DNA of 64,000 nucleotides, taken from Actinomycetes bacterium (GTDB lineage: Bacteria > Actinomycetota > Acidimicrobiia > Acidimicrobiales > Ilumatobacteraceae). Position 1 is the first letter of the stretch, and each line of letters starts with the position of its first letter. Positions 1-64,000 of this stretch are shown here, in pieces. The stretch spans positions 62,001 through 126,000 of the forward strand of contig JANYCT010000051.1 in NCBI GenBank assembly GCA_025360105.1. The letters run 5' to 3'. A program made the translations under genes and the position numbers. The notes under the pieces are model-generated. The model made no database searches. It saw only the letters and a program-made list of their open reading frames with translations, and had not been told where the DNA came from.

Positions 1-648
1 ATACAGGCGATCGAGCGCGCTCACCGTCTGGCCGCCGGGATCAATGACTGATTTGAGCGTGCGCACGAACGCCTTGCGGTTGGGAGAGTCGGCCAACGAC
101 GCGTACGACCGCCACATCTCGTCGACGCGCACGGAACGAACTCCGAAGCGGCCAAGGAACTGCCCCACGCGGTTGCCCTGATCGCGCACGAACGGCGGGA
201 ACAGTAGAGGCATTACATACTCCGCGCCTGGCACGGTGAGCCAGCGCAGCAGCCAGCTGACCTCTCGGCCAAGACCACCGCTGCCCACGAGAACCATCCG
301 CTCGCAACACTCTGGGTGCTGATACGCGAGCTGCATGGCCACGCCGCCGCCGAAGGACTGCCCCACCACCGTGGCTCTGGGGACGTCGAGCACGCGAAGG
401 AGATCGCGGATGCCGCTAGCGAACGCGCCGAGAGAATAGTCACCCATCGGCTTGGCAGATTCGCCGTGTCCGAGTAGATCGGGGGCGATCACGGTGTAGT
501 CATCGGCGAGGAGCTGCATCACTGCTTTCCACGTACGCGAACTACCGGCGATGCCGTGCAGGAGCAGGATCACCGGACCATTGCCGGCGCGCCGATAGCC
601 CACATCGTGGCCGTGGATGGACACGTGCTGCAGATCACATGTTGTCAT
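1..648 (-). CDS. alpha/beta hydrolase (3' end outside window)
   Basis: The N-terminal 216 residues of an alpha/beta-hydrolase-fold enzyme, running off the left edge of the window. An oxyanion-hole motif LLLHGIAGSS lies near residue 27 and the nucleophile elbow GQSFGGG near residue 97, so the Ser is present. A lid-like stretch follows (LRWLTVPGAEYVMPLLFPPF). The catalytic Asp and His would lie beyond the edge. The ATG at 648 begins MTTCDLQHVSIHGHDV, typical of cytosolic esterases or meta-cleavage-type hydrolases. It is divergent from the flavoprotein gene at 753. The substrate cannot be told from sequence. Confidence 0.85.
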   Translation of the reverse strand, partial: MTTCDLQHVSIHGHDVGYRRAGNGPVILLLHGIAGSSRTWKAVMQLLADDYTVIAPDLLGHGESAKPMGDYSLGAFASGIRDLLRVLDVPRATVVGQSFGGGVAMQLAYQHPECCERMVLVGSGGLGREVSWLLRWLTVPGAEYVMPLLFPPFVRDQGNRVGQFLGRFGVRSVRVDEMWRSYASLADSPNRKAFVRTLKSVIDPGGQTVSALDRLY

Positions 649-739
649 GATGCATTGTGGACCGGGCAATGCCTGTGCGTCGAGAGGAAAAGGTCCCAGA
701 GTCCATTTCTTGAACGGCGATTCCCTGAAAGGTGTGCGC

Positions 740-745
740 TACGGT
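740..745 (+). promoter_or_regulatory. -10 box TACGGT for a leaderless start
   Basis: TACGGT ends 7 bases before the ATG at 753, so transcription would start at or next to the start codon. No Shine-Dalgarno is seen. The same arrangement recurs at many genes in the window. Confidence 0.5.
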
Positions 746-752
746 CGGCGCC

Positions 753-1868
753 ATGCGCACTCCCATCTGTGACACGCTCGGCATCGAGTTCCCCCTGTTC
801 GCGTTCTCGCACTGCCGCGATGTCGTGGCGGCAGTGAGCCGTGCGGGTGGGTACGGCGTGCTCGGTGCGCTTGCGTTCAGCCCTGATCAACTCGAGATCG
901 AGCTGAGCTGGATCGACGAACACGTTGGTGGCAAGCCCTACGGCGTCGATTTCGCGATGCCCGAGAAGTTCGTCGGCAAAGGCGATGGTGCGTTCAGTCT
1001 GGAGTATCTGCAGTCGCTGATTCCCGAGGAGCACCGCGACTTCGTCGAGATGATCCTGGCCGACCATCACATCCCGCAAATGCCCGATGGCGTAGAGGGC
1101 ACGATGAAGGCCGCTGGGCTCGGTGTTGAGGTCGAAGGCCCGGGCCAGGTGGACATTGCTCTCCGTCACCCGGTGTCGATGCTCGTGAATGCGCTCGGCC
1201 CTCCGCCCGCGTATGCGATCGATGCCGCGCACAGCAAGGGTGTGCTTGTCGGTGCGTTGTGTGGATCCCCGCGCCACGCGATCAAGAACGTGGAGATCGG
1301 TGTTGATGTGCTCATCGCGCAGGGCACCGAGGCGGGGGGCCATTGCGGCGAGATCTCCACGATGGTGCTCATCCCCGAGGTCGTCGACACGGTCGGTCCC
1401 GACATCCCCGTGCTCGCCGCGGGTGGCATCGGCCGTGGTCGGCAGATGGCCGCCGCGATGGCGCTCGGTGCACAGGGCGCGTGGACTGGTTCGATCTGGC
1501 TCACCGTTGCCGAAGCTGACACCCAGCCGTGGGTCGTGGAGAACCTGCTCGCCGCAGGTTTCACCGACACTGTGCGTTCGCGTTCGATGACCGGTAAGCC
1601 GGCCCGCCAGTTGCGCACCGACTGGACCCAGGCCTGGGAGGCCCCCGATGCGCCGGCGCCGTTGCCGATGCCATTGCAGGGCATCCTCTACGCCCCTGCT
1701 GCGCATCGGTTCTCGCGAGCACGCTCGAAAGAACTCGGCGGCTCGCCCGTTGGCCAGATCGTTGGCCTGATGAACTCGGTACGCCCAGCCAAGGATGTGG
1801 TGTACGACATTGTCGAGGAATGGATCGAGACCAACCAGCGCATCGCGCGCAGCGTCTCGGGCGACTGA
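753..1868 (+). CDS. nitronate monooxygenase / NPD-type FMN protein
   Basis: A 371-residue TIM-barrel flavoprotein of the 2-nitropropane dioxygenase/nitronate monooxygenase (also enoyl reductase-like) superfamily. The motif TEAGGHCGEIST carries the conserved His region of class I enzymes, and VLAAGGIGRGRQMAAAMALGAQGAWTG is the usual phosphate-binding loop for FMN, given here only as VLAAGGIG and ALGAQGAW. The N-terminus CDTLGIEFPLFAFSH matches the family's 'LGI..P' opening. The ATG at 753 is preferred over an upstream GTG at 732 because the family similarity begins there and a -10 box sits 7 bases before it. The physiological substrate is unknown. Confidence 0.85.
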   Translation: MRTPICDTLGIEFPLFAFSHCRDVVAAVSRAGGYGVLGALAFSPDQLEIELSWIDEHVGGKPYGVDFAMPEKFVGKGDGAFSLEYLQSLIPEEHRDFVEMILADHHIPQMPDGVEGTMKAAGLGVEVEGPGQVDIALRHPVSMLVNALGPPPAYAIDAAHSKGVLVGALCGSPRHAIKNVEIGVDVLIAQGTEAGGHCGEISTMVLIPEVVDTVGPDIPVLAAGGIGRGRQMAAAMALGAQGAWTGSIWLTVAEADTQPWVVENLLAAGFTDTVRSRSMTGKPARQLRTDWTQAWEAPDAPAPLPMPLQGILYAPAAHRFSRARSKELGGSPVGQIVGLMNSVRPAKDVVYDIVEEWIETNQRIARSVSGD

Positions 1869-1901
1869 GCGTTCGCTTCGGGCGCGGGCCTTGCCCGTGC
1901 G

Positions 1902-1907
1902 TACGGT
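1902..1907 (+). promoter_or_regulatory. -10 box TACGGT for a leaderless start
   Basis: TACGGT is separated by 6 bases from the ATG at 1914, in the short gap after the flavoprotein gene. It suggests an independent leaderless transcript. Confidence 0.5.
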
Positions 1908-1913
1908 TCGGGC

Positions 1914-2648
1914 ATGACAAACGAAGAGCTCATGTCCGTCGCCTGCCCGATCATCCGTGACATCGGCTGGGCCTATTACTTTGCCCCCACCACTCTGGCG
2001 CGTGGTGCCGAACTCGGGCTCGATCCGGTGCAGTTCTATGTGATGGGCCGCGGCGGCGTGTTGGGCGATGTGGAGTCGTCGGTGGTCGCGGCCGCATTCG
2101 GGTACTTCAACCCGGCCATCATTGCCGGCGGCTGGACTGCGGGTTGCGCAACGGTGGCACCGCGAGCCGCCGGACGCGAGTACTCGCGGTGTTGCGCAGC
2201 GCATGGTCGCGCCAAGCTCTCGGGCGTGGCCGGGCTCGAAGCATTCGTCGCTGCAGCCGACGCTATCAATGCAGCCGCCGACCCGACCGGCCTTGCGTTG
2301 TACGCGGCTGCCTCGGCCGAGCCGCTGGCCGATGATGCGCCGGGACGCGCCGCGCAACTCCTCGCGCTGCTGCGCGAATTCCGTGGCAGCGCACATCTGA
2401 TCGCACTGCGTGCCGTGGGTATCGACAGCAAGACTGCACACTTCGTGAAGCGCCCCGGCGATGTTGCGATGTTCGGATGGGGCGATGCCGATGCACCCGA
2501 GATCACCGAGGTCACCCACGCCCAGATGGCCGAAGCCGAGGCACTGACCGACACCATCGTGGCGCCGGCGTACGCGGTGCTCGATGCCTCGTCTCGCGAG
2601 GGCTTCGTCAGCGCATTACACGCGGTGCAACAAGCGCTCACCTCGTGA
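1914..2648 (+). CDS. SCO6745/SalK-type conserved actinobacterial protein
   Basis: A 244-residue soluble helical protein. It contains GLDPVQFYVMGRGGVLGDVESSVVAAAFGYF near residues 40-65 (key part FYVMGRGGVLGD) and a downstream FRGSAHLIALRAVG segment, a pattern I associate with the uncharacterised actinobacterial SCO6745/SalK family. Function is unknown, and members often look like helix-turn-helix-derived proteins. It begins 45 bases after the nitronate monooxygenase-like gene on the same strand, with its own probable -10 box. The family assignment is from memory of the motif and is moderate. Confidence 0.7.
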   Translation: MTNEELMSVACPIIRDIGWAYYFAPTTLARGAELGLDPVQFYVMGRGGVLGDVESSVVAAAFGYFNPAIIAGGWTAGCATVAPRAAGREYSRCCAAHGRAKLSGVAGLEAFVAAADAINAAADPTGLALYAAASAEPLADDAPGRAAQLLALLREFRGSAHLIALRAVGIDSKTAHFVKRPGDVAMFGWGDADAPEITEVTHAQMAEAEALTDTIVAPAYAVLDASSREGFVSALHAVQQALTS

Positions 2649-2657
2649 CGGCAGGAG

Positions 2658-3659
2658 CTACAGCACCTTCCAGCGCATCCACGGCGCCGAGTTGAAGAAG
2701 CTGGCCACCACGCTGCCGGGGGCCACGATGTCGTCGCACAACTGCTGCAGTTCGTCGGTCAGCGTCATCTCGAGCACGGGCAGCAAACCGACCAACTGGG
2801 CAACATTTTTCGGCCCGATGATCGGTGCGGTGATACCGGGTTGATCCTTCACGAAGCAGATCGCGAGCTGTGCGGGATCCATGCCGAGCGAGCGGGCCAT
2901 GGCTGCGAACCGGTTGCCGACCTCCACGCCTCGGGCTGACACGCGCTCGGCATAGATGCCGCCACGTGCCGCAACCCGTGAGTCGGCGGGTGGCGCGTCG
3001 GCGCTGGAATAGCGGCCCGCAAGCATGCCCATCGCTAGTGGCGACCAGGCGATCACGCCGAGGCCGTGGCGTTGACACGCGGGCAGCAATTCGTTCTCGG
3101 CTCGACGGTCGAGCAGGTTGTACGGGCTCTGCTCGCACACGAAGCGGACGAGACCGCGTTGCTCGCTGGTCATCACGGCCTCGACCACATGCCAGGCCGG
3201 TGCGGTGGAGCTGCCGATGTAGCGCACCTTGCCGGCGCGCACGAGATCGTCGAGCGCGCCGAGTGTCTCGGCGAGCGGGATGGTCATATCGGGACGGTGC
3301 AGTTGATACAGATCGATGTGATCAACGCCGAGGCGCTTCAACGACTCGTCGCAGGCGCGCATGATGTGCAGGCGCGAGTTGCCACGGTCGTTGGGGCCGG
3401 GCCCGGTGGGGTAGTGCACCTTGGTGGCCACGATCACGTCGTCGCGGCGACCGCTGAGTTGCAGTGCCTCGCCGACGATGCGTTCGGACTCACCGGCCGC
3501 GTAGCTGTTGGAGGTGTCGATGAGGTTGATGCCTGCGTCGATGGCGGCGTGGATCATCCGGATTGATTCGTCGCGCGGGGTGGGGTTGACGAGGTTGTCG
3601 GTGCCGAGTGCGAGCGGTGACACCATCACGCCGGAACGACCAAGGGGGCGGTATTCCAT
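2658..3659 (-). CDS. aldo/keto reductase
   Basis: A 333-residue (beta/alpha)8 NADPH-dependent oxidoreductase. The catalytic tetrad is visible: Asp48 and Tyr53 in LIDTSNSY, Lys80 in VATKVHY, and His121 in LYQLHRPD. The [10 protein letters not shown] segment near residue 280 is the usual cofactor-phosphate region. Length is typical of the YajO/general AKR group. An SD-like GGAG lies just upstream of the ATG, and the gene follows the SDR gene by 13 bases, so they are probably cotranscribed. The substrate is unknown. Confidence 0.93.
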
Positions 3660-3672
3660 GGTGGTGCTCCGC

Positions 3673-4410
3673 TCAGACTGCCGTGTAGCCGGCGTCGACC
3701 GGGACGAGTGCGCCGGTCATGTAGCTCGCTGCGTCAGATGCGAGGAACAACACGACGCGCCCGATTTCCTCGGGCTGGGCGAGGCGTCCCATCGGGATGG
3801 TCGCATCGGCCATATTGGCCAGGTACTCGTCGGTGACGGCAACGGAGCGCGCGGACCGCAGCATCGGCGTGTCCACTTCGCCGGGGCAGACGCCGTTCAC
3901 GCGGATGCCGTCGCGCGCGTGATCGAGCGCGAGCGCACGGGTGAGCTGGTGGATCGCCCCCTTACTGGCGCAGTACGCCACATGACCCTTCCCGCCGACA
4001 TCGCCCCAAATGGAGCCGAAGTTGACGATCGCACCCTTGCCCTGCGCCTTCATCTCCCGCACCGCTGCACGGCACAGGAAGAATGTGCCGCTTACGTTCA
4101 CGGACATCACGCGCAGCCAGTCGGCATCGCTGGTGTTGTCGGCATCGGCCCGCACGATGGTGCCGGCCGCATTCACCAACACGTCGAGCCGGCCAAAGGT
4201 ATCGACTGCTTGCGCGACCGCCGAATCGCAGAACGCCGAGTCGGAGATATCGCCGACGACGGCGAGCCCGCCGATCTCAGCGGCCGTGGCCTCAGCACCC
4301 TCGGCATTACGGTCGACCACCACAACGCGGTCACCTTCAGCGGCGAACAGACGCGCCGTCGCGGCTCCCATTCCCGAGGCCGCACCGGTCACCATCACAA
4401 CTCTGCTCAT
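3673..4410 (-). CDS. short-chain dehydrogenase/reductase (SDR)
   Basis: A classical 245-residue SDR. The cofactor motif TGAASGMG is at residues 8-15, NAAG at 80-83, and the catalytic tetrad is Asn105, Ser133, Tyr146 and Lys150 in YCASK. The C-terminal [14 protein letters not shown] is typical of FabG-like enzymes. The start at 4410 (MSRVVMVTG) is chosen over 4437 because the Rossmann strand begins immediately and a -10 box TACCGT sits 8 bases upstream. It overlaps the 3' end of the proline-rich gene by 74 bases. Confidence 0.92.
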
Positions 4411-4912
4411 GGCGTTCGACGGTAGCAGGTGCCGCATTTTCGACTCCGGCCCGACTCAGCTTCTGCGCAGCGAAGGGGTTGTTGCCACAACTCTTGAAGG
4501 CGAACACGCTGCCCGCGATCAGAGCAACCGCGACAATAATCATGGGGATGCGAGACCGACGTCGGTGGCGACGCCTCCACCGACGGCTCGGAGCCATGCG
4601 GGGCACTTCGTGCAGGTCCTGTGCGGGCGTGATGCGGTGGTTCAACGAGCCCGGCGCTGCGATGGGAATCCACGGCAGCGGCGCCGATGTGGACGGTGGT
4701 GGTGGCAGGACCCCTGAATGACTCGAACCGACCCGTGAGCGCGGTGGCGGTGGTGGCGGAGGTCGTGGCGATGATCGCGGTGGTGGAGGCGGCGGTGGTG
4801 CCGAACCTGGTGCCGAAGGTGCCGAACGTGGCGGCGGCGGTGGAAGCGGGGGCGCGAGAAGCTGACCATCGGCGACCGGCATCGCGCCAAGCCCTCGCGG
4901 TCCGTCGTTCAT
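4337..4912 (-). CDS. proline-rich single-pass membrane protein
   Basis: A predicted 191-residue protein. A long proline-rich N-terminal half (runs of PPPPPPP near residues 25-60) is followed by a basic patch RRWRRRHRRRSR, one hydrophobic helix IPMIIVAVALIAGSVFAF and a short tail. The layout suggests a cytosolic Pro-rich arm and one membrane anchor. No family is recognised. The start ATG at 4912 has a purine-rich AGGAAAAGAG upstream. The last 74 bases overlap the SDR gene in another frame, which is unusual, so the true C-terminus is uncertain. Low-complexity composition lowers confidence. Confidence 0.55.
   Translation of the reverse strand: MNDGPRGLGAMPVADGQLLAPPLPPPPPRSAPSAPGSAPPPPPPPRSSPRPPPPPPPRSRVGSSHSGVLPPPPSTSAPLPWIPIAAPGSLNHRITPAQDLHEVPRMAPSRRWRRRHRRRSRIPMIIVAVALIAGSVFAFKSCGNNPFAAQKLSRAGVENAAPATVERHEQSCDGDRCGLGNGSRDGASVRR
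4419..4424 (-). promoter_or_regulatory. -10 box TACCGT for the SDR gene
   Basis: On the minus strand, TACCGT is 8 bases before the ATG at 4410, inside the coding end of the upstream proline-rich gene. It supports a separate leaderless transcript for the SDR/AKR pair. Confidence 0.45.
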
Positions 4913-5006
4913 CGAGTACCTGCTCTTTTCCTGACCGATCCCGCACCGGTCGTCAGAATGGAATCGGCACGAATTACCTGGGCTTGAGCGGAGAGTGACA
5001 CCTGCC

Positions 5007-5789
5007 ATGATCAACGGTGTGAACCGCCTGCTCTCTCTCGCCGCCGGCACGATGCTCGAGTTCGCGCCCGCAGAGACCATTCGCGCCGCGGCTGACACCG
5101 GCTTCGGTGCGGTTGGTATTTGGTTTGACCACGATTCGTGGACGCACGCCACGACCAATGAGATTCGGCGGCGACTCGATGACACGGGCCTGATTGCGCT
5201 CGACGTGGAGCCGGTGATGGTGTCGCCGGACGGCGACCACGGCGATGCGATCGTCGACGCGGCAATCGCGCTCGGTGCGCGCCACGTGCTCGTAGCCAGC
5301 CTCGACGATGACCACCCTCGGGTGGCCGCGCGTCTTGCGCAGCTTGCCGATCGGTTGGGCGATGCACCTGTACGGCTCGTGCTGGAGTTTCTCCCGAGCC
5401 TTGGCGTGCGCACCCTTGCCGACGCGGTTGCGATCGTGCGGGCCGTCGGCCGACCGGAGGTGGGCATTCTGATCGACACGCTGCATCTCGCCCGATCAGG
5501 TGGCGCGCCTGCCGACATCGCGCAGCTCGATCCGAACCTGTTCCCATACCTGCAGATGTGCGACGCGGCCGCTGAACCGGCGGACCCAAGCCGCCGGGGA
5601 TTGCTCGACGAGGCGTTGCATCATCGGCTACTGCCTGGGGACGGCGCGCTCCCTCTTGACGCATACCTTCACGCTGTACCCGAGGTTCCGTTGTCGTTCG
5701 AGATCCGCTCGCGTGCGCTGCGTGAGCGGTACGCCGATGCCACCGAACGGGCGCGGGCCGTGTGGGCCGCGACGCATCGTTGGCGGTGA
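5007..5789 (+). CDS. sugar phosphate isomerase/epimerase-like TIM barrel
   Basis: A 260-residue protein of the xylose isomerase-like TIM-barrel (AP endonuclease 2) superfamily. Metal-site signatures are VLEFLPS (Glu), GILIDTLHLARSG (Asp, His) and YLQMCDAA, and a late Glu in LSFEIRS. The ATG at 5007 has GGAGAG about 11 bases upstream and was preferred over a GTG at 4995. The start GTG of a decayed M20 peptidase overlaps its stop by 4 bases. The substrate is not predictable. Confidence 0.82.
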   Translation: MINGVNRLLSLAAGTMLEFAPAETIRAAADTGFGAVGIWFDHDSWTHATTNEIRRRLDDTGLIALDVEPVMVSPDGDHGDAIVDAAIALGARHVLVASLDDDHPRVAARLAQLADRLGDAPVRLVLEFLPSLGVRTLADAVAIVRAVGRPEVGILIDTLHLARSGGAPADIAQLDPNLFPYLQMCDAAAEPADPSRRGLLDEALHHRLLPGDGALPLDAYLHAVPEVPLSFEIRSRALRERYADATERARAVWAATHRWR

Positions 5790-6370
5790 CGGCGGCGGTG
5801 ATCCGCCACGCCTTCGTGAACGACGGCACCGCTGAGTCGGGCCACGAGTTTCGGTCCGCAGATGTCCTCGAGTCGTACCTCGCAGGACGCGAGCGTCGGG
5901 ATGGAGTCGCGATCCTTTCGGCGTCGAGCTCGTGAACGGTGAAGTGTGGGGCGGAGTGCGGTTCGAAACACGGCGCGCAGTGGTTGGCCGATCATGCGGC
6001 CGATGCGATCCGCGCTGATTGTGTGCTCACCGAGAACGGCGGTCTGCACAGCGGTCCGACCGATACGCCGTTCATCGGCATGAGCACCCGCACCACGATT
6101 GCATGATCTGTGGCGTACGCAGCTCGACACGATGCCGCTCGACGACGCCGCGAGGCGGGCCTTGCTCGAGCCGTCGCAGCTCGACAACATCCTCGCAGCG
6201 ATGCCCGGCACCGATGTGGGACTCGTTGTAACGCGCTGTTTCGCGCCCGTTTCCATCGGCACGCTTGACACCGCGGCTCAGCGTTGGCTTTACCGATGCG
6301 CGCAACTTTCGCGCGATGGGCTCGGTGGCGTACGGCGCGGGCCTCTTCAGTCCCGAACTCGATTGGGCGC
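5786..6370 (+). pseudogene. decayed M20-family metallopeptidase
   Basis: Peptide fragments typical of one M20/M25/M40 hydrolase occur in order but in three frames. A GTG at 5786 opens a fragment with VNDGTAESGHEFRSADVLE, ending at an in-frame TGA near 5932. QWLADHAADAIRADCVLTEN follows at about 5978, then SQLDNILAAMP from about 6165 in a second frame. GFTDARNFRAMGSVAYGAGL near 6290 is in the third frame. The segment that should hold the first metal ligands and most of the dimerisation domain are missing, as is the C-terminus. I infer several deletions and frameshifts. The next gene, an amidase on the other strand, ends at 6371. Confidence 0.75.
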
Positions 6371-7600
6371 TCAGAATGTGGCCGCGGCTTCGAGTTGTGT
6401 GGCCAGATGCAGCAGGTGTTCGTCGGAGTTGCGTGCGCCGATCACAGCGATGCCGATGGGCAGACCACCTGCGCCGCGGGCCGCTGGAAGCGACATCGTC
6501 GGAAGCCCGGCGAGTCCGGCCGCGCAGGTGAGGCGAAGCGTCGCTGGGCGCAGTTGGTCCTTTTGTTCACGAGTGGCGTTGCGGAGCGGAGCAACATCGG
6601 GTGAGACAGGTAACACGATGACCCCATCGTCGCCAAGCAGTTCGTCGAGGCATAGGCGTGCGTGCCGTGCCGTGGCTTCGGCCGCATCTTCCTGATCGTC
6701 GGTGATCTCCCTCGCCGCTGCGAATCGCGCCGTGATCCCCGGCCCGAAGGTGGGGTGCTCGTGCATGATCCACTCCCCGTGGGTGCGCCAGCAGTCGGCG
6801 CCCTGCAGCACCCGGAAGGCATCGGCCCATACGGCGAGCACGTCGGCGTCGAGTGCGAGCGCAGTCGCCGTACCGAATGCGTTTGCGATTGCGGTCATCG
6901 ATGCATCAACCGCGGTACGCGACGGGGGCTCCACCAGACCGAGCGCGTCTCGCCACACGAGCATTCGTGTCGGCCGCGTCGACGGTGCGTGCGTCGGGGT
7001 CAGGAGTAGGTCGCCGACTGTGGCCGACAGCGTTGCATCTCTTGTGAGCCAGCCCGCCGTGTCGAACCGGGGCGCGAGCGGCACGCAGCCGCGCAGCGGG
7101 ACTCGACCATGTGTGGGTCGGAATCCGACGAGACCGCAATACGACGCGGGGATACGAATGGATCCGCCCGTATCGGTGCCCAGACCGACGTCGGCATGGC
7201 CGCTCGACACCGCAGATGCTGAACCGCATGACGAGCCACCGCACGTGTGACCCGGCGCGGCCGAGTTGATGGGCGTACCCCAATGCACGTTGGTGCCCGA
7301 CAGGCTGTATGCAAGTTCATCGGTGACGGTCTTGCCAACGACGGTGACTCCGGCGAGTAGGAGGCGACTCACGGCATCGGCCGTCCGGGTCGGTAACGGA
7401 TGCGTCTGAGCCCACCGTGGGCTGCCCGCTCCGGTGACGAGGCCGGCGACGTCGAACACGTCCTTCACCGCAGCGGTGCGGCCGGACAGCAATCCGCCGG
7501 CGAGTTCCGACACGCTCAGCGCGAAATCGAGGCGGCTCACGAATGCGCCCAGCGGATCGGCCGTTGCCACGATCGCTGGCCAGTGCTCGCTCGATCGCAT
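6371..7600 (-). CDS. amidase (amidase signature family)
   Basis: A 409-residue amidase-signature hydrolase. The Ser-cis-Ser-Lys triad is present: Lys46 in TAAVKDVFDV, the cis-Ser in GGSS at residues 121-124, and the nucleophile Ser147 in GTDTGGSIRIPAS. It is slightly short for the family (usually 450-500), like the AtzF/AtzE-type N-terminal amidases. The ATG at 7600 is preferred over the upstream alternative at 7642 because TACGCT lies 6 bases before it. It is divergent from the large surface cluster. The substrate is unknown; a GatA role is unlikely because gatB and gatC are absent. Confidence 0.88.
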   Translation of the reverse strand: MRSSEHWPAIVATADPLGAFVSRLDFALSVSELAGGLLSGRTAAVKDVFDVAGLVTGAGSPRWAQTHPLPTRTADAVSRLLLAGVTVVGKTVTDELAYSLSGTNVHWGTPINSAAPGHTCGGSSCGSASAVSSGHADVGLGTDTGGSIRIPASYCGLVGFRPTHGRVPLRGCVPLAPRFDTAGWLTRDATLSATVGDLLLTPTHAPSTRPTRMLVWRDALGLVEPPSRTAVDASMTAIANAFGTATALALDADVLAVWADAFRVLQGADCWRTHGEWIMHEHPTFGPGITARFAAAREITDDQEDAAEATARHARLCLDELLGDDGVIVLPVSPDVAPLRNATREQKDQLRPATLRLTCAAGLAGLPTMSLPAARGAGGLPIGIAVIGARNSDEHLLHLATQLEAAATF

Positions 7601-7606
7601 CGTCAC

Positions 7607-7612
7607 AGCGTA
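7607..7612 (-). promoter_or_regulatory. -10 box TACGCT for the amidase
   Basis: Minus-strand TACGCT is 6 bases before the ATG at 7600, so the amidase transcript is probably leaderless. Confidence 0.5.
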
Positions 7613-7647
7613 TGTGCACCGGCGCAGTGGCCAGGGCCTCATCCGAT

Positions 7648-7702
7648 GTTCATTCTGTGTCTACCTGTGCATCACGTGGAGTTCATCTTCGTGTCAACTC
7701 CC
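7648..7702 (+). promoter_or_regulatory. candidate PHO-box array before the surface cluster
   Basis: Five 11-base units lie in exact register: GTTCATTCTGT at 7648, GTCTACCTGTG at 7659, CATCACGTGGA at 7670, GTTCATCTTCG at 7681 and TGTCAACTCCC at 7692. Units 1 and 4 match the actinobacterial PHO-box core GTTCAYC well and the others weakly. The array ends 5 bases before the -10 box of the first cluster gene, where PhoP activators normally bind. Binding is inferred, not shown. Confidence 0.45.
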
Positions 7703-7707
7703 GCTCT

Positions 7708-7713
7708 TACGGT
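7708..7713 (+). promoter_or_regulatory. -10 box TACGGT at the head of the surface cluster
   Basis: TACGGT lies 8 bases before the ATG at 7722 and directly downstream of the PHO-like repeats. It is the likely main promoter of the cluster. Confidence 0.5.
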
Positions 7714-7721
7714 ATGCGGCT

Positions 7722-9008
7722 ATGGAGACGACCCCGCGGCTTGACGACGTCGAGAAGGTTCCATCACGACCGCGTCGCGCCTCCGCAGATCAGAACGCTG
7801 TCGAGGTCGAGCGGTTCTTCGCAGCGCTGCGGGCCGCACAAGTCGGCTTCATGGAGGCTGTCGGGCAGGCCCAGGCCGAACTTGGCCGTGACTCGGGCCA
7901 GCTCTCGCACGTGGCCGCGATTCAGGGCCGCCTGACCCGACAGTTTTTCGATGCCCAGCGCTCGATCATGATGCGCCGTGCCGAGGTCGACGCCGAAGTC
8001 GCGCTCATCGGGGCAACGGCCGAGGAGCAGGCCGATGAGCTGGTTTCGGCTGCTCGCGCGAAAGCGACAGCGAGTGCTCTGCACGAACGCTCGACGGTTC
8101 CGGCGTCGCGTCGATGTCTACCACGGCCGGAAATGTTCGTCAGCACTAGCAGTGTCGACATCGCCGCAGATACTCAGGTCGAACCACCGCAGCGGTCGCC
8201 GCGACAGGAGATCGCTGCGCTCGGCGCCGCGGTCGTTCGCACGATGGCCGATGCCGATTCGCTCGCACGCGTCATCGACGAGGCCTTCGAACCCGACGAC
8301 CCTGATGGCGCCGCTGCGGAGCGGCAGCTCTCACAGCTGCTCGACGCATGGTGGCGCGCCGAGAACCAAGAAGGCCGCGCGATCATTGACGACGCGAACG
8401 CACGCGCCGCGATGCGTCACCATGTCGCCGGCATCGAAGCCAGCGAGATCACTGTCGACATCATCGATACTTTCGACATCGTCGACTCGGAGCCTTCTTT
8501 CGACATAACGCTCGCGACCGACGCAGAGACCGCAACTGAAATCTCCGACGTCGCCGACGTCGCCGACATGTCCGAGATCGCCGACATCTCTGGTGTCGGA
8601 GGGCCCGACGACCAAACGGTCACCTCGGCCGCGCCCACCTCGACGTATCTGCCCGACCTGATGCTTGCTGCGCTCGACACGGCCGATCCCGACGGTTTGC
8701 AATCGTTGCTCGTAGCACTCGCCGCCTCACTCGATGTGCAGCCCGTTGCAACTGTGCGCGCAACGTCGGAAGTCTGCACGGCAGGCATGGCGGATCCGGT
8801 CGACGATTTGGTGATCCGAGCCGATCGCGTCGCTGCCGCCGACGGCGCACCAAGCAATGCCCCCGACGAAACCTTTCGCTCCTTCTGGGTCAAAGGCAAT
8901 ACGCCAGCTGATGACACGAGTGGTTGGGGTTGGATTCCTGTTCATGTGGTGCTGCCGATGATGGCGGTCACCTTCGTGCTCGCCCTTGTATTGGCGTGGA
9001 TCGGTTGA
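7722..9008 (+). CDS. acidic coiled-coil tail-anchored protein, first cluster gene
   Basis: A 428-residue protein without a signal peptide. An Ala/Glu-rich, heptad-like N-terminal part (about residues 20-130, with AVGQAQAELGRDSG and EVDAEVALIGATAEEQADEL) is followed by a very acidic middle of short repeats such as SDVADVADMSEIADIS. One C-terminal hydrophobic helix (VVLPMMAVTFVLALVLAWIG) ends the protein. I infer a cytosolic body held to the membrane by its tail. No family is recognised. The two following genes have the same flavour, suggesting a structural trio associated with the Pst-like permease encoded next. Confidence 0.72.
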   Translation: METTPRLDDVEKVPSRPRRASADQNAVEVERFFAALRAAQVGFMEAVGQAQAELGRDSGQLSHVAAIQGRLTRQFFDAQRSIMMRRAEVDAEVALIGATAEEQADELVSAARAKATASALHERSTVPASRRCLPRPEMFVSTSSVDIAADTQVEPPQRSPRQEIAALGAAVVRTMADADSLARVIDEAFEPDDPDGAAAERQLSQLLDAWWRAENQEGRAIIDDANARAAMRHHVAGIEASEITVDIIDTFDIVDSEPSFDITLATDAETATEISDVADVADMSEIADISGVGGPDDQTVTSAAPTSTYLPDLMLAALDTADPDGLQSLLVALAASLDVQPVATVRATSEVCTAGMADPVDDLVIRADRVAAADGAPSNAPDETFRSFWVKGNTPADDTSGWGWIPVHVVLPMMAVTFVLALVLAWIG

Positions 9009-9015
9009 TGGCACT

Positions 9016-9540
9016 ATGGCTGCGATGAACGGTACGCCGATGAACGGTACGCCGATGAACGGTACGCCGCTGAACGGTACGCCGCTGAATGGTACGTCCA
9101 TGAACGGAACGCACGTCGATAGTTCGCACGCGTTCTCGATGTCGGCGACGGGCAATCACGACGACACTCACGCGCTGCGACCCGAGGCCCTGGCGCCGCT
9201 CGCTGCCGCTCCGTGGCCCGACGTGGCTCGCGACGAACTCGACGCCGAACGCGTGCGTCTCGAGGCCGACATCGCCACTGCGAAGTCACGGGCTGCGTCG
9301 GCGCGGCATCGCGCCGCTCTGCGCGATGCCGAAATGCGCGACGCGTTGCGTGCCGAGATCGCTGCATCGAAGGAGTCGCTCACTGCGATGGAGCGCGAGC
9401 ACGACAACACGATCGCGATGGTTCGCGGCGCGGCCCAAGCCGAGGTCGATCGGATTCTCGCTGCGGCGCATCACGTCGCGGCCGGTCTGAATACCGGAGC
9501 CGCCGGCTCACATCACGCCGAGGTGGACCATGCTGAGTGA
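9016..9540 (+). CDS. coiled-coil protein with N-terminal NGTP repeats
   Basis: A 174-residue protein starting 8 bases after the previous stop. Residues 4-33 are six copies of a pentapeptide (MNGTP, with variants LNGTP, LNGTS, MNGTH) encoded by a 15-base tandem repeat. Residues about 75-155 form a charged Ala/Arg/Glu coiled coil ending in AQAEVDRILAAAHHVAAG, reminiscent of DivIVA or b-subunit stalks. There is no membrane segment. Its 3' end overlaps the next gene by 11 bases, implying cotranslation. Function is unknown. Confidence 0.68.
   Translation: MAAMNGTPMNGTPMNGTPLNGTPLNGTSMNGTHVDSSHAFSMSATGNHDDTHALRPEALAPLAAAPWPDVARDELDAERVRLEADIATAKSRAASARHRAALRDAEMRDALRAEIAASKESLTAMEREHDNTIAMVRGAAQAEVDRILAAAHHVAAGLNTGAAGSHHAEVDHAE
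9025..9114 (+). repeat. six 15-base tandem repeats (in frame)
   Basis: The unit ATGAACGGTACGCCG occurs three times exactly, then as CTGAACGGTACGCCG, CTGAATGGTACGTCC and ATGAACGGAACGCAC. It encodes the NGTP-type pentapeptides. In-frame units allow copy-number change without a frameshift, and several units offer an alternative ATG start. Confidence 0.95.
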
Positions 9541-10414
9541 ATCGTCGTCTCCAGTCCACACAGCGACTCGCACCGCCTCGCTGCCACCGCGTGCTGGTAT
9601 TGCCTTGCTCACACTCCAGTTGCGTGCAGCGACGCAGGAGGCAGAGGCCGCCGAGGCCGCTGAATTGGCTGCCGATCACGATGCTGCCCGCGATCAGCTG
9701 CGGGCACGACTCGAACCGCTGATGGCCGAGCGCCGCCAGTCGCTCGACGCAGCGCTCGAGCAGGCACGGTCCGAGGCTTCGGCATCAGTAGCCCACGCGC
9801 ATCGCTCAGCCTCGGAGATCATTGCTGCGGCATCGGCACCAATCGTCGCTGCGTCGGCACCAGTTGTTGCCGCAGTCGCCGCTGCAGCACCCGTTGCCGC
9901 GATCGAGAACACGATCGACGACACGATCGACGACACGATCGAAGACACGATCGAAGATACGGTGACGCCGGCGCCGATCGCCGTGCCCATCGTCGACATC
10001 GCCGAGCCCATCGTCGACATCGCTGCGCCCGTCGAACAACTCGTCGCCCCGCTCGAGGAGATCAAACTCCCGCAGGGCACCATCATCGTGCCGGCCTCTG
10101 CGTTTCCTCCTCCTCCTCCGCCGTCACCGATCGCACCGGCTGCCGCGCAGCCGACCGTCAACTTGGTCATCGATGCCGAGGCATTCGCCAAGGTGTTCGC
10201 CACGGTGTTCGCCACACTGCTCGACGAGCGCCTCAGCACATGGAGTGCGGGTTTGCCCGCAGCACGGCCGATGTATGTTCCCATGCCCATGCAGGCCATT
10301 GCCCCGGCACCTGCCAAGCAGTCGTTCTGGTCGCACGCTCGCCACCCCGATGTGTTGCTGATGGGCGCTGCGATGGTCATCGTCCTCATCGTCCTCGCCG
10401 CGTGGTTGGCCTGA
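9530..10414 (+). CDS. Ala-rich coiled-coil tail-anchored protein
   Basis: A 294-residue protein. An N-terminal coiled coil (about residues 25-105, with QEAEAAEAAELAADHDAARD) precedes a spacer with the acidic repeat NTIDDTIDDTIEDTIEDT near residue 125. A Pro run (PPPPPPSP) and a C-terminal helix VLLMGAAMVIVLIVLAAWLA complete it. The architecture matches the protein at 7722. It ends 7 bases before the PstC-like gene, so it belongs to the same operon. Function is unknown; a scaffold for the adjacent permease is one possibility. Confidence 0.7.
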   Translation: MLSESSSPVHTATRTASLPPRAGIALLTLQLRAATQEAEAAEAAELAADHDAARDQLRARLEPLMAERRQSLDAALEQARSEASASVAHAHRSASEIIAAASAPIVAASAPVVAAVAAAAPVAAIENTIDDTIDDTIEDTIEDTVTPAPIAVPIVDIAEPIVDIAAPVEQLVAPLEEIKLPQGTIIVPASAFPPPPPPSPIAPAAAQPTVNLVIDAEAFAKVFATVFATLLDERLSTWSAGLPAARPMYVPMPMQAIAPAPAKQSFWSHARHPDVLLMGAAMVIVLIVLAAWLA

Positions 10415-10421
10415 GACACAC

Positions 10422-11444
10422 ATGGATGTGACGATGATCCCCGAGGCGATCGATGCTGACGCGCCCGCGCCCACACCGCGCAAGCTCGTCGCCACCGATG
10501 GTCGCAGCGACCGCATCTTTCACAAGGGAGCCTCGTTCAGCGGCGTGCTGGTCATGGCGATCATGGTCGCCGTGGGGATGTTCCTCGCTATCGAGGCGGC
10601 GCAGGCGCTGCGTGTCACCGGCCTCTCGTTTCTCACGACATCGGAATGGCAGCCCGATCGCAACAAGTTCGGTATCGCAGCCGTTCTCCTCGGCACGGTA
10701 TTGATCGCTCTGGTGGCCGGTGTGATCGCGCTGCCCATCGCCATTGCGACTGCGTTGTTCATCACCGAGGTTGCGCCCGTGTGGCTCAAGGCCTCGCTCG
10801 TTGCTTTGGTCGATCTCATGGCCGCTGTACCGAGCGTGGTGTATGGGCTCTGGGGATTGTTTCTTTTGCAAGGAAACATCGTCGGGCTCTCGCGATGGAT
10901 CAATGGATGGTTCGGGTGGATTCCCTTCTTTCATGTCGCGCGCGCCGATCCAAACAGCCCGTTGTCGAGTGCAAGCGTCTACACCGCCTCCACATTTATC
11001 GCCGGTGTCGTCGTCGCGATGATGGTCATGCCCATCCAGTGCGTGGTCATGCGTGAGGTCTTTTCGCAGGTGCCCGGCGGCGAGCGCGAGGGCGCTTTCG
11101 CTCTGGGGTCTACCCGGTGGGGAATGATCCGCGTGGTGGCCCTGCCGTTCGGCCGCGGCGGCATCATCGGCGGCACGATGCTCGGCTTGGGCCGGGCGCT
11201 CGGCGAGACCATCGCTGTCTTGCTCATCATCTCGCCTCGCTTCGACATTAACTTCCACATTCTCGAAGCCGGCAGCAACTCGGTGTCGAGCCTGATTGCG
11301 TTGCGCTACAGCGAGTCGTCGGGCTTCGGTCTTTCGGCGCTGATGGCTGCGGGTCTGGCGCTGTTTGCGCTCACGCTCGTCGTCAACTTCACCGCATCGT
11401 GGTTCGTTGCCAGGTCGCGCTCGGGAGCGAGTAGCGAAGCATGA
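10422..11444 (+). CDS. PstC-like ABC permease (second Pst set)
   Basis: A 340-residue inner-membrane permease of the phosphate-type BPD_transp_1 family. After a ~35-residue N-terminal tail come about six membrane segments. The ATPase-docking EAA loop reads REGAFALGSTRWGMIRVVALP, given here as GAFALGSTRWGM, followed by GLGRALGETIAVLLI. The sequence is diverged from the canonical PstC at 29016 but keeps its layout. It overlaps the PstA-like gene by 4 bases (ATGA). It presumably forms a heterodimer with that protein and uses the ATPase encoded at 20117. The substrate is inferred to be phosphate or a related oxyanion. Confidence 0.88.
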   Translation: MDVTMIPEAIDADAPAPTPRKLVATDGRSDRIFHKGASFSGVLVMAIMVAVGMFLAIEAAQALRVTGLSFLTTSEWQPDRNKFGIAAVLLGTVLIALVAGVIALPIAIATALFITEVAPVWLKASLVALVDLMAAVPSVVYGLWGLFLLQGNIVGLSRWINGWFGWIPFFHVARADPNSPLSSASVYTASTFIAGVVVAMMVMPIQCVVMREVFSQVPGGEREGAFALGSTRWGMIRVVALPFGRGGIIGGTMLGLGRALGETIAVLLIISPRFDINFHILEAGSNSVSSLIALRYSESSGFGLSALMAAGLALFALTLVVNFTASWFVARSRSGASSEA

Positions 11445-12811
11445 CCGACACCATCATCACTCCTGCCGTCGACATCGACGATGTTGGTTCGCACCTGAGT
11501 GCCTCGCTTACGGCGCGGCGCATCGAGGTCGACGGCCCGAGCTCAACATCGCGCGACGACAGCGCGACCACCGTCATCCCCAAGCGGTCCGGTGCCCCGG
11601 CCACCAACTATCAGACGAGGCGCGCGCTCGGGCGGGCGTCACGTCAGGACCTGATGCTGATGGCTGGCGCGGGCGTCAGTGCGCTCTGCACCACGATGCT
11701 GCTTTTCGGCCGCCTCACGCCGATGCAGGGCACGCTCGGATTTATGGTCGTCGGCTTCGGCATTTTCGTCGCTACCTACGCCGTGCTGGTGTCGCTCACC
11801 GAAGATCGTCAAGCCGTGATCGACCGGGTGATGGCGGTGATGCTCACCTCCGCCGCAGTGCTGGCCGGTGGTGCACTGTTCTCGGTGGTGGTCTTCACGC
11901 TGTGGCGGGGCCGGCAGGCGTTGTTGAAATCGAACTTCTATCTCGAGGACATGAGCCGCACGGGCCCGCTCGATCCACTCAGCCAGGGTGGCATCGCCCA
12001 CGCCATCGTCGGCACGTTGATCATGATCACCCTTGCGTTGATCATCACCGTGCCGCTCGCCCTTGCGTGCGCGGTGTTTCTCAACGAAACCGGTGGCCGC
12101 ACCGCAGGCCTAGTGCGCACCGTCGTCACCGCGATGACGGCTCTGCCATCGATCCTTGCCGGCCTGTTCATCTTCGCCACCTGGATCCTCATCCTCGGTT
12201 TCGAACGCTCGGGTTTGGCCGCGGCGATTGCGATCAGCATCATGATGCTGCCGATTATTATTCGATCGGCCGACCTGGTCTTGCGGCTCGTGCCCGGCAA
12301 CCTGCGCGAAGCATCGTCGGCACTCGGTGCGCCGCACTGGCGCACGGTGTGGCACATTGTGTTGCCCACTGGCCGTTCTGGTCTCACTACGGCCGTCATC
12401 CTCGGCGTGGCCCGCGGCATTGGCGAAACGGCTCCCGTTCTGCTCACCGCTGGATTCACCTCGACCATGAATGTCGATCCCGTGAAGGGTCCGATGGTGT
12501 CGCTGCCCCTCGCTGCGTTCGAGTTCGTTCGTTCGCCCCAGCCGGCCCTGGTGGCTCGCGGCTTCGCCACCGCAGCAGTGTTGATGATCCTCGTCCTCAT
12601 TTTGTTCACCATTGCCCGCATCATCGGCGGCCGTCCGGCAGGCCGCCTCTCGAAGCGTCAAGCCCGCGCTGCGCTGGTGCACTCGGCGCACGACCGCGAG
12701 CGCATTGATGCCCGCAACCAAGCCAAGCGGCAGCCTGCTGCGCGCCAACCAGAGAATCGCCATCCCGACGGCCCGTTCCCCGACGGCCCATTCAACGAGG
12801 TGCTCGTATGA
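11441..12811 (+). CDS. PstA-like ABC permease with extra N- and C-terminal parts
   Basis: A 456-residue permease, well above the ~290 usual for PstA. About 60 polar residues and two additional membrane segments (residues ~70-120) precede the standard BPD_transp_1 core. The EAA loop is REASSALGAPHWRTVWHIVL, followed by GVARGIGETAPVLL as in PstA. The C-terminus adds ~55 hydrophilic, Arg/Pro-rich residues. The 4-base overlaps on both sides place it between the PstC-like gene and a PstS-like surface protein. The extensions may contact the coiled-coil proteins encoded upstream; that is inference. Confidence 0.88.
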   Translation: MTDTIITPAVDIDDVGSHLSASLTARRIEVDGPSSTSRDDSATTVIPKRSGAPATNYQTRRALGRASRQDLMLMAGAGVSALCTTMLLFGRLTPMQGTLGFMVVGFGIFVATYAVLVSLTEDRQAVIDRVMAVMLTSAAVLAGGALFSVVVFTLWRGRQALLKSNFYLEDMSRTGPLDPLSQGGIAHAIVGTLIMITLALIITVPLALACAVFLNETGGRTAGLVRTVVTAMTALPSILAGLFIFATWILILGFERSGLAAAIAISIMMLPIIIRSADLVLRLVPGNLREASSALGAPHWRTVWHIVLPTGRSGLTTAVILGVARGIGETAPVLLTAGFTSTMNVDPVKGPMVSLPLAAFEFVRSPQPALVARGFATAAVLMILVLILFTIARIIGGRPAGRLSKRQARAALVHSAHDRERIDARNQAKRQPAARQPENRHPDGPFPDGPFNEVLV

Positions 12812-14631
12812 GCCAGACACTCCATCCAACACGCCGGCGGTCACTCCGCCTGGCAGCGCTCGTCATCACCGGCGTCGCCGTTAGTGGAATCTCACTTCCG
12901 AGCGCCAGCGCTGATGGTTATCAGCGAATCTCGGGCGAGGGCTCGTCGTGGGCCGCGAACGCCATCGACGCGATGCGCGTGAACGTTCGTCAGTTCGGCA
13001 TCACCGTTGACTACAACCCCAGCGGATCAAGCGCCGGCCGCAAGAACTATCTGAACGGAACCGTCGATTTCGCTGCGTCGGACATTCCCTTCCAGTTCAA
13101 TCCGCAAGACGGTTCTGCACCTGAGAATCCAGCGCCCGGCAGCTACGCGTATATGCCCGTTACCGCTGGTGGTACCGCGTTCATGTACAACCTGATCATC
13201 AACGGCAAGCGCGTCACCAACCTGCGCCTGTCGGGCGAGAACGTCTCGAAGATCTTCACCGGTGTGATCACCCAGTGGAACGATCCTGCGATTCAAGCCG
13301 ACAATCCCGGTCTCGTGATGCCCGCTCGCACCGTGGTGCCGGTGGTGCGATCCGACGGCTCGGGCTCCACTGCGCAATTCACGCTGTGGATGATCGACCG
13401 CTTCCCAGCGATCTGGAACGCGTACTGCAAAGTGTCGGGTCGCGCGCCAGCCTGCGGCGACACATCGTTCTACCCAACGGTGCCCGGAATGATCTCGCAA
13501 TCGGGTGACCTCGGCATCGCGGGCTACGTGAGCCAGGGCTTTGCCGAAGGTGCGATTGGCTACGTGAACTACTCGTACGCGCTGGGTTCACAGTTCCCGG
13601 TGGCCAAGGTGCTCAATGCCGGTGGTTACTACACCGAGCCCACACCGCAGAACGTTGCTGTGTCGCTGCTACAGGCGCAAATCAACACCGATTCCAGTAA
13701 CCCGCAGAAGTATCTCACGCAGAACCTCACGGGTGTGTATACCGACACCGACCCACGCAGCTATCAGCTCTCATCGTATTCATACATGATCCTGCCGACG
13801 GTCGTTGCGGGTCAGTTCAACCTCGACAAGGGCAAGACGCTCGGCGCGTTCTCGTATTATGCGATGTGTCAGGCCCAGCAGGATTCAGCGTCGCTCGGGT
13901 ATTCACCAATGCCGCTGAACTTGGTGCAGGCGGGTTTCGAACAGATCCGCAAGATCCCCGGGGTCGTGGTCCAAGACATCGACATCACTACGTGTAAGAA
14001 CCCGGCATTCGGGCCCGACGGCACGAACCTGCTCGCACAAAACGCGCCGCAGCCATTGGCGTGCGACAAGCAAGGCATCGCGACGCAATGTCCCAATGGA
14101 ACCGCTGGATTGGCCAACGTCCCGACCGCGGTCTCAGGTGGTGGCGGTGCGACGGGTGGCGGTGCGACGGGTGGCGGTGCAGCGACGGGTGGCGGTGCAG
14201 CGACGGGTGGCGGTGCAACCGGAGGCGGTGCGACGGGTGGCGGCGCAACCGGAGGCGGCGCGGCAACCGGTGGCGGTGCGACGGGTGGCGGTGCGACGGG
14301 TGGCGGCGCCACGGGCGGAACTGCGACCACGATCGCGGGGGGCGCAGCCACGGGTGGCGGCGCGGCGACGGGTGACACCACCGGTCAGATCTGCGATGCC
14401 GACACAGGGATTTGCGGTGGCGGTGGCGCGTCGGCGGGCGGTGCAACAGCGGGTGGGGCATCTGCCGGTGGCGGTGCGTCGGTCGGCGCAGTGCTACCGA
14501 CGACACTCACTCAATCCTCTGGCTGGACGGCATCGCTCACCTTGGTGCTGCTCGTCATTGCGCTCGTACTCGCACTCATCCTCGCTCCGGCGATCGCGTG
14601 GCGATATTTCTCGAACAAGAGCACTGCATGA
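12808..14631 (+). CDS. membrane-anchored PstS-like protein with Gly-Ala-Thr stalk
   Basis: A 607-residue exported protein. A signal peptide spans residues 1-36 (RRRSLRLAALVITGVAVSG). A PstS-fold domain at ~38-400 keeps all four phosphate-binding loops: SGEGS at 42-46, SGSSAGRK at 72-79, DFAASD at 87-92 and RSDGSGS at 181-187. Residues ~440-525 are a GGGATGGGAT repeat, probably a flexible stalk. The C-terminus has one membrane helix and a short basic tail, so the protein should stand on the outer face of the membrane rather than be a lipoprotein. It overlaps both neighbours by 4 bases. Confidence 0.87.
   Translation: MSQTLHPTRRRSLRLAALVITGVAVSGISLPSASADGYQRISGEGSSWAANAIDAMRVNVRQFGITVDYNPSGSSAGRKNYLNGTVDFAASDIPFQFNPQDGSAPENPAPGSYAYMPVTAGGTAFMYNLIINGKRVTNLRLSGENVSKIFTGVITQWNDPAIQADNPGLVMPARTVVPVVRSDGSGSTAQFTLWMIDRFPAIWNAYCKVSGRAPACGDTSFYPTVPGMISQSGDLGIAGYVSQGFAEGAIGYVNYSYALGSQFPVAKVLNAGGYYTEPTPQNVAVSLLQAQINTDSSNPQKYLTQNLTGVYTDTDPRSYQLSSYSYMILPTVVAGQFNLDKGKTLGAFSYYAMCQAQQDSASLGYSPMPLNLVQAGFEQIRKIPGVVVQDIDITTCKNPAFGPDGTNLLAQNAPQPLACDKQGIATQCPNGTAGLANVPTAVSGGGGATGGGATGGGAATGGGAATGGGATGGGATGGGATGGGAATGGGATGGGATGGGATGGTATTIAGGAATGGGAATGDTTGQICDADTGICGGGGASAGGATAGGASAGGGASVGAVLPTTLTQSSGWTASLTLVLLVIALVLALILAPAIAWRYFSNKSTA
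14137..14373 (+). repeat. GC-rich in-frame repeat encoding a GGGAT stalk
   Basis: Imperfect tandem copies of a 12-15 base unit like GGTGGCGGTGCGACG encode alternating GGGAT and GGGAAT units. The number of units is likely to vary between strains. Confidence 0.9.
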
Positions 14632-17339
14632 ACGCGCGCCATCGTTCACGCGCGTGGCTGCTCGGCCCACTCGCCATTGTCGTGATGACTTCGATCGCTG
14701 CAGCCGGCGCAGGTGCCGCAGCCGATCCTGTTGCGGGCAGCCAAGGTATCGACACGTCGATACCGGCCACCGACTCTCAGTTGACCGTGAATGGTCGCGG
14801 CACCTTCGCAAATCTTGCCATTACGGTCAACCAGACGCAGAAGCTGAACAACCAGGCGGTGTCGATCACATGGACCGGCGGCACGCCGACGAAGGCCGGT
14901 CCCGGTCGCTTCGGTAGCCAGTACCTGCAGATAATGCAGTGTTGGGGCGAAGACGACGGCTCCGTGCCTGGTAACCCTGGGCCTGCGCCGGAGCAATGCG
15001 AGCAGGGGGCAGCCGCAGCTACCTACGGTGGACTCTCGGGGACGGCCTACCCGAACGGTTTTGCCATGAGCCGTATCATCTCGCGCACCGATTGGGACAA
15101 CTTCGATCCAGCCATTGGGGTCGCCGACAAGCGAACCACAAACGTATGGCTGCCTTTTCGGGCTGTCGGGGGCACCGTTATTGGTATTCACACCGACCCG
15201 ACGTTCAATCCGGCGCAAGGCGGCGGCAACTTCTGGTTGAACCCCTATTTCAATATCATCACGACGAATGAAATTGCCGGAGCGGTCACTGGCCCTGATG
15301 GCAAGGGCGCTGAACTGTTCCAAGTACTCACCGGCGTCGAGTCATCCGGACTCGGATGCGGACAACGGTCCGAACCGATCGCGGGTGGTGACAAGAAGAT
15401 TCCCAAGTGTTGGATCGTCGTCGTGCCGAGAGGAACGCCGACTGCCGAGAACGCCGGAACCCCTTTTGGTAGCACGGCGGACCAAGTCGGAGTATTCAGC
15501 TCGCCTGTTTCGCCCCTCGCATGGAAGAACCGCATTGCGATCCCGCTTGGATTCAACCCCGTCGACTCGCCGTGCGTGCTCGGGGCAGACCAGCGTCGGA
15601 TCTCGGGTGGTGAGCTTGCCCTCTCGGCCGTGGCCAGTTGGCAGCCCGCACTCTGCACCGGCGGAGCGCTGCCGCCGTTTTCCTACGCTCCAATCAGCGA
15701 CGGTGCCGCCCGCCAACAGCTGGTTTCAGGGCAATCCGGGGCGCCGGGCATGGTTGTCGTGTCGCGACCGCTGAACCCGGACTCGTACGATCCAAAGAGC
15801 CCGGTGCTGTACTCGCCCATCAGCGCCCTAGGACTGACGATTGGTTTCAACATCGAGCGAAACCCCACGCCCGATGCGCCTTTCGGCGCACAGCAACTGT
15901 CGGGGGTGCGCATAAGTCACCTCAATCTCACCCCCCGTTTGGTCGCAAAGCTACTCACCCAGTCGTACAAGCAGGCCGTCACCATTGTTCAGCCACCCGA
16001 CTATTCCTGGGCTTTCGCGAACCCTGGTCACCTCGGTCTCGACCCGGATTTTCAGCAGTTCAACCCGGAGTTCGCCCAGCTCCAGATAGCCGATGGGCGC
16101 ACTTTTAGCGGTCTACAACTTCCGGCCGGCAATTCCGACGCGGCTCAGCAGATGTGGGAGTGGGTGTTGTCGGATCCTGAAGCGGCGGCATGGCTGAGCG
16201 GTACACCCGACGAGTGGGGCATGAAAGTGAATCCGGCGTACGCCACTTCGGCCAGTGCGAACTCGAACGGCATCGCATTTGGCGACCCGATCCCGAGTTC
16301 ATTTCCGAAAGCGGATCCGTACTGCTATCAAGCCGCGCCACGCGGGCCGGGTAACTCAATCGTGCCGCCACCACTATGTGGTACCGATTGGATGCCCTAC
16401 AAGCGAGGATTCTCCGACGCCGCTCAAGTCACGCGCTCGGCAGCAGATCCCGCCAAGGTCGTCGAGAACCCATTCGCCACTTCCTCCTCCGACGTCTGGA
16501 AGCGTGACGTGCCGCAGTACCTCGGTCGGCGTGACATGCTCGCAATGACGGACACTGCGTCCGCCACGCAGTTCGGTCTGCAGACGGCCAGCCTCAGCCG
16601 ATCCGGAGACAATGGCCCGAATCGTTCGTTCGTCGCCGCCGATTCGGCGACCCTCACGGCTGGACTTGCGTCGATGGCACCAAAGTCGGAGCCAACGGTG
16701 CTCGAACCGAACCCGACAGCTGTGGCGCCCGGTGCATACCCGCTGACCGCAATCAACTACGCCGTAACCCAGCCACTGTCCCTCGATGCCACGGCGCGCT
16801 CGCAGTATGCAGCATTCATCGACTACGCGGTGGGTCCCGGTCAGGTGCCTGGACTCGACCTCGGGCAACTCCCTCGCGGATACGTGCCACTGCCTGACAA
16901 CCTGAAGGCTCAAGCCACCGCCACAGCTGAGCAGATACGAACTCTTGTCGCAGTTCCTGACCAAACGACAACGACGACCGCAGCGCCGACCACGTCTACT
17001 GATGCCGCTCCGACAGCGACCTCACCCCGACCGAAGCCGTCGCGCCCGATCGTCGTCACGCCGCCGGCAACGCTCGCTCCGATCACTACCGAGCCGGCAA
17101 CGACAGTGCCAGCTGTGACCACGACCACCGTTGATGTCGCCGACCAACCGGCACCGTCGGCACCGACGGTGCTCACGCCCATCGTGGGTTTGGCGCGCAG
17201 CCGATACGCAGTTCCTGGGCTTGCCATCGTTGCTCTCGGCTCTGCGCTCGGCGCGTTCGAGGTCACCAAACGTCCTCGCCGTAGGCGCGGCCGCGGCGTG
17301 GACGCTGCGAACGAATCCGTCAAGACAGCGGGCGACTGA
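14628..17339 (+). CDS. large PstS-like exported protein with C-terminal anchor
   Basis: A 903-residue protein starting in a 4-base overlap. It has a signal peptide (residues 1-33) and a large Cys-containing extracellular region, with QIMQCWGEDDG near residue 105. Its later half resembles the substrate-binding fold: SPISALGLTIGFNIE, then AYPLTAINYAVTQPL and ARSQYAAFIDYAVG, then LPRGYVPLPDNL, as at PstS C-termini. A Thr/Pro-rich stalk (~770-840) precedes one membrane helix and an RPRRRRGRG tail. The classic phosphate loops are not obvious, so binding is uncertain. It may be an accessory surface partner of the PstS-like protein before it. Confidence 0.75.
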   Translation: MNARHRSRAWLLGPLAIVVMTSIAAAGAGAAADPVAGSQGIDTSIPATDSQLTVNGRGTFANLAITVNQTQKLNNQAVSITWTGGTPTKAGPGRFGSQYLQIMQCWGEDDGSVPGNPGPAPEQCEQGAAAATYGGLSGTAYPNGFAMSRIISRTDWDNFDPAIGVADKRTTNVWLPFRAVGGTVIGIHTDPTFNPAQGGGNFWLNPYFNIITTNEIAGAVTGPDGKGAELFQVLTGVESSGLGCGQRSEPIAGGDKKIPKCWIVVVPRGTPTAENAGTPFGSTADQVGVFSSPVSPLAWKNRIAIPLGFNPVDSPCVLGADQRRISGGELALSAVASWQPALCTGGALPPFSYAPISDGAARQQLVSGQSGAPGMVVVSRPLNPDSYDPKSPVLYSPISALGLTIGFNIERNPTPDAPFGAQQLSGVRISHLNLTPRLVAKLLTQSYKQAVTIVQPPDYSWAFANPGHLGLDPDFQQFNPEFAQLQIADGRTFSGLQLPAGNSDAAQQMWEWVLSDPEAAAWLSGTPDEWGMKVNPAYATSASANSNGIAFGDPIPSSFPKADPYCYQAAPRGPGNSIVPPPLCGTDWMPYKRGFSDAAQVTRSAADPAKVVENPFATSSSDVWKRDVPQYLGRRDMLAMTDTASATQFGLQTASLSRSGDNGPNRSFVAADSATLTAGLASMAPKSEPTVLEPNPTAVAPGAYPLTAINYAVTQPLSLDATARSQYAAFIDYAVGPGQVPGLDLGQLPRGYVPLPDNLKAQATATAEQIRTLVAVPDQTTTTTAAPTTSTDAAPTATSPRPKPSRPIVVTPPATLAPITTEPATTVPAVTTTTVDVADQPAPSAPTVLTPIVGLARSRYAVPGLAIVALGSALGAFEVTKRPRRRRGRGVDAANESVKTAGD

Positions 17340-17340
17340 G

Positions 17341-18150
17341 ATGTTGGCACAACTCGTTGAATGTGGATCTCGTTGGCGCTTGGGCGCAGCGATTGCAGCT
17401 GTCGTCGCTGGCGGCGCACTCGCCACACCGACTGCCTGGGCAACTGTCGATGCGCCGGTTCGTTCTGGGCCAGTAGTGGTCACCAACTCGATAATCCGTA
17501 CAGAGACGCTCACCCACGGAAACGGTGCCACCGAGTTCAGCCTGCGCCTCCCCGACGGGGCGGTGTGCCCCGGAGATAGCGCGAACGACCAATGGCGTCT
17601 ACAGAGCTTCATGATTCCGGCTGCCGATGACCCCACGACGATTCGGTACGGGTCGATCGGCCCCGAGCCGCAGACCGTCGGTCGCTCGTCGCTGTTCATG
17701 TTGGATACCCGTCCGTTTGTCCACCAACTGACCCGGCGCAACACCGGCAAAGGCGAGCCAGGGGTCATTTCGGTGCTGCCGGGCTTCAGCCTTGCGGTGC
17801 AGGCGAGCGAGGCGATCCCCACCGGCGAATATCGCATCGGGATCGCATGCACAAATTTCGGCAAGACCGCGGTGTATTGGGACACCGAGATCGCTGTCAC
17901 CGTTTCGCCTGATGGCAAGGCAGCCGGGCTCGAGTGGCGGTTGGCGAGCGTTTCCCCAGACGTCATCGCGTCGGAGACGGCCTCCCGGAATTGGGTGACA
18001 CCCGTCGTGTTCGGCGGCCTCGCGGCATTGCTGATCGCAATGTTGCTCTGGAAGCGCCGCTCTCGACAAGCCACCACCGAGCGGGCGAGCGCGTCTGCCT
18101 CGACCCGAACTATTCATCAGACCACAACCCTCTCCAAGGAGTCGCAATGA
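17341..18150 (+). CDS. exported anchored protein, short member of the NKNPASSP-type domain family
   Basis: A 269-residue protein: signal peptide (residues ~1-32), an extracellular domain, a membrane helix VFGGLAALLIAMLLW and a basic tail. The domain has the frame CPGDS...NDQWRLQSFMI...GEYRIGIACTNFG..VYWDTEIAVTV (short pieces quoted), matching the pattern in the proteins at 18147, 23468 and 36452, though the central NP.SSP.GLI.SIP motif is replaced. It starts one base after the previous stop and overlaps the next gene by 4 bases. Function is unknown; probably a beta-sandwich surface subunit. Confidence 0.72.
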   Translation: MLAQLVECGSRWRLGAAIAAVVAGGALATPTAWATVDAPVRSGPVVVTNSIIRTETLTHGNGATEFSLRLPDGAVCPGDSANDQWRLQSFMIPAADDPTTIRYGSIGPEPQTVGRSSLFMLDTRPFVHQLTRRNTGKGEPGVISVLPGFSLAVQASEAIPTGEYRIGIACTNFGKTAVYWDTEIAVTVSPDGKAAGLEWRLASVSPDVIASETASRNWVTPVVFGGLAALLIAMLLWKRRSRQATTERASASASTRTIHQTTTLSKESQ

Positions 18151-19109
18151 TCGATGTCAACACCCTCAGGCTCGCGCCTCGACGTCGTCGACTGGCGAGA
18201 GACCTCGCCCGCACCGGCTCTGCATTCGCCACGGCGATGTTGGCGGCCACTCTCTTCGTCGGACATTCGCCGATCGCCTCGGCCGTGGCCGAGAACGCTG
18301 GCGCAGCCTTGATTAAAGACAGCACGAACACCGCCACGCTGGACAGCGGTGGCAGTGCGACGGTGTTCGCGATGACACCTCCACCGGGCGGAGCGTGTCC
18401 TGGTAGCGGCGCGCAGACGCCCCCGTACCGTTGGCAGGCGTTCTTCGTCGCGTCGTCGGTTGACCCGGGTGCGCTCACTTTCGCGAGCGGACCCAATGCG
18501 GTTGGCTCGGCGTTCGTCAGCCCGATGTTCTCGGCCGCAGGCGACCCGCTCAACAACAAGAACCCGGCATCGAGCCCGCTGGGGTTGATCAACAGTATCC
18601 CGACGATGTCCTTCGGTGCGTTCCTGCCCGGCAACGTGCCAGCAGGCGACTACAAGATCGGTTTTGCGTGCACGCTTTCTGGCGCCACCGTGAAGTTCTG
18701 GTCGACGACCATCACCGTCACGACGGCAGCGGGCGATTCACCTGCCGGCTTCACCTGGGCCACTGCTGCCTCCACGCCGACAACGACCACGGTCGCACAA
18801 GCCACCACCACCACGGCTGCGGGCGCTACAACGACCACCACCCCGGCCGGGGCGACGACTACTACGACCGCCGCCGGTGCCACCACAACCACGATCAAGC
18901 CTGGAGCGACCACGACGACGCTGGCGGGTTCCGGCGGCTCCACCACAACCACGCTGTTGGGCTCGGGCTCGGTGACCACCACCACCATCAAGGCCGTCAC
19001 CTTGCCCGGCACGGGTTCGGAGTCGATGTCGCTATGGGTCTGGGCGCTACTCGCGCTCGTCTTCGGCCGTATGGCGCTGCTGCTCGGCCGATCGATCAAG
19101 GTGCTCTAG
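18147..19109 (+). CDS. LPGTG-type surface protein with Thr-rich stalk
   Basis: A 320-residue exported protein. After a signal peptide (~1-48) comes a domain with PPYRWQAFFV, NKNPASSPLGLINSIPTMSF and GDYKIGFACTLSG, diagnostic of a small paralogous family in this window. A stalk of TTTT/AGATTTT units follows. The C-terminus has LPGTG at residues 286-290, a hydrophobic helix and a basic end, the standard sortase sorting signal. The next gene encodes a sortase-fold protein, but its active site looks lost, so whether this signal is cleaved here is open. Confidence 0.8.
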   Translation: MIDVNTLRLAPRRRRLARDLARTGSAFATAMLAATLFVGHSPIASAVAENAGAALIKDSTNTATLDSGGSATVFAMTPPPGGACPGSGAQTPPYRWQAFFVASSVDPGALTFASGPNAVGSAFVSPMFSAAGDPLNNKNPASSPLGLINSIPTMSFGAFLPGNVPAGDYKIGFACTLSGATVKFWSTTITVTTAAGDSPAGFTWATAASTPTTTTVAQATTTTAAGATTTTTPAGATTTTTAAGATTTTIKPGATTTTLAGSGGSTTTTLLGSGSVTTTTIKAVTLPGTGSESMSLWVWALLALVFGRMALLLGRSIKVL

Positions 19110-19118
19110 TTCGGCCTC

Positions 19119-20078
19119 ATGGTGACCACCACTGCGACCCTGCGGACGTCTGAGCCTGCGCCCTCCCGGCGCCGGTTCGCACGGTTGCGCGCCCACAAGC
19201 CCGCTGAGGTGAAGGGTGATCTGCCGCCGTTGAGTCCACGCCTGCAACTCGTGCGCGCCGCGTTGGTGTTGGTCTTCGTGCTCACGTTCACGTTGGTCAT
19301 GCAACTCGTGGTCGTCAGCGCGTTGCAGCATTCCGCATCGCAGGGCCGAGCATTCGACGCGTTCCGAGGCAAGCTTGCCAATGGCACCGCGCCCATCGGT
19401 CCGGCAGATCAGAATGGCCGCACATTGAGCCTCGGAACGCCCGTGGCGTATCTGGAGATTCCGTCGATTGGCGTGAAAGAGGTGATCGGCGAAGGCACAA
19501 CGTCGAGCGTGTTGTTCGACGGTCCCGGACACCGTCGCGATACGCCGCTGCCGGGTCAAATCGGAACGAGCGTGGTGTTCGGTCGTCGGGCCGCGTTCGG
19601 CGGGCCGTTCGCCGACATCTCGGCGTTGGCCAAGGGCGCGAAGATGACCGTCACCACAGGCCAGGGAAAGTTCGAGTTCACCGTCATCGGGGTGCGCTAC
19701 GAAGGCCAGCCAGCGCCTGCTCGGCTTGCTGCGGGCAAGGCTCGACTGAATCTCGTGAGCGCCGCGGGCACCGCGTTTTTGCCGGACGGCGTGGTGCGCG
19801 TCGATGCTGATCTTGATGGCACAGCGATTGTCGGCCCACCGCGAACGATCAGCGCTGCGGGCCTGCCCGCTTCCGAACGGGTGATGGCCGGCGACTCCAG
19901 CACGCTCTGGGCATTGGCGCTATGGCTGCAGGCAATGATCGCCCTGTCGATCGGTGTGGTGTGGGCATGGCATCGGTGGGGTCGGGCACAGGCGTGGGTC
20001 GTGTTCCTGCCTCCGCTCATGCTCATCGGTCTGTCGGCCTCGGGCGAACTCGCCCGTCTACTACCGAATCTGTTGTGA
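19119..20078 (+). CDS. sortase-fold membrane protein lacking catalytic His and Cys
   Basis: A 319-residue protein: N-terminal membrane helix (~46-70), sortase-like beta-barrel (~100-235) and two extra C-terminal helices (~264-308). The barrel is recognisable from YLEIPSIGVKEVI, FDGPGHRRDTPLPGQIGTSV and GGPFADISALAKG. At the position of the catalytic His in the class E motif 'GHRTTYGAPF' it has GRRAAFGGPF (Arg156), and at 'LTLTTC' it has LNLVSAAG (Ala215). Arg227 in VVRVDADL is retained. I infer a pseudoenzyme, perhaps structural or a chaperone for its LPGTG neighbour. The motif alignment is by eye. Confidence 0.75.
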   Translation: MVTTTATLRTSEPAPSRRRFARLRAHKPAEVKGDLPPLSPRLQLVRAALVLVFVLTFTLVMQLVVVSALQHSASQGRAFDAFRGKLANGTAPIGPADQNGRTLSLGTPVAYLEIPSIGVKEVIGEGTTSSVLFDGPGHRRDTPLPGQIGTSVVFGRRAAFGGPFADISALAKGAKMTVTTGQGKFEFTVIGVRYEGQPAPARLAAGKARLNLVSAAGTAFLPDGVVRVDADLDGTAIVGPPRTISAAGLPASERVMAGDSSTLWALALWLQAMIALSIGVVWAWHRWGRAQAWVVFLPPLMLIGLSASGELARLLPNLL

Positions 20079-20116
20079 AGGCCTTGTTGTGAAGGTAATG
20101 ACGTGAAGGTGTTGAA

Positions 20117-21613
20117 GTGAACGACGAGGAGCCAACCGCTGTGACATTCGAATCGATGGACACCACATGGAGCGCCCCGCTCGCAGCCGGTGCGGTCCCG
20201 GCCAAGGAGCTCGTCTCCGTCGCGGGGGCATCGGTGGTGCAGCTCGTGCGCGGCGACGCGCTGGGTCCCGACACGATGGTGATGGAGTTGCACGCCGCCA
20301 CGGTCACGGTGACCAATACGCGTATCGTCGCGGCCGATGGCGACTTCGCGTGGGAGTGGCTCGTCGCCGATCTCGAAGCGGTGATTCATGGCGCCGATGA
20401 GCCGTGGACGATCTTCATCGTGCCCGGTATCTCCGACTTCGGTGTGATGATCCCCGCTGAGCAGGTGGAGCAATTCCGAAACGCACTGGCCACGCTGCCC
20501 GGAGTCACCGTTCGTCATCAACAAGGGCTGGCACCCCGTGCACGTGAACCGATCTCGACGGTGGTTCCGGTGATACCCGTTGTCGCGGCGCCCGCCCCGC
20601 CCGCGAACGCCGCCCCAGCCGTGCTTGTACCGATGATCGTCCCGGCGCCGCAAGCCGCGACGATTGATTCCGCTGATCTGCTCGAGGCGCCGTTTGCCGG
20701 TGATGCCGAGCCCGACGCGATTACTGCGGCCGGTGCTGCAACTGTTGTCACCGGCGGGGTCGCTGCCAAGCGTCGTTTCCGCATGCGCGACCGTCACCCG
20801 GATGCATCTGATTCATCACTGCTCACCGCGCCGGCAACCCTCACCGGCATCGATGCGCGCGACATCTCGGCCTGGTTCGGCACGCACCAAGTGCTCGATC
20901 GCGTGTCGCTCGACATGGCGGCGGGCGAAGTCACGGCACTCATCGGACCGTCGGGCTGCGGTAAGTCGACCTTCTTGCGCATCCTCAATCGCATGCACGA
21001 GATGATTCCCTCGGCATCCCTTGCCGGTGAGGTACTGCTCGACGGTCACGACATCTACGACCCCAATCGCAAGCTCACCGATGCCCGCCGCGAAATCGGC
21101 ATGGTGTTCCAGAAGCCGAACCCCTTTCCGGCGATGTCGATCTACGACAACGTGTTGGCGAGTTTCCGGCTCACGGGCCTCAAGGCCAGCGTGGAACTGA
21201 AAGACGAAACCGTCGAGTCGTGCCTTACCAAGGCAGGACTGTGGCTCGAGGTTCGTGACCGACTGCGCGAGCCGGGTGGCGGCCTCTCCGGCGGTCAACA
21301 GCAGCGTCTGTGCATTGCCCGCGCTCTCGCAATTCGACCCCGCGTGTTGTTGATGGACGAGCCGTGTTCCGCGCTCGATCCCACCTCCACTCGCCGCATC
21401 GAAGAGACCGTGATGGAGCTCGTGTCGGAAGTGACGATTGTGATTGTCACCCACAACATGCAGCAGGCCGCGCGTGTCTCCAACCGTTGCGCGTTCTTCC
21501 TTGCTGAGCAGGGAACACCCGGTGTGATCGTGGAGCACGGACCCACCGACGCAATGTTCGGTTCGCCGCAGGATTCGCGCACGAACGACTACGTCACCGG
21601 CCGTTTCGGCTGA
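20117..21613 (+). CDS. PstB-type ATPase with ~240-residue N-terminal extension
   Basis: A 498-residue protein. Residues ~245-498 are a full PstB-like ABC ATPase: Walker [10 protein letters not shown] at 277-285, LSGGQQQR signature, Walker [14 protein letters not shown] and the switch-His segment [13 protein letters not shown]. The C-terminal DYVTGRFG equals that of the canonical PstB. Residues 1-135 form an unrecognised small domain ([19 protein letters not shown]) and 140-240 an Ala/Pro linker. PstB is normally ~250-290 residues. The GTG at 20117 is the chosen start, but the gene begins within short GTGAAGG repeats, so it is not certain. It should power the PstC/PstA-like pair at 10422-12811. 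Confidence 0.88.
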
Positions 21614-21714
21614 GTCGCAATCCACTCGTTCGGTCGCTGTCGCGCCACCTTTCTGCGATGCCGAGGGTGTCCGTAAGGTGGCCCCAAGGTGTCCACTTGA
21701 TGAACCCTTGACCC

Positions 21715-21736
21715 GAACACTCAGCGTTCATCTGAG
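21715..21736 (+). promoter_or_regulatory. weak PHO-like repeat before the secreted PstS-like gene
   Basis: GAACACTCAGC and GTTCATCTGAG are adjacent 11-mers, only the second matching the PHO core well. They lie in the 214-base gap (21614-21827), which also holds a probable promoter for 21828. No hairpin terminator is obvious there. The assignment is tentative. Confidence 0.25.
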
Positions 21737-21827
21737 GGCCAATCCGACGCCATGTTGACCCGTCATGATGGTTCCTGTCCGGAGAACTTCGGACAGCTCC
21801 ATCACCCGAAGGGACCGCAACATCACC

Positions 21828-23402
21828 ATGTTGACAGCAACCACGAAGAAGCGAATGGCATTCGCCGTCGCACTCACCGCCACCCTTGGCGCCGCCACCC
21901 TTCCGGGTGGGGATGCCAAGGCTGACCCACAGCAGTATTCGGCCTACGTCGGCGTCGGCTCCGACACAATCCAAGATGTCGTGAACGCATTTGCCGGTAC
22001 AACGAACAACTCCTACTACCAGCCCATCAAGAGCACGAATGGAACGCAGATCATTTCATTCGACGCCAGCATTCCTGCCGGAGTGGCAGACAGTTGTGTG
22101 ACCACAAAGCTCGGTGGCCCCACCTTCACTCGTCCGAACGGCTCCACCGGAGGCCGCAAGGCTCTCTACGCGTCGAGCGGACTGTCAGCGGCTGGCTGGA
22201 CTGGCGTCGCCATCAACGGCGTGGCCACCTGCGCGACCGCGGTTGACATCTCCGGTCAGATCGACTTTGCCCGCTCGTCGGCTGGTCCCTCTGCCGGCGA
22301 TCTCGGCACCGACTTGACGTACGTTCCGTTCGCCCGTGACGGCGTGAGCTTTGCCTACTACCGGAATGCCGGTAGCCCGGTAACGAGCCTCACGCGTGCG
22401 CAGCTGACATCACTGTTCACCACCGGGCCGCAGACCATCAGCGGCGTCCGCATTGTTCCCTGTGGTATCCAGACCAGCTCGGGTACCTTCGGCTTCTGGA
22501 ACACCGTGACCACAGCGAGTTCCGGACAGGAAAACGCAGCGACTGCCGAGTGCAACGCACTCATCGCCGCTGGTCGTTCGCAAGAGAACGACGGCGCTGG
22601 GCTGGTTGCCCGCGGTAACGCGCTGGCCGCGATCACGACCGCGTCGATTGCCGCCACGACCGTCACGCAAGGCGTCGCGGCGTCTGCCGGCCCGCCGGTT
22701 GTCGTGGCAGTCAACGAAGTGCAGCGCATCGTGCCGCTGTACGGCCCCACCGGTGGAACGTTCACGCTCACCTTTGGTGCCAACACCACCGCCACGTTGC
22801 AGGCCAGTGATACCGCCGCCACCGTTCAGACCGCTTTGCAGGGTCTGGCCAGCATCGGCGCCGGCAACGTCACCGTCACGGGCGGCCCGCTCACGTCGGG
22901 AGCACTCACGCTCACCTTTGGCGGCACGCTCGCAGGCACCAACGTCGCACAGGTCACCGCAAGCGCCTCGTTCACGGGCGCCTCACATGCGGGTGACCAA
23001 GTGGTCATCGGCTTCTCGGCTGGTTCGTGGATTTCCCAGGCCAACGGCGCCGCCAACAACACGCTGTCGTCGGCCCTCATGGGTTCGATCACCGACAACG
23101 GCAGCGGCACCAACCTTGGTAACCCGGTGACCGGTGCATCAGCTCCGAACTACGGAGCGAGCTCGTCGTTCTACGCCGACGCGATCTTCGGTCGCAACGT
23201 GTACATCGTGATGCCTACTTCGGTTGCCACCGGCGGCGGAAACGCACAGATCAAGAGCCTGTTCGTGAGCAGCACCAACTCGGCGAACGACGCCAAGATC
23301 TGTCTGGAGACAGCCACGATCACCAAGTTCGGCTTCCTGCCCGTGCCCGCTAACTGTGGTTCCACCGCCCTCAAGGGCACATGGATCACTGGCGCTTCGT
23401 GA
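21828..23402 (+). CDS. secreted PstS-fold protein with inserted Ig-like repeat
   Basis: A 524-residue exported protein with a signal peptide (~1-31, KKRMAFAVALTATLGAATL) and no anchor. It is PstS-like: VGVGSDTIQDVVNAF, PNGSTGGRKALYASS, QIDFARSSAGPS and QTSSGTFGFW sit where the ligand loops belong. Between about residues 285 and 390 an extra domain with GTFTLTFGANTTATLQ, IGAGNVTVTGGP and ALTLTFGGTLAGTNVAQ is inserted. This is a beta repeat seen in many actinobacterial and planctomycete surface proteins. Start at 21828 gives the best signal peptide. The ligand is unknown. Confidence 0.8.
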   Translation: MLTATTKKRMAFAVALTATLGAATLPGGDAKADPQQYSAYVGVGSDTIQDVVNAFAGTTNNSYYQPIKSTNGTQIISFDASIPAGVADSCVTTKLGGPTFTRPNGSTGGRKALYASSGLSAAGWTGVAINGVATCATAVDISGQIDFARSSAGPSAGDLGTDLTYVPFARDGVSFAYYRNAGSPVTSLTRAQLTSLFTTGPQTISGVRIVPCGIQTSSGTFGFWNTVTTASSGQENAATAECNALIAAGRSQENDGAGLVARGNALAAITTASIAATTVTQGVAASAGPPVVVAVNEVQRIVPLYGPTGGTFTLTFGANTTATLQASDTAATVQTALQGLASIGAGNVTVTGGPLTSGALTLTFGGTLAGTNVAQVTASASFTGASHAGDQVVIGFSAGSWISQANGAANNTLSSALMGSITDNGSGTNLGNPVTGASAPNYGASSSFYADAIFGRNVYIVMPTSVATGGGNAQIKSLFVSSTNSANDAKICLETATITKFGFLPVPANCGSTALKGTWITGAS

Positions 23403-23467
23403 CCCAACACGTCACAAACCTTCACAACCCCTCATCCTCAACACCTTTTGAAAGGAAACATTCAATA

Positions 23468-25348
23468 ATGCATACCAAACTCAAGCAGGCCTTGACTGGG
23501 GCGGCGGCTATCACCGTCGGCGCAGTCGGCCTGACCTTCAGCCCGGCGCTCGCGCTCGGCGGCACCACACTGACACCCGGTACCGGTAACTCCGCCACCG
23601 TGTTCACGTTCATCCCGCCTGCGGGAGCATCGTGCACCGGCGGCGCAGGCGCCGGCTACCGTTGGCAGACCTACATGGTCTCGAACGCAGTCACCAGCTC
23701 AGCGCTCACCTTTGCCGCTGGTCCTGTTGCCATCGCGGGCCAGGTCGTGTTGCCGCTCTATGACGGCAGTGGCACCCCGATCATCAACAAAAACCCCGCG
23801 TCGAGCCCGGTTGGCTTGATCAATGGCATCCCGACGATGTCGTTCTCGGCAATCACCGCAGGAACGATTCCTGCGGGTGACTACAAGATCGGCTTCGCCT
23901 GCTCACTGGCGGGCGTGATCGAGAATGGCAAGTTCTGGGAGCAGACGATCACGATTGCCCCGACGCCAACCACCGCAGTCGGTGGACCTGCCCAGTTCAT
24001 CTTCGGCCAGCCAGCCGCAGCGTTTGCACCGACAGTCGGCGCACTCACCGCGGGTGACCAGTCGTTGGCTGGCACGCTCAGCGATGCGGGGCTTTCGATT
24101 CCCGCAGTCACGGGCTACACCATCACGGCTACGCCTTTCGGCGCAGGAGCCGGTACCGCGGTAACGCCGTCGCCTCTGACCCCGTCAGCGGCTGGAGCGT
24201 TCTCGTTCACCGGGTTGACCAACGGTGTTTCGTATCACGTGTCGGCGACCGCCACGAACAGTGTCGGCACCAGCGCGGCCTCGGCCAACTCGGACGGCAC
24301 GCCCAACCCGCTGCCGTACTTGCCAGTCACAGGTCTGAGCGTCACAACCGGGATCAACCAGCTCACCGTGGCCTGGACCAACCCGAGCGACCTCGCCAGC
24401 CACCCGTTGCAGGTGCCTGCCGGATACGACATCGTCGTGACCGGATCGGGAGCCGGCACCGGAACGTTCAACAGCGCAAGCAGCCCCTACGTCGTGACCG
24501 GCCTCACCGCAGGTGTTCCCTACACGATCACGGTGCAGCCGAAGTACACCTCGCCGTACTCGGCACCGGTGGCCTCCAGCAGCAACAACATTGCGAACCC
24601 GCCGACGCTGCTGTACCAGGACATCACCGTGACCCGCCCCGTGGGTCAATTGGTGATCACTCAGCGCTGTGGCGTCTTTGCGGCACGTACCGCCGAGGCT
24701 GCGACAGCAACGTTCCCCGGTATCCCGGCGCTTGCGGCATCCGCTGACCTGATCGGTACCGCCCCCACCACGGGTGCGGCCGCTGGCGGCCTAGCTGATG
24801 GTCTGTTCAACCAGTACCCATACCCAGTGGACTCGAACGGCCTTTCGAACGCCGTGTACCCGACCCATTGCGGTATCAACCTGGGAATTGGCAAGCTCGT
24901 GACCGCTGGCACCTACGCCGGCGATTACTTCTCCGCTTACGGCCAGATCAATCAGGTCACTGTCGTGGATACCCGTGACACCGATCCAGGTTGGACCGTC
25001 ACAGGAACCATGAGCAACTTCACCAAGACGGGCGTTTCCAGTGGCGGCACAGCCGTGTCGGGTACGCAGACCTTCAGCGGTAACTACCTGGGCTGGTCCC
25101 CGGTGCTCACCGGTGACTCGGGTGCATCACTCGGCAACCTGTACAACCAGACCGTCACGATTCCTGTCGGCACCGTTGCTCCGACCACTGCGACCGGCAG
25201 CGGCCTCGTGCAAGGCAAGGTCATGGCGAATGCTGCACCTGGTGTTGGCATGGGTATCGCCACACTCGATGCCGGTGTGAAGCTGCTGATCCCGCTCACT
25301 GCAGTGAACGGTGTCTACAGCGCAGTGCTGACCTTCAGCGCCGTCTGA
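23468..25348 (+). CDS. secreted multi-domain protein with Fn3-like repeats
   Basis: A 626-residue exported protein with a strong SD (AAAGGA) before ATG 23468. Signal peptide ~1-30. The N-terminal domain has GYRWQTYMV, NKNPASSPVGLINGIPTMSF and GDYKIGFACSLAG, shared with the proteins at 18147 and 36452. Two fibronectin type III-like repeats follow (GYTITATPFG...GLTNGVSYHVSATATN, quoted in part, and VAWTNPSD...VTGLTAGVPYTITV). The C-terminal ~200 residues, with ITQRCGVFAAR, look like another beta domain. No anchor is present. Very high Thr/Gly/Ala content suits an abundant surface or released protein. Confidence 0.8.
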   Translation: MHTKLKQALTGAAAITVGAVGLTFSPALALGGTTLTPGTGNSATVFTFIPPAGASCTGGAGAGYRWQTYMVSNAVTSSALTFAAGPVAIAGQVVLPLYDGSGTPIINKNPASSPVGLINGIPTMSFSAITAGTIPAGDYKIGFACSLAGVIENGKFWEQTITIAPTPTTAVGGPAQFIFGQPAAAFAPTVGALTAGDQSLAGTLSDAGLSIPAVTGYTITATPFGAGAGTAVTPSPLTPSAAGAFSFTGLTNGVSYHVSATATNSVGTSAASANSDGTPNPLPYLPVTGLSVTTGINQLTVAWTNPSDLASHPLQVPAGYDIVVTGSGAGTGTFNSASSPYVVTGLTAGVPYTITVQPKYTSPYSAPVASSSNNIANPPTLLYQDITVTRPVGQLVITQRCGVFAARTAEAATATFPGIPALAASADLIGTAPTTGAAAGGLADGLFNQYPYPVDSNGLSNAVYPTHCGINLGIGKLVTAGTYAGDYFSAYGQINQVTVVDTRDTDPGWTVTGTMSNFTKTGVSSGGTAVSGTQTFSGNYLGWSPVLTGDSGASLGNLYNQTVTIPVGTVAPTTATGSGLVQGKVMANAAPGVGMGIATLDAGVKLLIPLTAVNGVYSAVLTFSAV

Positions 25349-25386
25349 TTCAGCAGGAGTAGTACACACACAACGAACACCGTGAC

Positions 25387-25424
25387 TGGCGGTATGGGAT
25401 GGCCTCGTCTGTCCCATACCGCCA
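25387..25424 (+). terminator. 13-bp perfect hairpin
   Basis: TGGCGGTATGGGA at 25387-25399 pairs perfectly with TCCCATACCGCCA at 25412-25424 across a 12-base loop. There is no U-tract. It lies between two genes and just upstream of a -10 box, so it probably ends or attenuates the upstream transcript; a protein-binding dyad is the alternative. Confidence 0.7.
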
Positions 25425-25446
25425 ACGGCGTTCCTGATTCGAAAGC

Positions 25447-25452
25447 TACGAT
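25447..25452 (+). promoter_or_regulatory. -10 box TACGAT for the DUF916-like gene
   Basis: TACGAT is 7 bases before ATG 25460 and 22 bases after the hairpin. The last two cluster genes probably have their own leaderless transcript. Confidence 0.5.
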
Positions 25453-25459
25453 TCCGCAC

Positions 25460-26575
25460 ATGAACACCCAGCGACGTTTCCTTCAGTGGGCCACCACAGT
25501 GTTGGTGGCCTTCGTCGCGTTTGCTTTGCCCGCGCACGCTGCCTCAGCAACGGTGCCGCCCCCATCGCCTGCGCCGGTCACCAGTGACCCGGCGCAACAA
25601 GAAATCGTCGAGAGTTGGGCACTGTCGCCTGCCGGCTCGCTCGATCCCACACAAGCCGGCAACCGTCCGGAACTCTCCTACGTCACCGATCCCGGCGCGG
25701 TCATCGAGGACGCGGTCACGCTCTACAACTACGGCAACGTGCAGCTCACCTTCCGGGTGTACGCCACCGATGCGTTCAACAGCGCAGACGGCAGTTTTTC
25801 GCTATTGCCCGGCGCCGACAAGCCCAAGGCCGCAGGGTCGTGGGTATTCGTCTCCCAAGAGAACGTCACGGTGCCGCCGCGCAAACAGGTGACCATTCCG
25901 ATCACCATCAAAATCCCAGCCGATGTTGCCCCGGGCGATCACCCGGGTGCCGTGGTGGCATCCAACTCCGTCGAGAGCAACAACACCACGGGTCCCGTTG
26001 TGAACCTCGATCGCCGCACCGGCACGCGCATGTACATTCGCGTCAATGGTCCCTTGACCCCCGAGCTCGCCGTCGCCGATGTGGTCACTGACTACCACCA
26101 GGCCCTGAATCCGCTCAGTGGTTCGGCCACGGTGACCTACCGGGTCGAGAACCGCGGCAACGTGCGCATGAGCGGTAAAGCCACGGGCAAGATCACTGGC
26201 CCGTTCGGGCTGGCGTCACGCTCCATCAAGCTCCCTGACATTCCCGAACTGTTGCCAGGCGGCAAGGTCACAGTGACCGCAGAGGTCAAAGACGTGCCGG
26301 CGCTGTTTGTTGCATTCACAACGATCGAGGTAAAGCCAACAGGTGGAGGCGATGTCGGTAAGGCAACGGCATCGAGCGGCACCGATCTCACGTTTGCTCC
26401 GCCACTCGCGTTGCTCCTGGTTCTACTCTCGTTGCTGTTCGGTCTTCTGGGTTGGCGTGCGTTCCGGCGCCACCAGGACAATGCGGCAGCCCAGCTCGAC
26501 GCCGATGCAGAACAACTCGATGACCAGCAGCACGGGCAACATCCCGAGCATGAGCCGCAACATCAGCCATCGTGA
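25460..26575 (+). CDS. DUF916-like (WxL-interacting type) anchored surface protein
   Basis: A 371-residue protein: signal peptide (~1-32), extracellular beta domains, membrane helix LALLLVLLSLLFGLLGW and a polar Gln/His/Glu tail. The region with DAVTLYNYGNVQLTFRVYATDAF (quoted part: NYGNVQLTFRVY) and VPPRKQVTIPITIKIPADVAPGD resembles DUF916, a peptidoglycan- and WxL-binding module of Gram-positive surface proteins. A second Ig-like part has VTYRVENRGNVRMSG. The 4-base GTGA overlap with the next gene suggests a paired product. Confidence 0.75.
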   Translation: MNTQRRFLQWATTVLVAFVAFALPAHAASATVPPPSPAPVTSDPAQQEIVESWALSPAGSLDPTQAGNRPELSYVTDPGAVIEDAVTLYNYGNVQLTFRVYATDAFNSADGSFSLLPGADKPKAAGSWVFVSQENVTVPPRKQVTIPITIKIPADVAPGDHPGAVVASNSVESNNTTGPVVNLDRRTGTRMYIRVNGPLTPELAVADVVTDYHQALNPLSGSATVTYRVENRGNVRMSGKATGKITGPFGLASRSIKLPDIPELLPGGKVTVTAEVKDVPALFVAFTTIEVKPTGGGDVGKATASSGTDLTFAPPLALLLVLLSLLFGLLGWRAFRRHQDNAAAQLDADAEQLDDQQHGQHPEHEPQHQPS

Positions 26576-27552
26576 AAAACATGGTGCGGCCAATCGCGCG
26601 AATCTCGCTGCTGATCGTATTGGCTGTGAGTGTGATGGATGCTCAGGGCGTGTACGCCACAGGCACCACCACCGGGCCCACGGTCACGCTCGATCGCACG
26701 GAGGTCAATCCCGGCGAGCGGATCGGAGTAACTATCGATGGCTTCACGGTGCAATCGGTGACGATCTCGGTCTGTGGCAACGAGGCTCGACGCGGTTCGA
26801 GCGATTGCAACATGGCGGCCAGCGAGGGTCAACGGCTCAACCCCGATGGAACGCCCACGCCTGCTGACCTGCCTGTGACCGCACCGCCGGTGGATTGCCC
26901 CTGCGTCATCCGAGTCTCCGATCGTTCGAACAACGAAGTTGCCGTGACCCCAATCACGATCATCGGACACCCGGTTGGTCCGGTGGTCGATCCACCCAAG
27001 CTCGGCACGCCACTGGCCGTAAGCATCAGCGCCGAACCGTCGTCTCGTGGTTTGCTCGAACTTGTTCGCCCGAGCCTTGGCGGCCCAGCCAGCTACGACG
27101 TGACGGTGACGGTGAAGAACACCTCGATGGTGCCGTTCAGCAATGTGCGCGTTGCTGGGTCGGTGGGCCGCAACCCGAGCGACAATCTGGCGCTGCTCAA
27201 GCTCTCGGACCCCGGGCTCATCGGTCCCGGGCAGACTTGGCAGGAGATCGTGCCAGCGGTCGTGCCGGCGCCGTCGTTCGGCACCGTACAGTGGCGGGTC
27301 GATGTATCGGGTGCCGGCCCCACGGTGAACGTAACCGAATCCACTCACTATCGCCCGCTGCTGTTGATCGTGTTCGCAATGTTCTTGGTGGTCGACATCT
27401 TCTTGCTCATCATGCGTGGCATGATGCGGCGCCGAAGGGCACGTGAAGCCGGTGAGGATGCCGAGGGCAACGCCACGGGTCCAGATGGTGGACCATTCGA
27501 TCAGGATGCGGCCAATGCTGACCAGCGCGATCTGGTCGGATCGAACACCTGA
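26572..27552 (+). CDS. anchored Ig-like surface protein, partner of the DUF916-like protein
   Basis: A 326-residue protein with signal peptide (~1-30), an N-terminal Ig-like domain carrying two Cys pairs (SVCGNEARRGSSDCN and VDCPCVIRVS), a second beta domain with YDVTVTVKNTSMVPFSNVRV, then a membrane helix (LLLIVFAMFLVVDIFLLIM) and a basic/acidic tail. The Cys-rich domain recalls neocarzinostatin-like folds, a weak resemblance. Start is GTG 26572 overlapping the previous stop. No function is known. Confidence 0.7.
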   Translation: MKNMVRPIARISLLIVLAVSVMDAQGVYATGTTTGPTVTLDRTEVNPGERIGVTIDGFTVQSVTISVCGNEARRGSSDCNMAASEGQRLNPDGTPTPADLPVTAPPVDCPCVIRVSDRSNNEVAVTPITIIGHPVGPVVDPPKLGTPLAVSISAEPSSRGLLELVRPSLGGPASYDVTVTVKNTSMVPFSNVRVAGSVGRNPSDNLALLKLSDPGLIGPGQTWQEIVPAVVPAPSFGTVQWRVDVSGAGPTVNVTESTHYRPLLLIVFAMFLVVDIFLLIMRGMMRRRRAREAGEDAEGNATGPDGGPFDQDAANADQRDLVGSNT

Positions 27553-27672
27553 GAATACGAACAGTAGGTGAACAGCACGCCTCCCCACGTGGGCAGCGCT
27601 CAGCGCCCACGCTCGCGCGAGTGGCGCAATGAATTCCTCAGTTCTAGCACTTGAGCTGGCAGTACGCTTTGA

Positions 27673-27705
27673 ATTCGCTTTTCGTTCATGTTTCGTTCAC
27701 CTATC
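27673..27705 (+). promoter_or_regulatory. PHO box before pstS
   Basis: Adjacent 11-mers GTTCATGTTTC (27684) and GTTCACCTATC (27695) form a textbook direct-repeat PHO box, with a weaker third unit ATTCGCTTTTC in register at 27673. It lies 72 bases before the pstS start in the 224-base gap 27553-27776. PhoP~P activation under low phosphate is expected from actinobacterial precedents. Confidence 0.8.
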
Positions 27706-27776
27706 TAGCAGGCCGTGATAACCCTCGCTCCCTACCATGAATCTTGGTTACAACCCAACTCAAGGAGAACCACAAC

Positions 27777-28907
27777 GTGAACATTCCGAGAAAACGTTTG
27801 GGCGCCGTCGTCAGCGTCCTAGCAATTTCGCTCATTGGTGCGGCATGCAGCAGCAGCTCCACCACCACCGCCGGCACGACAGCGGGCACCACCGCCGCCG
27901 GCAATACCACCACCAGCGCAGCCGCTGGCATGGACTACAGCAAGCTCGACGGCAAGATCGTCGGCTCGGGTGCAACCTTCCCGAAGAGCTTCTACGACGA
28001 AGCCATCGCGAACCTGGCCGGCATCGCTCCCAAGCTCACCGTTGAATACGGCGGCGGCGGCTCGGGCAAGGGCCGCTCCGATCTGCAGGAGCAGGTCGTC
28101 GACTTCGCCGGTACCGACGGTGTCGTGAAGCCCGAGGACATTGCCAAATTCAAGGGTGGCGACTTCGTCTACGTACCCACCGTGATCGCCCCGATCACCC
28201 TGTCGTACAACCTGCCCTCGGTGAAGACCCTGCAGTTGTCGCCCGCAACCATTGCGGGCATTTACCAACTCAAGATCACCAAGTGGAACGACGCAGCCAT
28301 CGCCGCTGACAACCCCGGCGTCACCCTGCCCGCCACCACCATCGTCGCTGCTCGCCGCGCCGATGGTTCGGGTACCACTGACAACTTCACCAAGTTCCTC
28401 AAGGCGTCCGTGGGCACCGATGCCGGCGGCACCTGGGCGCTGGGCAGCGGCTCCACTGTCGAGTGGCCCGCAGGCACGCAAGCCGGCGACGGCAACACCG
28501 GTGTCGCCCAGATCGTGTCGACCACCGAAGGCGCGATCGGCTACGTCGACCTCAGCGATGCAAAGGCCAACAAGCTCAGCTTCGCAGCGATCAAGAACAA
28601 AGCCGGCAAGTTCGTGATGCCCACGCTCGAGGCCACCTCGGCCGCGGCCGAAGGCGCGACGATCAAGGACGACCTCACGTTCTTCCTCGGTTGGGCCGAT
28701 GGCGATGCCTCGTACCCGATCGCTGCACAAACCTGGATCATCGCCTACACCAAGCAGGCCGATCCCGTGAAGGCCGCCAACATTCGCGGCTTTCTCACCT
28801 ACCTGTTGAACGAGGGTCAGACTCTGGCCCCGACGATTGACTACGCACCGTTGCCCGAGACCCTTCGCATGAAGGCGATCGCAAACATTGCCAAGATTGG
28901 CGGCTGA
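27777..28907 (+). CDS. pstS: phosphate-binding lipoprotein PstS
   Basis: A 376-residue periplasmic-type phosphate receptor. The GTG at 27777 has a strong SD AAGGAGAA 7 bases upstream. The signal peptide ends in a lipobox-like LIGAAC with Cys24 as the lipidation site, followed by a Ser/Thr/Ala linker. Phosphate loops are GSGATFP at 63-69, YGGGGSGKGR at 91-100, VDFAGTDG and RRADGSGTT. It delivers phosphate to PstCA. It is the first gene of the canonical operon and is controlled by the PHO box. A GC hairpin follows it and would favour excess PstS over the permease. Confidence 0.96.
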   Translation: MNIPRKRLGAVVSVLAISLIGAACSSSSTTTAGTTAGTTAAGNTTTSAAAGMDYSKLDGKIVGSGATFPKSFYDEAIANLAGIAPKLTVEYGGGGSGKGRSDLQEQVVDFAGTDGVVKPEDIAKFKGGDFVYVPTVIAPITLSYNLPSVKTLQLSPATIAGIYQLKITKWNDAAIAADNPGVTLPATTIVAARRADGSGTTDNFTKFLKASVGTDAGGTWALGSGSTVEWPAGTQAGDGNTGVAQIVSTTEGAIGYVDLSDAKANKLSFAAIKNKAGKFVMPTLEATSAAAEGATIKDDLTFFLGWADGDASYPIAAQTWIIAYTKQADPVKAANIRGFLTYLLNEGQTLAPTIDYAPLPETLRMKAIANIAKIGG

Positions 28908-28929
28908 CGTCGCAAATCTCGACGAGAAG

Positions 28930-28960
28930 GCCGGGCCCTTCGGGGCCCGGCATTCTTGTT
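28930..28960 (+). terminator. intrinsic (partial) terminator between pstS and pstC
   Basis: GCCGGGCCC, loop TTCG, GGGCCCGGC (28930-28951) form a perfect 9-bp stem with a stable tetraloop, followed by ATTCTTGTT. It probably terminates most pstS transcripts, with read-through into pstC. Confidence 0.85.
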
Positions 28961-29015
28961 GACAGGCGGTTGTCGCGACCGTGATTGAATCTCACTGCAC
29001 TTGATGAAGGAACGT

Positions 29016-29972
29016 ATGGCACTTGCACTCGACGACCTGAAGAGTAAGAACCAGACCGCCGATCGAGCGTTCCGCGGTGCCACGCTGGCGGGCGGCGCCA
29101 CCATTGTCATCATCCTCGGGCTCATTGCCTGGACCATCGCCGACAAGTCGAGGCTCGCCTTCAAGACCGAGGGGCTCAGCTTCTTCACCGAGCCTCGCTG
29201 GGCTCCCGCCGCCAATGTGTACGGCGCGCTTAGCTTCATCTACGGAACCGCCGTTACGGCAACCATTGCCGTCCTGCTCGCCGTACCGGTGAGTCTGGGT
29301 ATCGCGCTGTTCACTACTCAGGTTGCGCCCAGCTGGTTGAAGCGACCCATCGTTGCGATGACCGACCTTGTGGCCGTCGTGCCATCGGTGGTGTTCGGTC
29401 TATGGGGCATCATCTTTCTCGCCCCGAAACTCACGCCGGTGTTCAAGCGCGTGAGTGGTTGGTTCCACGGAGTTCCGGTGCTTGGCCGCATCTTTGGTCC
29501 AGCATCGTCCGGACGCACGTTCATGACGGCAGGCCTGATCCTGGCGATCATGATCACGCCCATCATCGCCTCGATCTCGCGCGAGGTGATGGAGACCTGC
29601 CCGCTCACCGATCGCGATGGAGCGTTGGCGCTCGGTGCCACGCGATGGGAGATGATCAAGGGTGCGGTACTCACCCACTCTGCCGGCGGCATCGTGGGCT
29701 CGGTGATGCTCGGACTGGGTCGGGCAATGGGCGAGACCATCGCCGCCGCGCTCGTGATCGGTTCGTCTGCGGCCATCACCGCGAACGTCTTTTCGCCGGG
29801 AGATTCGTTGCCGTCGGTCATTGCTTTCGAGTGGGGCGAGGCCACGAGCGATGTGAAGCGCAGTGCACTCATCGCGATGGGTCTCACGCTGTTCGTGATG
29901 ACCCTGATCGTCAACTTCGTCGCCACCGCTGTGGTGAACCGCTCGATGAAACGCATGCGAGGTGAGTCGTGA
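29016..29972 (+). CDS. pstC: phosphate ABC permease PstC
   Basis: A 318-residue inner-membrane permease with six predicted helices. The EAA loop is [20 protein letters not shown], followed by [17 protein letters not shown]. The start ATG at 29016 has GAAGGA closely upstream; ATG 29004 and TTG 29001 are in-frame alternatives. The stop overlaps the pstA GTG by 4 bases. It forms the phosphate channel with PstA and is driven by PstB. Confidence 0.95.
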
Positions 29973-30904
29973 CAGCCGTTATCGACAACACGTCGCCCGC
30001 GCCGGCAATGGTGCCACTGTTGTCCGATCTGTCGAGCGTGAGCGGTCGGCGACGGAACAAGAACATGGTGATGACCGTGCTCATGGGTGTGTCAGTGGTG
30101 GTGGTCGGTTTCGTGCTACTGCTCGTGCTCATCACCGTGGTCCGAAAGGGCTGGTCGATCGTTGTCAGCGAGTTCCCGAAGTGGTTCACCAAGGACATCC
30201 AGCTCTCGCCTCGCCGTGCAGGTCCGGGTATGAAAGCTGCGATCGTGGGCACCATCGTTGCGACCGCTACGGCCACCGTCATTGCAGTGCCATTGGGCAT
30301 CGCGGGCGCGATCTACCTCAACGAATACGGCAAGCGCTCGGCGTTCGCACGCACCCTGCGCTTCCTCACCAACGTGATGGCCGGTGTGCCGTCGATCGTG
30401 ATGGGCTTGTTCATCTATGTGTTCTGGGTGGTGCCGCGCGGCGTCGATGGCCTCAACGCATTCAGCGGCGCGTTGGCCCTAGCGTGTCTGATGCTGCCGA
30501 TCGTGGTGCGCTCCACCGAGGAGATGTTGCGCCTAGTGCCACAGAACCTTCGCGATGCCAGCCTCGCGCTCGGCGCGACAGCGAGTCGCACCACGCTCAC
30601 CGTCGTCATCCCCAAAGCAGCACCCGGCATCATCAGCGGCAGCCTGCTCGCCATTGCCCGCGCTGCCGGCGAGACAGCGCCGTTGATCTTCACCGTCGGT
30701 GCTGCCAAGGCCACCAACTGGAACCCGTTCTCAGGCACCAACACCTCGTTATCACTACAAATCTATGCCAACGCGAAGGAGAGCTTTCCCACAGCTCAAG
30801 AACGTGCCTGGGGTGCTGCGCTCACGCTCATCGCGCTCGCGTTTTTGTTCACCTTCGGGGCGCGAGCACTGTCGGGTCGACTCTCGAGGACTACCGAGTC
30901 ATGA
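29969..30904 (+). CDS. pstA: phosphate ABC permease PstA
   Basis: A 311-residue permease of normal PstA length. The EAA loop is [20 protein letters not shown] and is followed by [17 protein letters not shown], typical of PstA. GTG 29969 overlaps pstC, and its stop overlaps the pstB ATG. Comparison with the PstA-like protein at 11441 shows the latter's extra helices and tail. Confidence 0.95.
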
Positions 30905-31776
30905 CCGAGAAAGTGCACACCATGCACGAGCCAGCCGATGAGTCAGTGGATTCCGCCGCAAGGTCGACCGGCGGTGTTGCTGCGCCTGCGAACAAGCTGA
31001 TCTTCAGTGTCAACGACCTGTCGGTGGACTACGGCGCCTTCACCGCCGTGCGCGATGTCACCTTGGGTATTTACGCCAACGACATCACCGCCTTCATCGG
31101 GCCGTCGGGCTGCGGCAAGAGCACGGTGTTGCGCTGTTTCAACCGAATGAACGACACGATCAAGTCGGCCAAGGTGCACGGCTCGATCCTGTACCACGAC
31201 ATCGATCTCTACGGCCCCACCATCTCGGCCACGCAGGTGCGCCGCCACATCGGCATGGTGTTCCAGAAGCCGAATCCATTCCCGAAGAGCATCTACGACA
31301 ACGTGGCGTACGGGCCACGGCTGGCCGGTCTGAAGAACAAGAGCGAACTCGACGAACTCGTGGAGACATCGCTGCGCGGCGCCGCACTCTGGGACGAAGT
31401 GAAGGACCGCTTGAAGAGCTCTGCGCTCGGATTATCGGGCGGTCAGCAGCAACGACTCTGCATCGGTCGGGCACTCGCTGTGAAGCCAGATGTGATTCTG
31501 ATGGACGAGCCGTGTTCTGCCCTTGACCCCATCGCCACGGCGCGCATCGAAGACCTGATGCAGGAGATCAAACAGCAGTACACGATCATCATCGTGACCC
31601 ACAACATGCAACAGGCAGCGCGGGTAAGCGACCGAACGGCGTTCTTCACCACCGAGGTCAACTCCGAGAGTGATCGGCGCACGGGCGTGCTCGTCGAATA
31701 CGGCCGCACCGACTCGATCTTCTCGCAGCCTGTTGACGACCGAACCGAGCAATACGTCACGGGTCGCTTCGGCTAA
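30901..31776 (+). CDS. pstB: phosphate ABC transporter ATPase PstB
   Basis: A 291-residue ATPase. Walker [10 protein letters not shown], signature LSGGQQQR, Walker [14 protein letters not shown] and [12 protein letters not shown] are intact. A ~30-residue N-terminal tail precedes the family core. ATG 30901 sits in a 4-base overlap with pstA. The stop TAA shares a base with the phoU start. It energises PstSCA uptake. Confidence 0.96.
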
Positions 31777-32450
31777 TGGACAATTCCCGGTGGATGTTCC
31801 AAGCCGAACTCGCCGAGATTCGAGTTGCGGTGCTCGAACTGTCGGCCTCGGTCACTGAAGCCATCCCGCGAGCCACGGCGATTCTGCTCGACAGCGACCT
31901 CGAGGGAGCCGCGTATCTGATCGCGGCCGATGCTCAGATCGACGCTGCTGCCGATGAGATCGAGCAGCGGTGCATCGAGGTGTTGCGCCTGCAGGCTCCT
32001 GTGGCCGTCGACCTGCGCCAGGTCGTTGCAGCGATGCGCATCGTCGCGGAGATCGAACGATGCGGCGATCTGTTGGTGAATATCTGCAAAGCGGCTCGAC
32101 GACTTGCGGGTCACCCGATTGATGACGAGCTGAGTGATCTCATTCACGACATGAGCCGTCAAGCACAACAGCTGCACCTCTCAGCGATCGAAGCATTCAT
32201 CGACGGTGATCCAGCCAAGGCCGCTGCGTTGCACGACATGGATTCCTATCTCGACGACCTGCACGGTCACTTCGTGCAGGCAATCTTCACGATCCATGCG
32301 GCGGGTCGCATCGATGTGCAGACCGCCGTGCAGTTGGGCGTGGTCGCCCGTTTCTACGAACGCATCGGTGATCACGCGGTGAACATTGGCCGCCGTGTGC
32401 ACTACATGGTCACGGCACGCCTCCCCGAACGCGCCGCCTACGAACACTGA
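31776..32450 (+). CDS. phoU: phosphate regulator PhoU
   Basis: A 224-residue all-helical protein with two PhoU repeats. The metal/acidic motifs EIERCGDLLVNI and FYERIGDHAVNIG are both present. It starts with a 1-base overlap (TAATG) after pstB, the typical last gene of a pst operon. PhoU couples transporter state to phosphate signalling. No sensor kinase gene is linked here. Confidence 0.95.
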   Translation: MDNSRWMFQAELAEIRVAVLELSASVTEAIPRATAILLDSDLEGAAYLIAADAQIDAAADEIEQRCIEVLRLQAPVAVDLRQVVAAMRIVAEIERCGDLLVNICKAARRLAGHPIDDELSDLIHDMSRQAQQLHLSAIEAFIDGDPAKAAALHDMDSYLDDLHGHFVQAIFTIHAAGRIDVQTAVQLGVVARFYERIGDHAVNIGRRVHYMVTARLPERAAYEH

Positions 32451-32471
32451 TTCACCGCCTGGCACCGCCGA

Positions 32472-32650
32472 GCGACCCCCGCCGCCTCGCCCTGTCGCCG
32501 GCTCCGCCTGGCACCGCCGGCTCCGCCCGCCTCCGCCCGCCTCGCGCTGCCGCCGGCTCCGCCCGCCTCGCCCTGTCGCCGGCTCCGCCCGCCTCGCCCT
32601 GTCGCCGGCTCCGCCTGTCCTGCGCTGTCGCCGGCTCCGCCTGTCCTGCG
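32472..32650. repeat. ~26-base GC-rich tandem repeats downstream of phoU
   Basis: Six to seven imperfect copies of a unit like CGCCGGCTCCGCCCGCCTCG plus CCCTGT fill most of the 305-base gap between phoU and the next gene. Strong pyrimidine bias on the plus strand. No coding potential is supported; it may serve as a bulky terminator or be a selfish repeat. Confidence 0.85.
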
Positions 32651-32652
32651 GC

Positions 32653-32701
32653 CGAAGTTGCGCCCTTGCGGCCCCTCTTGAGCTTGGAGGGCGCAACTTC
32701 G
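32653..32701. repeat. 49-base palindromic element, left copy
   Basis: CGAAGTTGCGCCC (32653-32665) and GGGCGCAACTTCG (32689-32701) are perfect 13-base inverted arms around a 23-base centre. A related copy lies at 33681-33729, on the other side of the AbiEi/DUF559-type gene. Confidence 0.85.
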
Positions 32702-32743
32702 CGAGTATTGGGGGCTCTGCGTGGCAACGCCGGGCGGCGTCTC

Positions 32744-32749
32744 TAGCAT
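32744..32749 (+). promoter_or_regulatory. -10 box TAGCAT
   Basis: TAGCAT lies 6 bases before ATG 32756, suggesting a leaderless transcript separate from the pst operon. Confidence 0.45.
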
Positions 32750-32755
32750 GAGCCC

Positions 32756-33688
32756 ATGTTCGCCTCCACCCCATGGGGTGCCGTGGGCGAGTTTGCAGCT
32801 TCTCGCCACGGCGTGGTTTCCCGCAAGCAGGCTGCCGGACTGGGTGTCTCAGGCAAGGTCGTAGCCCGGATGAAGGCATCGGGATATCTCTCTGAGCCGT
32901 TGTCGGGTGTGCTGGTCGTCGTCGGATCGACGCCCACATGGAACCAGCGACTGCTCGTTGCCACCTTGGCGTCGTCGGCCGTTGGGGTCGGCGGCTTTCG
33001 TTCCGCTGGTGCGCTGCAGCGCTTCGACGCGTACCCAGCGGGTCCGATCGAGTTGATCGTGCGCAACTGGCGGCGGGGTCTCGTCGGCGTGGCCGAGCAG
33101 CATCGCAGCACGCTCGACGCGTGCGACGTGGTCGAGATCGACGGCATCGCCTGCACCGGCATCGCCCGTACGCTCGCTGATCTCGGCTCTGTCGACCCGG
33201 TCGATCGGGTTCGCGTGGCCTTCGAGTCGGTGTGGCGGCGCGGTGTGAGTCTGCTGTGGCTGCGTGCGACGGCCGAGCGGTTGCATCGGCCCGGCCAGAG
33301 CGGCACACGGGTGCTCCTGCAATTGCTCGATGAGGCCGAGCGATGGAAGCGACCCACAGAGTCGGCCCTGGAAGTGCGCCTCGCGCGTTGCCTCTGTGGC
33401 ATTCCCGGTCTCGTTCGCCAACACGAGGTGCTCGACAACTCGGGCAACTTCGTTGCGCGCGTCGACTTCGCTGTTCCTCGCGTAAGGCTCGCGATCGAAG
33501 CGCACAGCCGCCGGTTCCACTTTGCTCCCGGCGCGGTGAGCAACGACGAGATTCGTGAGCATGCACTGGCCCGTGAGGGGTGGGAGGTTTTGTACTTCGG
33601 CGAACGGCACACTCGATCGCCCAACGGTGTGCGCGGTGATGTGATGGCCGTGATCGACCAGCGGACGCTCACGTTCGGCGCGAAGTAG
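32756..33688 (+). CDS. AbiEi-type wHTH plus DUF559/Vsr-like nuclease-fold protein
   Basis: A 310-residue protein common in actinobacteria, often labelled type IV AbiEi-family antitoxin. The N-terminal winged-helix part has SRHGVVSRKQAAGLGVSGKVVARM. The middle has the AbiEi-like TLADLGSVDPVDRV. The C-terminal ~110 residues resemble a PD-(D/E)xK-type DUF559 domain: SALEVRLARCL, ARVDFAVPRVRLAIEAHS and a final WEVLYFGE. No toxin partner (AbiEii) is next to it. It is flanked by two copies of a palindrome, the right one overlapping its stop. Nuclease activity is not established for the family. Confidence 0.75.
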   Translation: MFASTPWGAVGEFAASRHGVVSRKQAAGLGVSGKVVARMKASGYLSEPLSGVLVVVGSTPTWNQRLLVATLASSAVGVGGFRSAGALQRFDAYPAGPIELIVRNWRRGLVGVAEQHRSTLDACDVVEIDGIACTGIARTLADLGSVDPVDRVRVAFESVWRRGVSLLWLRATAERLHRPGQSGTRVLLQLLDEAERWKRPTESALEVRLARCLCGIPGLVRQHEVLDNSGNFVARVDFAVPRVRLAIEAHSRRFHFAPGAVSNDEIREHALAREGWEVLYFGERHTRSPNGVRGDVMAVIDQRTLTFGAK

Positions 33689-33729
33689 CGCCTTCGCAGC
33701 CCCTCTCGGACCTGGGGGACGCAACTTCG
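33681..33729. repeat. 49-base palindromic element, right copy
   Basis: CGAAGTAGCGCC...GACGCAACTTCG, an imperfect relative of the element at 32653-32701 with a similar centre (GCCCCTCT, then CTGGGG or CTTGGAGG). It begins inside the preceding gene and supplies its last codon and TAG stop. Confidence 0.75.
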
Positions 33730-33820
33730 CCGAGCGCGTGGCGTGGAAGCGGCGCTGGGTTTGGATCGCTTCAGGTCAGCGGTGAAGACTGCTTGCGGCA
33801 ACACAACTCTGGGAGGGAAC

Positions 33821-35089
33821 GTGAGCGAGAGCGTCGAGAGCGCCGGCTACGTGTTCGTGGATCCAACTGCCTATGCCGACGAGGCACGATTCGAGTCGGC
33901 ATGTGCGTTGTTGCGCCGCGAAGATCCTGTGCATTGGGTCGAAGGCGAGGGCCTTGGTTTCAATAGCTTCTGGGCCATCACCAAGCACGCCGACATCTTC
34001 GAGATCGAGACCAAACACCAGATCTTCCTGAACGAGCCGCGGCCCATTCTCGGCACGGCCGACGACGACCGCCGTCGCGCCGAGAACGGCGACTTGCTGC
34101 GCACCCTCATCCATGTCGACGAGCCCGAGCATCGCAACTTGCGCAGCGTCACTTCCGAGTGGTTCCTGCCGAAGAGTCTCAACAAGCTCGACGACACACT
34201 CAACGGCCTGGCCCGCCGTTTCGTGGATCGCATGCTCGAGTTCGACGGCGAATGCGACTTCGCCCGTGACGTCTCGATGCAGATGCCGCTCAATGTGATT
34301 CTGTCGATCCTCGGATTGCCCGAAAGCGACTACGGGCGCATGCTCACGCTCACCCAGGAGATGTTCGGCGCGGCCGACGAAGACCTGCAGCGCGGTGCCG
34401 ACCCGGCCGAGCTGATGGCGGTAATCCAAGACTTCTTCGCGTACTTCACCACTCTTACTGAAGCGCGTCGCGCCCATCCCACCGCTGACCTGGCCTCAGT
34501 TGTTGCCAATGCAACCATCGACGGCGAACCGCTCACGATGATGCAGACCATCGGCTACTACGTCATTGCGGCAACGGCCGGGCACGACACCACGGCATCG
34601 GCCATGGCAGGCGGCATGCTCGCCCTCATCGAGAACCCCGATCAGTTGGCCCGCCTGCAGGCCGATCCGTCATTGATGGCCACAGCGGCCGACGAGATGA
34701 TCCGCTGGGTCACGCCGGTGAAGCACTTCATGCGTACGGCCACCGAGGATTACGTGCTGCGCGGCACGACCATCAAAGCGGGTCAGTCGGTGCTGTTGTC
34801 ATACCCGTCGGCCAACCGTGACGAAGATGTCTTCGCAGACCCCTACACGTTTGATGTCGGTCGTAGCCCGAACAAACACCTGTCGTTCGGTTTCGGTGTG
34901 CACTACTGCCTCGGGGCGATGCTGGCCCGGATGGAACTGAAGGCCCTGTTCGCCGAACTGCTGCCGCGCCTTCGCTCTGTGGAGTTGGCGGGCGAACCAG
35001 CGCTGATGAAGACCGTCTTTGTCGGTGGGCTGAAGCGACTGCCGATCCGATTCGAACTCTCGCCCCATTCGCCCGACACGAACAACTAG
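33821..35089 (+). CDS. cytochrome P450
   Basis: A 422-residue soluble P450. The I-helix oxygen-binding motif is AGHDTT, the K-helix ExxR is EMIR, and the heme loop FGFGVHYCLG places the thiolate ligand at Cys363. The GTG at 33821 with SD GGGAGGG is preferred to the longer frame from 33743. It lies 12 bases before an acyl-CoA dehydrogenase gene, so a joint role in sterol, terpenoid or fatty-acid breakdown is plausible. Redox partners are not in the window. Confidence 0.95.
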   Translation: MSESVESAGYVFVDPTAYADEARFESACALLRREDPVHWVEGEGLGFNSFWAITKHADIFEIETKHQIFLNEPRPILGTADDDRRRAENGDLLRTLIHVDEPEHRNLRSVTSEWFLPKSLNKLDDTLNGLARRFVDRMLEFDGECDFARDVSMQMPLNVILSILGLPESDYGRMLTLTQEMFGAADEDLQRGADPAELMAVIQDFFAYFTTLTEARRAHPTADLASVVANATIDGEPLTMMQTIGYYVIAATAGHDTTASAMAGGMLALIENPDQLARLQADPSLMATAADEMIRWVTPVKHFMRTATEDYVLRGTTIKAGQSVLLSYPSANRDEDVFADPYTFDVGRSPNKHLSFGFGVHYCLGAMLARMELKALFAELLPRLRSVELAGEPALMKTVFVGGLKRLPIRFELSPHSPDTNN

Positions 35090-35101
35090 AGGACCCTTCC
35101 G

Positions 35102-36355
35102 ATGACCATGAACTGCAAGCCCATCGCCACCATCGATGACCGTATCAACGACATCCGTGGGCGCACCGCGGAGATCGTGAACAACGACATCCTGCCGAAC
35201 GAGGGCCGCCTGTGGGCCGAGCGTCGGGCAGGCGAGAGCTGGACCGACCGTACCGAGGTGCTCGAGCTCCGCGCCGAAATCAAAGACAAGGTCAAGGCGG
35301 CCGGATTGTGGGCGCCGCATCTGCCGGCCGAGTACGGCGGCATGGGACTCGACTTCCTCGCCCACGCGTACATGAACGAGGTACTTGCATATGCAATTGG
35401 TGCCGCGTCGTTGTTCGGTGTCGTAGCGCCGAACAGTGGCAACCAGTCGGTGCTCGTGAAGTACGGAACCGAGGACCAGAAGCAGAAGTGGCTGCTGCCG
35501 CTCATCGACGGCACCATGGAGTCTGGCTTCTCGATGACCGAGCCCGAGAACGCTGGTTCCGATCCGCGCTCCATCACCACGAGCGCCGTGATCGACGGTG
35601 ACCACTTCGTGATCAATGGCCACAAGTGGTTCACGTCGAACGGTATCGACGCAGACTTCTTCATCGTGATGTGCCGCGTGGTCGAGGCCGGCCAAGAAGG
35701 CACACGCGTCGGTCCGATGGTGCAGATCATCGTGCCCACGGCAACCACGGGCGTGAACATCGTGCGTGGCATCGGCGTGTGGGGCCGAGCCGAGAGCGAT
35801 CACTGCGAGGTGCGTTATGAGGGCGTACGGGTTCCCATCGAAAACGCGCTGGGTCGCGTTGGGGAGGGACATCAGGCCGCACAAGATCGCCTCGGGGCCG
35901 GGCGCATCTTCCACTGCATGAACTCCGTCGGCCAGATGTGGCGAGCGTTCGACCTGATGGTCGAGCGGGCCACTACGCGCGAGGTGCACGGCGGGCTCCT
36001 GCAGGACAAGCAGTTCGTGCAGGGTTTCATCGCTGATAGCTACATCGATATCCAAGCCGCGCGGCTGATGACGATCCACGCCGCCGAGAAGATCGACCAG
36101 GGTCTGCAAGGTGCCCGCACCGATATCTCGGCGATCAAGATCTTCGTGCCGAACGCGTACTCGCGAGTCGTGGACCGCGCGATTCAGGTGTGGGGCGCTG
36201 CCGGAGTGAGCAACGACTTGCCGCTCGCAGGCATGTACATGGGCGCCCGAACGTTGCGCATTGCCGATGGCCCCGACGAGGTACACAAGATCCTGATCGC
36301 CAAGAACGTGCTCGGTCAGTATGCGCAGGGCGAGGGTTGGGACTTCGGTAACTGA
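35102..36355 (+). CDS. acyl-CoA dehydrogenase (ACAD10/11-like)
   Basis: A 417-residue FAD enzyme. FAD/substrate motifs are FSMTEPENAGSDP and GHKWFTSNG, with a C-terminal IQVWGAAGVSNDLPLAGMYM and LRIADGPDEVHK, typical of the ACAD10/11-type subgroup. It is probably cotranscribed with the P450. It should catalyse alpha,beta-desaturation of an acyl-CoA and pass electrons to ETF. Chain-length specificity cannot be inferred. Confidence 0.93.
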   Translation: MTMNCKPIATIDDRINDIRGRTAEIVNNDILPNEGRLWAERRAGESWTDRTEVLELRAEIKDKVKAAGLWAPHLPAEYGGMGLDFLAHAYMNEVLAYAIGAASLFGVVAPNSGNQSVLVKYGTEDQKQKWLLPLIDGTMESGFSMTEPENAGSDPRSITTSAVIDGDHFVINGHKWFTSNGIDADFFIVMCRVVEAGQEGTRVGPMVQIIVPTATTGVNIVRGIGVWGRAESDHCEVRYEGVRVPIENALGRVGEGHQAAQDRLGAGRIFHCMNSVGQMWRAFDLMVERATTREVHGGLLQDKQFVQGFIADSYIDIQAARLMTIHAAEKIDQGLQGARTDISAIKIFVPNAYSRVVDRAIQVWGAAGVSNDLPLAGMYMGARTLRIADGPDEVHKILIAKNVLGQYAQGEGWDFGN

Positions 36356-36451
36356 ACTGCGGATGAACGGTGACGGTCCATTACATGAATTGGGGCGCGA
36401 TGTGAGCGTGCTGCGGTCACATCGCTGACGATGTGCATCATCCTTACGTCG

Positions 36452-37411
36452 ATGACTCGCATGATGAGAGTGGCCCGAGCGCTAACGGCGATTGCTCTCG
36501 CATCGACGTTCGCAACGGCCGTTGGCGCCCGTGCAGCACCGCCGCTCGGCGCCAATGTTCTCGATCCGACCTCGGGCACCGCGAGCACGGTCTTCACCCT
36601 CGCGCCTCCGTTTGGGGCTTCGTGCACGGGCGGCGCCAGCGGCACACCTTCGTATCGCTGGCAGACCTACCTAGTCGAACGTTCGGTTGATGCATCTACT
36701 GTGACGTTCACGAGCGGTCCGGTTGCGATTCCAGGCAAGTTCGTGTCCCCACTGTTCGACAGCGGCGACACGCCGATCAGAAACCGAAACCCATCGGCGA
36801 GTCCATTGGGGCTGATCTCGAGCATCCCGAGCATGTCGTTCAACGCGCTCGCGGGCACGGTGCCGGTGGGTCAGTACAAGATCGGTTTTGCCTGCACGCA
36901 AGCGGGCGCAATCGAGAATGGTAAGTACTGGGAGACGCCGATAACGATCACGAATGCGACCACCACGGCGTGGGTTTCAGGGTGGGCGCCTGACCCGCCA
37001 CCACCGCCACCACCGCCGCCACCACCGTCGTTTGTTCCGTTGGTTCCGGCGCGGTTGTTGGAGTCGCGGGTTGGTGAGCGGAGCACGGTTGATGGTGTGT
37101 TGTGGCAGATTGGTCAACGGGCTGGTGGTTCGACGACGGAGTTGACGGTTGCGGGTCGTGGTGGGGTGCCGGGTGATGCGTCTGCGGTGGTGTTGAACGT
37201 GACGGTGACGGGGCCGGTGTTGCCGGGGTTTGTGACGGTGTTTCCGTGTGGGTCTGCGCCGCCGAATGCGTCGAATCTGAATTTTGGTGTGGGTCAGACG
37301 GTGCCGAACGCGGTGATCGCGAAGGTTGGTTCGGGTGGGAAGGTGTGTGTGTTCACGTCGACGTCGATGGATCTGATCGTCGATGTGAACGGCTACTTCC
37401 CGGCGGCTTAG
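36452..37411 (+). CDS. secreted protein: NKNPASSP-type domain plus beta-domain ending VDVNGYF
   Basis: A 319-residue exported protein (signal peptide ~1-28). Its N-terminal domain (RNRNPSASPLGLISSIPSMS, GQYKIGFACTQAG) is related to those at 18147 and 23468. After a Pro run comes a ~125-residue beta domain from FVPLVPARLLESR to DLIVDVNGYFPAA, of the same type as the three copies in the subtilase at 56743. Codons of this second domain end almost only in G or T, unlike the first domain. ATG 36461 is an alternative start. Confidence 0.8.
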   Translation: MTRMMRVARALTAIALASTFATAVGARAAPPLGANVLDPTSGTASTVFTLAPPFGASCTGGASGTPSYRWQTYLVERSVDASTVTFTSGPVAIPGKFVSPLFDSGDTPIRNRNPSASPLGLISSIPSMSFNALAGTVPVGQYKIGFACTQAGAIENGKYWETPITITNATTTAWVSGWAPDPPPPPPPPPPPSFVPLVPARLLESRVGERSTVDGVLWQIGQRAGGSTTELTVAGRGGVPGDASAVVLNVTVTGPVLPGFVTVFPCGSAPPNASNLNFGVGQTVPNAVIAKVGSGGKVCVFTSTSMDLIVDVNGYFPAA

Positions 37412-37530
37412 AACCCCAAAGGCGCCGCAAATGCAGGTTTGTCGGAGATGGTCAAATTGCGGTCCTCGGGAAGTGCACACGCGAGCCGTTGGCGACGCCG
37501 CGCCATGTGCCCTGCGACACTCGACGGAAA

Positions 37531-38400
37531 TCAGTCGTCAACGCCTTTGAATGTCAACAGCTTGCGATAGCCATATTCTGCGGTTCCCCGTGGGTAGCCA
37601 AGCAGTCCCTTGCCGGCGCGACGGAGCTTGCGTACGGCTCGGAGGGCGAATCTCGCGCTCGTGCCAGCGGCAGGTGTCGGAACGTCGTCGAACGCACCGA
37701 GGAACTCGTGCTCCGGGTCTGGGCTGTCGCGAATCCGCCGGAGCCATTCGGCTTGCTCGTGGCTCGGTCGCTGTCGGTAGACGTCTTTGCGTTGACTGGC
37801 CGGAAACTTCACGCTTGTCACCAACGGAACAAGCGCTGGGGCTCCGTGTTTGTCGAACAGGCGAGCCCAGAGGTCGGCTTCGGACAGAAGCGTTCCCGTG
37901 TGGCGGGGCAGGCGCCATCCGCCGACAGCCAGCGCGGCCTCGCGCCGGTGCGCGACCGACGTCGGAGTGATCCAGGCACCGCGCGAATATGCCCAGACCG
38001 ACGACGGTCTGATCCCGGGCACTTGATCGGGCGACACATTCACGAGGCGCCCGTGCGCGAACACGTGTTCCTCATCGATGGCCTGGACCAATCGCTCGAG
38101 GTGGCGGGGCAGCCAGAGATCGTCGTGGCCGATGTAGGCGATGACGTCACCGCGTGCTTGCCGAAGCCCTTCGTTGTTCGGACCGGCCTGATGCCGAACT
38201 CGTGTCGCCAGGTTGATCCAGCGAAGCCGACCGTCATCGATCGCGGTCACAACCTGCTCCGATTCGTCGGTGCAGGCATCGCCGATGACCAAGAGCTCGA
38301 AGTCGGTGAATGTTTGATCGAGGACGCTCCCGATCGACAACGGCAGGACCGTCGCCCAGTTGTAGGTGGGCAACACGACAGTCACTTGGGGGTTGGTCAT
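37531..38400 (-). CDS. family 2 glycosyltransferase
   Basis: A 289-residue GT-A-fold enzyme. VTVVLPTYNWATVLPLSIGSV and a D-x-D-like IGHDDLWLP place the nucleotide-sugar site; LLVIGDACTDES is the usual second strand. The start at 38400 follows the sugar epimerase-like gene by one base, and an SD-like GGTGAG overlaps it. The ~60 C-terminal residues are basic with no clear helix. It likely builds a surface polysaccharide; donor and acceptor are unknown. Confidence 0.88.
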   Translation of the reverse strand: MTNPQVTVVLPTYNWATVLPLSIGSVLDQTFTDFELLVIGDACTDESEQVVTAIDDGRLRWINLATRVRHQAGPNNEGLRQARGDVIAYIGHDDLWLPRHLERLVQAIDEEHVFAHGRLVNVSPDQVPGIRPSSVWAYSRGAWITPTSVAHRREAALAVGGWRLPRHTGTLLSEADLWARLFDKHGAPALVPLVTSVKFPASQRKDVYRQRPSHEQAEWLRRIRDSPDPEHEFLGAFDDVPTPAAGTSARFALRAVRKLRRAGKGLLGYPRGTAEYGYRKLLTFKGVDD

Positions 38401-38401
38401 C

Positions 38402-38944
38402 TCACCACCGGAATGGGACGATCTGCACTGCCTCAGCCGACTCATAGGGCAGGTCGAGCGCATCGGGGTTTTCGTGGTCATACTCGGCCGATGGCATGTT
38501 GATCACGAACGCTTCGCTGACTCCGATGTTCTTCCAGCCGTGATAGAGGCACGGAGGGATCACGAGGAGTCCCGGATTTCGCTCGCTTGTCCGGAACTCA
38601 TTGAAGGCGCCGTAGGTGGGTGAGTCGAGCCGCCCGTCGTACACGACAATCGACACGAGGCCCGCCACCACGAACAGGCGGTCGGTGGACAGGCGGTGCA
38701 ATCCCCACGCGCGGACTCGTCCCGGAAGGGTGGTGGTCACGTGGACCTGCACGATGGGAAGGTCGACCTCGGGCCAGCTCGCACGGGCGATCTCAGCCAG
38801 CGTGCCGTCCTCGTGCGGCACAGGCCGCACCGGTCGGAACCGAACGCCGTCGATCGCCGAGAGCCGGAGTTCGCCGGCCGCATCGACCGCCGAGTGTTTC
38901 GGAGCGAGCACTGCCGCCCCATCCAGATCCGGTAGGTCGAACAT
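38402..38944 (-). CDS. dTDP-4-dehydrorhamnose 3,5-epimerase-like cupin
   Basis: A 180-residue RmlC-like cupin. VQVHVTTTLPGRVRAWGLHR carries the His/Arg substrate motif of the epimerase family in modified form. FVVAGLVSIVVYDGR and LVIPPCLYHGWKNIG are the cupin strands with the second His. Not enough of the catalytic His/Tyr pair is certain to claim the standard reaction. It forms a two-gene unit with the glycosyltransferase. Confidence 0.75.
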   Translation of the reverse strand: MFDLPDLDGAAVLAPKHSAVDAAGELRLSAIDGVRFRPVRPVPHEDGTLAEIARASWPEVDLPIVQVHVTTTLPGRVRAWGLHRLSTDRLFVVAGLVSIVVYDGRLDSPTYGAFNEFRTSERNPGLLVIPPCLYHGWKNIGVSEAFVINMPSAEYDHENPDALDLPYESAEAVQIVPFRW

Positions 38945-38950
38945 TCTGCG

Positions 38951-38956
38951 AAGCTA
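38951..38956 (-). promoter_or_regulatory. -10 box TAGCTT for the epimerase/GT2 unit
   Basis: Minus-strand TAGCTT is 6 bases before ATG 38944, a further leaderless arrangement. Confidence 0.45.
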
Positions 38957-39051
38957 CCAATACGATCGTTGACACTTCGAATCGTTCGGCTTTAGCTCGC
39001 CCCCATGCCCTGGTACGAACCATCGACTGCGGTAGACCCCACCCGGGTGAT

Positions 39052-39525
39052 TCAGGGGATCCAGTAGCCGAGGTGCGGCACCGCTGCTTCGTCTTCGCGT
39101 TGGGGACCTTCGAACGACATCGGGGGTTCAGCTGCCTGCGCGATCTCCGCGGCGGTGATGACGAATCGGACCGGCTGTCGATCCGGCGGGGTAGCAATTT
39201 CTGACAGGCGCGCCGCAGACAGCGCATACACCACGCGCCTTGCTCCCGCCCAGAACATTGCGCCCACGCACATCGGGCACGGCTCGCATGACGCGTACAC
39301 GGTGCCTTCGGCGAGCAAATGCAGATTGCCCTGTTGCTGCAGCACTCGAACGAGGGTGAGTTCGGCATGGGCGGTGATGTCATCTCCCGTGTTCACGCGA
39401 TTGTTGGCTTCGGCAACGATGTCGCCGCCGACGGCAAGCAACGCTCCGAATGGGTGATCGCCGCTGGTCCGCGAGGCGGCTGCCAGTTCGATGGTACGGG
39501 TCAACAGGGCGTGGTCGTCAAACAC
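39052..39525 (-). CDS. nucleoside/nucleobase deaminase (CDA fold)
   Basis: A 157-residue zinc deaminase. The catalytic HAE is in DDITAHAELTL and the zinc Cys pair in CEPCPMCVGAMFWAG. The sequence suits guanine or other free-base deaminases (GuaD/TadA-like superfamily) more than tRNA editing TadA, because the core tRNA-binding features are not obvious. GTG start at 39525 with TAGAAT 6 bases upstream. Confidence 0.88.
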   Translation of the reverse strand: MFDDHALLTRTIELAAASRTSGDHPFGALLAVGGDIVAEANNRVNTGDDITAHAELTLVRVLQQQGNLHLLAEGTVYASCEPCPMCVGAMFWAGARRVVYALSAARLSEIATPPDRQPVRFVITAAEIAQAAEPPMSFEGPQREDEAAVPHLGYWIP

Positions 39526-39531
39526 GAGTTG

Positions 39532-39537
39532 ATTCTA
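39532..39537 (-). promoter_or_regulatory. -10 box TAGAAT for the deaminase
   Basis: TAGAAT on the minus strand, 6 bases before GTG 39525. It lies at the 3' end of the small membrane protein gene. Confidence 0.45.
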
Positions 39538-39909
39538 TTGGGCGCGCTTGATCCAACTCCCGAACGCCCAGCCCGCAAATGTGGCGGCGAGTGCGAGCAC
39601 GCCGATGAAGCTCGAGGTGGTGAGCGACGCGAGAGCGAGTACGAGCTCGCGGCGCGCAATAGCCCGCGAGATGAGATAGATCGCGGTGGTCTGCACCGAC
39701 CCAAGCGCGACCAGTGCGGGCCACGACTTGTTGCGCCGGTGCAATCCGGCGATGACGCCGAGCGCCACCAGCACCACGCCGAGAATTGGCAGGAACATCA
39801 GTGCTTCGAGTCCGTCATCGACAGTGATCGAGGACAGGTACGCCCACGTGACCACTCCGGCAATGAGCGCTCCGACGACTCCGGTGAGCAGCGGCCTGAT
39901 CCACGTCAT
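39535..39909 (-). CDS. small four-helix membrane protein, unknown
   Basis: A 124-residue hydrophobic protein with about four membrane segments (LLTGVVGALIAGVVTWAYL, ALMFLPILGVVLVALGVIAG, WPALVALGSVQTTAIYLI, SFIGVLALAATFAGWAFG). No family is recognised. It lies 9 bases upstream of the deaminase on the same strand. Hydrophobic regularity and codon use support a real gene. Confidence 0.65.
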   Translation of the reverse strand: MTWIRPLLTGVVGALIAGVVTWAYLSSITVDDGLEALMFLPILGVVLVALGVIAGLHRRNKSWPALVALGSVQTTAIYLISRAIARRELVLALASLTTSSFIGVLALAATFAGWAFGSWIKRAQ

Positions 39910-40008
39910 GGTTCCATCAAATCACACGGGCCAGATCACACGGCGCAGGTCGCGCCGCCCGACGCGATCGGCAAGACTGTTGGGGCAGCAGCTGCAAAGG
40001 AGCACATC

Positions 40009-40431
40009 ATGGGTGACGGGGTAATCAGCAGTGGATCGGGAACGGTCGGCGATCCGTGGCAGCTCAAGACACCGCCATTGAGTTCCGAGTACACGATGCA
40101 CCGCGACACGCGAGCCGGTGTCGATGTGATCGTGTGCACGGTCGGCAAGACCGTCTTGCTCTACGACGCACGTTGCCTCGACGATCTCCATGCAATGCTC
40201 GCTGCGCACGGTGACTGGATGGAGCTCGGTTCGGCCGATGAGCAAAAGCCTGCCAAGGATGGCACGGTCGAGGCGTGGGGTCGTTCGCCCGACAATCCCA
40301 TCGGTGATTGGTACGGCTTGAAGAAGGGTCTGCGTGGTCGGTTCGGTATGTATGTACCGCCGCTGATGGAGCACCTCGGCCTGGCCGAGGTCGAGCACAA
40401 CCCCCGCGGTAACCGCATGCGCGCGATCTGA
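40009..40431 (+). CDS. conserved actinobacterial protein (DUF6855-like)
   Basis: A 140-residue soluble protein with a strong SD AAGGAG 6 bases before ATG 40009. It has VGDPWQLKTPPLSSEYTM, YDARCLDDLHAMLAAHGDWM and a C-terminal LRGRFGMYVPPLMEHLGLAE. I associate this highly conserved pattern with an uncharacterised actinobacterial family that I believe is DUF6855. No catalytic motif is apparent. Confidence 0.75.
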   Translation: MGDGVISSGSGTVGDPWQLKTPPLSSEYTMHRDTRAGVDVIVCTVGKTVLLYDARCLDDLHAMLAAHGDWMELGSADEQKPAKDGTVEAWGRSPDNPIGDWYGLKKGLRGRFGMYVPPLMEHLGLAEVEHNPRGNRMRAI

Positions 40432-40463
40432 GCGGCGGCAGCGCTGCGGGGGAGTGATCCCAG

Positions 40464-40469
40464 TAGGGT
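40464..40469 (+). promoter_or_regulatory. -10 box TAGGGT
   Basis: TAGGGT is 8 bases before GTG 40478 and decides that start over GTG 40454. Confidence 0.4.
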
Positions 40470-40477
40470 CGGCAGCA

Positions 40478-41776
40478 GTGGGTGACGGGCAGGAGGTGCA
40501 ACGCGAGCAGCTGTACCGACGCTGCATTGCGGTCATCACGCTCACCGGTGCCACGTGGCGGATCATCATGTTGATCTCGAAGTGGAACATTCCGTTGCAC
40601 TACGGCGATGCCTGGTACTACAGCATCCAGGCAATCAACAACGCACATGGCCGGTGGTTCACAGAGGCCAGCGGTCCGATCCAGAACTGGGGTGTGTTGC
40701 CCGGTGCCGAGCATCCACCGCTCACATCGATTGTGGTGACTCCGGCGAGCCTGTTGTCGCATCCTCAGTTCTGGCAGCGCGCGACGATGACGCTGCTGGG
40801 CATCGTCGGCATCGTGTTGATCTCGATGCTGGCGCGACGCGTTGGAGGACGAACCGTTGGGGTCACCGCCGCGACGATCGCTGCGGTCTACCCGAACATC
40901 TGGCTCAGCGATTCGCTGGTGATGTCCGAGACGCTTGTCATCGTGATGGTGGTCGTGGTCTTGCTCGCCGCGCTGCACCACCGCGACCGTTTCGACCTAC
41001 GCAGTGCAGTGTTGCTCGGTGTGCTCGTCGGCATCGCTGGACACGCGCGCAGCGAGGTGGTCATGTACTCGCCGCTGTTCGCGCTGATCGGTGTTCGATC
41101 GCTGCCGCTGCGCCGGTGGGCCAAACACGCCGCGATCATCGTGGCGGCCACCGGCGTGACCGTGTTGCCATGGATCGCCTACAACTCCAGTCGCTTCGAC
41201 ACCGTGGTGCTGATGAGCACCAACGAGGGCAACACCTGGCTCGGCGCCAACTGCGCCCTCACCTATGGGGGCTCGGGCATCGGCGGATGGAATCTGCTGT
41301 GTCTCGACAACGGAGTGCCCCCACCCGCTGGCGAGAACACCGCCGAGCGTTCGGTGCGCAGACGTCGCGAGGCAATGAGTTACGCCCGCGCGCATGCGTC
41401 ACGCTTGCCAGTGGTCGTGGCGGCTCGCGTGCTCCGCGGCGCCGACCTCTACGGCCCGCACGAGAACGTGCGCGCGGATCTGGGCGAGGAACGTCCGCTG
41501 TGGGCGATCTGGTTGGGCGTCGCGTGTTGGTGGCTGTTGGCACCGATGGCTGCGATCGGCCTGTGGCGTACCCGTCGCGGGGTGCGCTACATCCTCACTG
41601 TGCCGATCATCGGCGTCGCTGCGGTCACGATCGTTTTTTACGGTTCGCACCGTCTGCGCGCCCCGGTCGAGCCGTTGGTGGCGGTTGGCGCTGCGACGTT
41701 TCTCGCCGCGTGCGCTCCGGTGCGACAAGCAGTCGAGCGGGTCCTGACGAGACTCATCACCCACGACGTCAGCTGA
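40478..41776 (+). CDS. GT39/ArnT-like membrane glycosyltransferase
   Basis: A 432-residue polytopic protein with about ten helices. The first outer loop holds HYGDAWYYSIQAI, the usual catalytic-Asp loop of GT-C enzymes that use polyprenyl-phosphate sugars, followed by GAEHPPLTSIVVTP. A later loop with TNEGNTWLGANCALTYGG is rich in Cys/Asn. It would transfer a mannosyl or other sugar from a lipid carrier to an extracytoplasmic acceptor. No adjacent partner identifies the acceptor. Confidence 0.8.
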   Translation: MGDGQEVQREQLYRRCIAVITLTGATWRIIMLISKWNIPLHYGDAWYYSIQAINNAHGRWFTEASGPIQNWGVLPGAEHPPLTSIVVTPASLLSHPQFWQRATMTLLGIVGIVLISMLARRVGGRTVGVTAATIAAVYPNIWLSDSLVMSETLVIVMVVVVLLAALHHRDRFDLRSAVLLGVLVGIAGHARSEVVMYSPLFALIGVRSLPLRRWAKHAAIIVAATGVTVLPWIAYNSSRFDTVVLMSTNEGNTWLGANCALTYGGSGIGGWNLLCLDNGVPPPAGENTAERSVRRRREAMSYARAHASRLPVVVAARVLRGADLYGPHENVRADLGEERPLWAIWLGVACWWLLAPMAAIGLWRTRRGVRYILTVPIIGVAAVTIVFYGSHRLRAPVEPLVAVGAATFLAACAPVRQAVERVLTRLITHDVS

Positions 41777-41794
41777 GACGTCCGGGTCAGTAGG

Positions 41795-42880
41795 TCAGCC
41801 GACCACGAGACGGCGAACGGCTTCGATCCGGTCGGGCAGCGGCAGATTGCCGATACGCACCGGCATACCGCTGCGGGCCGCTTGAATCCATGTCTTCGAG
41901 TCGATGGCAACACCCACATGACTGATCACGCCGGGGTTCGAGGTCGATGCCGTGAAGATCAGATCGCCGGGCAGGATCCCCTCGGTCTTCCAGTCGACGG
42001 CGGTGCCGTACTTCGACTGCATCAGGCTCTGATGGGGAACGATCACCCCGATCTGTGCGTAGCCAGCCAACACCAGGCCCGAGCAGTCGAAGCTATCGGG
42101 GCCGGCAGCATTGAACTGGTAGGGCTTACCGATCTGGGCCTGCAGGTACGTGAGCACCGTGGCAATCTTTTGCTGCTGGTCGGCCGTCAACGGCTTGGCA
42201 GGAGCGGCGGGCACGGTGCCAGCGGGCGATGTGGTGGGCGTTGTCGTAGCTGGCGCGGTCGTCGGGGTTGACGGCGAGGTGGTGGATGTCGGCGTCTGGT
42301 TGACCTGCGTCGGCGGTGCGGGCGGGGTCGGGATGGGCATGGTGGCCGGCGGGATGGTGAGCTTGGTGCCGGGGAAGATTGCCGTGGTGATCTTGATGTT
42401 GTTCGTCGTCAGCAGCGCCGCAAGCTTCACGCCGTGCTTGACCGCAATCGAGATCAGATAGTCGCCAGATTGCACCACGTACACGGCGTTGGCTGTCGGG
42501 CCAGAAGGGGCGGTGGTTGGAGCGGCAGCGGCGGGCGCCGTCGATGTTGGCTTCGGCGCCGGCGTGGACGTCGGCTTGACGGCACCAACGGGCAGCACGA
42601 GTGTGTCGCCGGGATGGATCACGCTGGTGATCACACGCTTGTTGACTGCGAGCAGATCGCCGACCTTGACGCGGTAGCGGGCGGCGATGCCGAGCAGCGA
42701 ATCGCCCCAACGAACCGAATAGGTCATTGTCGAGGCAGTTGCCACGCTCGGCATGTCGACGGTGACGACGTCGAATACTTCGGGTGCGGCGGCATGGGCC
42801 GACGCCCCAGACGCAAGCAGCGCCGACGTGGTGATGATCGAGAGAGTGACGGCGGCGAATGCCTGACGGAACCGGAACAT
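41795..42880 (-). CDS. LysM-NlpC/P60 peptidoglycan endopeptidase
   Basis: A 361-residue secreted cell-wall hydrolase. Signal peptide ~1-30, two LysM domains (YSVRWGDSLLGIAARYRVKV and YVVQSGDYLISIAVKHGVKL), a Pro/Thr linker and a C-terminal NlpC/P60 domain. The nucleophile Cys is in DSFDCSGLVLAGYAQ and the His in ISHVGVAID. It probably cleaves stem peptides during growth or division. ATG 42880 is preferred to the TTG at 42886. Confidence 0.93.
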   Translation of the reverse strand: MFRFRQAFAAVTLSIITTSALLASGASAHAAAPEVFDVVTVDMPSVATASTMTYSVRWGDSLLGIAARYRVKVGDLLAVNKRVITSVIHPGDTLVLPVGAVKPTSTPAPKPTSTAPAAAAPTTAPSGPTANAVYVVQSGDYLISIAVKHGVKLAALLTTNNIKITTAIFPGTKLTIPPATMPIPTPPAPPTQVNQTPTSTTSPSTPTTAPATTTPTTSPAGTVPAAPAKPLTADQQQKIATVLTYLQAQIGKPYQFNAAGPDSFDCSGLVLAGYAQIGVIVPHQSLMQSKYGTAVDWKTEGILPGDLIFTASTSNPGVISHVGVAIDSKTWIQAARSGMPVRIGNLPLPDRIEAVRRLVVG

Positions 42881-42946
42881 GCTCAATGTTTCGGCACATC
42901 TCGCGAGGAACTTTACGAATTCCTGACGATTACTTCTCCGCCGTTG

Positions 42947-44497
42947 TCAGTTGATGGCCTTCGCACGACCTTCCCAATAGGGCTCACGCAGCTTGAACTT
43001 CTGTAATTTGCCTGTAGCCGTGCGGGCCAGACTGTCGCGGAACTCCACCTTTTTGGGGCACTTGTAACCCGCGAGTTTGGTCTTTGTATATGCAATGAGA
43101 TCGGCCGCCGTCAGCGTTGAACCGGGTGATACCACGACCAACGCCATCACCAGCTCACCCCATTTTTCATCGGGAACGCCGATGACCGCGACCTCTTCGA
43201 CTTCGGGGTGGCTGAACACCGCGTCTTCGACCTCGATCGACGACACGTTCTCGCCGCCGGAGATGATCACGTCCTTTTTGCGATCGGAGATGGTGAGGTA
43301 CTGCTCGCCGTCGAGGAAGCCGCCGTCGCCGGTGTGGAACCAATCGCGCCCGTCGCTGGCTTCGTGGATCGCGGCCGCTGTTTCGACCGGCTGAGCCCAA
43401 TAGCCGTCCATGATCACGTTGCCGCGGGCAAGCACCTCACCTTCGGCCGACGTAGCCATTTCGATACCGATTGCCGGAGCACCGGCGCGGCTGAGCCGTT
43501 GGGCTCGATCGGCTGGCGACAGCGCGTCGAACTCGGCGCGACCGCGGTTGATGGTGAGCAGTGGCGAGCTCTCGGTGAGCCCGTAGATCTGAACGAACTC
43601 CCATCCGAGTTCGGTCTCGATGCGTTCGATGGTACGAGTCGGTGGCGGCGCGCCTGCGACCACGACACGAACCACACCGCGACCCGGAATGGGGCCATCC
43701 CAACTCTGCGCCGCGTCGAGCACCATGTTCAAAACGGCGGGTGCACCGCACAGCAACGTGACGCCGTGGGCCTCGACACGGCGCAGGATCTCATGACCAT
43801 CCACCTTGCGCAGGATCACATGTTGCCCGCCCATGCCGGTGACCGCATAGGTCATGCCCCAGCCATTGCAGTGGAACTGGGGGAGGGTGTGGAGATAAAC
43901 ATCGCGATCGCTGACGCCGATGTGCCAGCCGAACGTGGTTGCGTTGATCCACAGATTGCGGTGGGTGAGTTGCACACCCTTGGGGCGCGCCGTCGTGCCA
44001 CTGGTGTAGTTGATCGTGGCAGTCGCATCTTCGTCGGGTACCCACGACAGCGGCTCGCGGTCGAAGCGGAGCAGTTCGTGATCGGCGTCGGTGCCGATGA
44101 TCATCTTGCGCTCCACCTGCACCGATGCGAGCGATTCGTCGAGCTCGGGATCGATGAGCAATAGGCGCGCCCCGGAGTGATTGACGATGTACTGGATCTC
44201 CTCGGCCACCAGGCGGAAGTTGACCGGCACGAGGATTCGCCCGGAACCACTGACCCCGAAGAACGAGGTGAGTAATCGCGCCGAGTTGTGGCTCACCACG
44301 GCGACACGCTCGCCCTGGCCAATTCCGAGAGCGTCGAGTCCGGCGGCCTGCGCTGCGGCGGTGGCTGCCATGTCGCGATACGTGGCTGAGCCCCAGCTTG
44401 GTGCGGGCTGATCCGGCTCGTCGACGTACGCGGTGCGGTCGGGATAGACCTCGCTCGCGCGACGGAGGAAGTCGTTGATCGTGAGCGCAACCTTCAT
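42947..44497 (-). CDS. acyl-CoA synthetase (AMP-binding)
   Basis: A 516-residue ANL-superfamily ligase. AMP-binding P-loop YTSGTTARPKGVQLTH, motif YGLTESSP, hinge TGDGGFLDGEQYLTISDRKKD (partly TISDRKKD) and the catalytic Lys in TATGKLQK are present. VPVNFRL and FHCNGWGM suggest a medium/long-chain fatty-acid or aryl substrate. ATG 44497 has SD GGAGG 7 bases upstream. It ends close to the LysM gene. It is divergent from a second synthetase at 44644. Confidence 0.92.
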   Translation of the reverse strand: MKVALTINDFLRRASEVYPDRTAYVDEPDQPAPSWGSATYRDMAATAAAQAAGLDALGIGQGERVAVVSHNSARLLTSFFGVSGSGRILVPVNFRLVAEEIQYIVNHSGARLLLIDPELDESLASVQVERKMIIGTDADHELLRFDREPLSWVPDEDATATINYTSGTTARPKGVQLTHRNLWINATTFGWHIGVSDRDVYLHTLPQFHCNGWGMTYAVTGMGGQHVILRKVDGHEILRRVEAHGVTLLCGAPAVLNMVLDAAQSWDGPIPGRGVVRVVVAGAPPPTRTIERIETELGWEFVQIYGLTESSPLLTINRGRAEFDALSPADRAQRLSRAGAPAIGIEMATSAEGEVLARGNVIMDGYWAQPVETAAAIHEASDGRDWFHTGDGGFLDGEQYLTISDRKKDVIISGGENVSSIEVEDAVFSHPEVEEVAVIGVPDEKWGELVMALVVVSPGSTLTAADLIAYTKTKLAGYKCPKKVEFRDSLARTATGKLQKFKLREPYWEGRAKAIN

Positions 44498-44643
44498 GTG
44501 GGCCTCCATGGATGGATCACGCCGGCGGTGCGCGAAACACGTCGTTAGTGAGACTCGCGAAAGTACCAGTTGGGAGCCATTGCCAACGCACTAGTGGAGT
44601 GCGGTGGGCTACCTGCCCGGTGTCGTGTGCAAGGATCACGGCG

Positions 44644-46131
44644 ATGACCCCCTGCACGTTGGTCGAGCTGTTCGAGCAGCACCCATCGCCGGATTTGGCT
44701 GCCTTCATTGACGGCGTGGAGGGCCTTGCGTCATACACCTATGGCCAGGCTTGGTCGCTCGCCGCCCAGTGCGCAGGCGTGTTCTGCGAGCTCGGCGTCT
44801 CGCCCGGCGATCGCGTTGCGGTGCAGGTGTCCAAGAGTAGCGAGGCGCTCATTGTGTACCTCGCATGCCTTCGCGCAGGTGCCGTGCTGGTGCCGCTCAA
44901 CCCGGGTGCCACTGCGGCTGAGCTCGAGTATCTGCTTGCCGATGCTGAACCGGCGTTGGTCATCGCCGATCCGTCACTTCCCGCGGCCCGCGCAGGACTG
45001 CCGCTGCTGACGCTCGACGCTGAGGGCGGCGGCTCGCTGCTCGCGAGGGCGTTCGACCAACCGGCCATCGCGCCGGCGTTCCTCCCGACGCCCGACACTG
45101 CTGCGTCGATGGTGTACACCAGCGGCACCACCGGGCGGCCCAAGGGTGCGGTCGTGACCCATCGCAACCTCACCGCTAACGCGCTCACGCTTGCACGTTC
45201 GTGGGGGTTCGTGGCCACCGATCGGCTGCTGCACATGCTCCCGGTGTTCCACGTACACGGCCTATTCGTCGCGACGAATTGCACCATTGCGGGCGGCGGA
45301 TCGATGGTGTTCGTGCCCCGCTTCGAGGTGAACGCTGCTCTGGAACTAGTGCCGCGGTGCACGGTGATGATGGGCGTGCCTACCTTTTACACGCGCCTAC
45401 TCGCAGACGACCGTTTCGACGTGCGCACCTGCGCCAGCGCTCGGCTGATCATCAGCGGATCCGCGCCGTTGCTCGCTGCGACGCATCGTGAGTTCGAGGC
45501 GCGTACGGGTCATACGATCCTTGAGCGATACGGCATGTCCGAGACATCGATGTTGACGTCGAACCCACTGCATGGCGAACGTAAGCCGGGCACAGTCGGC
45601 CCAGCGCTCCCCGGGGTGTCGGTGCGCGTTGTCAGTAACGCGACAGGCGAACGGCTCGGAGTCGGCGAGATCGGTGACATCGAGGTCGCCGGCGACAACG
45701 TGTTCAGCGGCTATTGGAAACGCCCCGAACTGAACGCCACGGAGTTCACCGCCGATGGGTTCTTTCGCACCGGCGATGTGGGCGTATTCGACAGCGATGG
45801 CTATCTGAGTATCGTCGGCCGCGAGAAGGACCTCATCATCTCCGGTGGGCTGAATGTGTATCCGAAGGAGATCGAGGAAGCCATCGATGCCTTGCCCGGC
45901 GTTGCCGCCAGTGCTGTGATCGGCGTGCCCGACGCCGACTTCGGCGAGGCCGTAGTGGCAGTGATCGTCGCTCTGCCCGACGAAGAAATCGACAGTGATG
46001 CCATCCGTGATTCGCTGCGGCTGGTCCTCGCCGCGTACAAGGTGCCCAAGCGCATTCACGTTGTTGCCGATCTGCCAACGAACGCGATGGGCAAAGTCGA
46101 AAAGGCCCGACTGCGCGCCACGTACTCGTAG
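44644..46131 (+). CDS. matB: malonyl-CoA synthetase-like (MatB) ligase
   Basis: A 495-residue ANL-superfamily enzyme. P-loop YTSGTTGRPKGAVVTH, then RYGMSETSMLTSNPLHGERK and PGTVGPALPGVSVRV. These closely resemble the MatB malonyl/methylmalonyl-CoA synthetases. The hinge GREKDLIISGG and terminal Lys (NAMGKVEK) are intact. ATG 44644 is chosen because the AMP-binding domain starts soon after; the frame opens earlier at 44512. It would make malonyl-CoA from free malonate. Specificity from motif only. Confidence 0.85.
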   Translation: MTPCTLVELFEQHPSPDLAAFIDGVEGLASYTYGQAWSLAAQCAGVFCELGVSPGDRVAVQVSKSSEALIVYLACLRAGAVLVPLNPGATAAELEYLLADAEPALVIADPSLPAARAGLPLLTLDAEGGGSLLARAFDQPAIAPAFLPTPDTAASMVYTSGTTGRPKGAVVTHRNLTANALTLARSWGFVATDRLLHMLPVFHVHGLFVATNCTIAGGGSMVFVPRFEVNAALELVPRCTVMMGVPTFYTRLLADDRFDVRTCASARLIISGSAPLLAATHREFEARTGHTILERYGMSETSMLTSNPLHGERKPGTVGPALPGVSVRVVSNATGERLGVGEIGDIEVAGDNVFSGYWKRPELNATEFTADGFFRTGDVGVFDSDGYLSIVGREKDLIISGGLNVYPKEIEEAIDALPGVAASAVIGVPDADFGEAVVAVIVALPDEEIDSDAIRDSLRLVLAAYKVPKRIHVVADLPTNAMGKVEKARLRATYS

Positions 46132-46140
46132 GATCACGGT

Positions 46141-46398
46141 GTGGCCACCGCTTCCCCGTCTCCGACCCCGAACCCCAACGCGATGAAGTTCACGCTCGAC
46201 ATCAAACTCGCCGCGACGATGAACGTCCCCAGCGCTGATGACGCAGTTGGCAACCCTTTCGCCGAGGCCGTCTTTGCGGCGGGTGGCGTGGCTGCGATCT
46301 TCGGTGTGAACGACTTCGTCACCATCACCCGTACGGTCGAGGCAGCATGGGAACCGATCACCGCGGCCGTGCAGCAGGCAGCGTCGCTGTACCTGTAG
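46141..46398 (+). CDS. Nfu N-terminal-domain small protein
   Basis: An 85-residue protein consisting of one Nfu_N domain: PTPNPNAMKFTLDIKLA at the N-terminus and GGVAAIFGVNDFVTITR. The Cys-containing C-terminal NifU domain of full Nfu scaffolds is absent. GTG 46141 starts 9 bases after the MatB-like stop, so it may be cotranscribed. A role in Fe-S handling is only implied by the domain. Confidence 0.85.
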   Translation: MATASPSPTPNPNAMKFTLDIKLAATMNVPSADDAVGNPFAEAVFAAGGVAAIFGVNDFVTITRTVEAAWEPITAAVQQAASLYL

Positions 46399-46409
46399 CC
46401 GCCTCCCCC

Positions 46410-46506
46410 GCCCGATACGGTGGCTGGCGATCCGGTTTGGGCGCGTTGCGCGCCGTGTGGTGGCGCGAGACGCGCCCGATACGGTGGTTGGCGATCCGAT
46501 GTGGGC
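46410..46506. repeat. 33-base direct repeat, two copies 64 bases apart
   Basis: GCCCGATACGGTGG(C/T)TGGCG plus ATCCG(G/A)T(T/G)TGGGC occurs at 46410-46442 and 46474-46506 with four differences. It fills the gap between the Nfu_N gene and the convergent mycothiol-type gene. Confidence 0.85.
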
Positions 46507-46518
46507 GTGCAGGTTGGG

Positions 46519-47196
46519 TCAGTCGATGATGTCGATGGGTGGCAGGTCGAAGATGTTCAGCGCATCGATGGCTGCTGCCGCGTCTCCGGTCCAGTGGGCC
46601 GCGCTGATCTGTGTGCGACTGCGTCGGCCAAAGATCATGCGCAGCAACTCGTACGCCGATGTGCCCAGAGTGATCTCGGGATTCGCGCCGAGCCCACCGA
46701 GCACATGCGCTTCGCCGTCGACCAGGATCAACATCGGCGGCGCGCCCGATGTGAGGTATCGCGGCTCGAACAGTTCCAACGCCATCTCGGCCAGGGCCCT
46801 GTCTCGCGTGTCTTGGCGGGTACCTCGACCGCTGATCGCTGCCCGCACGTCCTGTTCGTGCGTCCACACATCGAACGCGAGAAACCCCATCGCCGGCCCG
46901 GCATTGGCCATCTGCGTTTCGAGCAACGGACCACGTTCGGCCCACTCGCCACAGACCTCCAGCAGAGAGTGTGTCGCGCGGGATTGGAGCTGGGCCGCTG
47001 TCCACTCCGGACCGCCGGCACCATCCATCACGCCATCGAGGAAGTTCGCGCAGACGCCAGCGAGGTGACGATATGCGTCGGTTACCGACCACGGCGGAGT
47101 GGCCGGCAGCGGCGCGTTCGACTGTTCGGTTGAGATGGAGGACGCAAGCGCGATCAGTTGTAAGCGACAGTCGCGATAGATGTCAGCGGGAGTCAC
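46519..47196 (-). CDS. maleylpyruvate isomerase-family (DinB-like, mycothiol) protein
   Basis: A 225-residue protein of the DinB/MDMPI fold used by mycothiol-dependent enzymes. Metal ligands are expected from AYRHLAGV near residue 43 and FDVWTHEQDVRAA. The C-terminal SCP2-like half (ADP...TLILVDG-type) is represented by PPMLILVDGEAHVLGG and LGTSAYELLRMIFGRRS. GTG start at 47196. The reaction is unknown; many paralogues occur in actinobacteria. Confidence 0.82.
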   Translation of the reverse strand: MTPADIYRDCRLQLIALASSISTEQSNAPLPATPPWSVTDAYRHLAGVCANFLDGVMDGAGGPEWTAAQLQSRATHSLLEVCGEWAERGPLLETQMANAGPAMGFLAFDVWTHEQDVRAAISGRGTRQDTRDRALAEMALELFEPRYLTSGAPPMLILVDGEAHVLGGLGANPEITLGTSAYELLRMIFGRRSRTQISAAHWTGDAAAAIDALNIFDLPPIDIID

Positions 47197-47232
47197 GAGG
47201 CCAAGGCTTGCACAGCGGGGTCTTGCACACCG

Positions 47233-47712
47233 CTACTCGGGTCGAACGCCCATCAGCCTGAGCCAGCGCGTATGTGAGCACACGGCTTGCCGCGAGGTGG
47301 CGTGGATGCGAATGGGAGTGTCGCGCTCAGCGCATACGGTCTGCAGGCGGCTCGCCACCAACGGATAGGCGGTGTGGGGAAGTCGTGGCGCGAGATGACG
47401 TTCCTGATAACTCAACCCGCCCGTGATCCACGTGAGTGAGCGCCAACCAATCGCGGTGCGGCAATGCACGTCGACGGTGGAGTGCAGCTGGTGTAGTACG
47501 AAGTCGTCGCCGCGGCGGGGCGTATCGGGCGTAGCAAAATCAGCCAGATCGACGCAGTGTGCGAGTTGGAACATGGTGGCGGGCAGCAGCCCCAACCACA
47601 CACGAGCACGCCAAATCGAACGTGAGCACGACCCCACCGGGCGTTGATACGTCAGTGTCAGACCGATGGCCGACGTGGCGTGTCGGGCCTTTCCGGCGGT
47701 GATCGTGACCAC
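47233..47712 (-). pseudogene. 3' remnant of a fatty-acid/acyl-CoA desaturase
   Basis: Only the C-terminal third of a membrane desaturase can be recognised, with TMFQLAHCVDLADFATP, GDDFVLHQLHSTVDV and APRLPHTAYPLVASRL. The natural C-terminus (HTRWLRLMG) is present. The first two His boxes are absent, and the third box, normally HQVEHH, reads YQERH, one residue shorter with His losses. The first ~35 residues of the open frame show no similarity. It is therefore truncated and inactive. Confidence 0.75.
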
Positions 47713-47715
47713 GTC

Positions 47716-47868
47716 GCGTCGGCGCGGTTGGCTTGGGCGTATTTTCTGCGTGTCGCGTGGTGGGACAAGATGTGGCGTTTCAGCGCGCTCGGCAAGCGTG
47801 ACGACACGATCGTGCGCGACTTCGACGCCGGTCGGTGGCTACCGTACTTGGCGGCGCAGCCCTGGTAG
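47716..47868 (+). other. possible C-terminal remnant of an unidentified gene
   Basis: An open stretch ending in TAG at 47868 with normal coding-like codon use gives LAWAYFLRVAWWDKMWRFSA and IVRDFDAGRWLPYLAAQPW. It is rich in Trp and looks like a real protein end, but no start, upstream domain or family is found. It is next to the broken desaturase, so this interval may be a deletion scar. Confidence 0.25.
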
Positions 47869-47909
47869 CTCCACCTGAGCGCGGGCGAGTTACACAATGG
47901 CTTCGAGGC

Positions 47910-48173
47910 TCAACGAGATGACCGTAGCGTTGGCGCGGCCACGGCAACGGGTTCGCTCGATGGTGTACAGGCGGTTGCGCCTCGACGCCGACGAAGAAGT
48001 AGCGCGATGCCTAACGCGCCGATCCCGAGCCCGATCGTTCCGAGCAGCGCAACGCTGATTGCCGTCGTCAAACCGATGGCCGCGAGGAAGCCAAGGATCG
48101 GGCCTGCACAGCACAGCGCGCAGGCGGCGACACCGACACCCACGATGGCGGTGTTCTCACCCCTGGTACTCAT
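47910..48173 (-). CDS. MerF/MerT-like small membrane protein
   Basis: An 87-residue protein with two membrane helices. The first has a vicinal cysteine motif AACALCCAGPILGF, as in the mercuric-ion importers MerF/MerT. The second is followed by RRRR. The gene overlaps the MerR-type regulator by 4 bases, so it is under the same promoter. No merA or merB is in the window, so the metal is uncertain. Confidence 0.7.
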   Translation of the reverse strand: MSTRGENTAIVGVGVAACALCCAGPILGFLAAIGLTTAISVALLGTIGLGIGALGIALLLRRRRGATACTPSSEPVAVAAPTLRSSR

Positions 48174-48673
48174 AGCGGCGCACCGAACGCCGACCGACCT
48201 GCAGCGGTTGGTTTGAGGCGCATGCTCACGGCCCGTGATGGCGTATCGGTAGACGGGTCATCGGCCGCCGCGACGCATCCGCATCGCTCGTCGCATGGGC
48301 CCTCGGGTCGGTGCATCTCGAACGCCATCGACGCGCGTTCGAGCTCGGAAACCAGCACTGTGAGTTCGTCGATCTGGCGACGGGCGGCGAGCAGTTTCGC
48401 GGCGACGAGGGCCTGTAGCCGGTCCTGCAGCGGTCCGCATTGCCCACCATCCCACGCGAAAGTGAGATCGTTGATTTCGTCGAGACTGCAACCGAGCTGC
48501 TTGGCGCGAGCGATGAAGGCCAACCGATCGAGGCTTCGGTCGTCGTACAACCGGTAGCCCGCCGCGGTGCGTCTTGACGTCGGCAGAAGCCCGATGTCCT
48601 CGTAATAGCGCAGCGCGGTGGCGCTGAAGCCACTGCGATCGGCCACGTCTTTGATGCGGTAGGCGTTGGTCAC
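48170..48673 (-). CDS. MerR-family metal-responsive regulator
   Basis: A 167-residue regulator. The N-terminal HTH has YRIKDVADRSGFSATALRYY and EDIGLLPTSR, followed by a wing and a long dimer helix. Cysteines at 62, 79 (GGQCGPL) and 127, 131 and 133 (PCDERCGC) could bind a thiophilic metal; Cys79 lies where MerR has its conserved first ligand. GTG 48673 is chosen because the HTH starts at once and TATGGT is 6 bases upstream. The first gene of a two-gene unit. Confidence 0.85.
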   Translation of the reverse strand: MTNAYRIKDVADRSGFSATALRYYEDIGLLPTSRRTAAGYRLYDDRSLDRLAFIARAKQLGCSLDEINDLTFAWDGGQCGPLQDRLQALVAAKLLAARRQIDELTVLVSELERASMAFEMHRPEGPCDERCGCVAAADDPSTDTPSRAVSMRLKPTAAGRSAFGAPL

Positions 48674-48679
48674 CAGAAC

Positions 48680-48711
48680 ACCATAAACCCTCGAGCCGAC
48701 ATGAAGGTCAA
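48680..48711 (-). promoter_or_regulatory. MerR-type promoter with stretched spacer
   Basis: On the minus strand, -35 TTGACC (48706-48711) and -10 TTATGG/TATGGT (48680-48686) are 19-20 bases apart, the over-long spacing that MerR activators correct by DNA distortion. An imperfect dyad, ACCTTCATG against CTCGAGGGT, fills the spacer. Self-regulated leaderless transcript inferred. Confidence 0.7.
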
Positions 48712-48981
48712 GCCGTTTGTTGCAAGGCCACCAGGATTCAGGGGCGGCCGAGCACGAGTGTCGGAACTCCCTCACCGTCGGAATGACGCGGGCGATTGGT
48801 CCATGCACTGGTCCACCCCAGTGAGGCACGCCAATCACCAGGTCGATGGTCAGACTTGCGTTACCCCTGACGCCTGTGTCCTGCACCCCGTCGCTGTCGG
48901 TTGTGTGGTTGTCAACCGTTTCGTATTCAGTCGTCGTGAGGCACTCACCGCGAAGCGTCCCGTCGAGGCCGAGCGGCTCAC
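48712..48981. other. intergenic region without recognised gene
   Basis: With the promoter regions at either end this makes a 320-base gap between the MerR gene and the divergent membrane protein gene. Reading frames cross it, but I see no family similarity, start signal or repeat. Nothing else is supported here. Confidence 0.5.
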
Positions 48982-48987
48982 TACGCT
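48982..48987 (+). promoter_or_regulatory. -10 box TACGCT
   Basis: TACGCT is 6 bases before GTG 48994 and supports that start. Confidence 0.45.
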
Positions 48988-48993
48988 GACGCG

Positions 48994-49782
48994 GTGCCCG
49001 AGGATCAACGCGACGAGCAGACCCCAGATTCATCAAGTGATCACCGTCACGAGGGAACGGAGTCGTTTCTCGACCGACTCATGGACCCCGGAATGAACGC
49101 GGCCAAACGAGTGGCCGAGGAGCTTGGCCCCACGTGGCGCAGGGTCACGCAGGAAGAACCGCGTTGGCAGGTTTCGGTGGTGTTGATCGTGGCCATTGTC
49201 TTGCAGCTCCTGCTGCCTCGACACCTCACGTTGCACCCGCATTGGCTACTGCCCGCGATCCAGGGCCTGCTGCTGATTTCGCTGTTCACGCTGAACCCTG
49301 GCCGCAATCGCAAGGGGTCCAGGACGCTGCGGGTGTTCGAACTGATCATGATCGCGGTCGTCAGCCTGGCCAACGCCGTGTCGGCGATCCTGTTGATCCG
49401 AGGCCTGCTGCGCGGCACCGAGAGTCCCGATGCGGTGCAACTGCTGCGTAACGGCGCGGCGATCTGGATTACGAACATGATCGCCTTCGCGCTCTGGTAC
49501 TGGCAGCTCGATCGCGGCGGGCCGATGCAGCGGGCGATGGCCACGCACGAGTATCCCGACTTCTTGTTCACCCAGATGCAGGCACCCGAACTCGCGCCAC
49601 CCGATTGGCAGTCGTCGTTCGTCGACTATCTCTACTTGTCGTTCACCAATGCCACGGCGTTCAGCCCCACCGACGTCTTGCCGATGACGATCCGCGCAAA
49701 GTTGACGATGATGCTGCAGACGGCGGTGTCGCTGTGCACTATCGCACTCGTGATCTCGCGCGCGGTGAACATCCTCAAGTAG
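48994..49782 (+). CDS. polytopic membrane protein (DUF1345-like, ion-channel-like)
   Basis: A 262-residue protein. An acidic N-terminal tail (~60 residues) is followed by about five helices. WQSSFVDYLYLSFTNATAFSPTD near residue 210 resembles the YLYFS(F/M)T pore-like segment of DUF1345 and small two-helix channel proteins. Then MLQTAVSLCTIALVISRAVN. Channel function is speculative. Confidence 0.7.
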   Translation: MPEDQRDEQTPDSSSDHRHEGTESFLDRLMDPGMNAAKRVAEELGPTWRRVTQEEPRWQVSVVLIVAIVLQLLLPRHLTLHPHWLLPAIQGLLLISLFTLNPGRNRKGSRTLRVFELIMIAVVSLANAVSAILLIRGLLRGTESPDAVQLLRNGAAIWITNMIAFALWYWQLDRGGPMQRAMATHEYPDFLFTQMQAPELAPPDWQSSFVDYLYLSFTNATAFSPTDVLPMTIRAKLTMMLQTAVSLCTIALVISRAVNILK

Positions 49783-49812
49783 CCCAGCGGGATGCGAACA
49801 GGCCAGGGGCGG

Positions 49813-51069
49813 TCAGGCCTTCTGGGTGCCGACCTTGAGCTCGTTGAACGGGCTCTTCGAATCGATGCCGGCGTCCTTGGGCAGGCCGAGCACGCGCTCG
49901 CCGACGATGTTGCGCATGACCTCGTCACTGCCACCGGCAATGCGACCACCGGGCGTGCCGAGGATCAACTGGCTCCACGCATAGGTACCCCACTCGCCGG
50001 TGTCGGCAATCATCTTCGCGCCGAGCACATGCGACACGAAGTCGCCGAGGCGCTTCATGTTCATCGTGCCGGCGAGCTTGGCCATACTCATCTCCGGCCC
50101 CGGCAACGCGCCGGCTTTGATCTTGTCCATCGCGCGCTGGTTGTTGTAACCGGCGACCTTGTTGTTGATGAGTAGGTCGGCGAGCATCTGGCGGGTGACG
50201 GGATCGTCGGACAAGCCGAAATGACGCGTCATCTCGATGACGCGTGTGTACAGCCCGCCGCCACCGCCGCCGGCGCCAATTGCAGCGCGCTCGTTCATGA
50301 GCGTGGTGAGGGCCACGTTCCAGCCGTTGTTCAAGTCGCCGAGGCGATGATCGTCGGGCACGCGCAGTTCGTTGAAGAACACCTCGTTGAAGCTCGCACC
50401 GCCGGTCATCTGACGCAGCGGACGAATCTCGACCGCAGGATCGCGCATGTTCACGATGAAACCGGTGAGACCCTTGTGTTTGGGTAGGAACGGATCGGTG
50501 CGGGCAATGACTTCGCCGATGTCGCTGTAGTGGGCACCGCTCGTCCACACCTTCTGGCCGGTGATGACCCACACGTCGCCATCGCGCTCGGCCTTGGTCT
50601 GCAGGCTGGCGAGGTCTGAACCGGCACCCGGCTCACTGAACAATTGGCAGCCCACGATGTCGCCGCGGTACATCTTCTTGAGATACAGGTTCTTCGCGGT
50701 CTCGCTGGCGTGCACCGCGATAGTGGGGGCCACCATGCCGAGGCCGATGGTGAAGTAGCTCTGGTTGGGCACCTGGAATTGGCCCTCGAGCGAGTCGAAC
50801 GCGCGCTGGTAGGCGCTGGGCAGTTCGCTGCCGCCGAACTCCTTGGGCCCGCCGATCCAGCCGTAACCGGCATCGAACTTCTTGGCGCGCCAGTCGCAGG
50901 CGCGCTGCAGATCGGTGAGTTCGTCGTTGCGCTCCTTCTCCTCGAACATCGCAACCTTGTCGGTGCCCTGGCCCCACACGAACTTCTGCTCGGCTTCCTT
51001 GCGCGGCGCGTTGGCCGCAAGGAAGGCCTCGGCCTGCGTCTTGAAATCGTCGATCGAAATATCTGGCAT
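49813..51069 (-). CDS. acyl-CoA dehydrogenase
   Basis: A 418-residue FAD enzyme. Motifs CQLFSEPGAGSDLASL, VITGQKVWTSGAHYSD and the C-terminal LGTPGGRIAGGSDEVMRNIVGERV are those of the FadE subgroup common in mycobacteria and relatives. The catalytic Glu is probably in the GGSDE region or near RVIE. ATG 51069 is preferred to the upstream 51090 because TACGTT lies 6 bases before it. Convergent with the channel-like gene. Confidence 0.93.
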   Translation of the reverse strand: MPDISIDDFKTQAEAFLAANAPRKEAEQKFVWGQGTDKVAMFEEKERNDELTDLQRACDWRAKKFDAGYGWIGGPKEFGGSELPSAYQRAFDSLEGQFQVPNQSYFTIGLGMVAPTIAVHASETAKNLYLKKMYRGDIVGCQLFSEPGAGSDLASLQTKAERDGDVWVITGQKVWTSGAHYSDIGEVIARTDPFLPKHKGLTGFIVNMRDPAVEIRPLRQMTGGASFNEVFFNELRVPDDHRLGDLNNGWNVALTTLMNERAAIGAGGGGGGLYTRVIEMTRHFGLSDDPVTRQMLADLLINNKVAGYNNQRAMDKIKAGALPGPEMSMAKLAGTMNMKRLGDFVSHVLGAKMIADTGEWGTYAWSQLILGTPGGRIAGGSDEVMRNIVGERVLGLPKDAGIDSKSPFNELKVGTQKA

Positions 51070-51075
51070 ATGGCC

Positions 51076-51081
51076 AACGTA
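51076..51081 (-). promoter_or_regulatory. -10 box TACGTT for the acyl-CoA dehydrogenase
   Basis: Minus-strand TACGTT is 6 bases before ATG 51069, in a 122-base divergent promoter region. Confidence 0.45.
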
Positions 51082-51179
51082 GTGGCGCAACGTCGTCGGC
51101 TTCCAGCTGGGCGCCTGCCCGAGCGCGACGAGATGAACACCCGGATCAACACGGATAGGTCGCGGTATGCGTGGCGAAC

Positions 51180-51185
51180 TAACGT
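51180..51185 (+). promoter_or_regulatory. -10 box TAACGT
   Basis: TAACGT directly abuts ATG 51186 and is 6 bases before ATG 51192. By the local rule the second ATG is the start. Confidence 0.4.
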
Positions 51186-51191
51186 ATGGCC

Positions 51192-51659
51192 ATGGGTCAA
51201 CTCGTCGGCGTCATCGAGCACAAGAGCACCATTCCGGGGACGGTGCGTTTCGAGCTCAACCGCAACCTCACCGGGTCGGGGCATGAGTCGTTCCACTCGG
51301 CGGCCGACGCTATCGGTCCTCGGCCTGCAGCCGAACTCGCCCGGCGTCTGTTCAGCACGGGCCAGATCGATGGCGTGCACCTCTACATGAACGTGGTGAC
51401 GGTGGATCTCAACAAGGGCTTCGGTTCCGAGGGTCTGTTCGATGTGATCCGCAATATGTATCAGTACTGGAAGCCGGGCATGACCCCACCGGCGTTCGAA
51501 GACCTCGTGCCCGCCGACGAGCCAGTGGCCGCGGCAGGTGCTCCCGCCGATGCGGGGGCGGGCGCCGGACTCAGCGAAATCGAAAAGCGTGTTCCCGCAG
51601 CGCTGCTCGAGCGCAGCCGCGCCGCGATGGCGAAGTGGAAAGCTAATCACCCCGACTGA
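51192..51659 (+). CDS. NifU/Nfu N-terminal-like protein
   Basis: A 155-residue protein (157 if ATG 51186 is used). Residues 1-95 resemble the Nfu_N domain: STIPGTVRFELNRNLTG, PAAELARRLFSTGQIDGVHL and MNVVTVDLNKG. An Ala/Pro linker and a helical tail (SEIEKRVPAALLERSRAAMA) follow. It is divergent from the acyl-CoA dehydrogenase. It lacks the Fe-S-binding Cys pair. Confidence 0.65.
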   Translation: MGQLVGVIEHKSTIPGTVRFELNRNLTGSGHESFHSAADAIGPRPAAELARRLFSTGQIDGVHLYMNVVTVDLNKGFGSEGLFDVIRNMYQYWKPGMTPPAFEDLVPADEPVAAAGAPADAGAGAGLSEIEKRVPAALLERSRAAMAKWKANHPD

Positions 51660-51796
51660 CCTTGTCGTAGCGTGAAGACGTTCGAAGCGCGAACATTGGG
51701 GCACGGTTGCGCGTGGCGCGGCTCGCCGTTCTACGTTGTGACTGGCGTTGCACAACGGATTGCTGTTCGTGGTGAGCAGCCGGTGAGCAGCATCCG

Positions 51797-52717
51797 GTGA
51801 GCAGACAGGGACATGGCGTGGGCGAAGAGGAACTGACGTTGCACGAAGCGGCCGATGTCCTTGGCGTGCATTACATGACGGCCTACCGCTATGTGCGACT
51901 CGGCTTGCTGCATGCCACCAAGGTGGGCGGTACGTGGCGTGTCACGGGAACTGACCTCGACGCATTCCGCTCGGGCGCGGGCACCGATGCTGGTACGGGT
52001 GTCGCCGCTGCGAAGAAAGGAAGCCGTAGGCGAGCGCCTTGGGCCGAGCGGCTCGAGCAGCGATTGATTGCCGGCGATTCCCAAGGTGCGTGGAATGTGA
52101 TCGAAGCCGCCCTCGCCGCGGGTGCCGATCTCGACGACCTCTATGTCGGCGTGCTCTCGCCAGCGCTCAGATCCATCGGTACGCGCTGGGCGGATGGAGA
52201 ACTCGATATCTCGGTCGAACACCGGGCCAGTGGAATCGCGATGCGCCTGATCGGTCGGCTCGGTCCTCGTTTCGCGCGTCGTGGACGTACGCGGGGCGTC
52301 GTTGTGGTCGGTGGCCCGGCCGGCGAGCGACATTCGTTGCCTATTGCAATCTTGGCCGATCTCGTCCGTCAGGCCGGCTGGGAAGTATCCGATCTCGGTG
52401 CCGATGTGCCGGCGGCCAGCTTCGCTCACGCCGTTGCCACCTCTGGCGATGTTGTCGCGGTGGGCGTCTCGGTGAGTATCGCCGAGCATCTCGATGCAGC
52501 CAGAGCCGGTATCACTGCGGTGCGCGAGGCGGCACCGTCGGTGTTCGTCGTTGTCGGCGGCTTGGCCGTCAGGGATCGTGAACACGCCATCGCCCTCGGA
52601 GCGCATGACTTCGCTGCGGATGGGAGTCATTTCCTGACACTGCTCGACGATCTCGGTTCGCGCCTGCCCGACGAGCGTGATGCAGACGTACTCAACGATG
52701 TGGAAACGGGCCAGTAA
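51797..52717 (+). CDS. B12-binding HTH regulator (CarH/LitR-like)
   Basis: A 306-residue regulator. Residues ~12-58 form an excisionase/MerR-like HTH (LHEAADVLGVHYMTAYRYV). A helical B12-cap domain carries Trp131-x9-Glu141-His142 in WADGELDISVEH, the CarH/LitR signature. The Rossmann-like B12 domain has GPAGERHSLPIA with His179 as possible lower ligand (E-x-H-x-x-P instead of D-x-H-x-x-G). A light- or cobalamin-sensing repressor is likely. GTG 51797 lies within triplicate CCGGTGAGCAG repeats; GTG 51818 is an alternative start. It lies directly before imuA'. Confidence 0.82.
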   Translation: MSRQGHGVGEEELTLHEAADVLGVHYMTAYRYVRLGLLHATKVGGTWRVTGTDLDAFRSGAGTDAGTGVAAAKKGSRRRAPWAERLEQRLIAGDSQGAWNVIEAALAAGADLDDLYVGVLSPALRSIGTRWADGELDISVEHRASGIAMRLIGRLGPRFARRGRTRGVVVVGGPAGERHSLPIAILADLVRQAGWEVSDLGADVPAASFAHAVATSGDVVAVGVSVSIAEHLDAARAGITAVREAAPSVFVVVGGLAVRDREHAIALGAHDFAADGSHFLTLLDDLGSRLPDERDADVLNDVETGQ

Positions 52718-52770
52718 GACGGGCCAGTAAGACGGGCCAGTAAAACGGGCCAGTAAAACGGGCCAGTCCG
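52706..52770 (+). repeat. five 13-base tandem repeats over a stop codon
   Basis: ACGGGCCAGTAAG, twice, then ACGGGCCAGTAAA, twice, then ACGGGCCAGTCCG. The first copy holds the TAA stop of the B12 regulator; further copies repeat TAA in shifting frames. It ends 14 bases before the LexA box. Confidence 0.95.
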
Positions 52771-52783
52771 GCCGGTGGACAGA

Positions 52784-52799
52784 TCGAACATCTGTTCGT
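52784..52799. promoter_or_regulatory. LexA (SOS) box of imuA'
   Basis: TCGAACATCTGTTCGT matches the actinobacterial SOS consensus TCGAAC-N4-GTTCGA except for the last base. It touches the -10 box TATACT, so LexA would block RNA polymerase. Confidence 0.9.
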
Positions 52800-52804
52800 A
52801 TACT
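52799..52804 (+). promoter_or_regulatory. -10 box TATACT of imuA'
   Basis: TATACT lies 6 bases before ATG 52811 and shares its first base with the LexA box. The transcript is probably leaderless. Confidence 0.65.
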
Positions 52805-52810
52805 GGGTCG

Positions 52811-53548
52811 ATGGAGCGTGATTCACCGCAGGCTCGCCATGAGCGATTGACACAACTCACGCCCGCCATCGGGCCGGTGTCATTCGCTCGCGATCGCCAA
52901 CTGCCGGTGGTGCCTGCACTCGAAGCGCTGTTACCCGATGGCGGCCTCACCCGCGGTTACACTCTTGGTTGTCAGGGCGCAGCCGCAGTATCGATTGCTC
53001 TCGCTGTCGTGACGGGTGCGTCGGCTGCCGGTTCGTGGCTGGCCGTCGTTGGCCTGCCCGCTTTGGGTCTGCGTGCGGCCGCCGAGCTGGGCATCGCACT
53101 CGAACGGCTGGTTATGGTGGCCGACACCGCAAACACTGGCGCCCTCGGTGAGACCGCATGGGCGAACATGGCCGCGGCGCTCATCGATGGATTCGATCTC
53201 GTGGTCATCCGCAGCAATCCGAATGTCCGTGCCGGTACCGCCCGCCGGCTACAGGCGCGCGTGCAGTCCCGTGGCGCGGTACTCGTGGTGGTGGGTGACC
53301 CTGGCCGGTTTATCTGCGACCTCGTTGTCACCGCCCAAGCCGGTACGTGGGAGGGTCTGGGCGACGGCTCGGGTCGCCTCTCGCGTCGTCGTCTTGGGGT
53401 GTCGGTCAGTGGCCGTCGCCTGGCCCGTCAGCGCCAGGCAGAGCTGTGGTTGCCCAGTGCGAACGGGGGGATCGAAGCGGCCCTGCCGGTTGCGATTGCC
53501 GGTGACACGGTTGTGAGCGACACGGTCGCGTTGCAGCAGACCGGATAA
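52811..53548 (+). CDS. imuA: ImuA' RecA-like mutasome accessory protein
   Basis: A 245-residue RecA-fold-like protein. PALEALLPDGGLTRGYTLGC opens like ImuA'; the Walker A region is degenerate (GCQGAAAVSIAL, no GKT). GDPGRFICDLVV and RRRLGVSVSGRR follow. ImuA' recruits ImuB and DnaE2 for translesion synthesis. ATG 52811 fits the promoter, and imuB begins 3 bases after its stop. Confidence 0.85.
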   Translation: MERDSPQARHERLTQLTPAIGPVSFARDRQLPVVPALEALLPDGGLTRGYTLGCQGAAAVSIALAVVTGASAAGSWLAVVGLPALGLRAAAELGIALERLVMVADTANTGALGETAWANMAAALIDGFDLVVIRSNPNVRAGTARRLQARVQSRGAVLVVVGDPGRFICDLVVTAQAGTWEGLGDGSGRLSRRRLGVSVSGRRLARQRQAELWLPSANGGIEAALPVAIAGDTVVSDTVALQQTG

Positions 53549-53551
53549 CGC

Positions 53552-55171
53552 ATGGGCAGCCACCAGCCAGCGTCGCAGACGACACCGTCGACGGTGCCGC
53601 GCCTGGTCGTGGTCTGGTGCCCCGACTGGTCGGTGGTTGCCGCCGGTGCATCACCACTCGAACCAGCAGCGGTGCTGCACGCGAATCGGGTGATTGCGCG
53701 TACCCCAGCTGCTGCGGCCGCCGGTGTACGTCAGGGTCATCGCCGCCGCGAGGCGCAGCGCATCTGTCCGACATTGCGCATCATCGATCACGATCCTGCC
53801 CGCGACGGCCGCGAGTTCGAAGCTGCGGTACGCAGTGTGGCGCAGATGGTGCCGCGCCTGGAGAGCACTGAACCGGGTTCGCTGACGTTCTTGGCGCGTG
53901 GGCCTTCGCGATATTTCGGTGGCGAGCACGAGATGGCAGTACGCGTGACTCAGCTCGTGCGTGATGCAGCGCCGAGGGCGTGCGTGGGTATCGGCATCGC
54001 CGATGGTCGGTTCACCGCTGGGGTTGCTGCACGACACTCAGCCGAACAATCGGCACCGGCGCCCATCGTCATTGATTCCGGCCCGGCGGCAACGCGCGCG
54101 TATCTGGCACAGTTACCGGTGTCCACACTGCGCGAGGTCGGCGGCATCGCTGCTGACGCGGTCGATCTGTTGCGGCGGCTCGGCCTGCATCGACTCGGCG
54201 ATCTCGCCGCGCTGCCCGCCCCCGATGTGCTGGCGCGGTTCGGTCCGGTGGGGGCGTTTGCCCATCGCATTGCCTCCGGTGGTGATGATCGTCCGCCTGG
54301 CACAGCGACCCCGCCACCCGATCTGCTCGTGTCGCTGACCTTCGACGACCCGGTGCACATGCTCGATCCCTTGGTGTTCGCGACCAAGCAACTCGCTCAA
54401 CAACTGCATGGGCTGTTGGCCGCGGATGGTCGGGTGTGCACCCGGTTGGCGGTACTCGCCGAGACCGAACACAGCGAGCGCAGCGAGCACCTGTGGTATC
54501 GACCCAACGGACTCAGCGTCGCAGCCATCGTCGAGCGCGTGCGTTGGCAGCTCGATGGTTGGATCCAACAACCCGGGGGACTGAGCAGCGGTGTGGTGCT
54601 GCTGCGACTCACGCCCGATGAGGTGTGTTCTGACGATGGCAACCAACTCGGGTTCTGGGGCGGTCGCAGTGAGGCCGACGAATGGGCGGCACGGGCGGTG
54701 GCGCGCGTGGCCGGGCTCATCGGTGAACAGCAGGTGTTCGTACCTGCACGCCGCGGCGGTCGTCAGCCATCTGATGCCTATTCGTGGGTCTCGGTGGATC
54801 AGGCCGACGTCACCGAGCCCACTGAACGCTTGGCCGTTGCCGACATGCCTTGGCCCGGGCAGCTACCGGCACCGTCTCCAGCCACGGTGATGCCAGAGGC
54901 CGTGCCAGCCGAGGTGTTCGATGCAGCGGGTCGTGTGGTGCGGGTGAACGGTCGCGGTGCACTCAGCGCCGACCCCGCGGCGGTGTCGGTGCAGGGTCGC
55001 TCGGCCGAGGCCATCACAGGTTGGGCCGGACCGTGGCCGATCGATGAACGTTGGTGGGATACCCAGCAGCATCGCCGCATGGCGCGGTTCCAGTTCACCA
55101 CCGAGCGCGGCTCGGCGCTGTTGGCCGTGGTCGAGCATCAGCAGTGGTGGGTGACGGCGGTGTACTCGTGA
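53552..55171 (+). CDS. imuB: ImuB Y-family polymerase-like mutasome hub
   Basis: A 539-residue Y-family-related protein. RLVVVWCPDWSVVAAG opens the palm, but the full set of polymerase carboxylates is not evident (RLESTEPGSLTFLA). Little-finger and C-terminal parts follow. DMPWPGQLPAPSPATV near residue 435 is the region used for clamp contacts in actinobacterial ImuB. It bridges ImuA', DnaE2 and the sliding clamp rather than polymerising. It is cotranscribed with imuA'. Confidence 0.9.
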   Translation: MGSHQPASQTTPSTVPRLVVVWCPDWSVVAAGASPLEPAAVLHANRVIARTPAAAAAGVRQGHRRREAQRICPTLRIIDHDPARDGREFEAAVRSVAQMVPRLESTEPGSLTFLARGPSRYFGGEHEMAVRVTQLVRDAAPRACVGIGIADGRFTAGVAARHSAEQSAPAPIVIDSGPAATRAYLAQLPVSTLREVGGIAADAVDLLRRLGLHRLGDLAALPAPDVLARFGPVGAFAHRIASGGDDRPPGTATPPPDLLVSLTFDDPVHMLDPLVFATKQLAQQLHGLLAADGRVCTRLAVLAETEHSERSEHLWYRPNGLSVAAIVERVRWQLDGWIQQPGGLSSGVVLLRLTPDEVCSDDGNQLGFWGGRSEADEWAARAVARVAGLIGEQQVFVPARRGGRQPSDAYSWVSVDQADVTEPTERLAVADMPWPGQLPAPSPATVMPEAVPAEVFDAAGRVVRVNGRGALSADPAAVSVQGRSAEAITGWAGPWPIDERWWDTQQHRRMARFQFTTERGSALLAVVEHQQWWVTAVYS

Positions 55172-55201
55172 TGTGATGCGCGTGGTGCGCGGCGCAACGA
55201 G

Positions 55202-55975
55202 TCAGGCAGTAGCGCTCATCGCATCGTCGCCACGACGCTCGCGTTCAGCGCGTAGCAAGTCGTTGCTCAGGCGGAACCCAATGCCACGCACGGTATGGAT
55301 GAAGCGCAGCTCTGGTGCGTGGCGCTGCAACTTGCGACGCAGGTTCGACAGGTGCACATCGACCACATGGGTGTCGCCCACCCAATTGGGACCCCACACC
55401 TGCTCGAGCAGGTGCACCCGCGAGCACACTTCGGCGGGCCGCCGACAGAGTTGCTCAAACAGAGCAAACTCGATGCGGGTCACCGGTACATCATGGCTGC
55501 GGACGCGTAGTTCCTTGCGGCCGAGGTCGACCTGCATCGGTCCGATACGAACCATTGAGGCAGCCATCGGATCCCAGCGGGCGTGCAGCTGACGCGGTCG
55601 ACGCAGTAGCGCCTGACAACGCGCCGCGAGCTCGTCTGCCGAGATCGGCAGCGACACTGCATCATCGGCGCCAGCGCGCAGCGCGCGAATGCGAGCATCT
55701 TCGGAATCAGGTGGCGCGAGGCCGACAAGATAACAATCGGCAGAACCGCGCAGAGCATCGAACAGGGTGCCGCCGGTCGGGCCGTGCAAGAGTAGGTCGA
55801 CCAAGATCACATCGGGTGCGAACGAGCGGGCGAGCACGACCGCAGCGGACTCCTCATTCGTGGCGCTGACAGAAAACCCCCGGTCACGAAGACCCGAGGA
55901 TGCAACGCGACGCAGGAGGGGATCGCCAACGGCGATCAACACTCGAGGTGCAAGTTGTGCATCGGGTTCAGCCAT
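55202..55975 (-). CDS. orphan OmpR-type response regulator with atypical receiver
   Basis: A 257-residue protein: receiver (~10-125) and winged-helix DNA-binding domain (~155-245, ALFEQLCRRPAEVCSRVHLL and HVVDVHLSNLRRKLQ). The phosphorylation Asp may be in DVILVDLLL, but the acidic pair at the start reads AVGDPLL and the conserved Lys before Pro is replaced in SLPISADEL. It may work without phosphorylation. No kinase is adjacent. Start ATG 55975 (MAEPDAQ) fits the family. Confidence 0.87.
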   Translation of the reverse strand: MAEPDAQLAPRVLIAVGDPLLRRVASSGLRDRGFSVSATNEESAAVVLARSFAPDVILVDLLLHGPTGGTLFDALRGSADCYLVGLAPPDSEDARIRALRAGADDAVSLPISADELAARCQALLRRPRQLHARWDPMAASMVRIGPMQVDLGRKELRVRSHDVPVTRIEFALFEQLCRRPAEVCSRVHLLEQVWGPNWVGDTHVVDVHLSNLRRKLQRHAPELRFIHTVRGIGFRLSNDLLRAERERRGDDAMSATA

Positions 55976-56122
55976 GAGGGTTTTCCGCCAGTTGTTTTGA
56001 GGTGCGAATTTCGTCGAGTTGTCTGGATGCCCATTGCTCGAACACTGATCTATCGGCGCGAACCCGTCGCGACTAAAGAAGGTTTCTTGACGTTTTCCAT
56101 GACGACTTGATGACGAAATTTG

Positions 56123-56746
56123 ATGAAGAAATCTGGCTACGTGCGGTATCGCCGTGACGCAGGAGCGCGCCGAATACAACGGCTGGTCGCGTCTCGCTAC
56201 GGTGACGACATCGAAACCCGCCAGGCCATCCGCAACGCAGTGCTCGCTCGCGTGCCGGTGGACGGGCGCGAGGCCGGCTCGCTCATAGCGTTCATCGAGC
56301 ACTTCGACCGGCTCGATCATCCCTTCAGCGAACACGCCGATGTCGTGCATGTCACTGGATCGTCAATCGTTGTCGGCCCACGCGGCGTGGTGCTGCACCG
56401 ACACAAGCGCCTGGGTATCTGGCTGCAGCCAGGAGGTCACATCGAACCCGGTGAATCGCCGTGGGAGGGCGCGCGGCGTGAGACGCTCGAAGAGACCGGC
56501 CTTGAGGCGATGCACCCGTCGACTGGCCCCGAACTCGTTCATGTCGATGTGCATCCGGGCCCTCGCGGGCACACCCATCTCGACCTGCGCTATCTGTTGC
56601 ACGCGCCGGATGCGGACCCGTCGCCACCCGCCGACGAAAGTCCCGACGCGCGCTGGTTCGGTTGGGATGATGCCATTGCCATCGCCGACGTCGGCCTGAT
56701 CGGTGCACTCCGCTCGGTACGCGCATCGATGGAGGCCCAGTCATGA
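56123..56746 (+). CDS. Nudix hydrolase
   Basis: A 207-residue protein. The Nudix box GGHIEPGESPWEGARRETLE plus ETGLE is intact (G-x5-E-x7-RE-x2-EE-x-G). An N-terminal ~75-residue helical part precedes it. The substrate is unknown. The stop overlaps the subtilase start by 4 bases, an odd pairing. ATG 56123 preferred to TTG 56120. Confidence 0.9.
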   Translation: MKKSGYVRYRRDAGARRIQRLVASRYGDDIETRQAIRNAVLARVPVDGREAGSLIAFIEHFDRLDHPFSEHADVVHVTGSSIVVGPRGVVLHRHKRLGIWLQPGGHIEPGESPWEGARRETLEETGLEAMHPSTGPELVHVDVHPGPRGHTHLDLRYLLHAPDADPSPPADESPDARWFGWDDAIAIADVGLIGALRSVRASMEAQS

Positions 56747-59700
56747 GCTCAACCTGGCGGGTCGCCGGCGCGTGCCTGCTCACGGCGGTGTTCGTGATGC
56801 CAGCGGCCCCGGCCGCGATCGCGCAGCCGGTTGCCGTGCCGCGCTCGCCCGCGGATCCACACGATCCGATTGGTGATCAGCATCTGCGCGACAACATCGC
56901 TGCGGCGAACCGTGCCGGGCCGCGCCGGGGCGAGGCGGCACCGATGGTGGCTATCGAGGTACTCACCACCGCCACGGGGACCGTGACCACACGAGTGAAG
57001 CAACTCGGTGGTGTCGTCACCGGATCGGTCGATGGTCAGGTGGTGCAAGCTCGCATACCCACCTCGATGGTGAATGTCCTTGCACTATCCGATGGCGTGC
57101 GTTTCATGCAGGCCCCGCACGCGATTACGCGACCACCCGTACAGCAACCACCGCGCATCGCGATCGGCCCGGGAACTGGTGGAACCGTGGGTTCCAACGT
57201 TGCGCTCACCAACGCCCAGGCATGGCAGGCAGCAGGCGTGGCCGGCTCGGTCAAGGTCGGCATCGTCGACTATTTCGATCGCGGGCTGTGGAATGTCAGC
57301 GAGGAAGGACCCGTGCCGGACAGCGCGCACATCTTCTGCCTCGACACCTTCCAGATTCCGATCAGCGTGTGCGATCCCGGGCTGCAGATCGGTGTCAACA
57401 ACGGCGACGGGTTCGAGCACGGTGTCGCGGTTGCACAGGTGATCAAAGACATGGCCCCGGGGGCAGAGCTGTATCTCGCAACGGTGTCCACCGCCAGCGA
57501 TCTGCGCGCTGCCATCGATTGGTTCGCGCAGAACGGGGTCTCGATCATCAGCAGATCGCTGGGCGCTGCCTACGACGGGCCCGGCGACGGCTCGGGTCCG
57601 CTCGACAGCGTGGTCGACTATGCCACCAGCAAGGGCATCACCTGGTTCAACTCTGCGGGCAACGATGCCGCTGACAACTACGCACGCGTCACCGTGCCGT
57701 TGAGCCTCGACTATCCCGGCACCGCCGATGATGGCTATGTCAACTTCGATAACGGTTCCGGGGTCGATACGTATCTCCGCGTCAACGGCGGTTGTTACAC
57801 CTTGCTCGATGGGTTCCGCTGGAGCGATTGGGCGCTCCCCATGGGTCTACGCACCGACTACAGCTTCGAGGCGTACGAGCCGATCAGTAATCCCGATCTC
57901 GGTCACCGAATCCCCGACCCCTCGAATCCGTCGCAGACCATCGCCGACGAGAATTACAACCCCACCGACCTCCGATTGATGTTCAGCGAAGATGCCGATC
58001 AGGCCATCGGTGCGCCACCGCTGGAGATGGCTGATGGCATTTTATGCCCGAGCAATTCGTTCGGTTTCGCCCACGGCATTTCCTACGTGCGTATCAAGCG
58101 CAAGGTCGCCACGCCCACGGTCGGCCCCCTCGACACCTTGGAGTTCGCGCTTGGTTCGGGGTACCTCGAACTCAATCGTTCGCAGGCGGCCTATTCGGCC
58201 GACAAGCCGGTTGTCGATTCACGCAGCCCGATGTTGGTGGCCGTGGGCGCAATCGATCCGGCCATTGGGCAGGTGAACCCTGTCAACACTCCGCAACACC
58301 CTGAGGCGCTGGCCCCGTACTCGTCGCAGGGGCCCACCAACGATGGCCGCATCAAGCCGGATGTGTCGGCGCCGTCGTGTTTCGCGAGCACCATCTACAC
58401 GCCGAGCACCAACCCGCCCTGCTTCAACGGCACCTCCGCCGCAGCGCCAACAGTGGCGGGTATGGCCGCGCTGATACTTGCGGCAGGGATCGCCCTGCCC
58501 GGCCCGCCGTTGGCCGCGGCGGTCAGGCACTTTACGTTCGACCGCAATGTGGTGCAGGGCAATCTGTTCCCACTCGATGGGCCCGACAACAAATATGGCT
58601 ACGGCCAGGTGCGCATGCCTGCTGTCCCTCCGCCGGCGTCTGCACCGTCGCCGTCGGTCTATGCACCGCTGTTGCCGATACGAATCCTCGACACGCGCTC
58701 GTACTCGCCGGTAGGCCCGGTGGAACTGGGCGGAGAACGGCGGCAGTACGACATCGTCGATCTTGTGGTGGCGTCGGTGGCCGGTGTGCCGGCCAACGCG
58801 TCAGCCGTTGCGGTGAACATCACCTCGGTCGGTGCCCCAGTGAACGGCTTCATTCAGGCTGTTCCCTATCTGCGCAGTACGTACGGTGCGTCGTCGACTC
58901 TCAACGTCTCGATGCCGGGGAGTGTGCGCCCGAACTTTGCGATCGTGCCGGTGGGAGCGGACGGCAAGATCTCCTTGTACGACGTGCCGGGTGGTCATAT
59001 CGTGGTCGACCTGCTCGGCTACTTCTCACCGGCTGCGGGAGCGGTTGCGGCCGGGCGGATGGTCCCCATCGTGCCCGAGCGCGTCCTCGATACGCGTACT
59101 ACCACGCTGGTGCCGCCTGGGTGGGTGGCGCACAAGCCCGTTGGCCAGTCGGTGATTGTTCCTGCTGCGGCGGGTGTCCCGTCCACCGGGGTCGCGGCGC
59201 TCGTGTTGAACGTGACTGCCACCGAGGCCGAGGGCAGCGGGTTTCTGCGCGCCCAACCAACAGCCACGGTGCCGCCCACATCGACGGTGAACTACACGTT
59301 CGGCATAGATTCGGCCAATACCGTGATCGTGCCGTTGGGTGCTGATGGCACAGTGAGTGTTTTCACCAGCAACGCCACCCACATCGTGGTCGATGTCGCC
59401 GGCTACGTCACCGATGGCACCGCGCCATCGTCGACCACTGGGCTGTTCGTGGCGGTGCCCCCCGGTCGCGTCTACGACAGCCGTAATCCGCCGGCGACCG
59501 CTCTGGTGGGTAATGCGGTTCGCACGGTCGGACTGACCGGCCTCGCTGCGCCGTTGCCGAGTGTTCCGGTTGGCGCTTCGGCCATCTCGCTCAACCTCAC
59601 CGCGGCCGAAGAAACCGGGCCCGGGTTTCTCACCGCGTATCCATCGGGCGCCGCTCGGCCAGCAACATCGAGCCTCAACTTCGCCATCGGGCAACCGGTG

Positions 59701-59805
59701 GCCAACGGCGCCGTGCTCAAGCTGTCCGCGGCGGGAGCACTCGACCTGATTGCCAACCTGTCGATCGCAGTGATCATCGACATCAACGGCTACTTCACCG
59801 GCTGA
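56743..59805 (+). CDS. secreted subtilase with three C-terminal beta domains
   Basis: A 1020-residue exported S8 peptidase. Signal peptide ~1-28, propeptide-like region to ~130, catalytic Asp176 (VGIVDYFDRG), His226 (FEHGVAVAQV), oxyanion Asn in FNSAGNDA near 305 and Ser565 in NGTSAAAPTVAGM. The His-Ser distance is large because of an insertion (~310-480). From ~640 three copies of a ~125-residue beta domain (PIRILDTRS, PERVLDTRT, PGRVYDSRN, each ending in a ...VDLLGYF, VDVAGYV or IDINGYF motif) follow. They resemble the domain at 37040. It probably acts at the cell surface. Confidence 0.9.
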   Translation: MSSTWRVAGACLLTAVFVMPAAPAAIAQPVAVPRSPADPHDPIGDQHLRDNIAAANRAGPRRGEAAPMVAIEVLTTATGTVTTRVKQLGGVVTGSVDGQVVQARIPTSMVNVLALSDGVRFMQAPHAITRPPVQQPPRIAIGPGTGGTVGSNVALTNAQAWQAAGVAGSVKVGIVDYFDRGLWNVSEEGPVPDSAHIFCLDTFQIPISVCDPGLQIGVNNGDGFEHGVAVAQVIKDMAPGAELYLATVSTASDLRAAIDWFAQNGVSIISRSLGAAYDGPGDGSGPLDSVVDYATSKGITWFNSAGNDAADNYARVTVPLSLDYPGTADDGYVNFDNGSGVDTYLRVNGGCYTLLDGFRWSDWALPMGLRTDYSFEAYEPISNPDLGHRIPDPSNPSQTIADENYNPTDLRLMFSEDADQAIGAPPLEMADGILCPSNSFGFAHGISYVRIKRKVATPTVGPLDTLEFALGSGYLELNRSQAAYSADKPVVDSRSPMLVAVGAIDPAIGQVNPVNTPQHPEALAPYSSQGPTNDGRIKPDVSAPSCFASTIYTPSTNPPCFNGTSAAAPTVAGMAALILAAGIALPGPPLAAAVRHFTFDRNVVQGNLFPLDGPDNKYGYGQVRMPAVPPPASAPSPSVYAPLLPIRILDTRSYSPVGPVELGGERRQYDIVDLVVASVAGVPANASAVAVNITSVGAPVNGFIQAVPYLRSTYGASSTLNVSMPGSVRPNFAIVPVGADGKISLYDVPGGHIVVDLLGYFSPAAGAVAAGRMVPIVPERVLDTRTTTLVPPGWVAHKPVGQSVIVPAAAGVPSTGVAALVLNVTATEAEGSGFLRAQPTATVPPTSTVNYTFGIDSANTVIVPLGADGTVSVFTSNATHIVVDVAGYVTDGTAPSSTTGLFVAVPPGRVYDSRNPPATALVGNAVRTVGLTGLAAPLPSVPVGASAISLNLTAAEETGPGFLTAYPSGAARPATSSLNFAIGQPVANGAVLKLSAAGALDLIANLSIAVIIDINGYFTG

Positions 59806-59840
59806 AGCTCTGCCGCACCTCTGGGCTGGGCTCTAGTAAA

Positions 59841-59856
59841 ACGAACAGACGTTCGA
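59841..59856. promoter_or_regulatory. LexA (SOS) box of dnaE2
   Basis: ACGAACAGACGTTCGA matches TCGAAC-N4-GTTCGA except the first base. It abuts the -10 box that follows. Confidence 0.9.
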
Positions 59857-59862
59857 TACAGT
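59857..59862 (+). promoter_or_regulatory. -10 box TACAGT of dnaE2
   Basis: TACAGT is 7 bases before ATG 59870. Same geometry as at imuA', although the two LexA boxes differ at opposite ends. Confidence 0.55.
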
Positions 59863-59869
59863 CGGGTCA

Positions 59870-62800
59870 ATGGGGTTCAACAACCCGGCGATGCCGTGGC
59901 GAGAATTGGAAAAGGCGCTCTCGGACACGACCCGGCGGCCCGACGGGCGCGCCCCCGGTAGCCCCAGTTGGAACGCGGGTGGCGATGGGCCGGCGTGGAC
60001 CCGCAAGCGTCAGCCGTTCGAGCCGGATCCTGACCGTGCTGGTCCCGGCGTCAGCGATGGGCGCAGCACGCCCGTTACGCCGTATGCAGAGCTGCATTGC
60101 CAGTCGAACTTCTCGTTCCTCAGCGGCGCATCGCATCCCGAGCAACTCGCCGAAGAAGCTGCCCGGCTGGGTCTCGAGGCGCTCGCGCTCACGGATCAGA
60201 ACGGTCTCTACGGTGTGGTGCGTTTTGCCGAGGCGGCCCGAGCAGTGGGGTTGCCCACGGTGTTCGGTGCCGAGGTGGCGCTCGGCATCACCCACTTCGA
60301 GCCGGGCCTTGCTGATCCGGCAGGCGAGCACGTGGTGCTGCTGGCCGATGGTCCCGGTGGGTATGCCCGCCTTGCCCGCGCGATCAGCCTCGGTCAGTTG
60401 GCCGGAGAAAAGGGTGCACCGCAGTTCGACGTGGCGCAACTGGCCGAGGTGGGTCGCGATCATTGGTGGGTGCTCACCGGATGCCGTCAGGGTGTGGTGC
60501 CCGCAGCGTTGGTGCGCGATGGTCCCGCCGCTGCGGCTCGTGAACTGCAACGACTGATCAGCCTGTTCGGGCGCGACCGCGTGGTGGTCGAGTTGTGGGA
60601 TCACGCCGACCCACTCGATTCGGCGCGCAATGATGCACTGGCCGAGCTCGCCGGCCGCCACGACCTCGCCTGTATCGCCACCAATGATGTGCACTACGCC
60701 ACCCCGCAACAGCGGCGTCTGGCCACGGCGTTGTCGGCGGTGCGCGCCCGGCGCAGCCTCGACGACATGAACCCGTGGTTGCCTTCAGGCGCTACGGCGC
60801 ATCTGCGTAGCGGCATCGAGCAGGCCCGCCGGTTTGCGCGGTATCCGGGGGCGGTAGATGCCGCGGCTCGCATCGGCCGCGCGGCTGCGTTCGACCTGTC
60901 GCTGGTGGCGCCGAGCCTGCCTCCGTTTCCGTGTCCCACGAACGCGAGCGGCGAGCGCCTCACCGAGATGCAGTACCTGCGCCAGTTGGTCGAGGCCGGC
61001 GCGCGTCGCCGCTATGGCGATCGCCCGCAGCAGGGTGAAGACCTGTCGGTGCGGGCCCGCGCCTGGCGAACCATCGACCACGAGCTCGAGGTCATCGAGC
61101 TGCTCGGTTTCCCCGGCTACTTCTTGGTGGTGTGGGACATCGTGCAGTTCTGCGAGCGGGCCAACATCTATTGCCAGGGCCGGGGCAGCGCGGCCAACAG
61201 CGCCGCGTGTTATGCGCTCGGCATCACCAAGGCCGACGCGGTGTCGTTGGGTCTGTTGTTCGAACGGTTCCTCTCGCCCGAGCGCGATGGCCCGCCCGAC
61301 ATCGACATCGACATCGAGAGCGATCGCCGCGAGGAAGTCATCCAATACGTGTACCAACGGCATGGCCGTCACCATGCCGCGCAGGTGGCCAACGTGATCA
61401 CCTATCGGGCGCGATCGGCCGTGCGCGACATGGCCAAGGCGTTGGGGTACGCGCCCGGCCAACAGGACGCATGGAGCAAGCAGGTCGATGGGTGGGGCGG
61501 TGTGGCCAGTACCGCGGCGCTCCCCGATCAGAGCATTCCGCCGGCCGTGCTCGAACTCGCGGCCGAGGTGGAAGATGCCCCGCGTCATCTCGGTATCCAC
61601 TCCGGAGGCATGGTGATCTGCGACCGGCCCGTCATCGAGGTCTGCCCGGTGGAGTGGGGTCGCATGGAGAATCGCAGCGTGTTGCAGTGGGACAAGGACG
61701 ACTGCGCGGCTGCAGGTCTGGTGAAGTTCGATCTGCTCGGCCTGGGCATGCTCAGCGCGTTGCACTACGCCGTCGACCTCATCCGCGAGCATCAGGGGTA
61801 CGAGGTCGATCTGGCCACCATCCCGCAAGAGGACGATGTCTACGCGATGCTGTGTCGCGCCGACACGGTGGGTGTGTTCCAGATCGAGAGCCGCGCCCAG
61901 ATGGCTACGTTGCCGCGCCTCAAACCGCGCCGCTTCTACGACCTTGTGGTGGAGGTTGCGCTTATCCGCCCGGGTCCCATTCAGGGCGGTTCGGTGCATC
62001 CCTACATCCGCCGGCGCAACGGTCAAGAGCCCATCACGTATCTGCACCCACTGCTCGAGAACAGCTTGGGCAAGACCCTGGGTATCCCGCTGTTCCAGGA
62101 GCAACTGATGCAGATGGCCATCGATGTTGCCGGCTTCACACCCAGCGAAGCCGATCAACTCCGTCAGGCAATGGGGTCGAAGCGATCCAAGGCGCGCATG
62201 GAGAAACTGCGCGTCCGTCTGTTCGCGGGTATGGCCGAGCGCGGCATCGTCGGCGAGGTTGCCGATGAGTTGTTCGTGAAGATGTCCGCGTTCGCCAACT
62301 ACGGATTCCCCGAATCGCACTCGGTGTCGTTCGCGTATCTGGTCTACGCGTCGTCGTGGATCAAGTTCCACGAACCGGCGGTGTTCTGCGCGGCATTGCT
62401 GAACGCGCAGCCGATGGGGTTCTGGTCGCCACACTCGTTGGTGCAAGACGCCACACGCCACGGGGTGCACACGCGTACGCCCGATCTCAACGCATCGCTG
62501 GCAGCGGCCACGCTGCAGCCCGATGCGTCATCGTGTTCGGGTCAGGCGGTGCGGTTGGGCCTCGGGTCGGTGCGCGGCATCGGCTCGGCGCTGGCGCTCA
62601 GCATCGAGACCGAACGCAACGAACACGGCCCGTTCCGAAACATCGAGCACCTCACTCGTCGAGTGCCAGCGCTCGATCTCGCCCAACTCGAAGCACTGGC
62701 CACCGCGGGTGCGTTCGGTGAATGCTTCGGGCTCGATCGCCGTGAAGCGTTGTGGACCGTAGGTGCCGTGGCCCAGTCGCGCCCCGATCGCCTCGCCGGG

Positions 62801-63256
62801 GTGGTTACCGGAGCCGTGGCCCCACGGCTGCCGGGCATGGATCCCGTGGAGATCGCGGTGGCCGATTTGTGGGCTACGGGTATTGCGCCCAATGGTCATC
62901 CCACACAGTTCATGCGGTCACGTCTTGCCGAGTTGGGCGTGGTCACCTCCGCTGGCTTGTGGGAGAGCGAACCGGGCAGCAAGGTGTTGGTGGCCGGCGT
63001 GGTCACTCACCGCCAGCGGCCGATGACCGCGCAGGGCACCACGTTCATGAACCTCGAGGACGAAACCGGCCTCATCAACGTGGTCTGCTCGAAGGGTTGC
63101 TGGGCGCGCTATCGCAGCATCGCTCGCGAAGCGCCAGCGTTGTTCATCCGCGGCCGGCTCGAAAGCAACGAGGGTGTCATCAACATCGTTGCCGAACAAC
63201 TCACGCCGCTGCACCTGCCCGCCGCCGGTGCCACGCAGAGCCGCGACTTCCGCTGA
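59870..63256 (+). CDS. dnaE2: error-prone DNA polymerase III alpha DnaE2
   Basis: A 1128-residue C-family polymerase. An N-terminal basic tail (~60 residues) precedes the PHP domain (YAELHCQSNFSFLSGASHPE). Catalytic Asps lie in DIDID at 477-481 (GPPDIDIDIESDRRE) with a further palm motif KFDLLGLGMLSAL. The tail has helix-hairpin-helix and OB-fold parts (KVLVAGVVTHRQRPMTAQGT). The length is that of DnaE2, not DnaE1. It performs mutagenic lesion bypass together with ImuA'/ImuB. SOS control is indicated by its LexA box. Confidence 0.95.
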   Translation: MGFNNPAMPWRELEKALSDTTRRPDGRAPGSPSWNAGGDGPAWTRKRQPFEPDPDRAGPGVSDGRSTPVTPYAELHCQSNFSFLSGASHPEQLAEEAARLGLEALALTDQNGLYGVVRFAEAARAVGLPTVFGAEVALGITHFEPGLADPAGEHVVLLADGPGGYARLARAISLGQLAGEKGAPQFDVAQLAEVGRDHWWVLTGCRQGVVPAALVRDGPAAAARELQRLISLFGRDRVVVELWDHADPLDSARNDALAELAGRHDLACIATNDVHYATPQQRRLATALSAVRARRSLDDMNPWLPSGATAHLRSGIEQARRFARYPGAVDAAARIGRAAAFDLSLVAPSLPPFPCPTNASGERLTEMQYLRQLVEAGARRRYGDRPQQGEDLSVRARAWRTIDHELEVIELLGFPGYFLVVWDIVQFCERANIYCQGRGSAANSAACYALGITKADAVSLGLLFERFLSPERDGPPDIDIDIESDRREEVIQYVYQRHGRHHAAQVANVITYRARSAVRDMAKALGYAPGQQDAWSKQVDGWGGVASTAALPDQSIPPAVLELAAEVEDAPRHLGIHSGGMVICDRPVIEVCPVEWGRMENRSVLQWDKDDCAAAGLVKFDLLGLGMLSALHYAVDLIREHQGYEVDLATIPQEDDVYAMLCRADTVGVFQIESRAQMATLPRLKPRRFYDLVVEVALIRPGPIQGGSVHPYIRRRNGQEPITYLHPLLENSLGKTLGIPLFQEQLMQMAIDVAGFTPSEADQLRQAMGSKRSKARMEKLRVRLFAGMAERGIVGEVADELFVKMSAFANYGFPESHSVSFAYLVYASSWIKFHEPAVFCAALLNAQPMGFWSPHSLVQDATRHGVHTRTPDLNASLAAATLQPDASSCSGQAVRLGLGSVRGIGSALALSIETERNEHGPFRNIEHLTRRVPALDLAQLEALATAGAFGECFGLDRREALWTVGAVAQSRPDRLAGVVTGAVAPRLPGMDPVEIAVADLWATGIAPNGHPTQFMRSRLAELGVVTSAGLWESEPGSKVLVAGVVTHRQRPMTAQGTTFMNLEDETGLINVVCSKGCWARYRSIAREAPALFIRGRLESNEGVINIVAEQLTPLHLPAAGATQSRDFR

Positions 63257-63281
63257 GGTGCTGCTGCGGCGTCGACCGTCT

Positions 63282-63794
63282 TCAGGGCTCTACATCAATC
63301 GGTTCAATCGGGGGGCCGAACGTGAAGTAGTCGCGTAGCAGGGTGGGCAGCTGTAGGGGAGCCGTACGCAGGCCCTCGCGCGACCAGGCGTGCTCCAGCT
63401 CGGGCAGCGTCCACCAGCGCAGCTCGAACACGAACTCGGCGTTGAGCTGCTCCCACGTGAACGTCGGCTCCGGCTCGAACCCAGGAGGTGCGTCGACTTC
63501 GTAGATCTGCTCGCGCTGGCCATCGAACTCACCACTGAGGAACGCGACGATGTGCAGTCGGTTCCACAGGTGCGCGCCGATCACTGCGTCGTGCAGGCCG
63601 AGCTCTTCTGTGAGTTCGCGACGCAACGCATCGTGGTGCGTCTCGCCGGCATCCAGTCCGCCGCCGGGCAGCGCCCACCGCGTGCCGGCAGGAAACTCGA
63701 ACCGCACCAGCAGTACGCGCCCCTCGGCATCGACCACCAGACCACGCACGGCCTCGCGGATGCGCAGCACGGTGGTGTCATCGGGTTGGGTCAC
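63282..63794 (-). CDS. Nudix hydrolase
   Basis: A 170-residue protein with Nudix box GGGLDAGETHHDALRRELTE plus ELGL, complete. The N-terminal strand VRGLVVDAEGRVLLVRFEF is typical. C-terminal residues WWTLPELEHAW match the MutT/ADP-ribose-type group. GTG start overlaps the stop of the next upstream gene by 4 bases. The substrate is unknown. Confidence 0.9.
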   Translation of the reverse strand: MTQPDDTTVLRIREAVRGLVVDAEGRVLLVRFEFPAGTRWALPGGGLDAGETHHDALRRELTEELGLHDAVIGAHLWNRLHIVAFLSGEFDGQREQIYEVDAPPGFEPEPTFTWEQLNAEFVFELRWWTLPELEHAWSREGLRTAPLQLPTLLRDYFTFGPPIEPIDVEP

Positions 63795-64000
63795 CCGAAA
63801 TCAACCGTGGCGACGCCGGCCGCGTTGTATACCGGGGCTTCGGCATCAACGTGGAACTTCTTCGTCGATGCACCGGTGATGCCGTGCGAACCCAGCAGCC
63901 GGCGCATGTCGCGGTAGTTGGCGTGCAGGAAATGTGCGGCCAGGTTCTCGGCTGTATCCCAGCGTTCGTACACCGAGATGCAGTCGGGCTCTATCGGATC
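63791..64000 (-). CDS. ABM-type monooxygenase-like protein (5' end outside window)
   Basis: The last 69 residues of a small dimeric alpha+beta barrel. CISVYERWDTAENLAAHFLH and MRRLLGSHGITGASTKKFHV have the antibiotic-biosynthesis-monooxygenase pattern (E.W.s...l..H). The start lies beyond the right edge. Usual family length is ~95-110. It is translationally coupled to the Nudix gene. Confidence 0.75.
   Translation of the reverse strand, partial: DPIEPDCISVYERWDTAENLAAHFLHANYRDMRRLLGSHGITGASTKKFHVDAEAPVYNAAGVATVDFG

Follow-up and report, generated by a model that had tools for sequence, protein, structure and literature searches.

Gene organisation of the locus

The window, as we call the whole stretch of 64,000 nucleotides analysed here, comes from the genome of an actinobacterium of the Ilumatobacteraceae. 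On its forward strand lies a run of genes encoding, in this order, a PstC-type permease, a PstA-type permease, an anchored PstS-type binding protein, a PstS-like protein of 903 residues, the small protein D280, an LPGTG protein, the sortase-like protein that is the subject of this report (the pseudo-sortase) and a PstB-type ATPase (Table 1). Up to the pseudo-sortase gene, successive genes overlap or almost touch, at 11441-11444, 12808-12811, 14628-14631, 17339/17341, 18147-18150 and 19109/19119. A separate, canonical Pst operon is located downstream (27744-32450) and encodes a PstS with a lipobox-like start, PstC, PstA, PstB and PhoU. Three proteins are encoded ahead of PstC, between 7590 and 10414; two of them have a hydrophobic tail end, and relatives occur at loci L037, L040 and L042. 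A promoter scan of the window found none, a terminator scan gave 11 candidates versus 7.3 (sd 2.9) in shuffled sequences, and a tblastn search against plasmids returned one weak, uninformative match.

The PstS-type protein passes the PF12849 model, has PstS 8ods as its nearest match in the PDB and scores 164.6 bits against TIGR00975, below the cut-off of 205; a long linker of Gly/Ala/Thr repeats (about 14130-14500) precedes its C-terminal anchor. No RSDGSG-like motif is present in the 903-residue PstS-like protein. The protein encoded directly upstream of the pseudo-sortase ends in an LPGTG motif, a hydrophobic stretch and a basic end; a first-pass annotation of the locus had noted an LPGTG protein next to the sortase-like one. 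The ATPase scores just under the equivalog cut-off of 343.2 bits of TIGR00972, the top model among those listed, and its N-terminal extension of about 240 residues lacks a convincing Pfam match. E545 looks PstS-like by eye (DISGQIDFARSS and SSGTFGFW), while searches of Pfam and NCBIfam at E 1 gave no match.

Table 1. Genes of the cluster and codons of the pseudo-sortase discussed in the text (window positions).
Feature	Position	Strand	Basis and remarks
PstC-type permease, non-canonical system	10422-11444	+	PF00528 35.0 bits; co-occurrence
PstA-type permease, non-canonical system	11441-12811	+	PF00528 48.5 bits
PstS-type binding protein with C-terminal hydrophobic anchor	12808-14631	+	PF12849 111.7 bits; RSDGSGS kept
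Degenerate membrane-anchored PstS-like protein, 903 aa (S906 family)	14628-17339	+	TIGR00975 20.1 bits (weak); profile begun from other loci
D280, relative of the LPGTG protein; small, secreted, C-terminal hydrophobic segment	17341-18150	+	
LPGTG protein, 320 aa, motif at residues 286-290	18147-19109	+	
Pseudo-sortase	19119-20078	+	ORF with ATG start, 319 aa; PF04203 match; orthologues L006-L016, L035, L036
Arg139 codon, class E tyrosine position	19533-19535	+	Tyr in 0.88 of active rows
Arg156 codon, catalytic His position	19584-19586	+	Alignment to 5uus_A and relatives
Ala215 codon, catalytic Cys position	19761-19763	+	Profile alignment to 5go6_A
Val225 codon, catalytic Arg position	19791-19793	+	Alignments to 5go6_A and active relatives
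PstB-type ATPase	20117-21613	+	TIGR00972 336.1 bits over residues 245-498
E545, secreted, recurrent in close clade	21765-23402	+	PstS-like by eye only
WxL-like fn3 protein	23474-25348	+	PF13731 15.9 bits (cut-off 25); recurrent order
WxL-interacting-protein-like membrane protein	25457-26575	+	PF06030 27.0 bits (cut-off 27.3); recurrent order

Sortase domain and catalytic positions

The pseudo-sortase consists of an N-terminal membrane helix, a sortase domain at about residues 100-235 and two C-terminal membrane helices. Its assignment by the first-pass annotation to the sortase family, whose enzymes attach proteins to the bacterial cell wall, is upheld by a match to the Pfam Sortase model PF04203 (44.4 bits, cut-off 26.6). 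The class E sortase model is the top NCBIfam model, at 53.3 bits far under its cut-off of 160, and the top PDB sequence matches are the sortases 5uus_A, 5go5_A, 5go6_A and 4d70_A. A profile of the family matched 55 distinct PDB sequences, all annotated as sortase or LPXTG transpeptidase with the exception of 5go6 ("putative secreted protein") and 5hu4 ("cysteine protease"). With class E sortases such as SrtE1 of Streptomyces coelicolor the protein shares the sortase domain, the core GPGH...PGQ.G..V.G.R...G.PF and the N-terminal membrane helix.

According to a recent paper (PMC13257024), all sortases, whatever their class, contain a His-Cys-Arg triad. In the window protein, unlike class E sortases, the three positions are occupied by Arg156, Ala215 and Val225. 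The segment VVFGRRAAFGG, containing Arg156, aligns with AVAGHRVGKGA of 5uus_A, and the site of the TLXTC motif reads NLVSA, ending in Ala215; the arginine and alanine that the first-pass annotation placed at the catalytic His and Cys are thus confirmed by alignment. Its statement that the active-site arginine is retained as Arg227 does not hold. The catalytic arginine (RLIVWAHL or RLVVHADL in 5go6_A and active relatives) aligns with Val225, two residues before Arg227, and the column of Arg227 holds Trp, Leu or Ile in L012, L013 and L016. The assignment, it had been stated, would be overturned by an alternative His and Cys located at the active site. The protein of 319 residues contains no cysteine at all, which makes an alternative active-site cysteine impossible, and its only histidines are at 26, 71, 138 and 285. 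Two related pseudo-sortases, L111 and L121, have two cysteines each, at window positions 155 and 164 on either side of the old His loop, where they possibly form a disulfide.

Residues that contact the substrate are also altered. According to PMC5148588, Tyr229 and Arg329 of SrtE1 contact the sorting signal, and Tyr229, in the beta3/beta4 loop, is thought to read it. Judged from the GPGHY motif, Arg139 is the probable counterpart of Tyr229, so that the equivalents of Tyr229 and Arg329 in the window protein would be Arg139 and Val225.

The C-terminal helices had been called unusual for a sortase. They are present in the protein; however, in 48 of the 51 active relatives with GHR and Cys the alignment to the family profile extends across them as well. 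The helices are therefore inherited and are no special mark of the window protein, and we rejected them as a hallmark of pseudo-sortases. Arg286, located between the two, is invariant in alignment A1 and has a frequency of 0.65 in active relatives. AlphaFold2 (AF2) models of low confidence have helices at about 40-87, 260-287 and 290-318. Their pLDDT was 48, both for the sequence alone (P0001) and for the three-row alignment A2 (window, L035 and L036), and a Foldseek search with the second of them found no match below E 0.97; for these reasons the models were not taken as evidence for the fold, nor did they allow the sortase groove to be inspected.

Distribution of the catalytic loss, phylogeny and selection

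Relatives were sought in 298 genomes of the order, 395 of the class and 396 of the phylum, sets that overlap, and an extra scan of named genomes added L035 (Acidimicrobiaceae) and L036 (Actinomycetes), both of them close orthologues from MAGs. The comparison comprises 106 loci: the window, three sortases of the same genome that have both His and Cys, L035, L036 and 100 fetched stretches. The latter cover every listed class-search match of at least 154.2 bits, while lower class-search matches and most matches from the order and phylum searches fall outside the 106; the rows were selected with a profile built from pseudo-sortases.

Both His and Cys are present in 51 of these rows (His in 49 of the 49 active rows compared at that column), neither in 52, and the remaining three (L052, L149 and L157) combine His with Ser in place of Cys. 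The loss, which the first-pass annotation had proposed to trace in homologues from other genomes, is therefore not local, since 55 of the 106 rows are without Cys and 52 of these are also without His. Arg replaces His in 50 of the 52, Lys in one and Ala in one. The Cys position of the 55 Cys-less rows is taken by Ser in 26, Ala in 22, Thr, Met and Gly in two each and Val in one; the catalytic Arg is retained in 0.36 of them, and the 18 rows closest to the window mostly have Val there (0.78). Retained enzymatic activity, with Ser or some other residue standing in for Cys, would fit the frequent serine, the three retained histidines and the fraction keeping the arginine, but is difficult to reconcile with Ala in 22 rows and Thr, Met, Gly or Val in another seven, with the complete lack of cysteine in the window protein, with the loss of His in 52 rows and with the valine found at most Arg positions in the close clade. 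We regard it as highly improbable.

In a maximum-likelihood tree from which the trait columns had been removed, the 55 Cys-less sequences form one side of a single, weakly supported branch (SH-aLRT 56), among active class-E-like sortases; loss of Cys is one change on this tree. The placement of L149 and L157 with the other Cys-less rows is not firm, and they possibly represent a second, separate loss. These two loci, with the catalytic His kept and Ser for Cys, have neither Pst genes nor the PstS-like partner described below within 8 kb. The Cys-less rows fall into 21 group codes at family level (20 if L149 and L157 are set aside), besides the two named MAGs. Four of the 21 fall outside the class: L129 (G742), L130 (G820), L131 (G576) and L132 (G771), family members with Pst-type neighbours, one of them from a genome of 9.9 Mb.

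In the six pairs computed, dN/dS was 0.10-0.24, two pairs having dS above 1.4 and the pair L008/L009 differing at very few codons. Where tested, the pseudo-sortase gene is under purifying selection. Since the 55 sequences share the catalytic loss through one change on the tree and dN/dS is well below 1, the loss exceeds what chance would produce. A decaying, functionless sortase gene would account for the missing triad, but not for the uniform use of Arg, instead of a mixture of residues, in place of His in 50 of the 55 rows, nor for the conserved linkage to a partner gene; we rejected it on the dN/dS values and leave it next to no probability. Pseudoenzymes, in which catalysis is lost while the fold is kept and conserved within a clade, are a known kind of protein. 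The family of the window protein is such a conserved pseudoenzyme and not a product of decay, in agreement with the conserved, non-enzymatic pseudo-sortase that the first-pass annotation had envisaged.

Linkage to a PstS-like partner protein

A profile begun from ten PstS-like proteins, themselves neighbours of pseudo-sortases, detected a gene of the S906 family less than 8 kb away, in any arrangement, at 49 of the 55 Cys-less loci and at none of the 51 active loci. It lies within 500 bases in 32 of the 55, again versus none of the active loci. On the same strand and less than 4.5 kb upstream it is present at 41 Cys-less loci (less than 500 bases away in 27) and at no active locus. The partner gene is directly downstream at L115, L116, L118, L119 and L179, and this reversed order favours a functional tie over inherited position. 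In the close clade, the genes for D280 and the LPxTG protein, not the partner gene, adjoin the pseudo-sortase gene and sit between the two.

The six Cys-less loci without a partner are L041, L044, L121, L123, L149 and L157. The contigs of the first four contain 1,578, 674, 3 and 148 bases of upstream sequence, respectively; in L041 these 1,578 bases hold an LPxTG gene and a piece of PstB instead of the partner. In the L041 contig, of 3,697 bases, the LPxTG and pseudo-sortase genes are flanked on either side by a PstB piece, the result of a rearrangement or an assembly fault. A converse search of 198 genomes yielded 15 strong matches to the partner profile (E 1e-130 or better), weaker matches, of mixed PstS kinds, being left uncounted. 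Twelve are beside a pseudo-sortase, five of these in genomes whose protein was part of the profile, and for the other three the contig ends within 288 bases of the match.

Among ten partners from other loci, PBP_like_2 matched six (five above its cut-off) and TIGR00975 eight, all below cut-off; none of 11 family members scanned met a Pfam or NCBIfam model of its own. A crude hydropathy rule places a hydrophobic segment at the C-terminus of 40 of the 48 family members with 300 bits or more, and three of the eight others (L115, L116 and L118) are cut at contig ends. The partners of L050, L052, L113, L135 and L137 have an N-terminal stretch that weakly resembles the model of an enediyne antibiotic chromoprotein.

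The RSDGSG motif, which we take to have a role in phosphate binding, occurs in similar form in 31 of 39 PstS1-type proteins near Cys-less sortases versus 3 of 48 upstream-neighbour ORFs, a set that also takes in close-clade LPxTG proteins and a few ORFs read in the wrong frame. It is found in one of 24 S906-type ORFs. From these counts, the degenerate sortase pairs with a degenerate binding protein, while the anchored PstS of the transporter mostly keeps the motif.

Linkage to a Pst-type transporter

A Pst-type gene, defined as one scoring at least 100 bits to a Pst protein of the window at a distance of at most 8 kb, is near 46 of the 55 Cys-less loci versus one of the 51 active loci. The top Pst genes of the 46 loci correspond to the window's non-canonical set, except for one PstB that is nearer to the canonical one; the sole active locus with a Pst neighbour, L151, matched the canonical set. 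The ABC ATPases beside many active loci score 47-70 bits to PstB, under the 100-bit rule, and were left uncounted. The nine Cys-less loci without a Pst neighbour are L121, L122, L123, L134, L135, L149, L157, L179 and L184, most of which have less than 8 kb of sequence on at least one side. In L122, L134, L135, L179 and L184 the partner is present and a Pst-type gene, by the same rule, is absent; only L134 of these five has about 8 kb on both sides. Encoded in the vicinity of the L134 pair are an fn3 protein, a protein of the WxLIP type (PF06030, 30.7 bits) and an unrelated ABC ATPase pair of the branched-chain type.

Fisher's test of Cys loss against Pst linkage gives p of about 1e-19, but it ignores relatedness and was not counted as support, because the tree shows one change and hence one independent pair. 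The association is thus one event that has long been conserved, not a repeated one, and with a single independent pair no significance can be attached to it.

The neighbourhoods also bear on a role as regulator or partner subunit of the active sortases in the same genome. Such sortases exist in the window's genome, but the constant neighbour of the family is the PstS-like gene, and no second sortase ORF of at least 45 bits was found in the 55 Cys-less stretches (one row per locus); this role is very unlikely.

LPxTG and WxL proteins

An LPxTG-type protein, recognised by its motif, hydrophobic stretch and basic tail, is near 15 of the 55 Cys-less and 4 of the 51 active loci. Thirteen of the 15 cases are among the 18 closest rows, usually directly upstream of the pseudo-sortase gene, and in most of the wider family an LPxTG gene is absent from the surrounding 8 kb. 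Loci of the close clade, and in part L134, combine the LPxTG protein with a second small anchored protein, E545, the WxL-like protein and the WxLIP-like protein.

In the first-pass annotation, the suggested role was one of holding or presenting the substrate, here the LPGTG protein; the pseudo-sortase would bind the sorting signal uncut, and anchoring by real sortases would be delayed or directed in this way. The frequent LPxTG neighbour in the close clade and the presence of three His- and Cys-containing sortases in the same genome are consistent with this. The replaced substrate-contact residues and the wider family, mostly devoid of LPxTG genes, argue against it, and as a general role it was rejected, an LPxTG neighbour being present at 15 of the 55 loci versus a PstS-like protein at 49 and a Pst-type transporter at 46. 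We consider it unlikely. The genome's own three sortases could process and anchor the LPGTG protein, and in the close clade the pseudo-sortase may have a special role towards it.

The cluster resembles the CscA-D cell-surface complexes (Siezen et al. 2006, PMC1534035) in combining a DUF916/WxLIP-like membrane protein, a WxL-like protein and an LPxTG protein. It differs from them in the length of the LPxTG protein (320 residues versus 90-140 for CscD), in the sub-threshold scores of its WxL and WxLIP matches (Table 1) and in its connection with a Pst-type operon and a pseudo-sortase.

A probable non-enzymatic partner in a phosphate-type import system

As in a PstSCAB importer, genes of the PstC, PstA and PstB type and for a PstS bearing RSDGSG form one gene run. 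Unlike in that system, the PstS is anchored C-terminally, a degenerate PstS-like protein and a pseudo-sortase are added, and the canonical operon is separate. From class E sortases, the window protein also differs in its two C-terminal membrane helices, shared by the active relatives studied here, and in its setting within an ABC-transporter operon. Since the catalytic residues are lost, yet the gene is kept in many actinobacteria, mostly beside those for a PstS-like protein and a transporter, the pseudo-sortase is probably a non-enzymatic part of a phosphate-type system. More specifically, we propose that its partner in the membrane is the PstS-like protein, usually in company with a distinct importer of the PstSCAB type. 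We judge this explanation on balance probable, though by a modest measure; binding between the two proteins is part of what we infer.

The following sequence of events and interactions may be envisaged. The ancestor would have been a class-E-like sortase bearing the two C-terminal membrane helices; its catalytic residues were lost, once according to the tree, in an actinobacterial lineage, and the inactive protein would have been retained in a fixed association with a PstS-like protein that is degenerate and mostly membrane-anchored. The two proteins would bind each other in the membrane, the former grip on the sorting signal now holding the membrane-proximal part of the PstS-like protein, uncut and non-covalently. 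Surface binding proteins might thereby be docked or positioned at the PstC/PstA permease, or ligand capture might be extended outward. In the close clade, the same gene cluster also encodes LPxTG and WxL-type surface proteins. The near-fixed Arg156 suggests a new, constrained use of the old catalytic pocket; binding of an acidic group would be a guess at its nature.

Alternatively, the pseudo-sortase might be a sensor, in which the membrane hairpin and the cytoplasmic N-terminus relay the loading state of the PstS-like proteins to the transporter or a regulator. The fixed position of the gene next to those for a binding protein and a transporter, and the invariance of Arg286 between the C-terminal helices, would be expected of such a device. 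However, Arg286 is common in active relatives too, and no linked regulator was seen among the neighbours, which were partly typed; the chances of a sensor seem small.

The proposed partnership with the PstS-like protein can be taken one step further: the obligate pair may be an undescribed receptor module of an ABC importer, the sortase grip having become a non-covalent means of retaining a binding protein at the permease. This we offer tentatively, as plausible but on balance doubtful. In the open-access literature (subscription papers and preprints being outside the scope of the search), we found neither an inactive or pseudo-sortase family nor a sortase gene within a Pst operon, and a sortase pseudoenzyme linked to a binding protein from an ABC importer appears to be a new form of pseudoenzyme.

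A match to PF04203 alone would mislabel such proteins as sortases, which calls for caution in annotation. The existence of a clade without the triad, under purifying selection and with a single partner gene, points to a use of the sortase fold that needs no catalysis. The PstS-like partner family gains a candidate function, and both proteins are directly testable. If the reading as a receptor module is true, a transpeptidase fold has been recruited as a transporter subunit.
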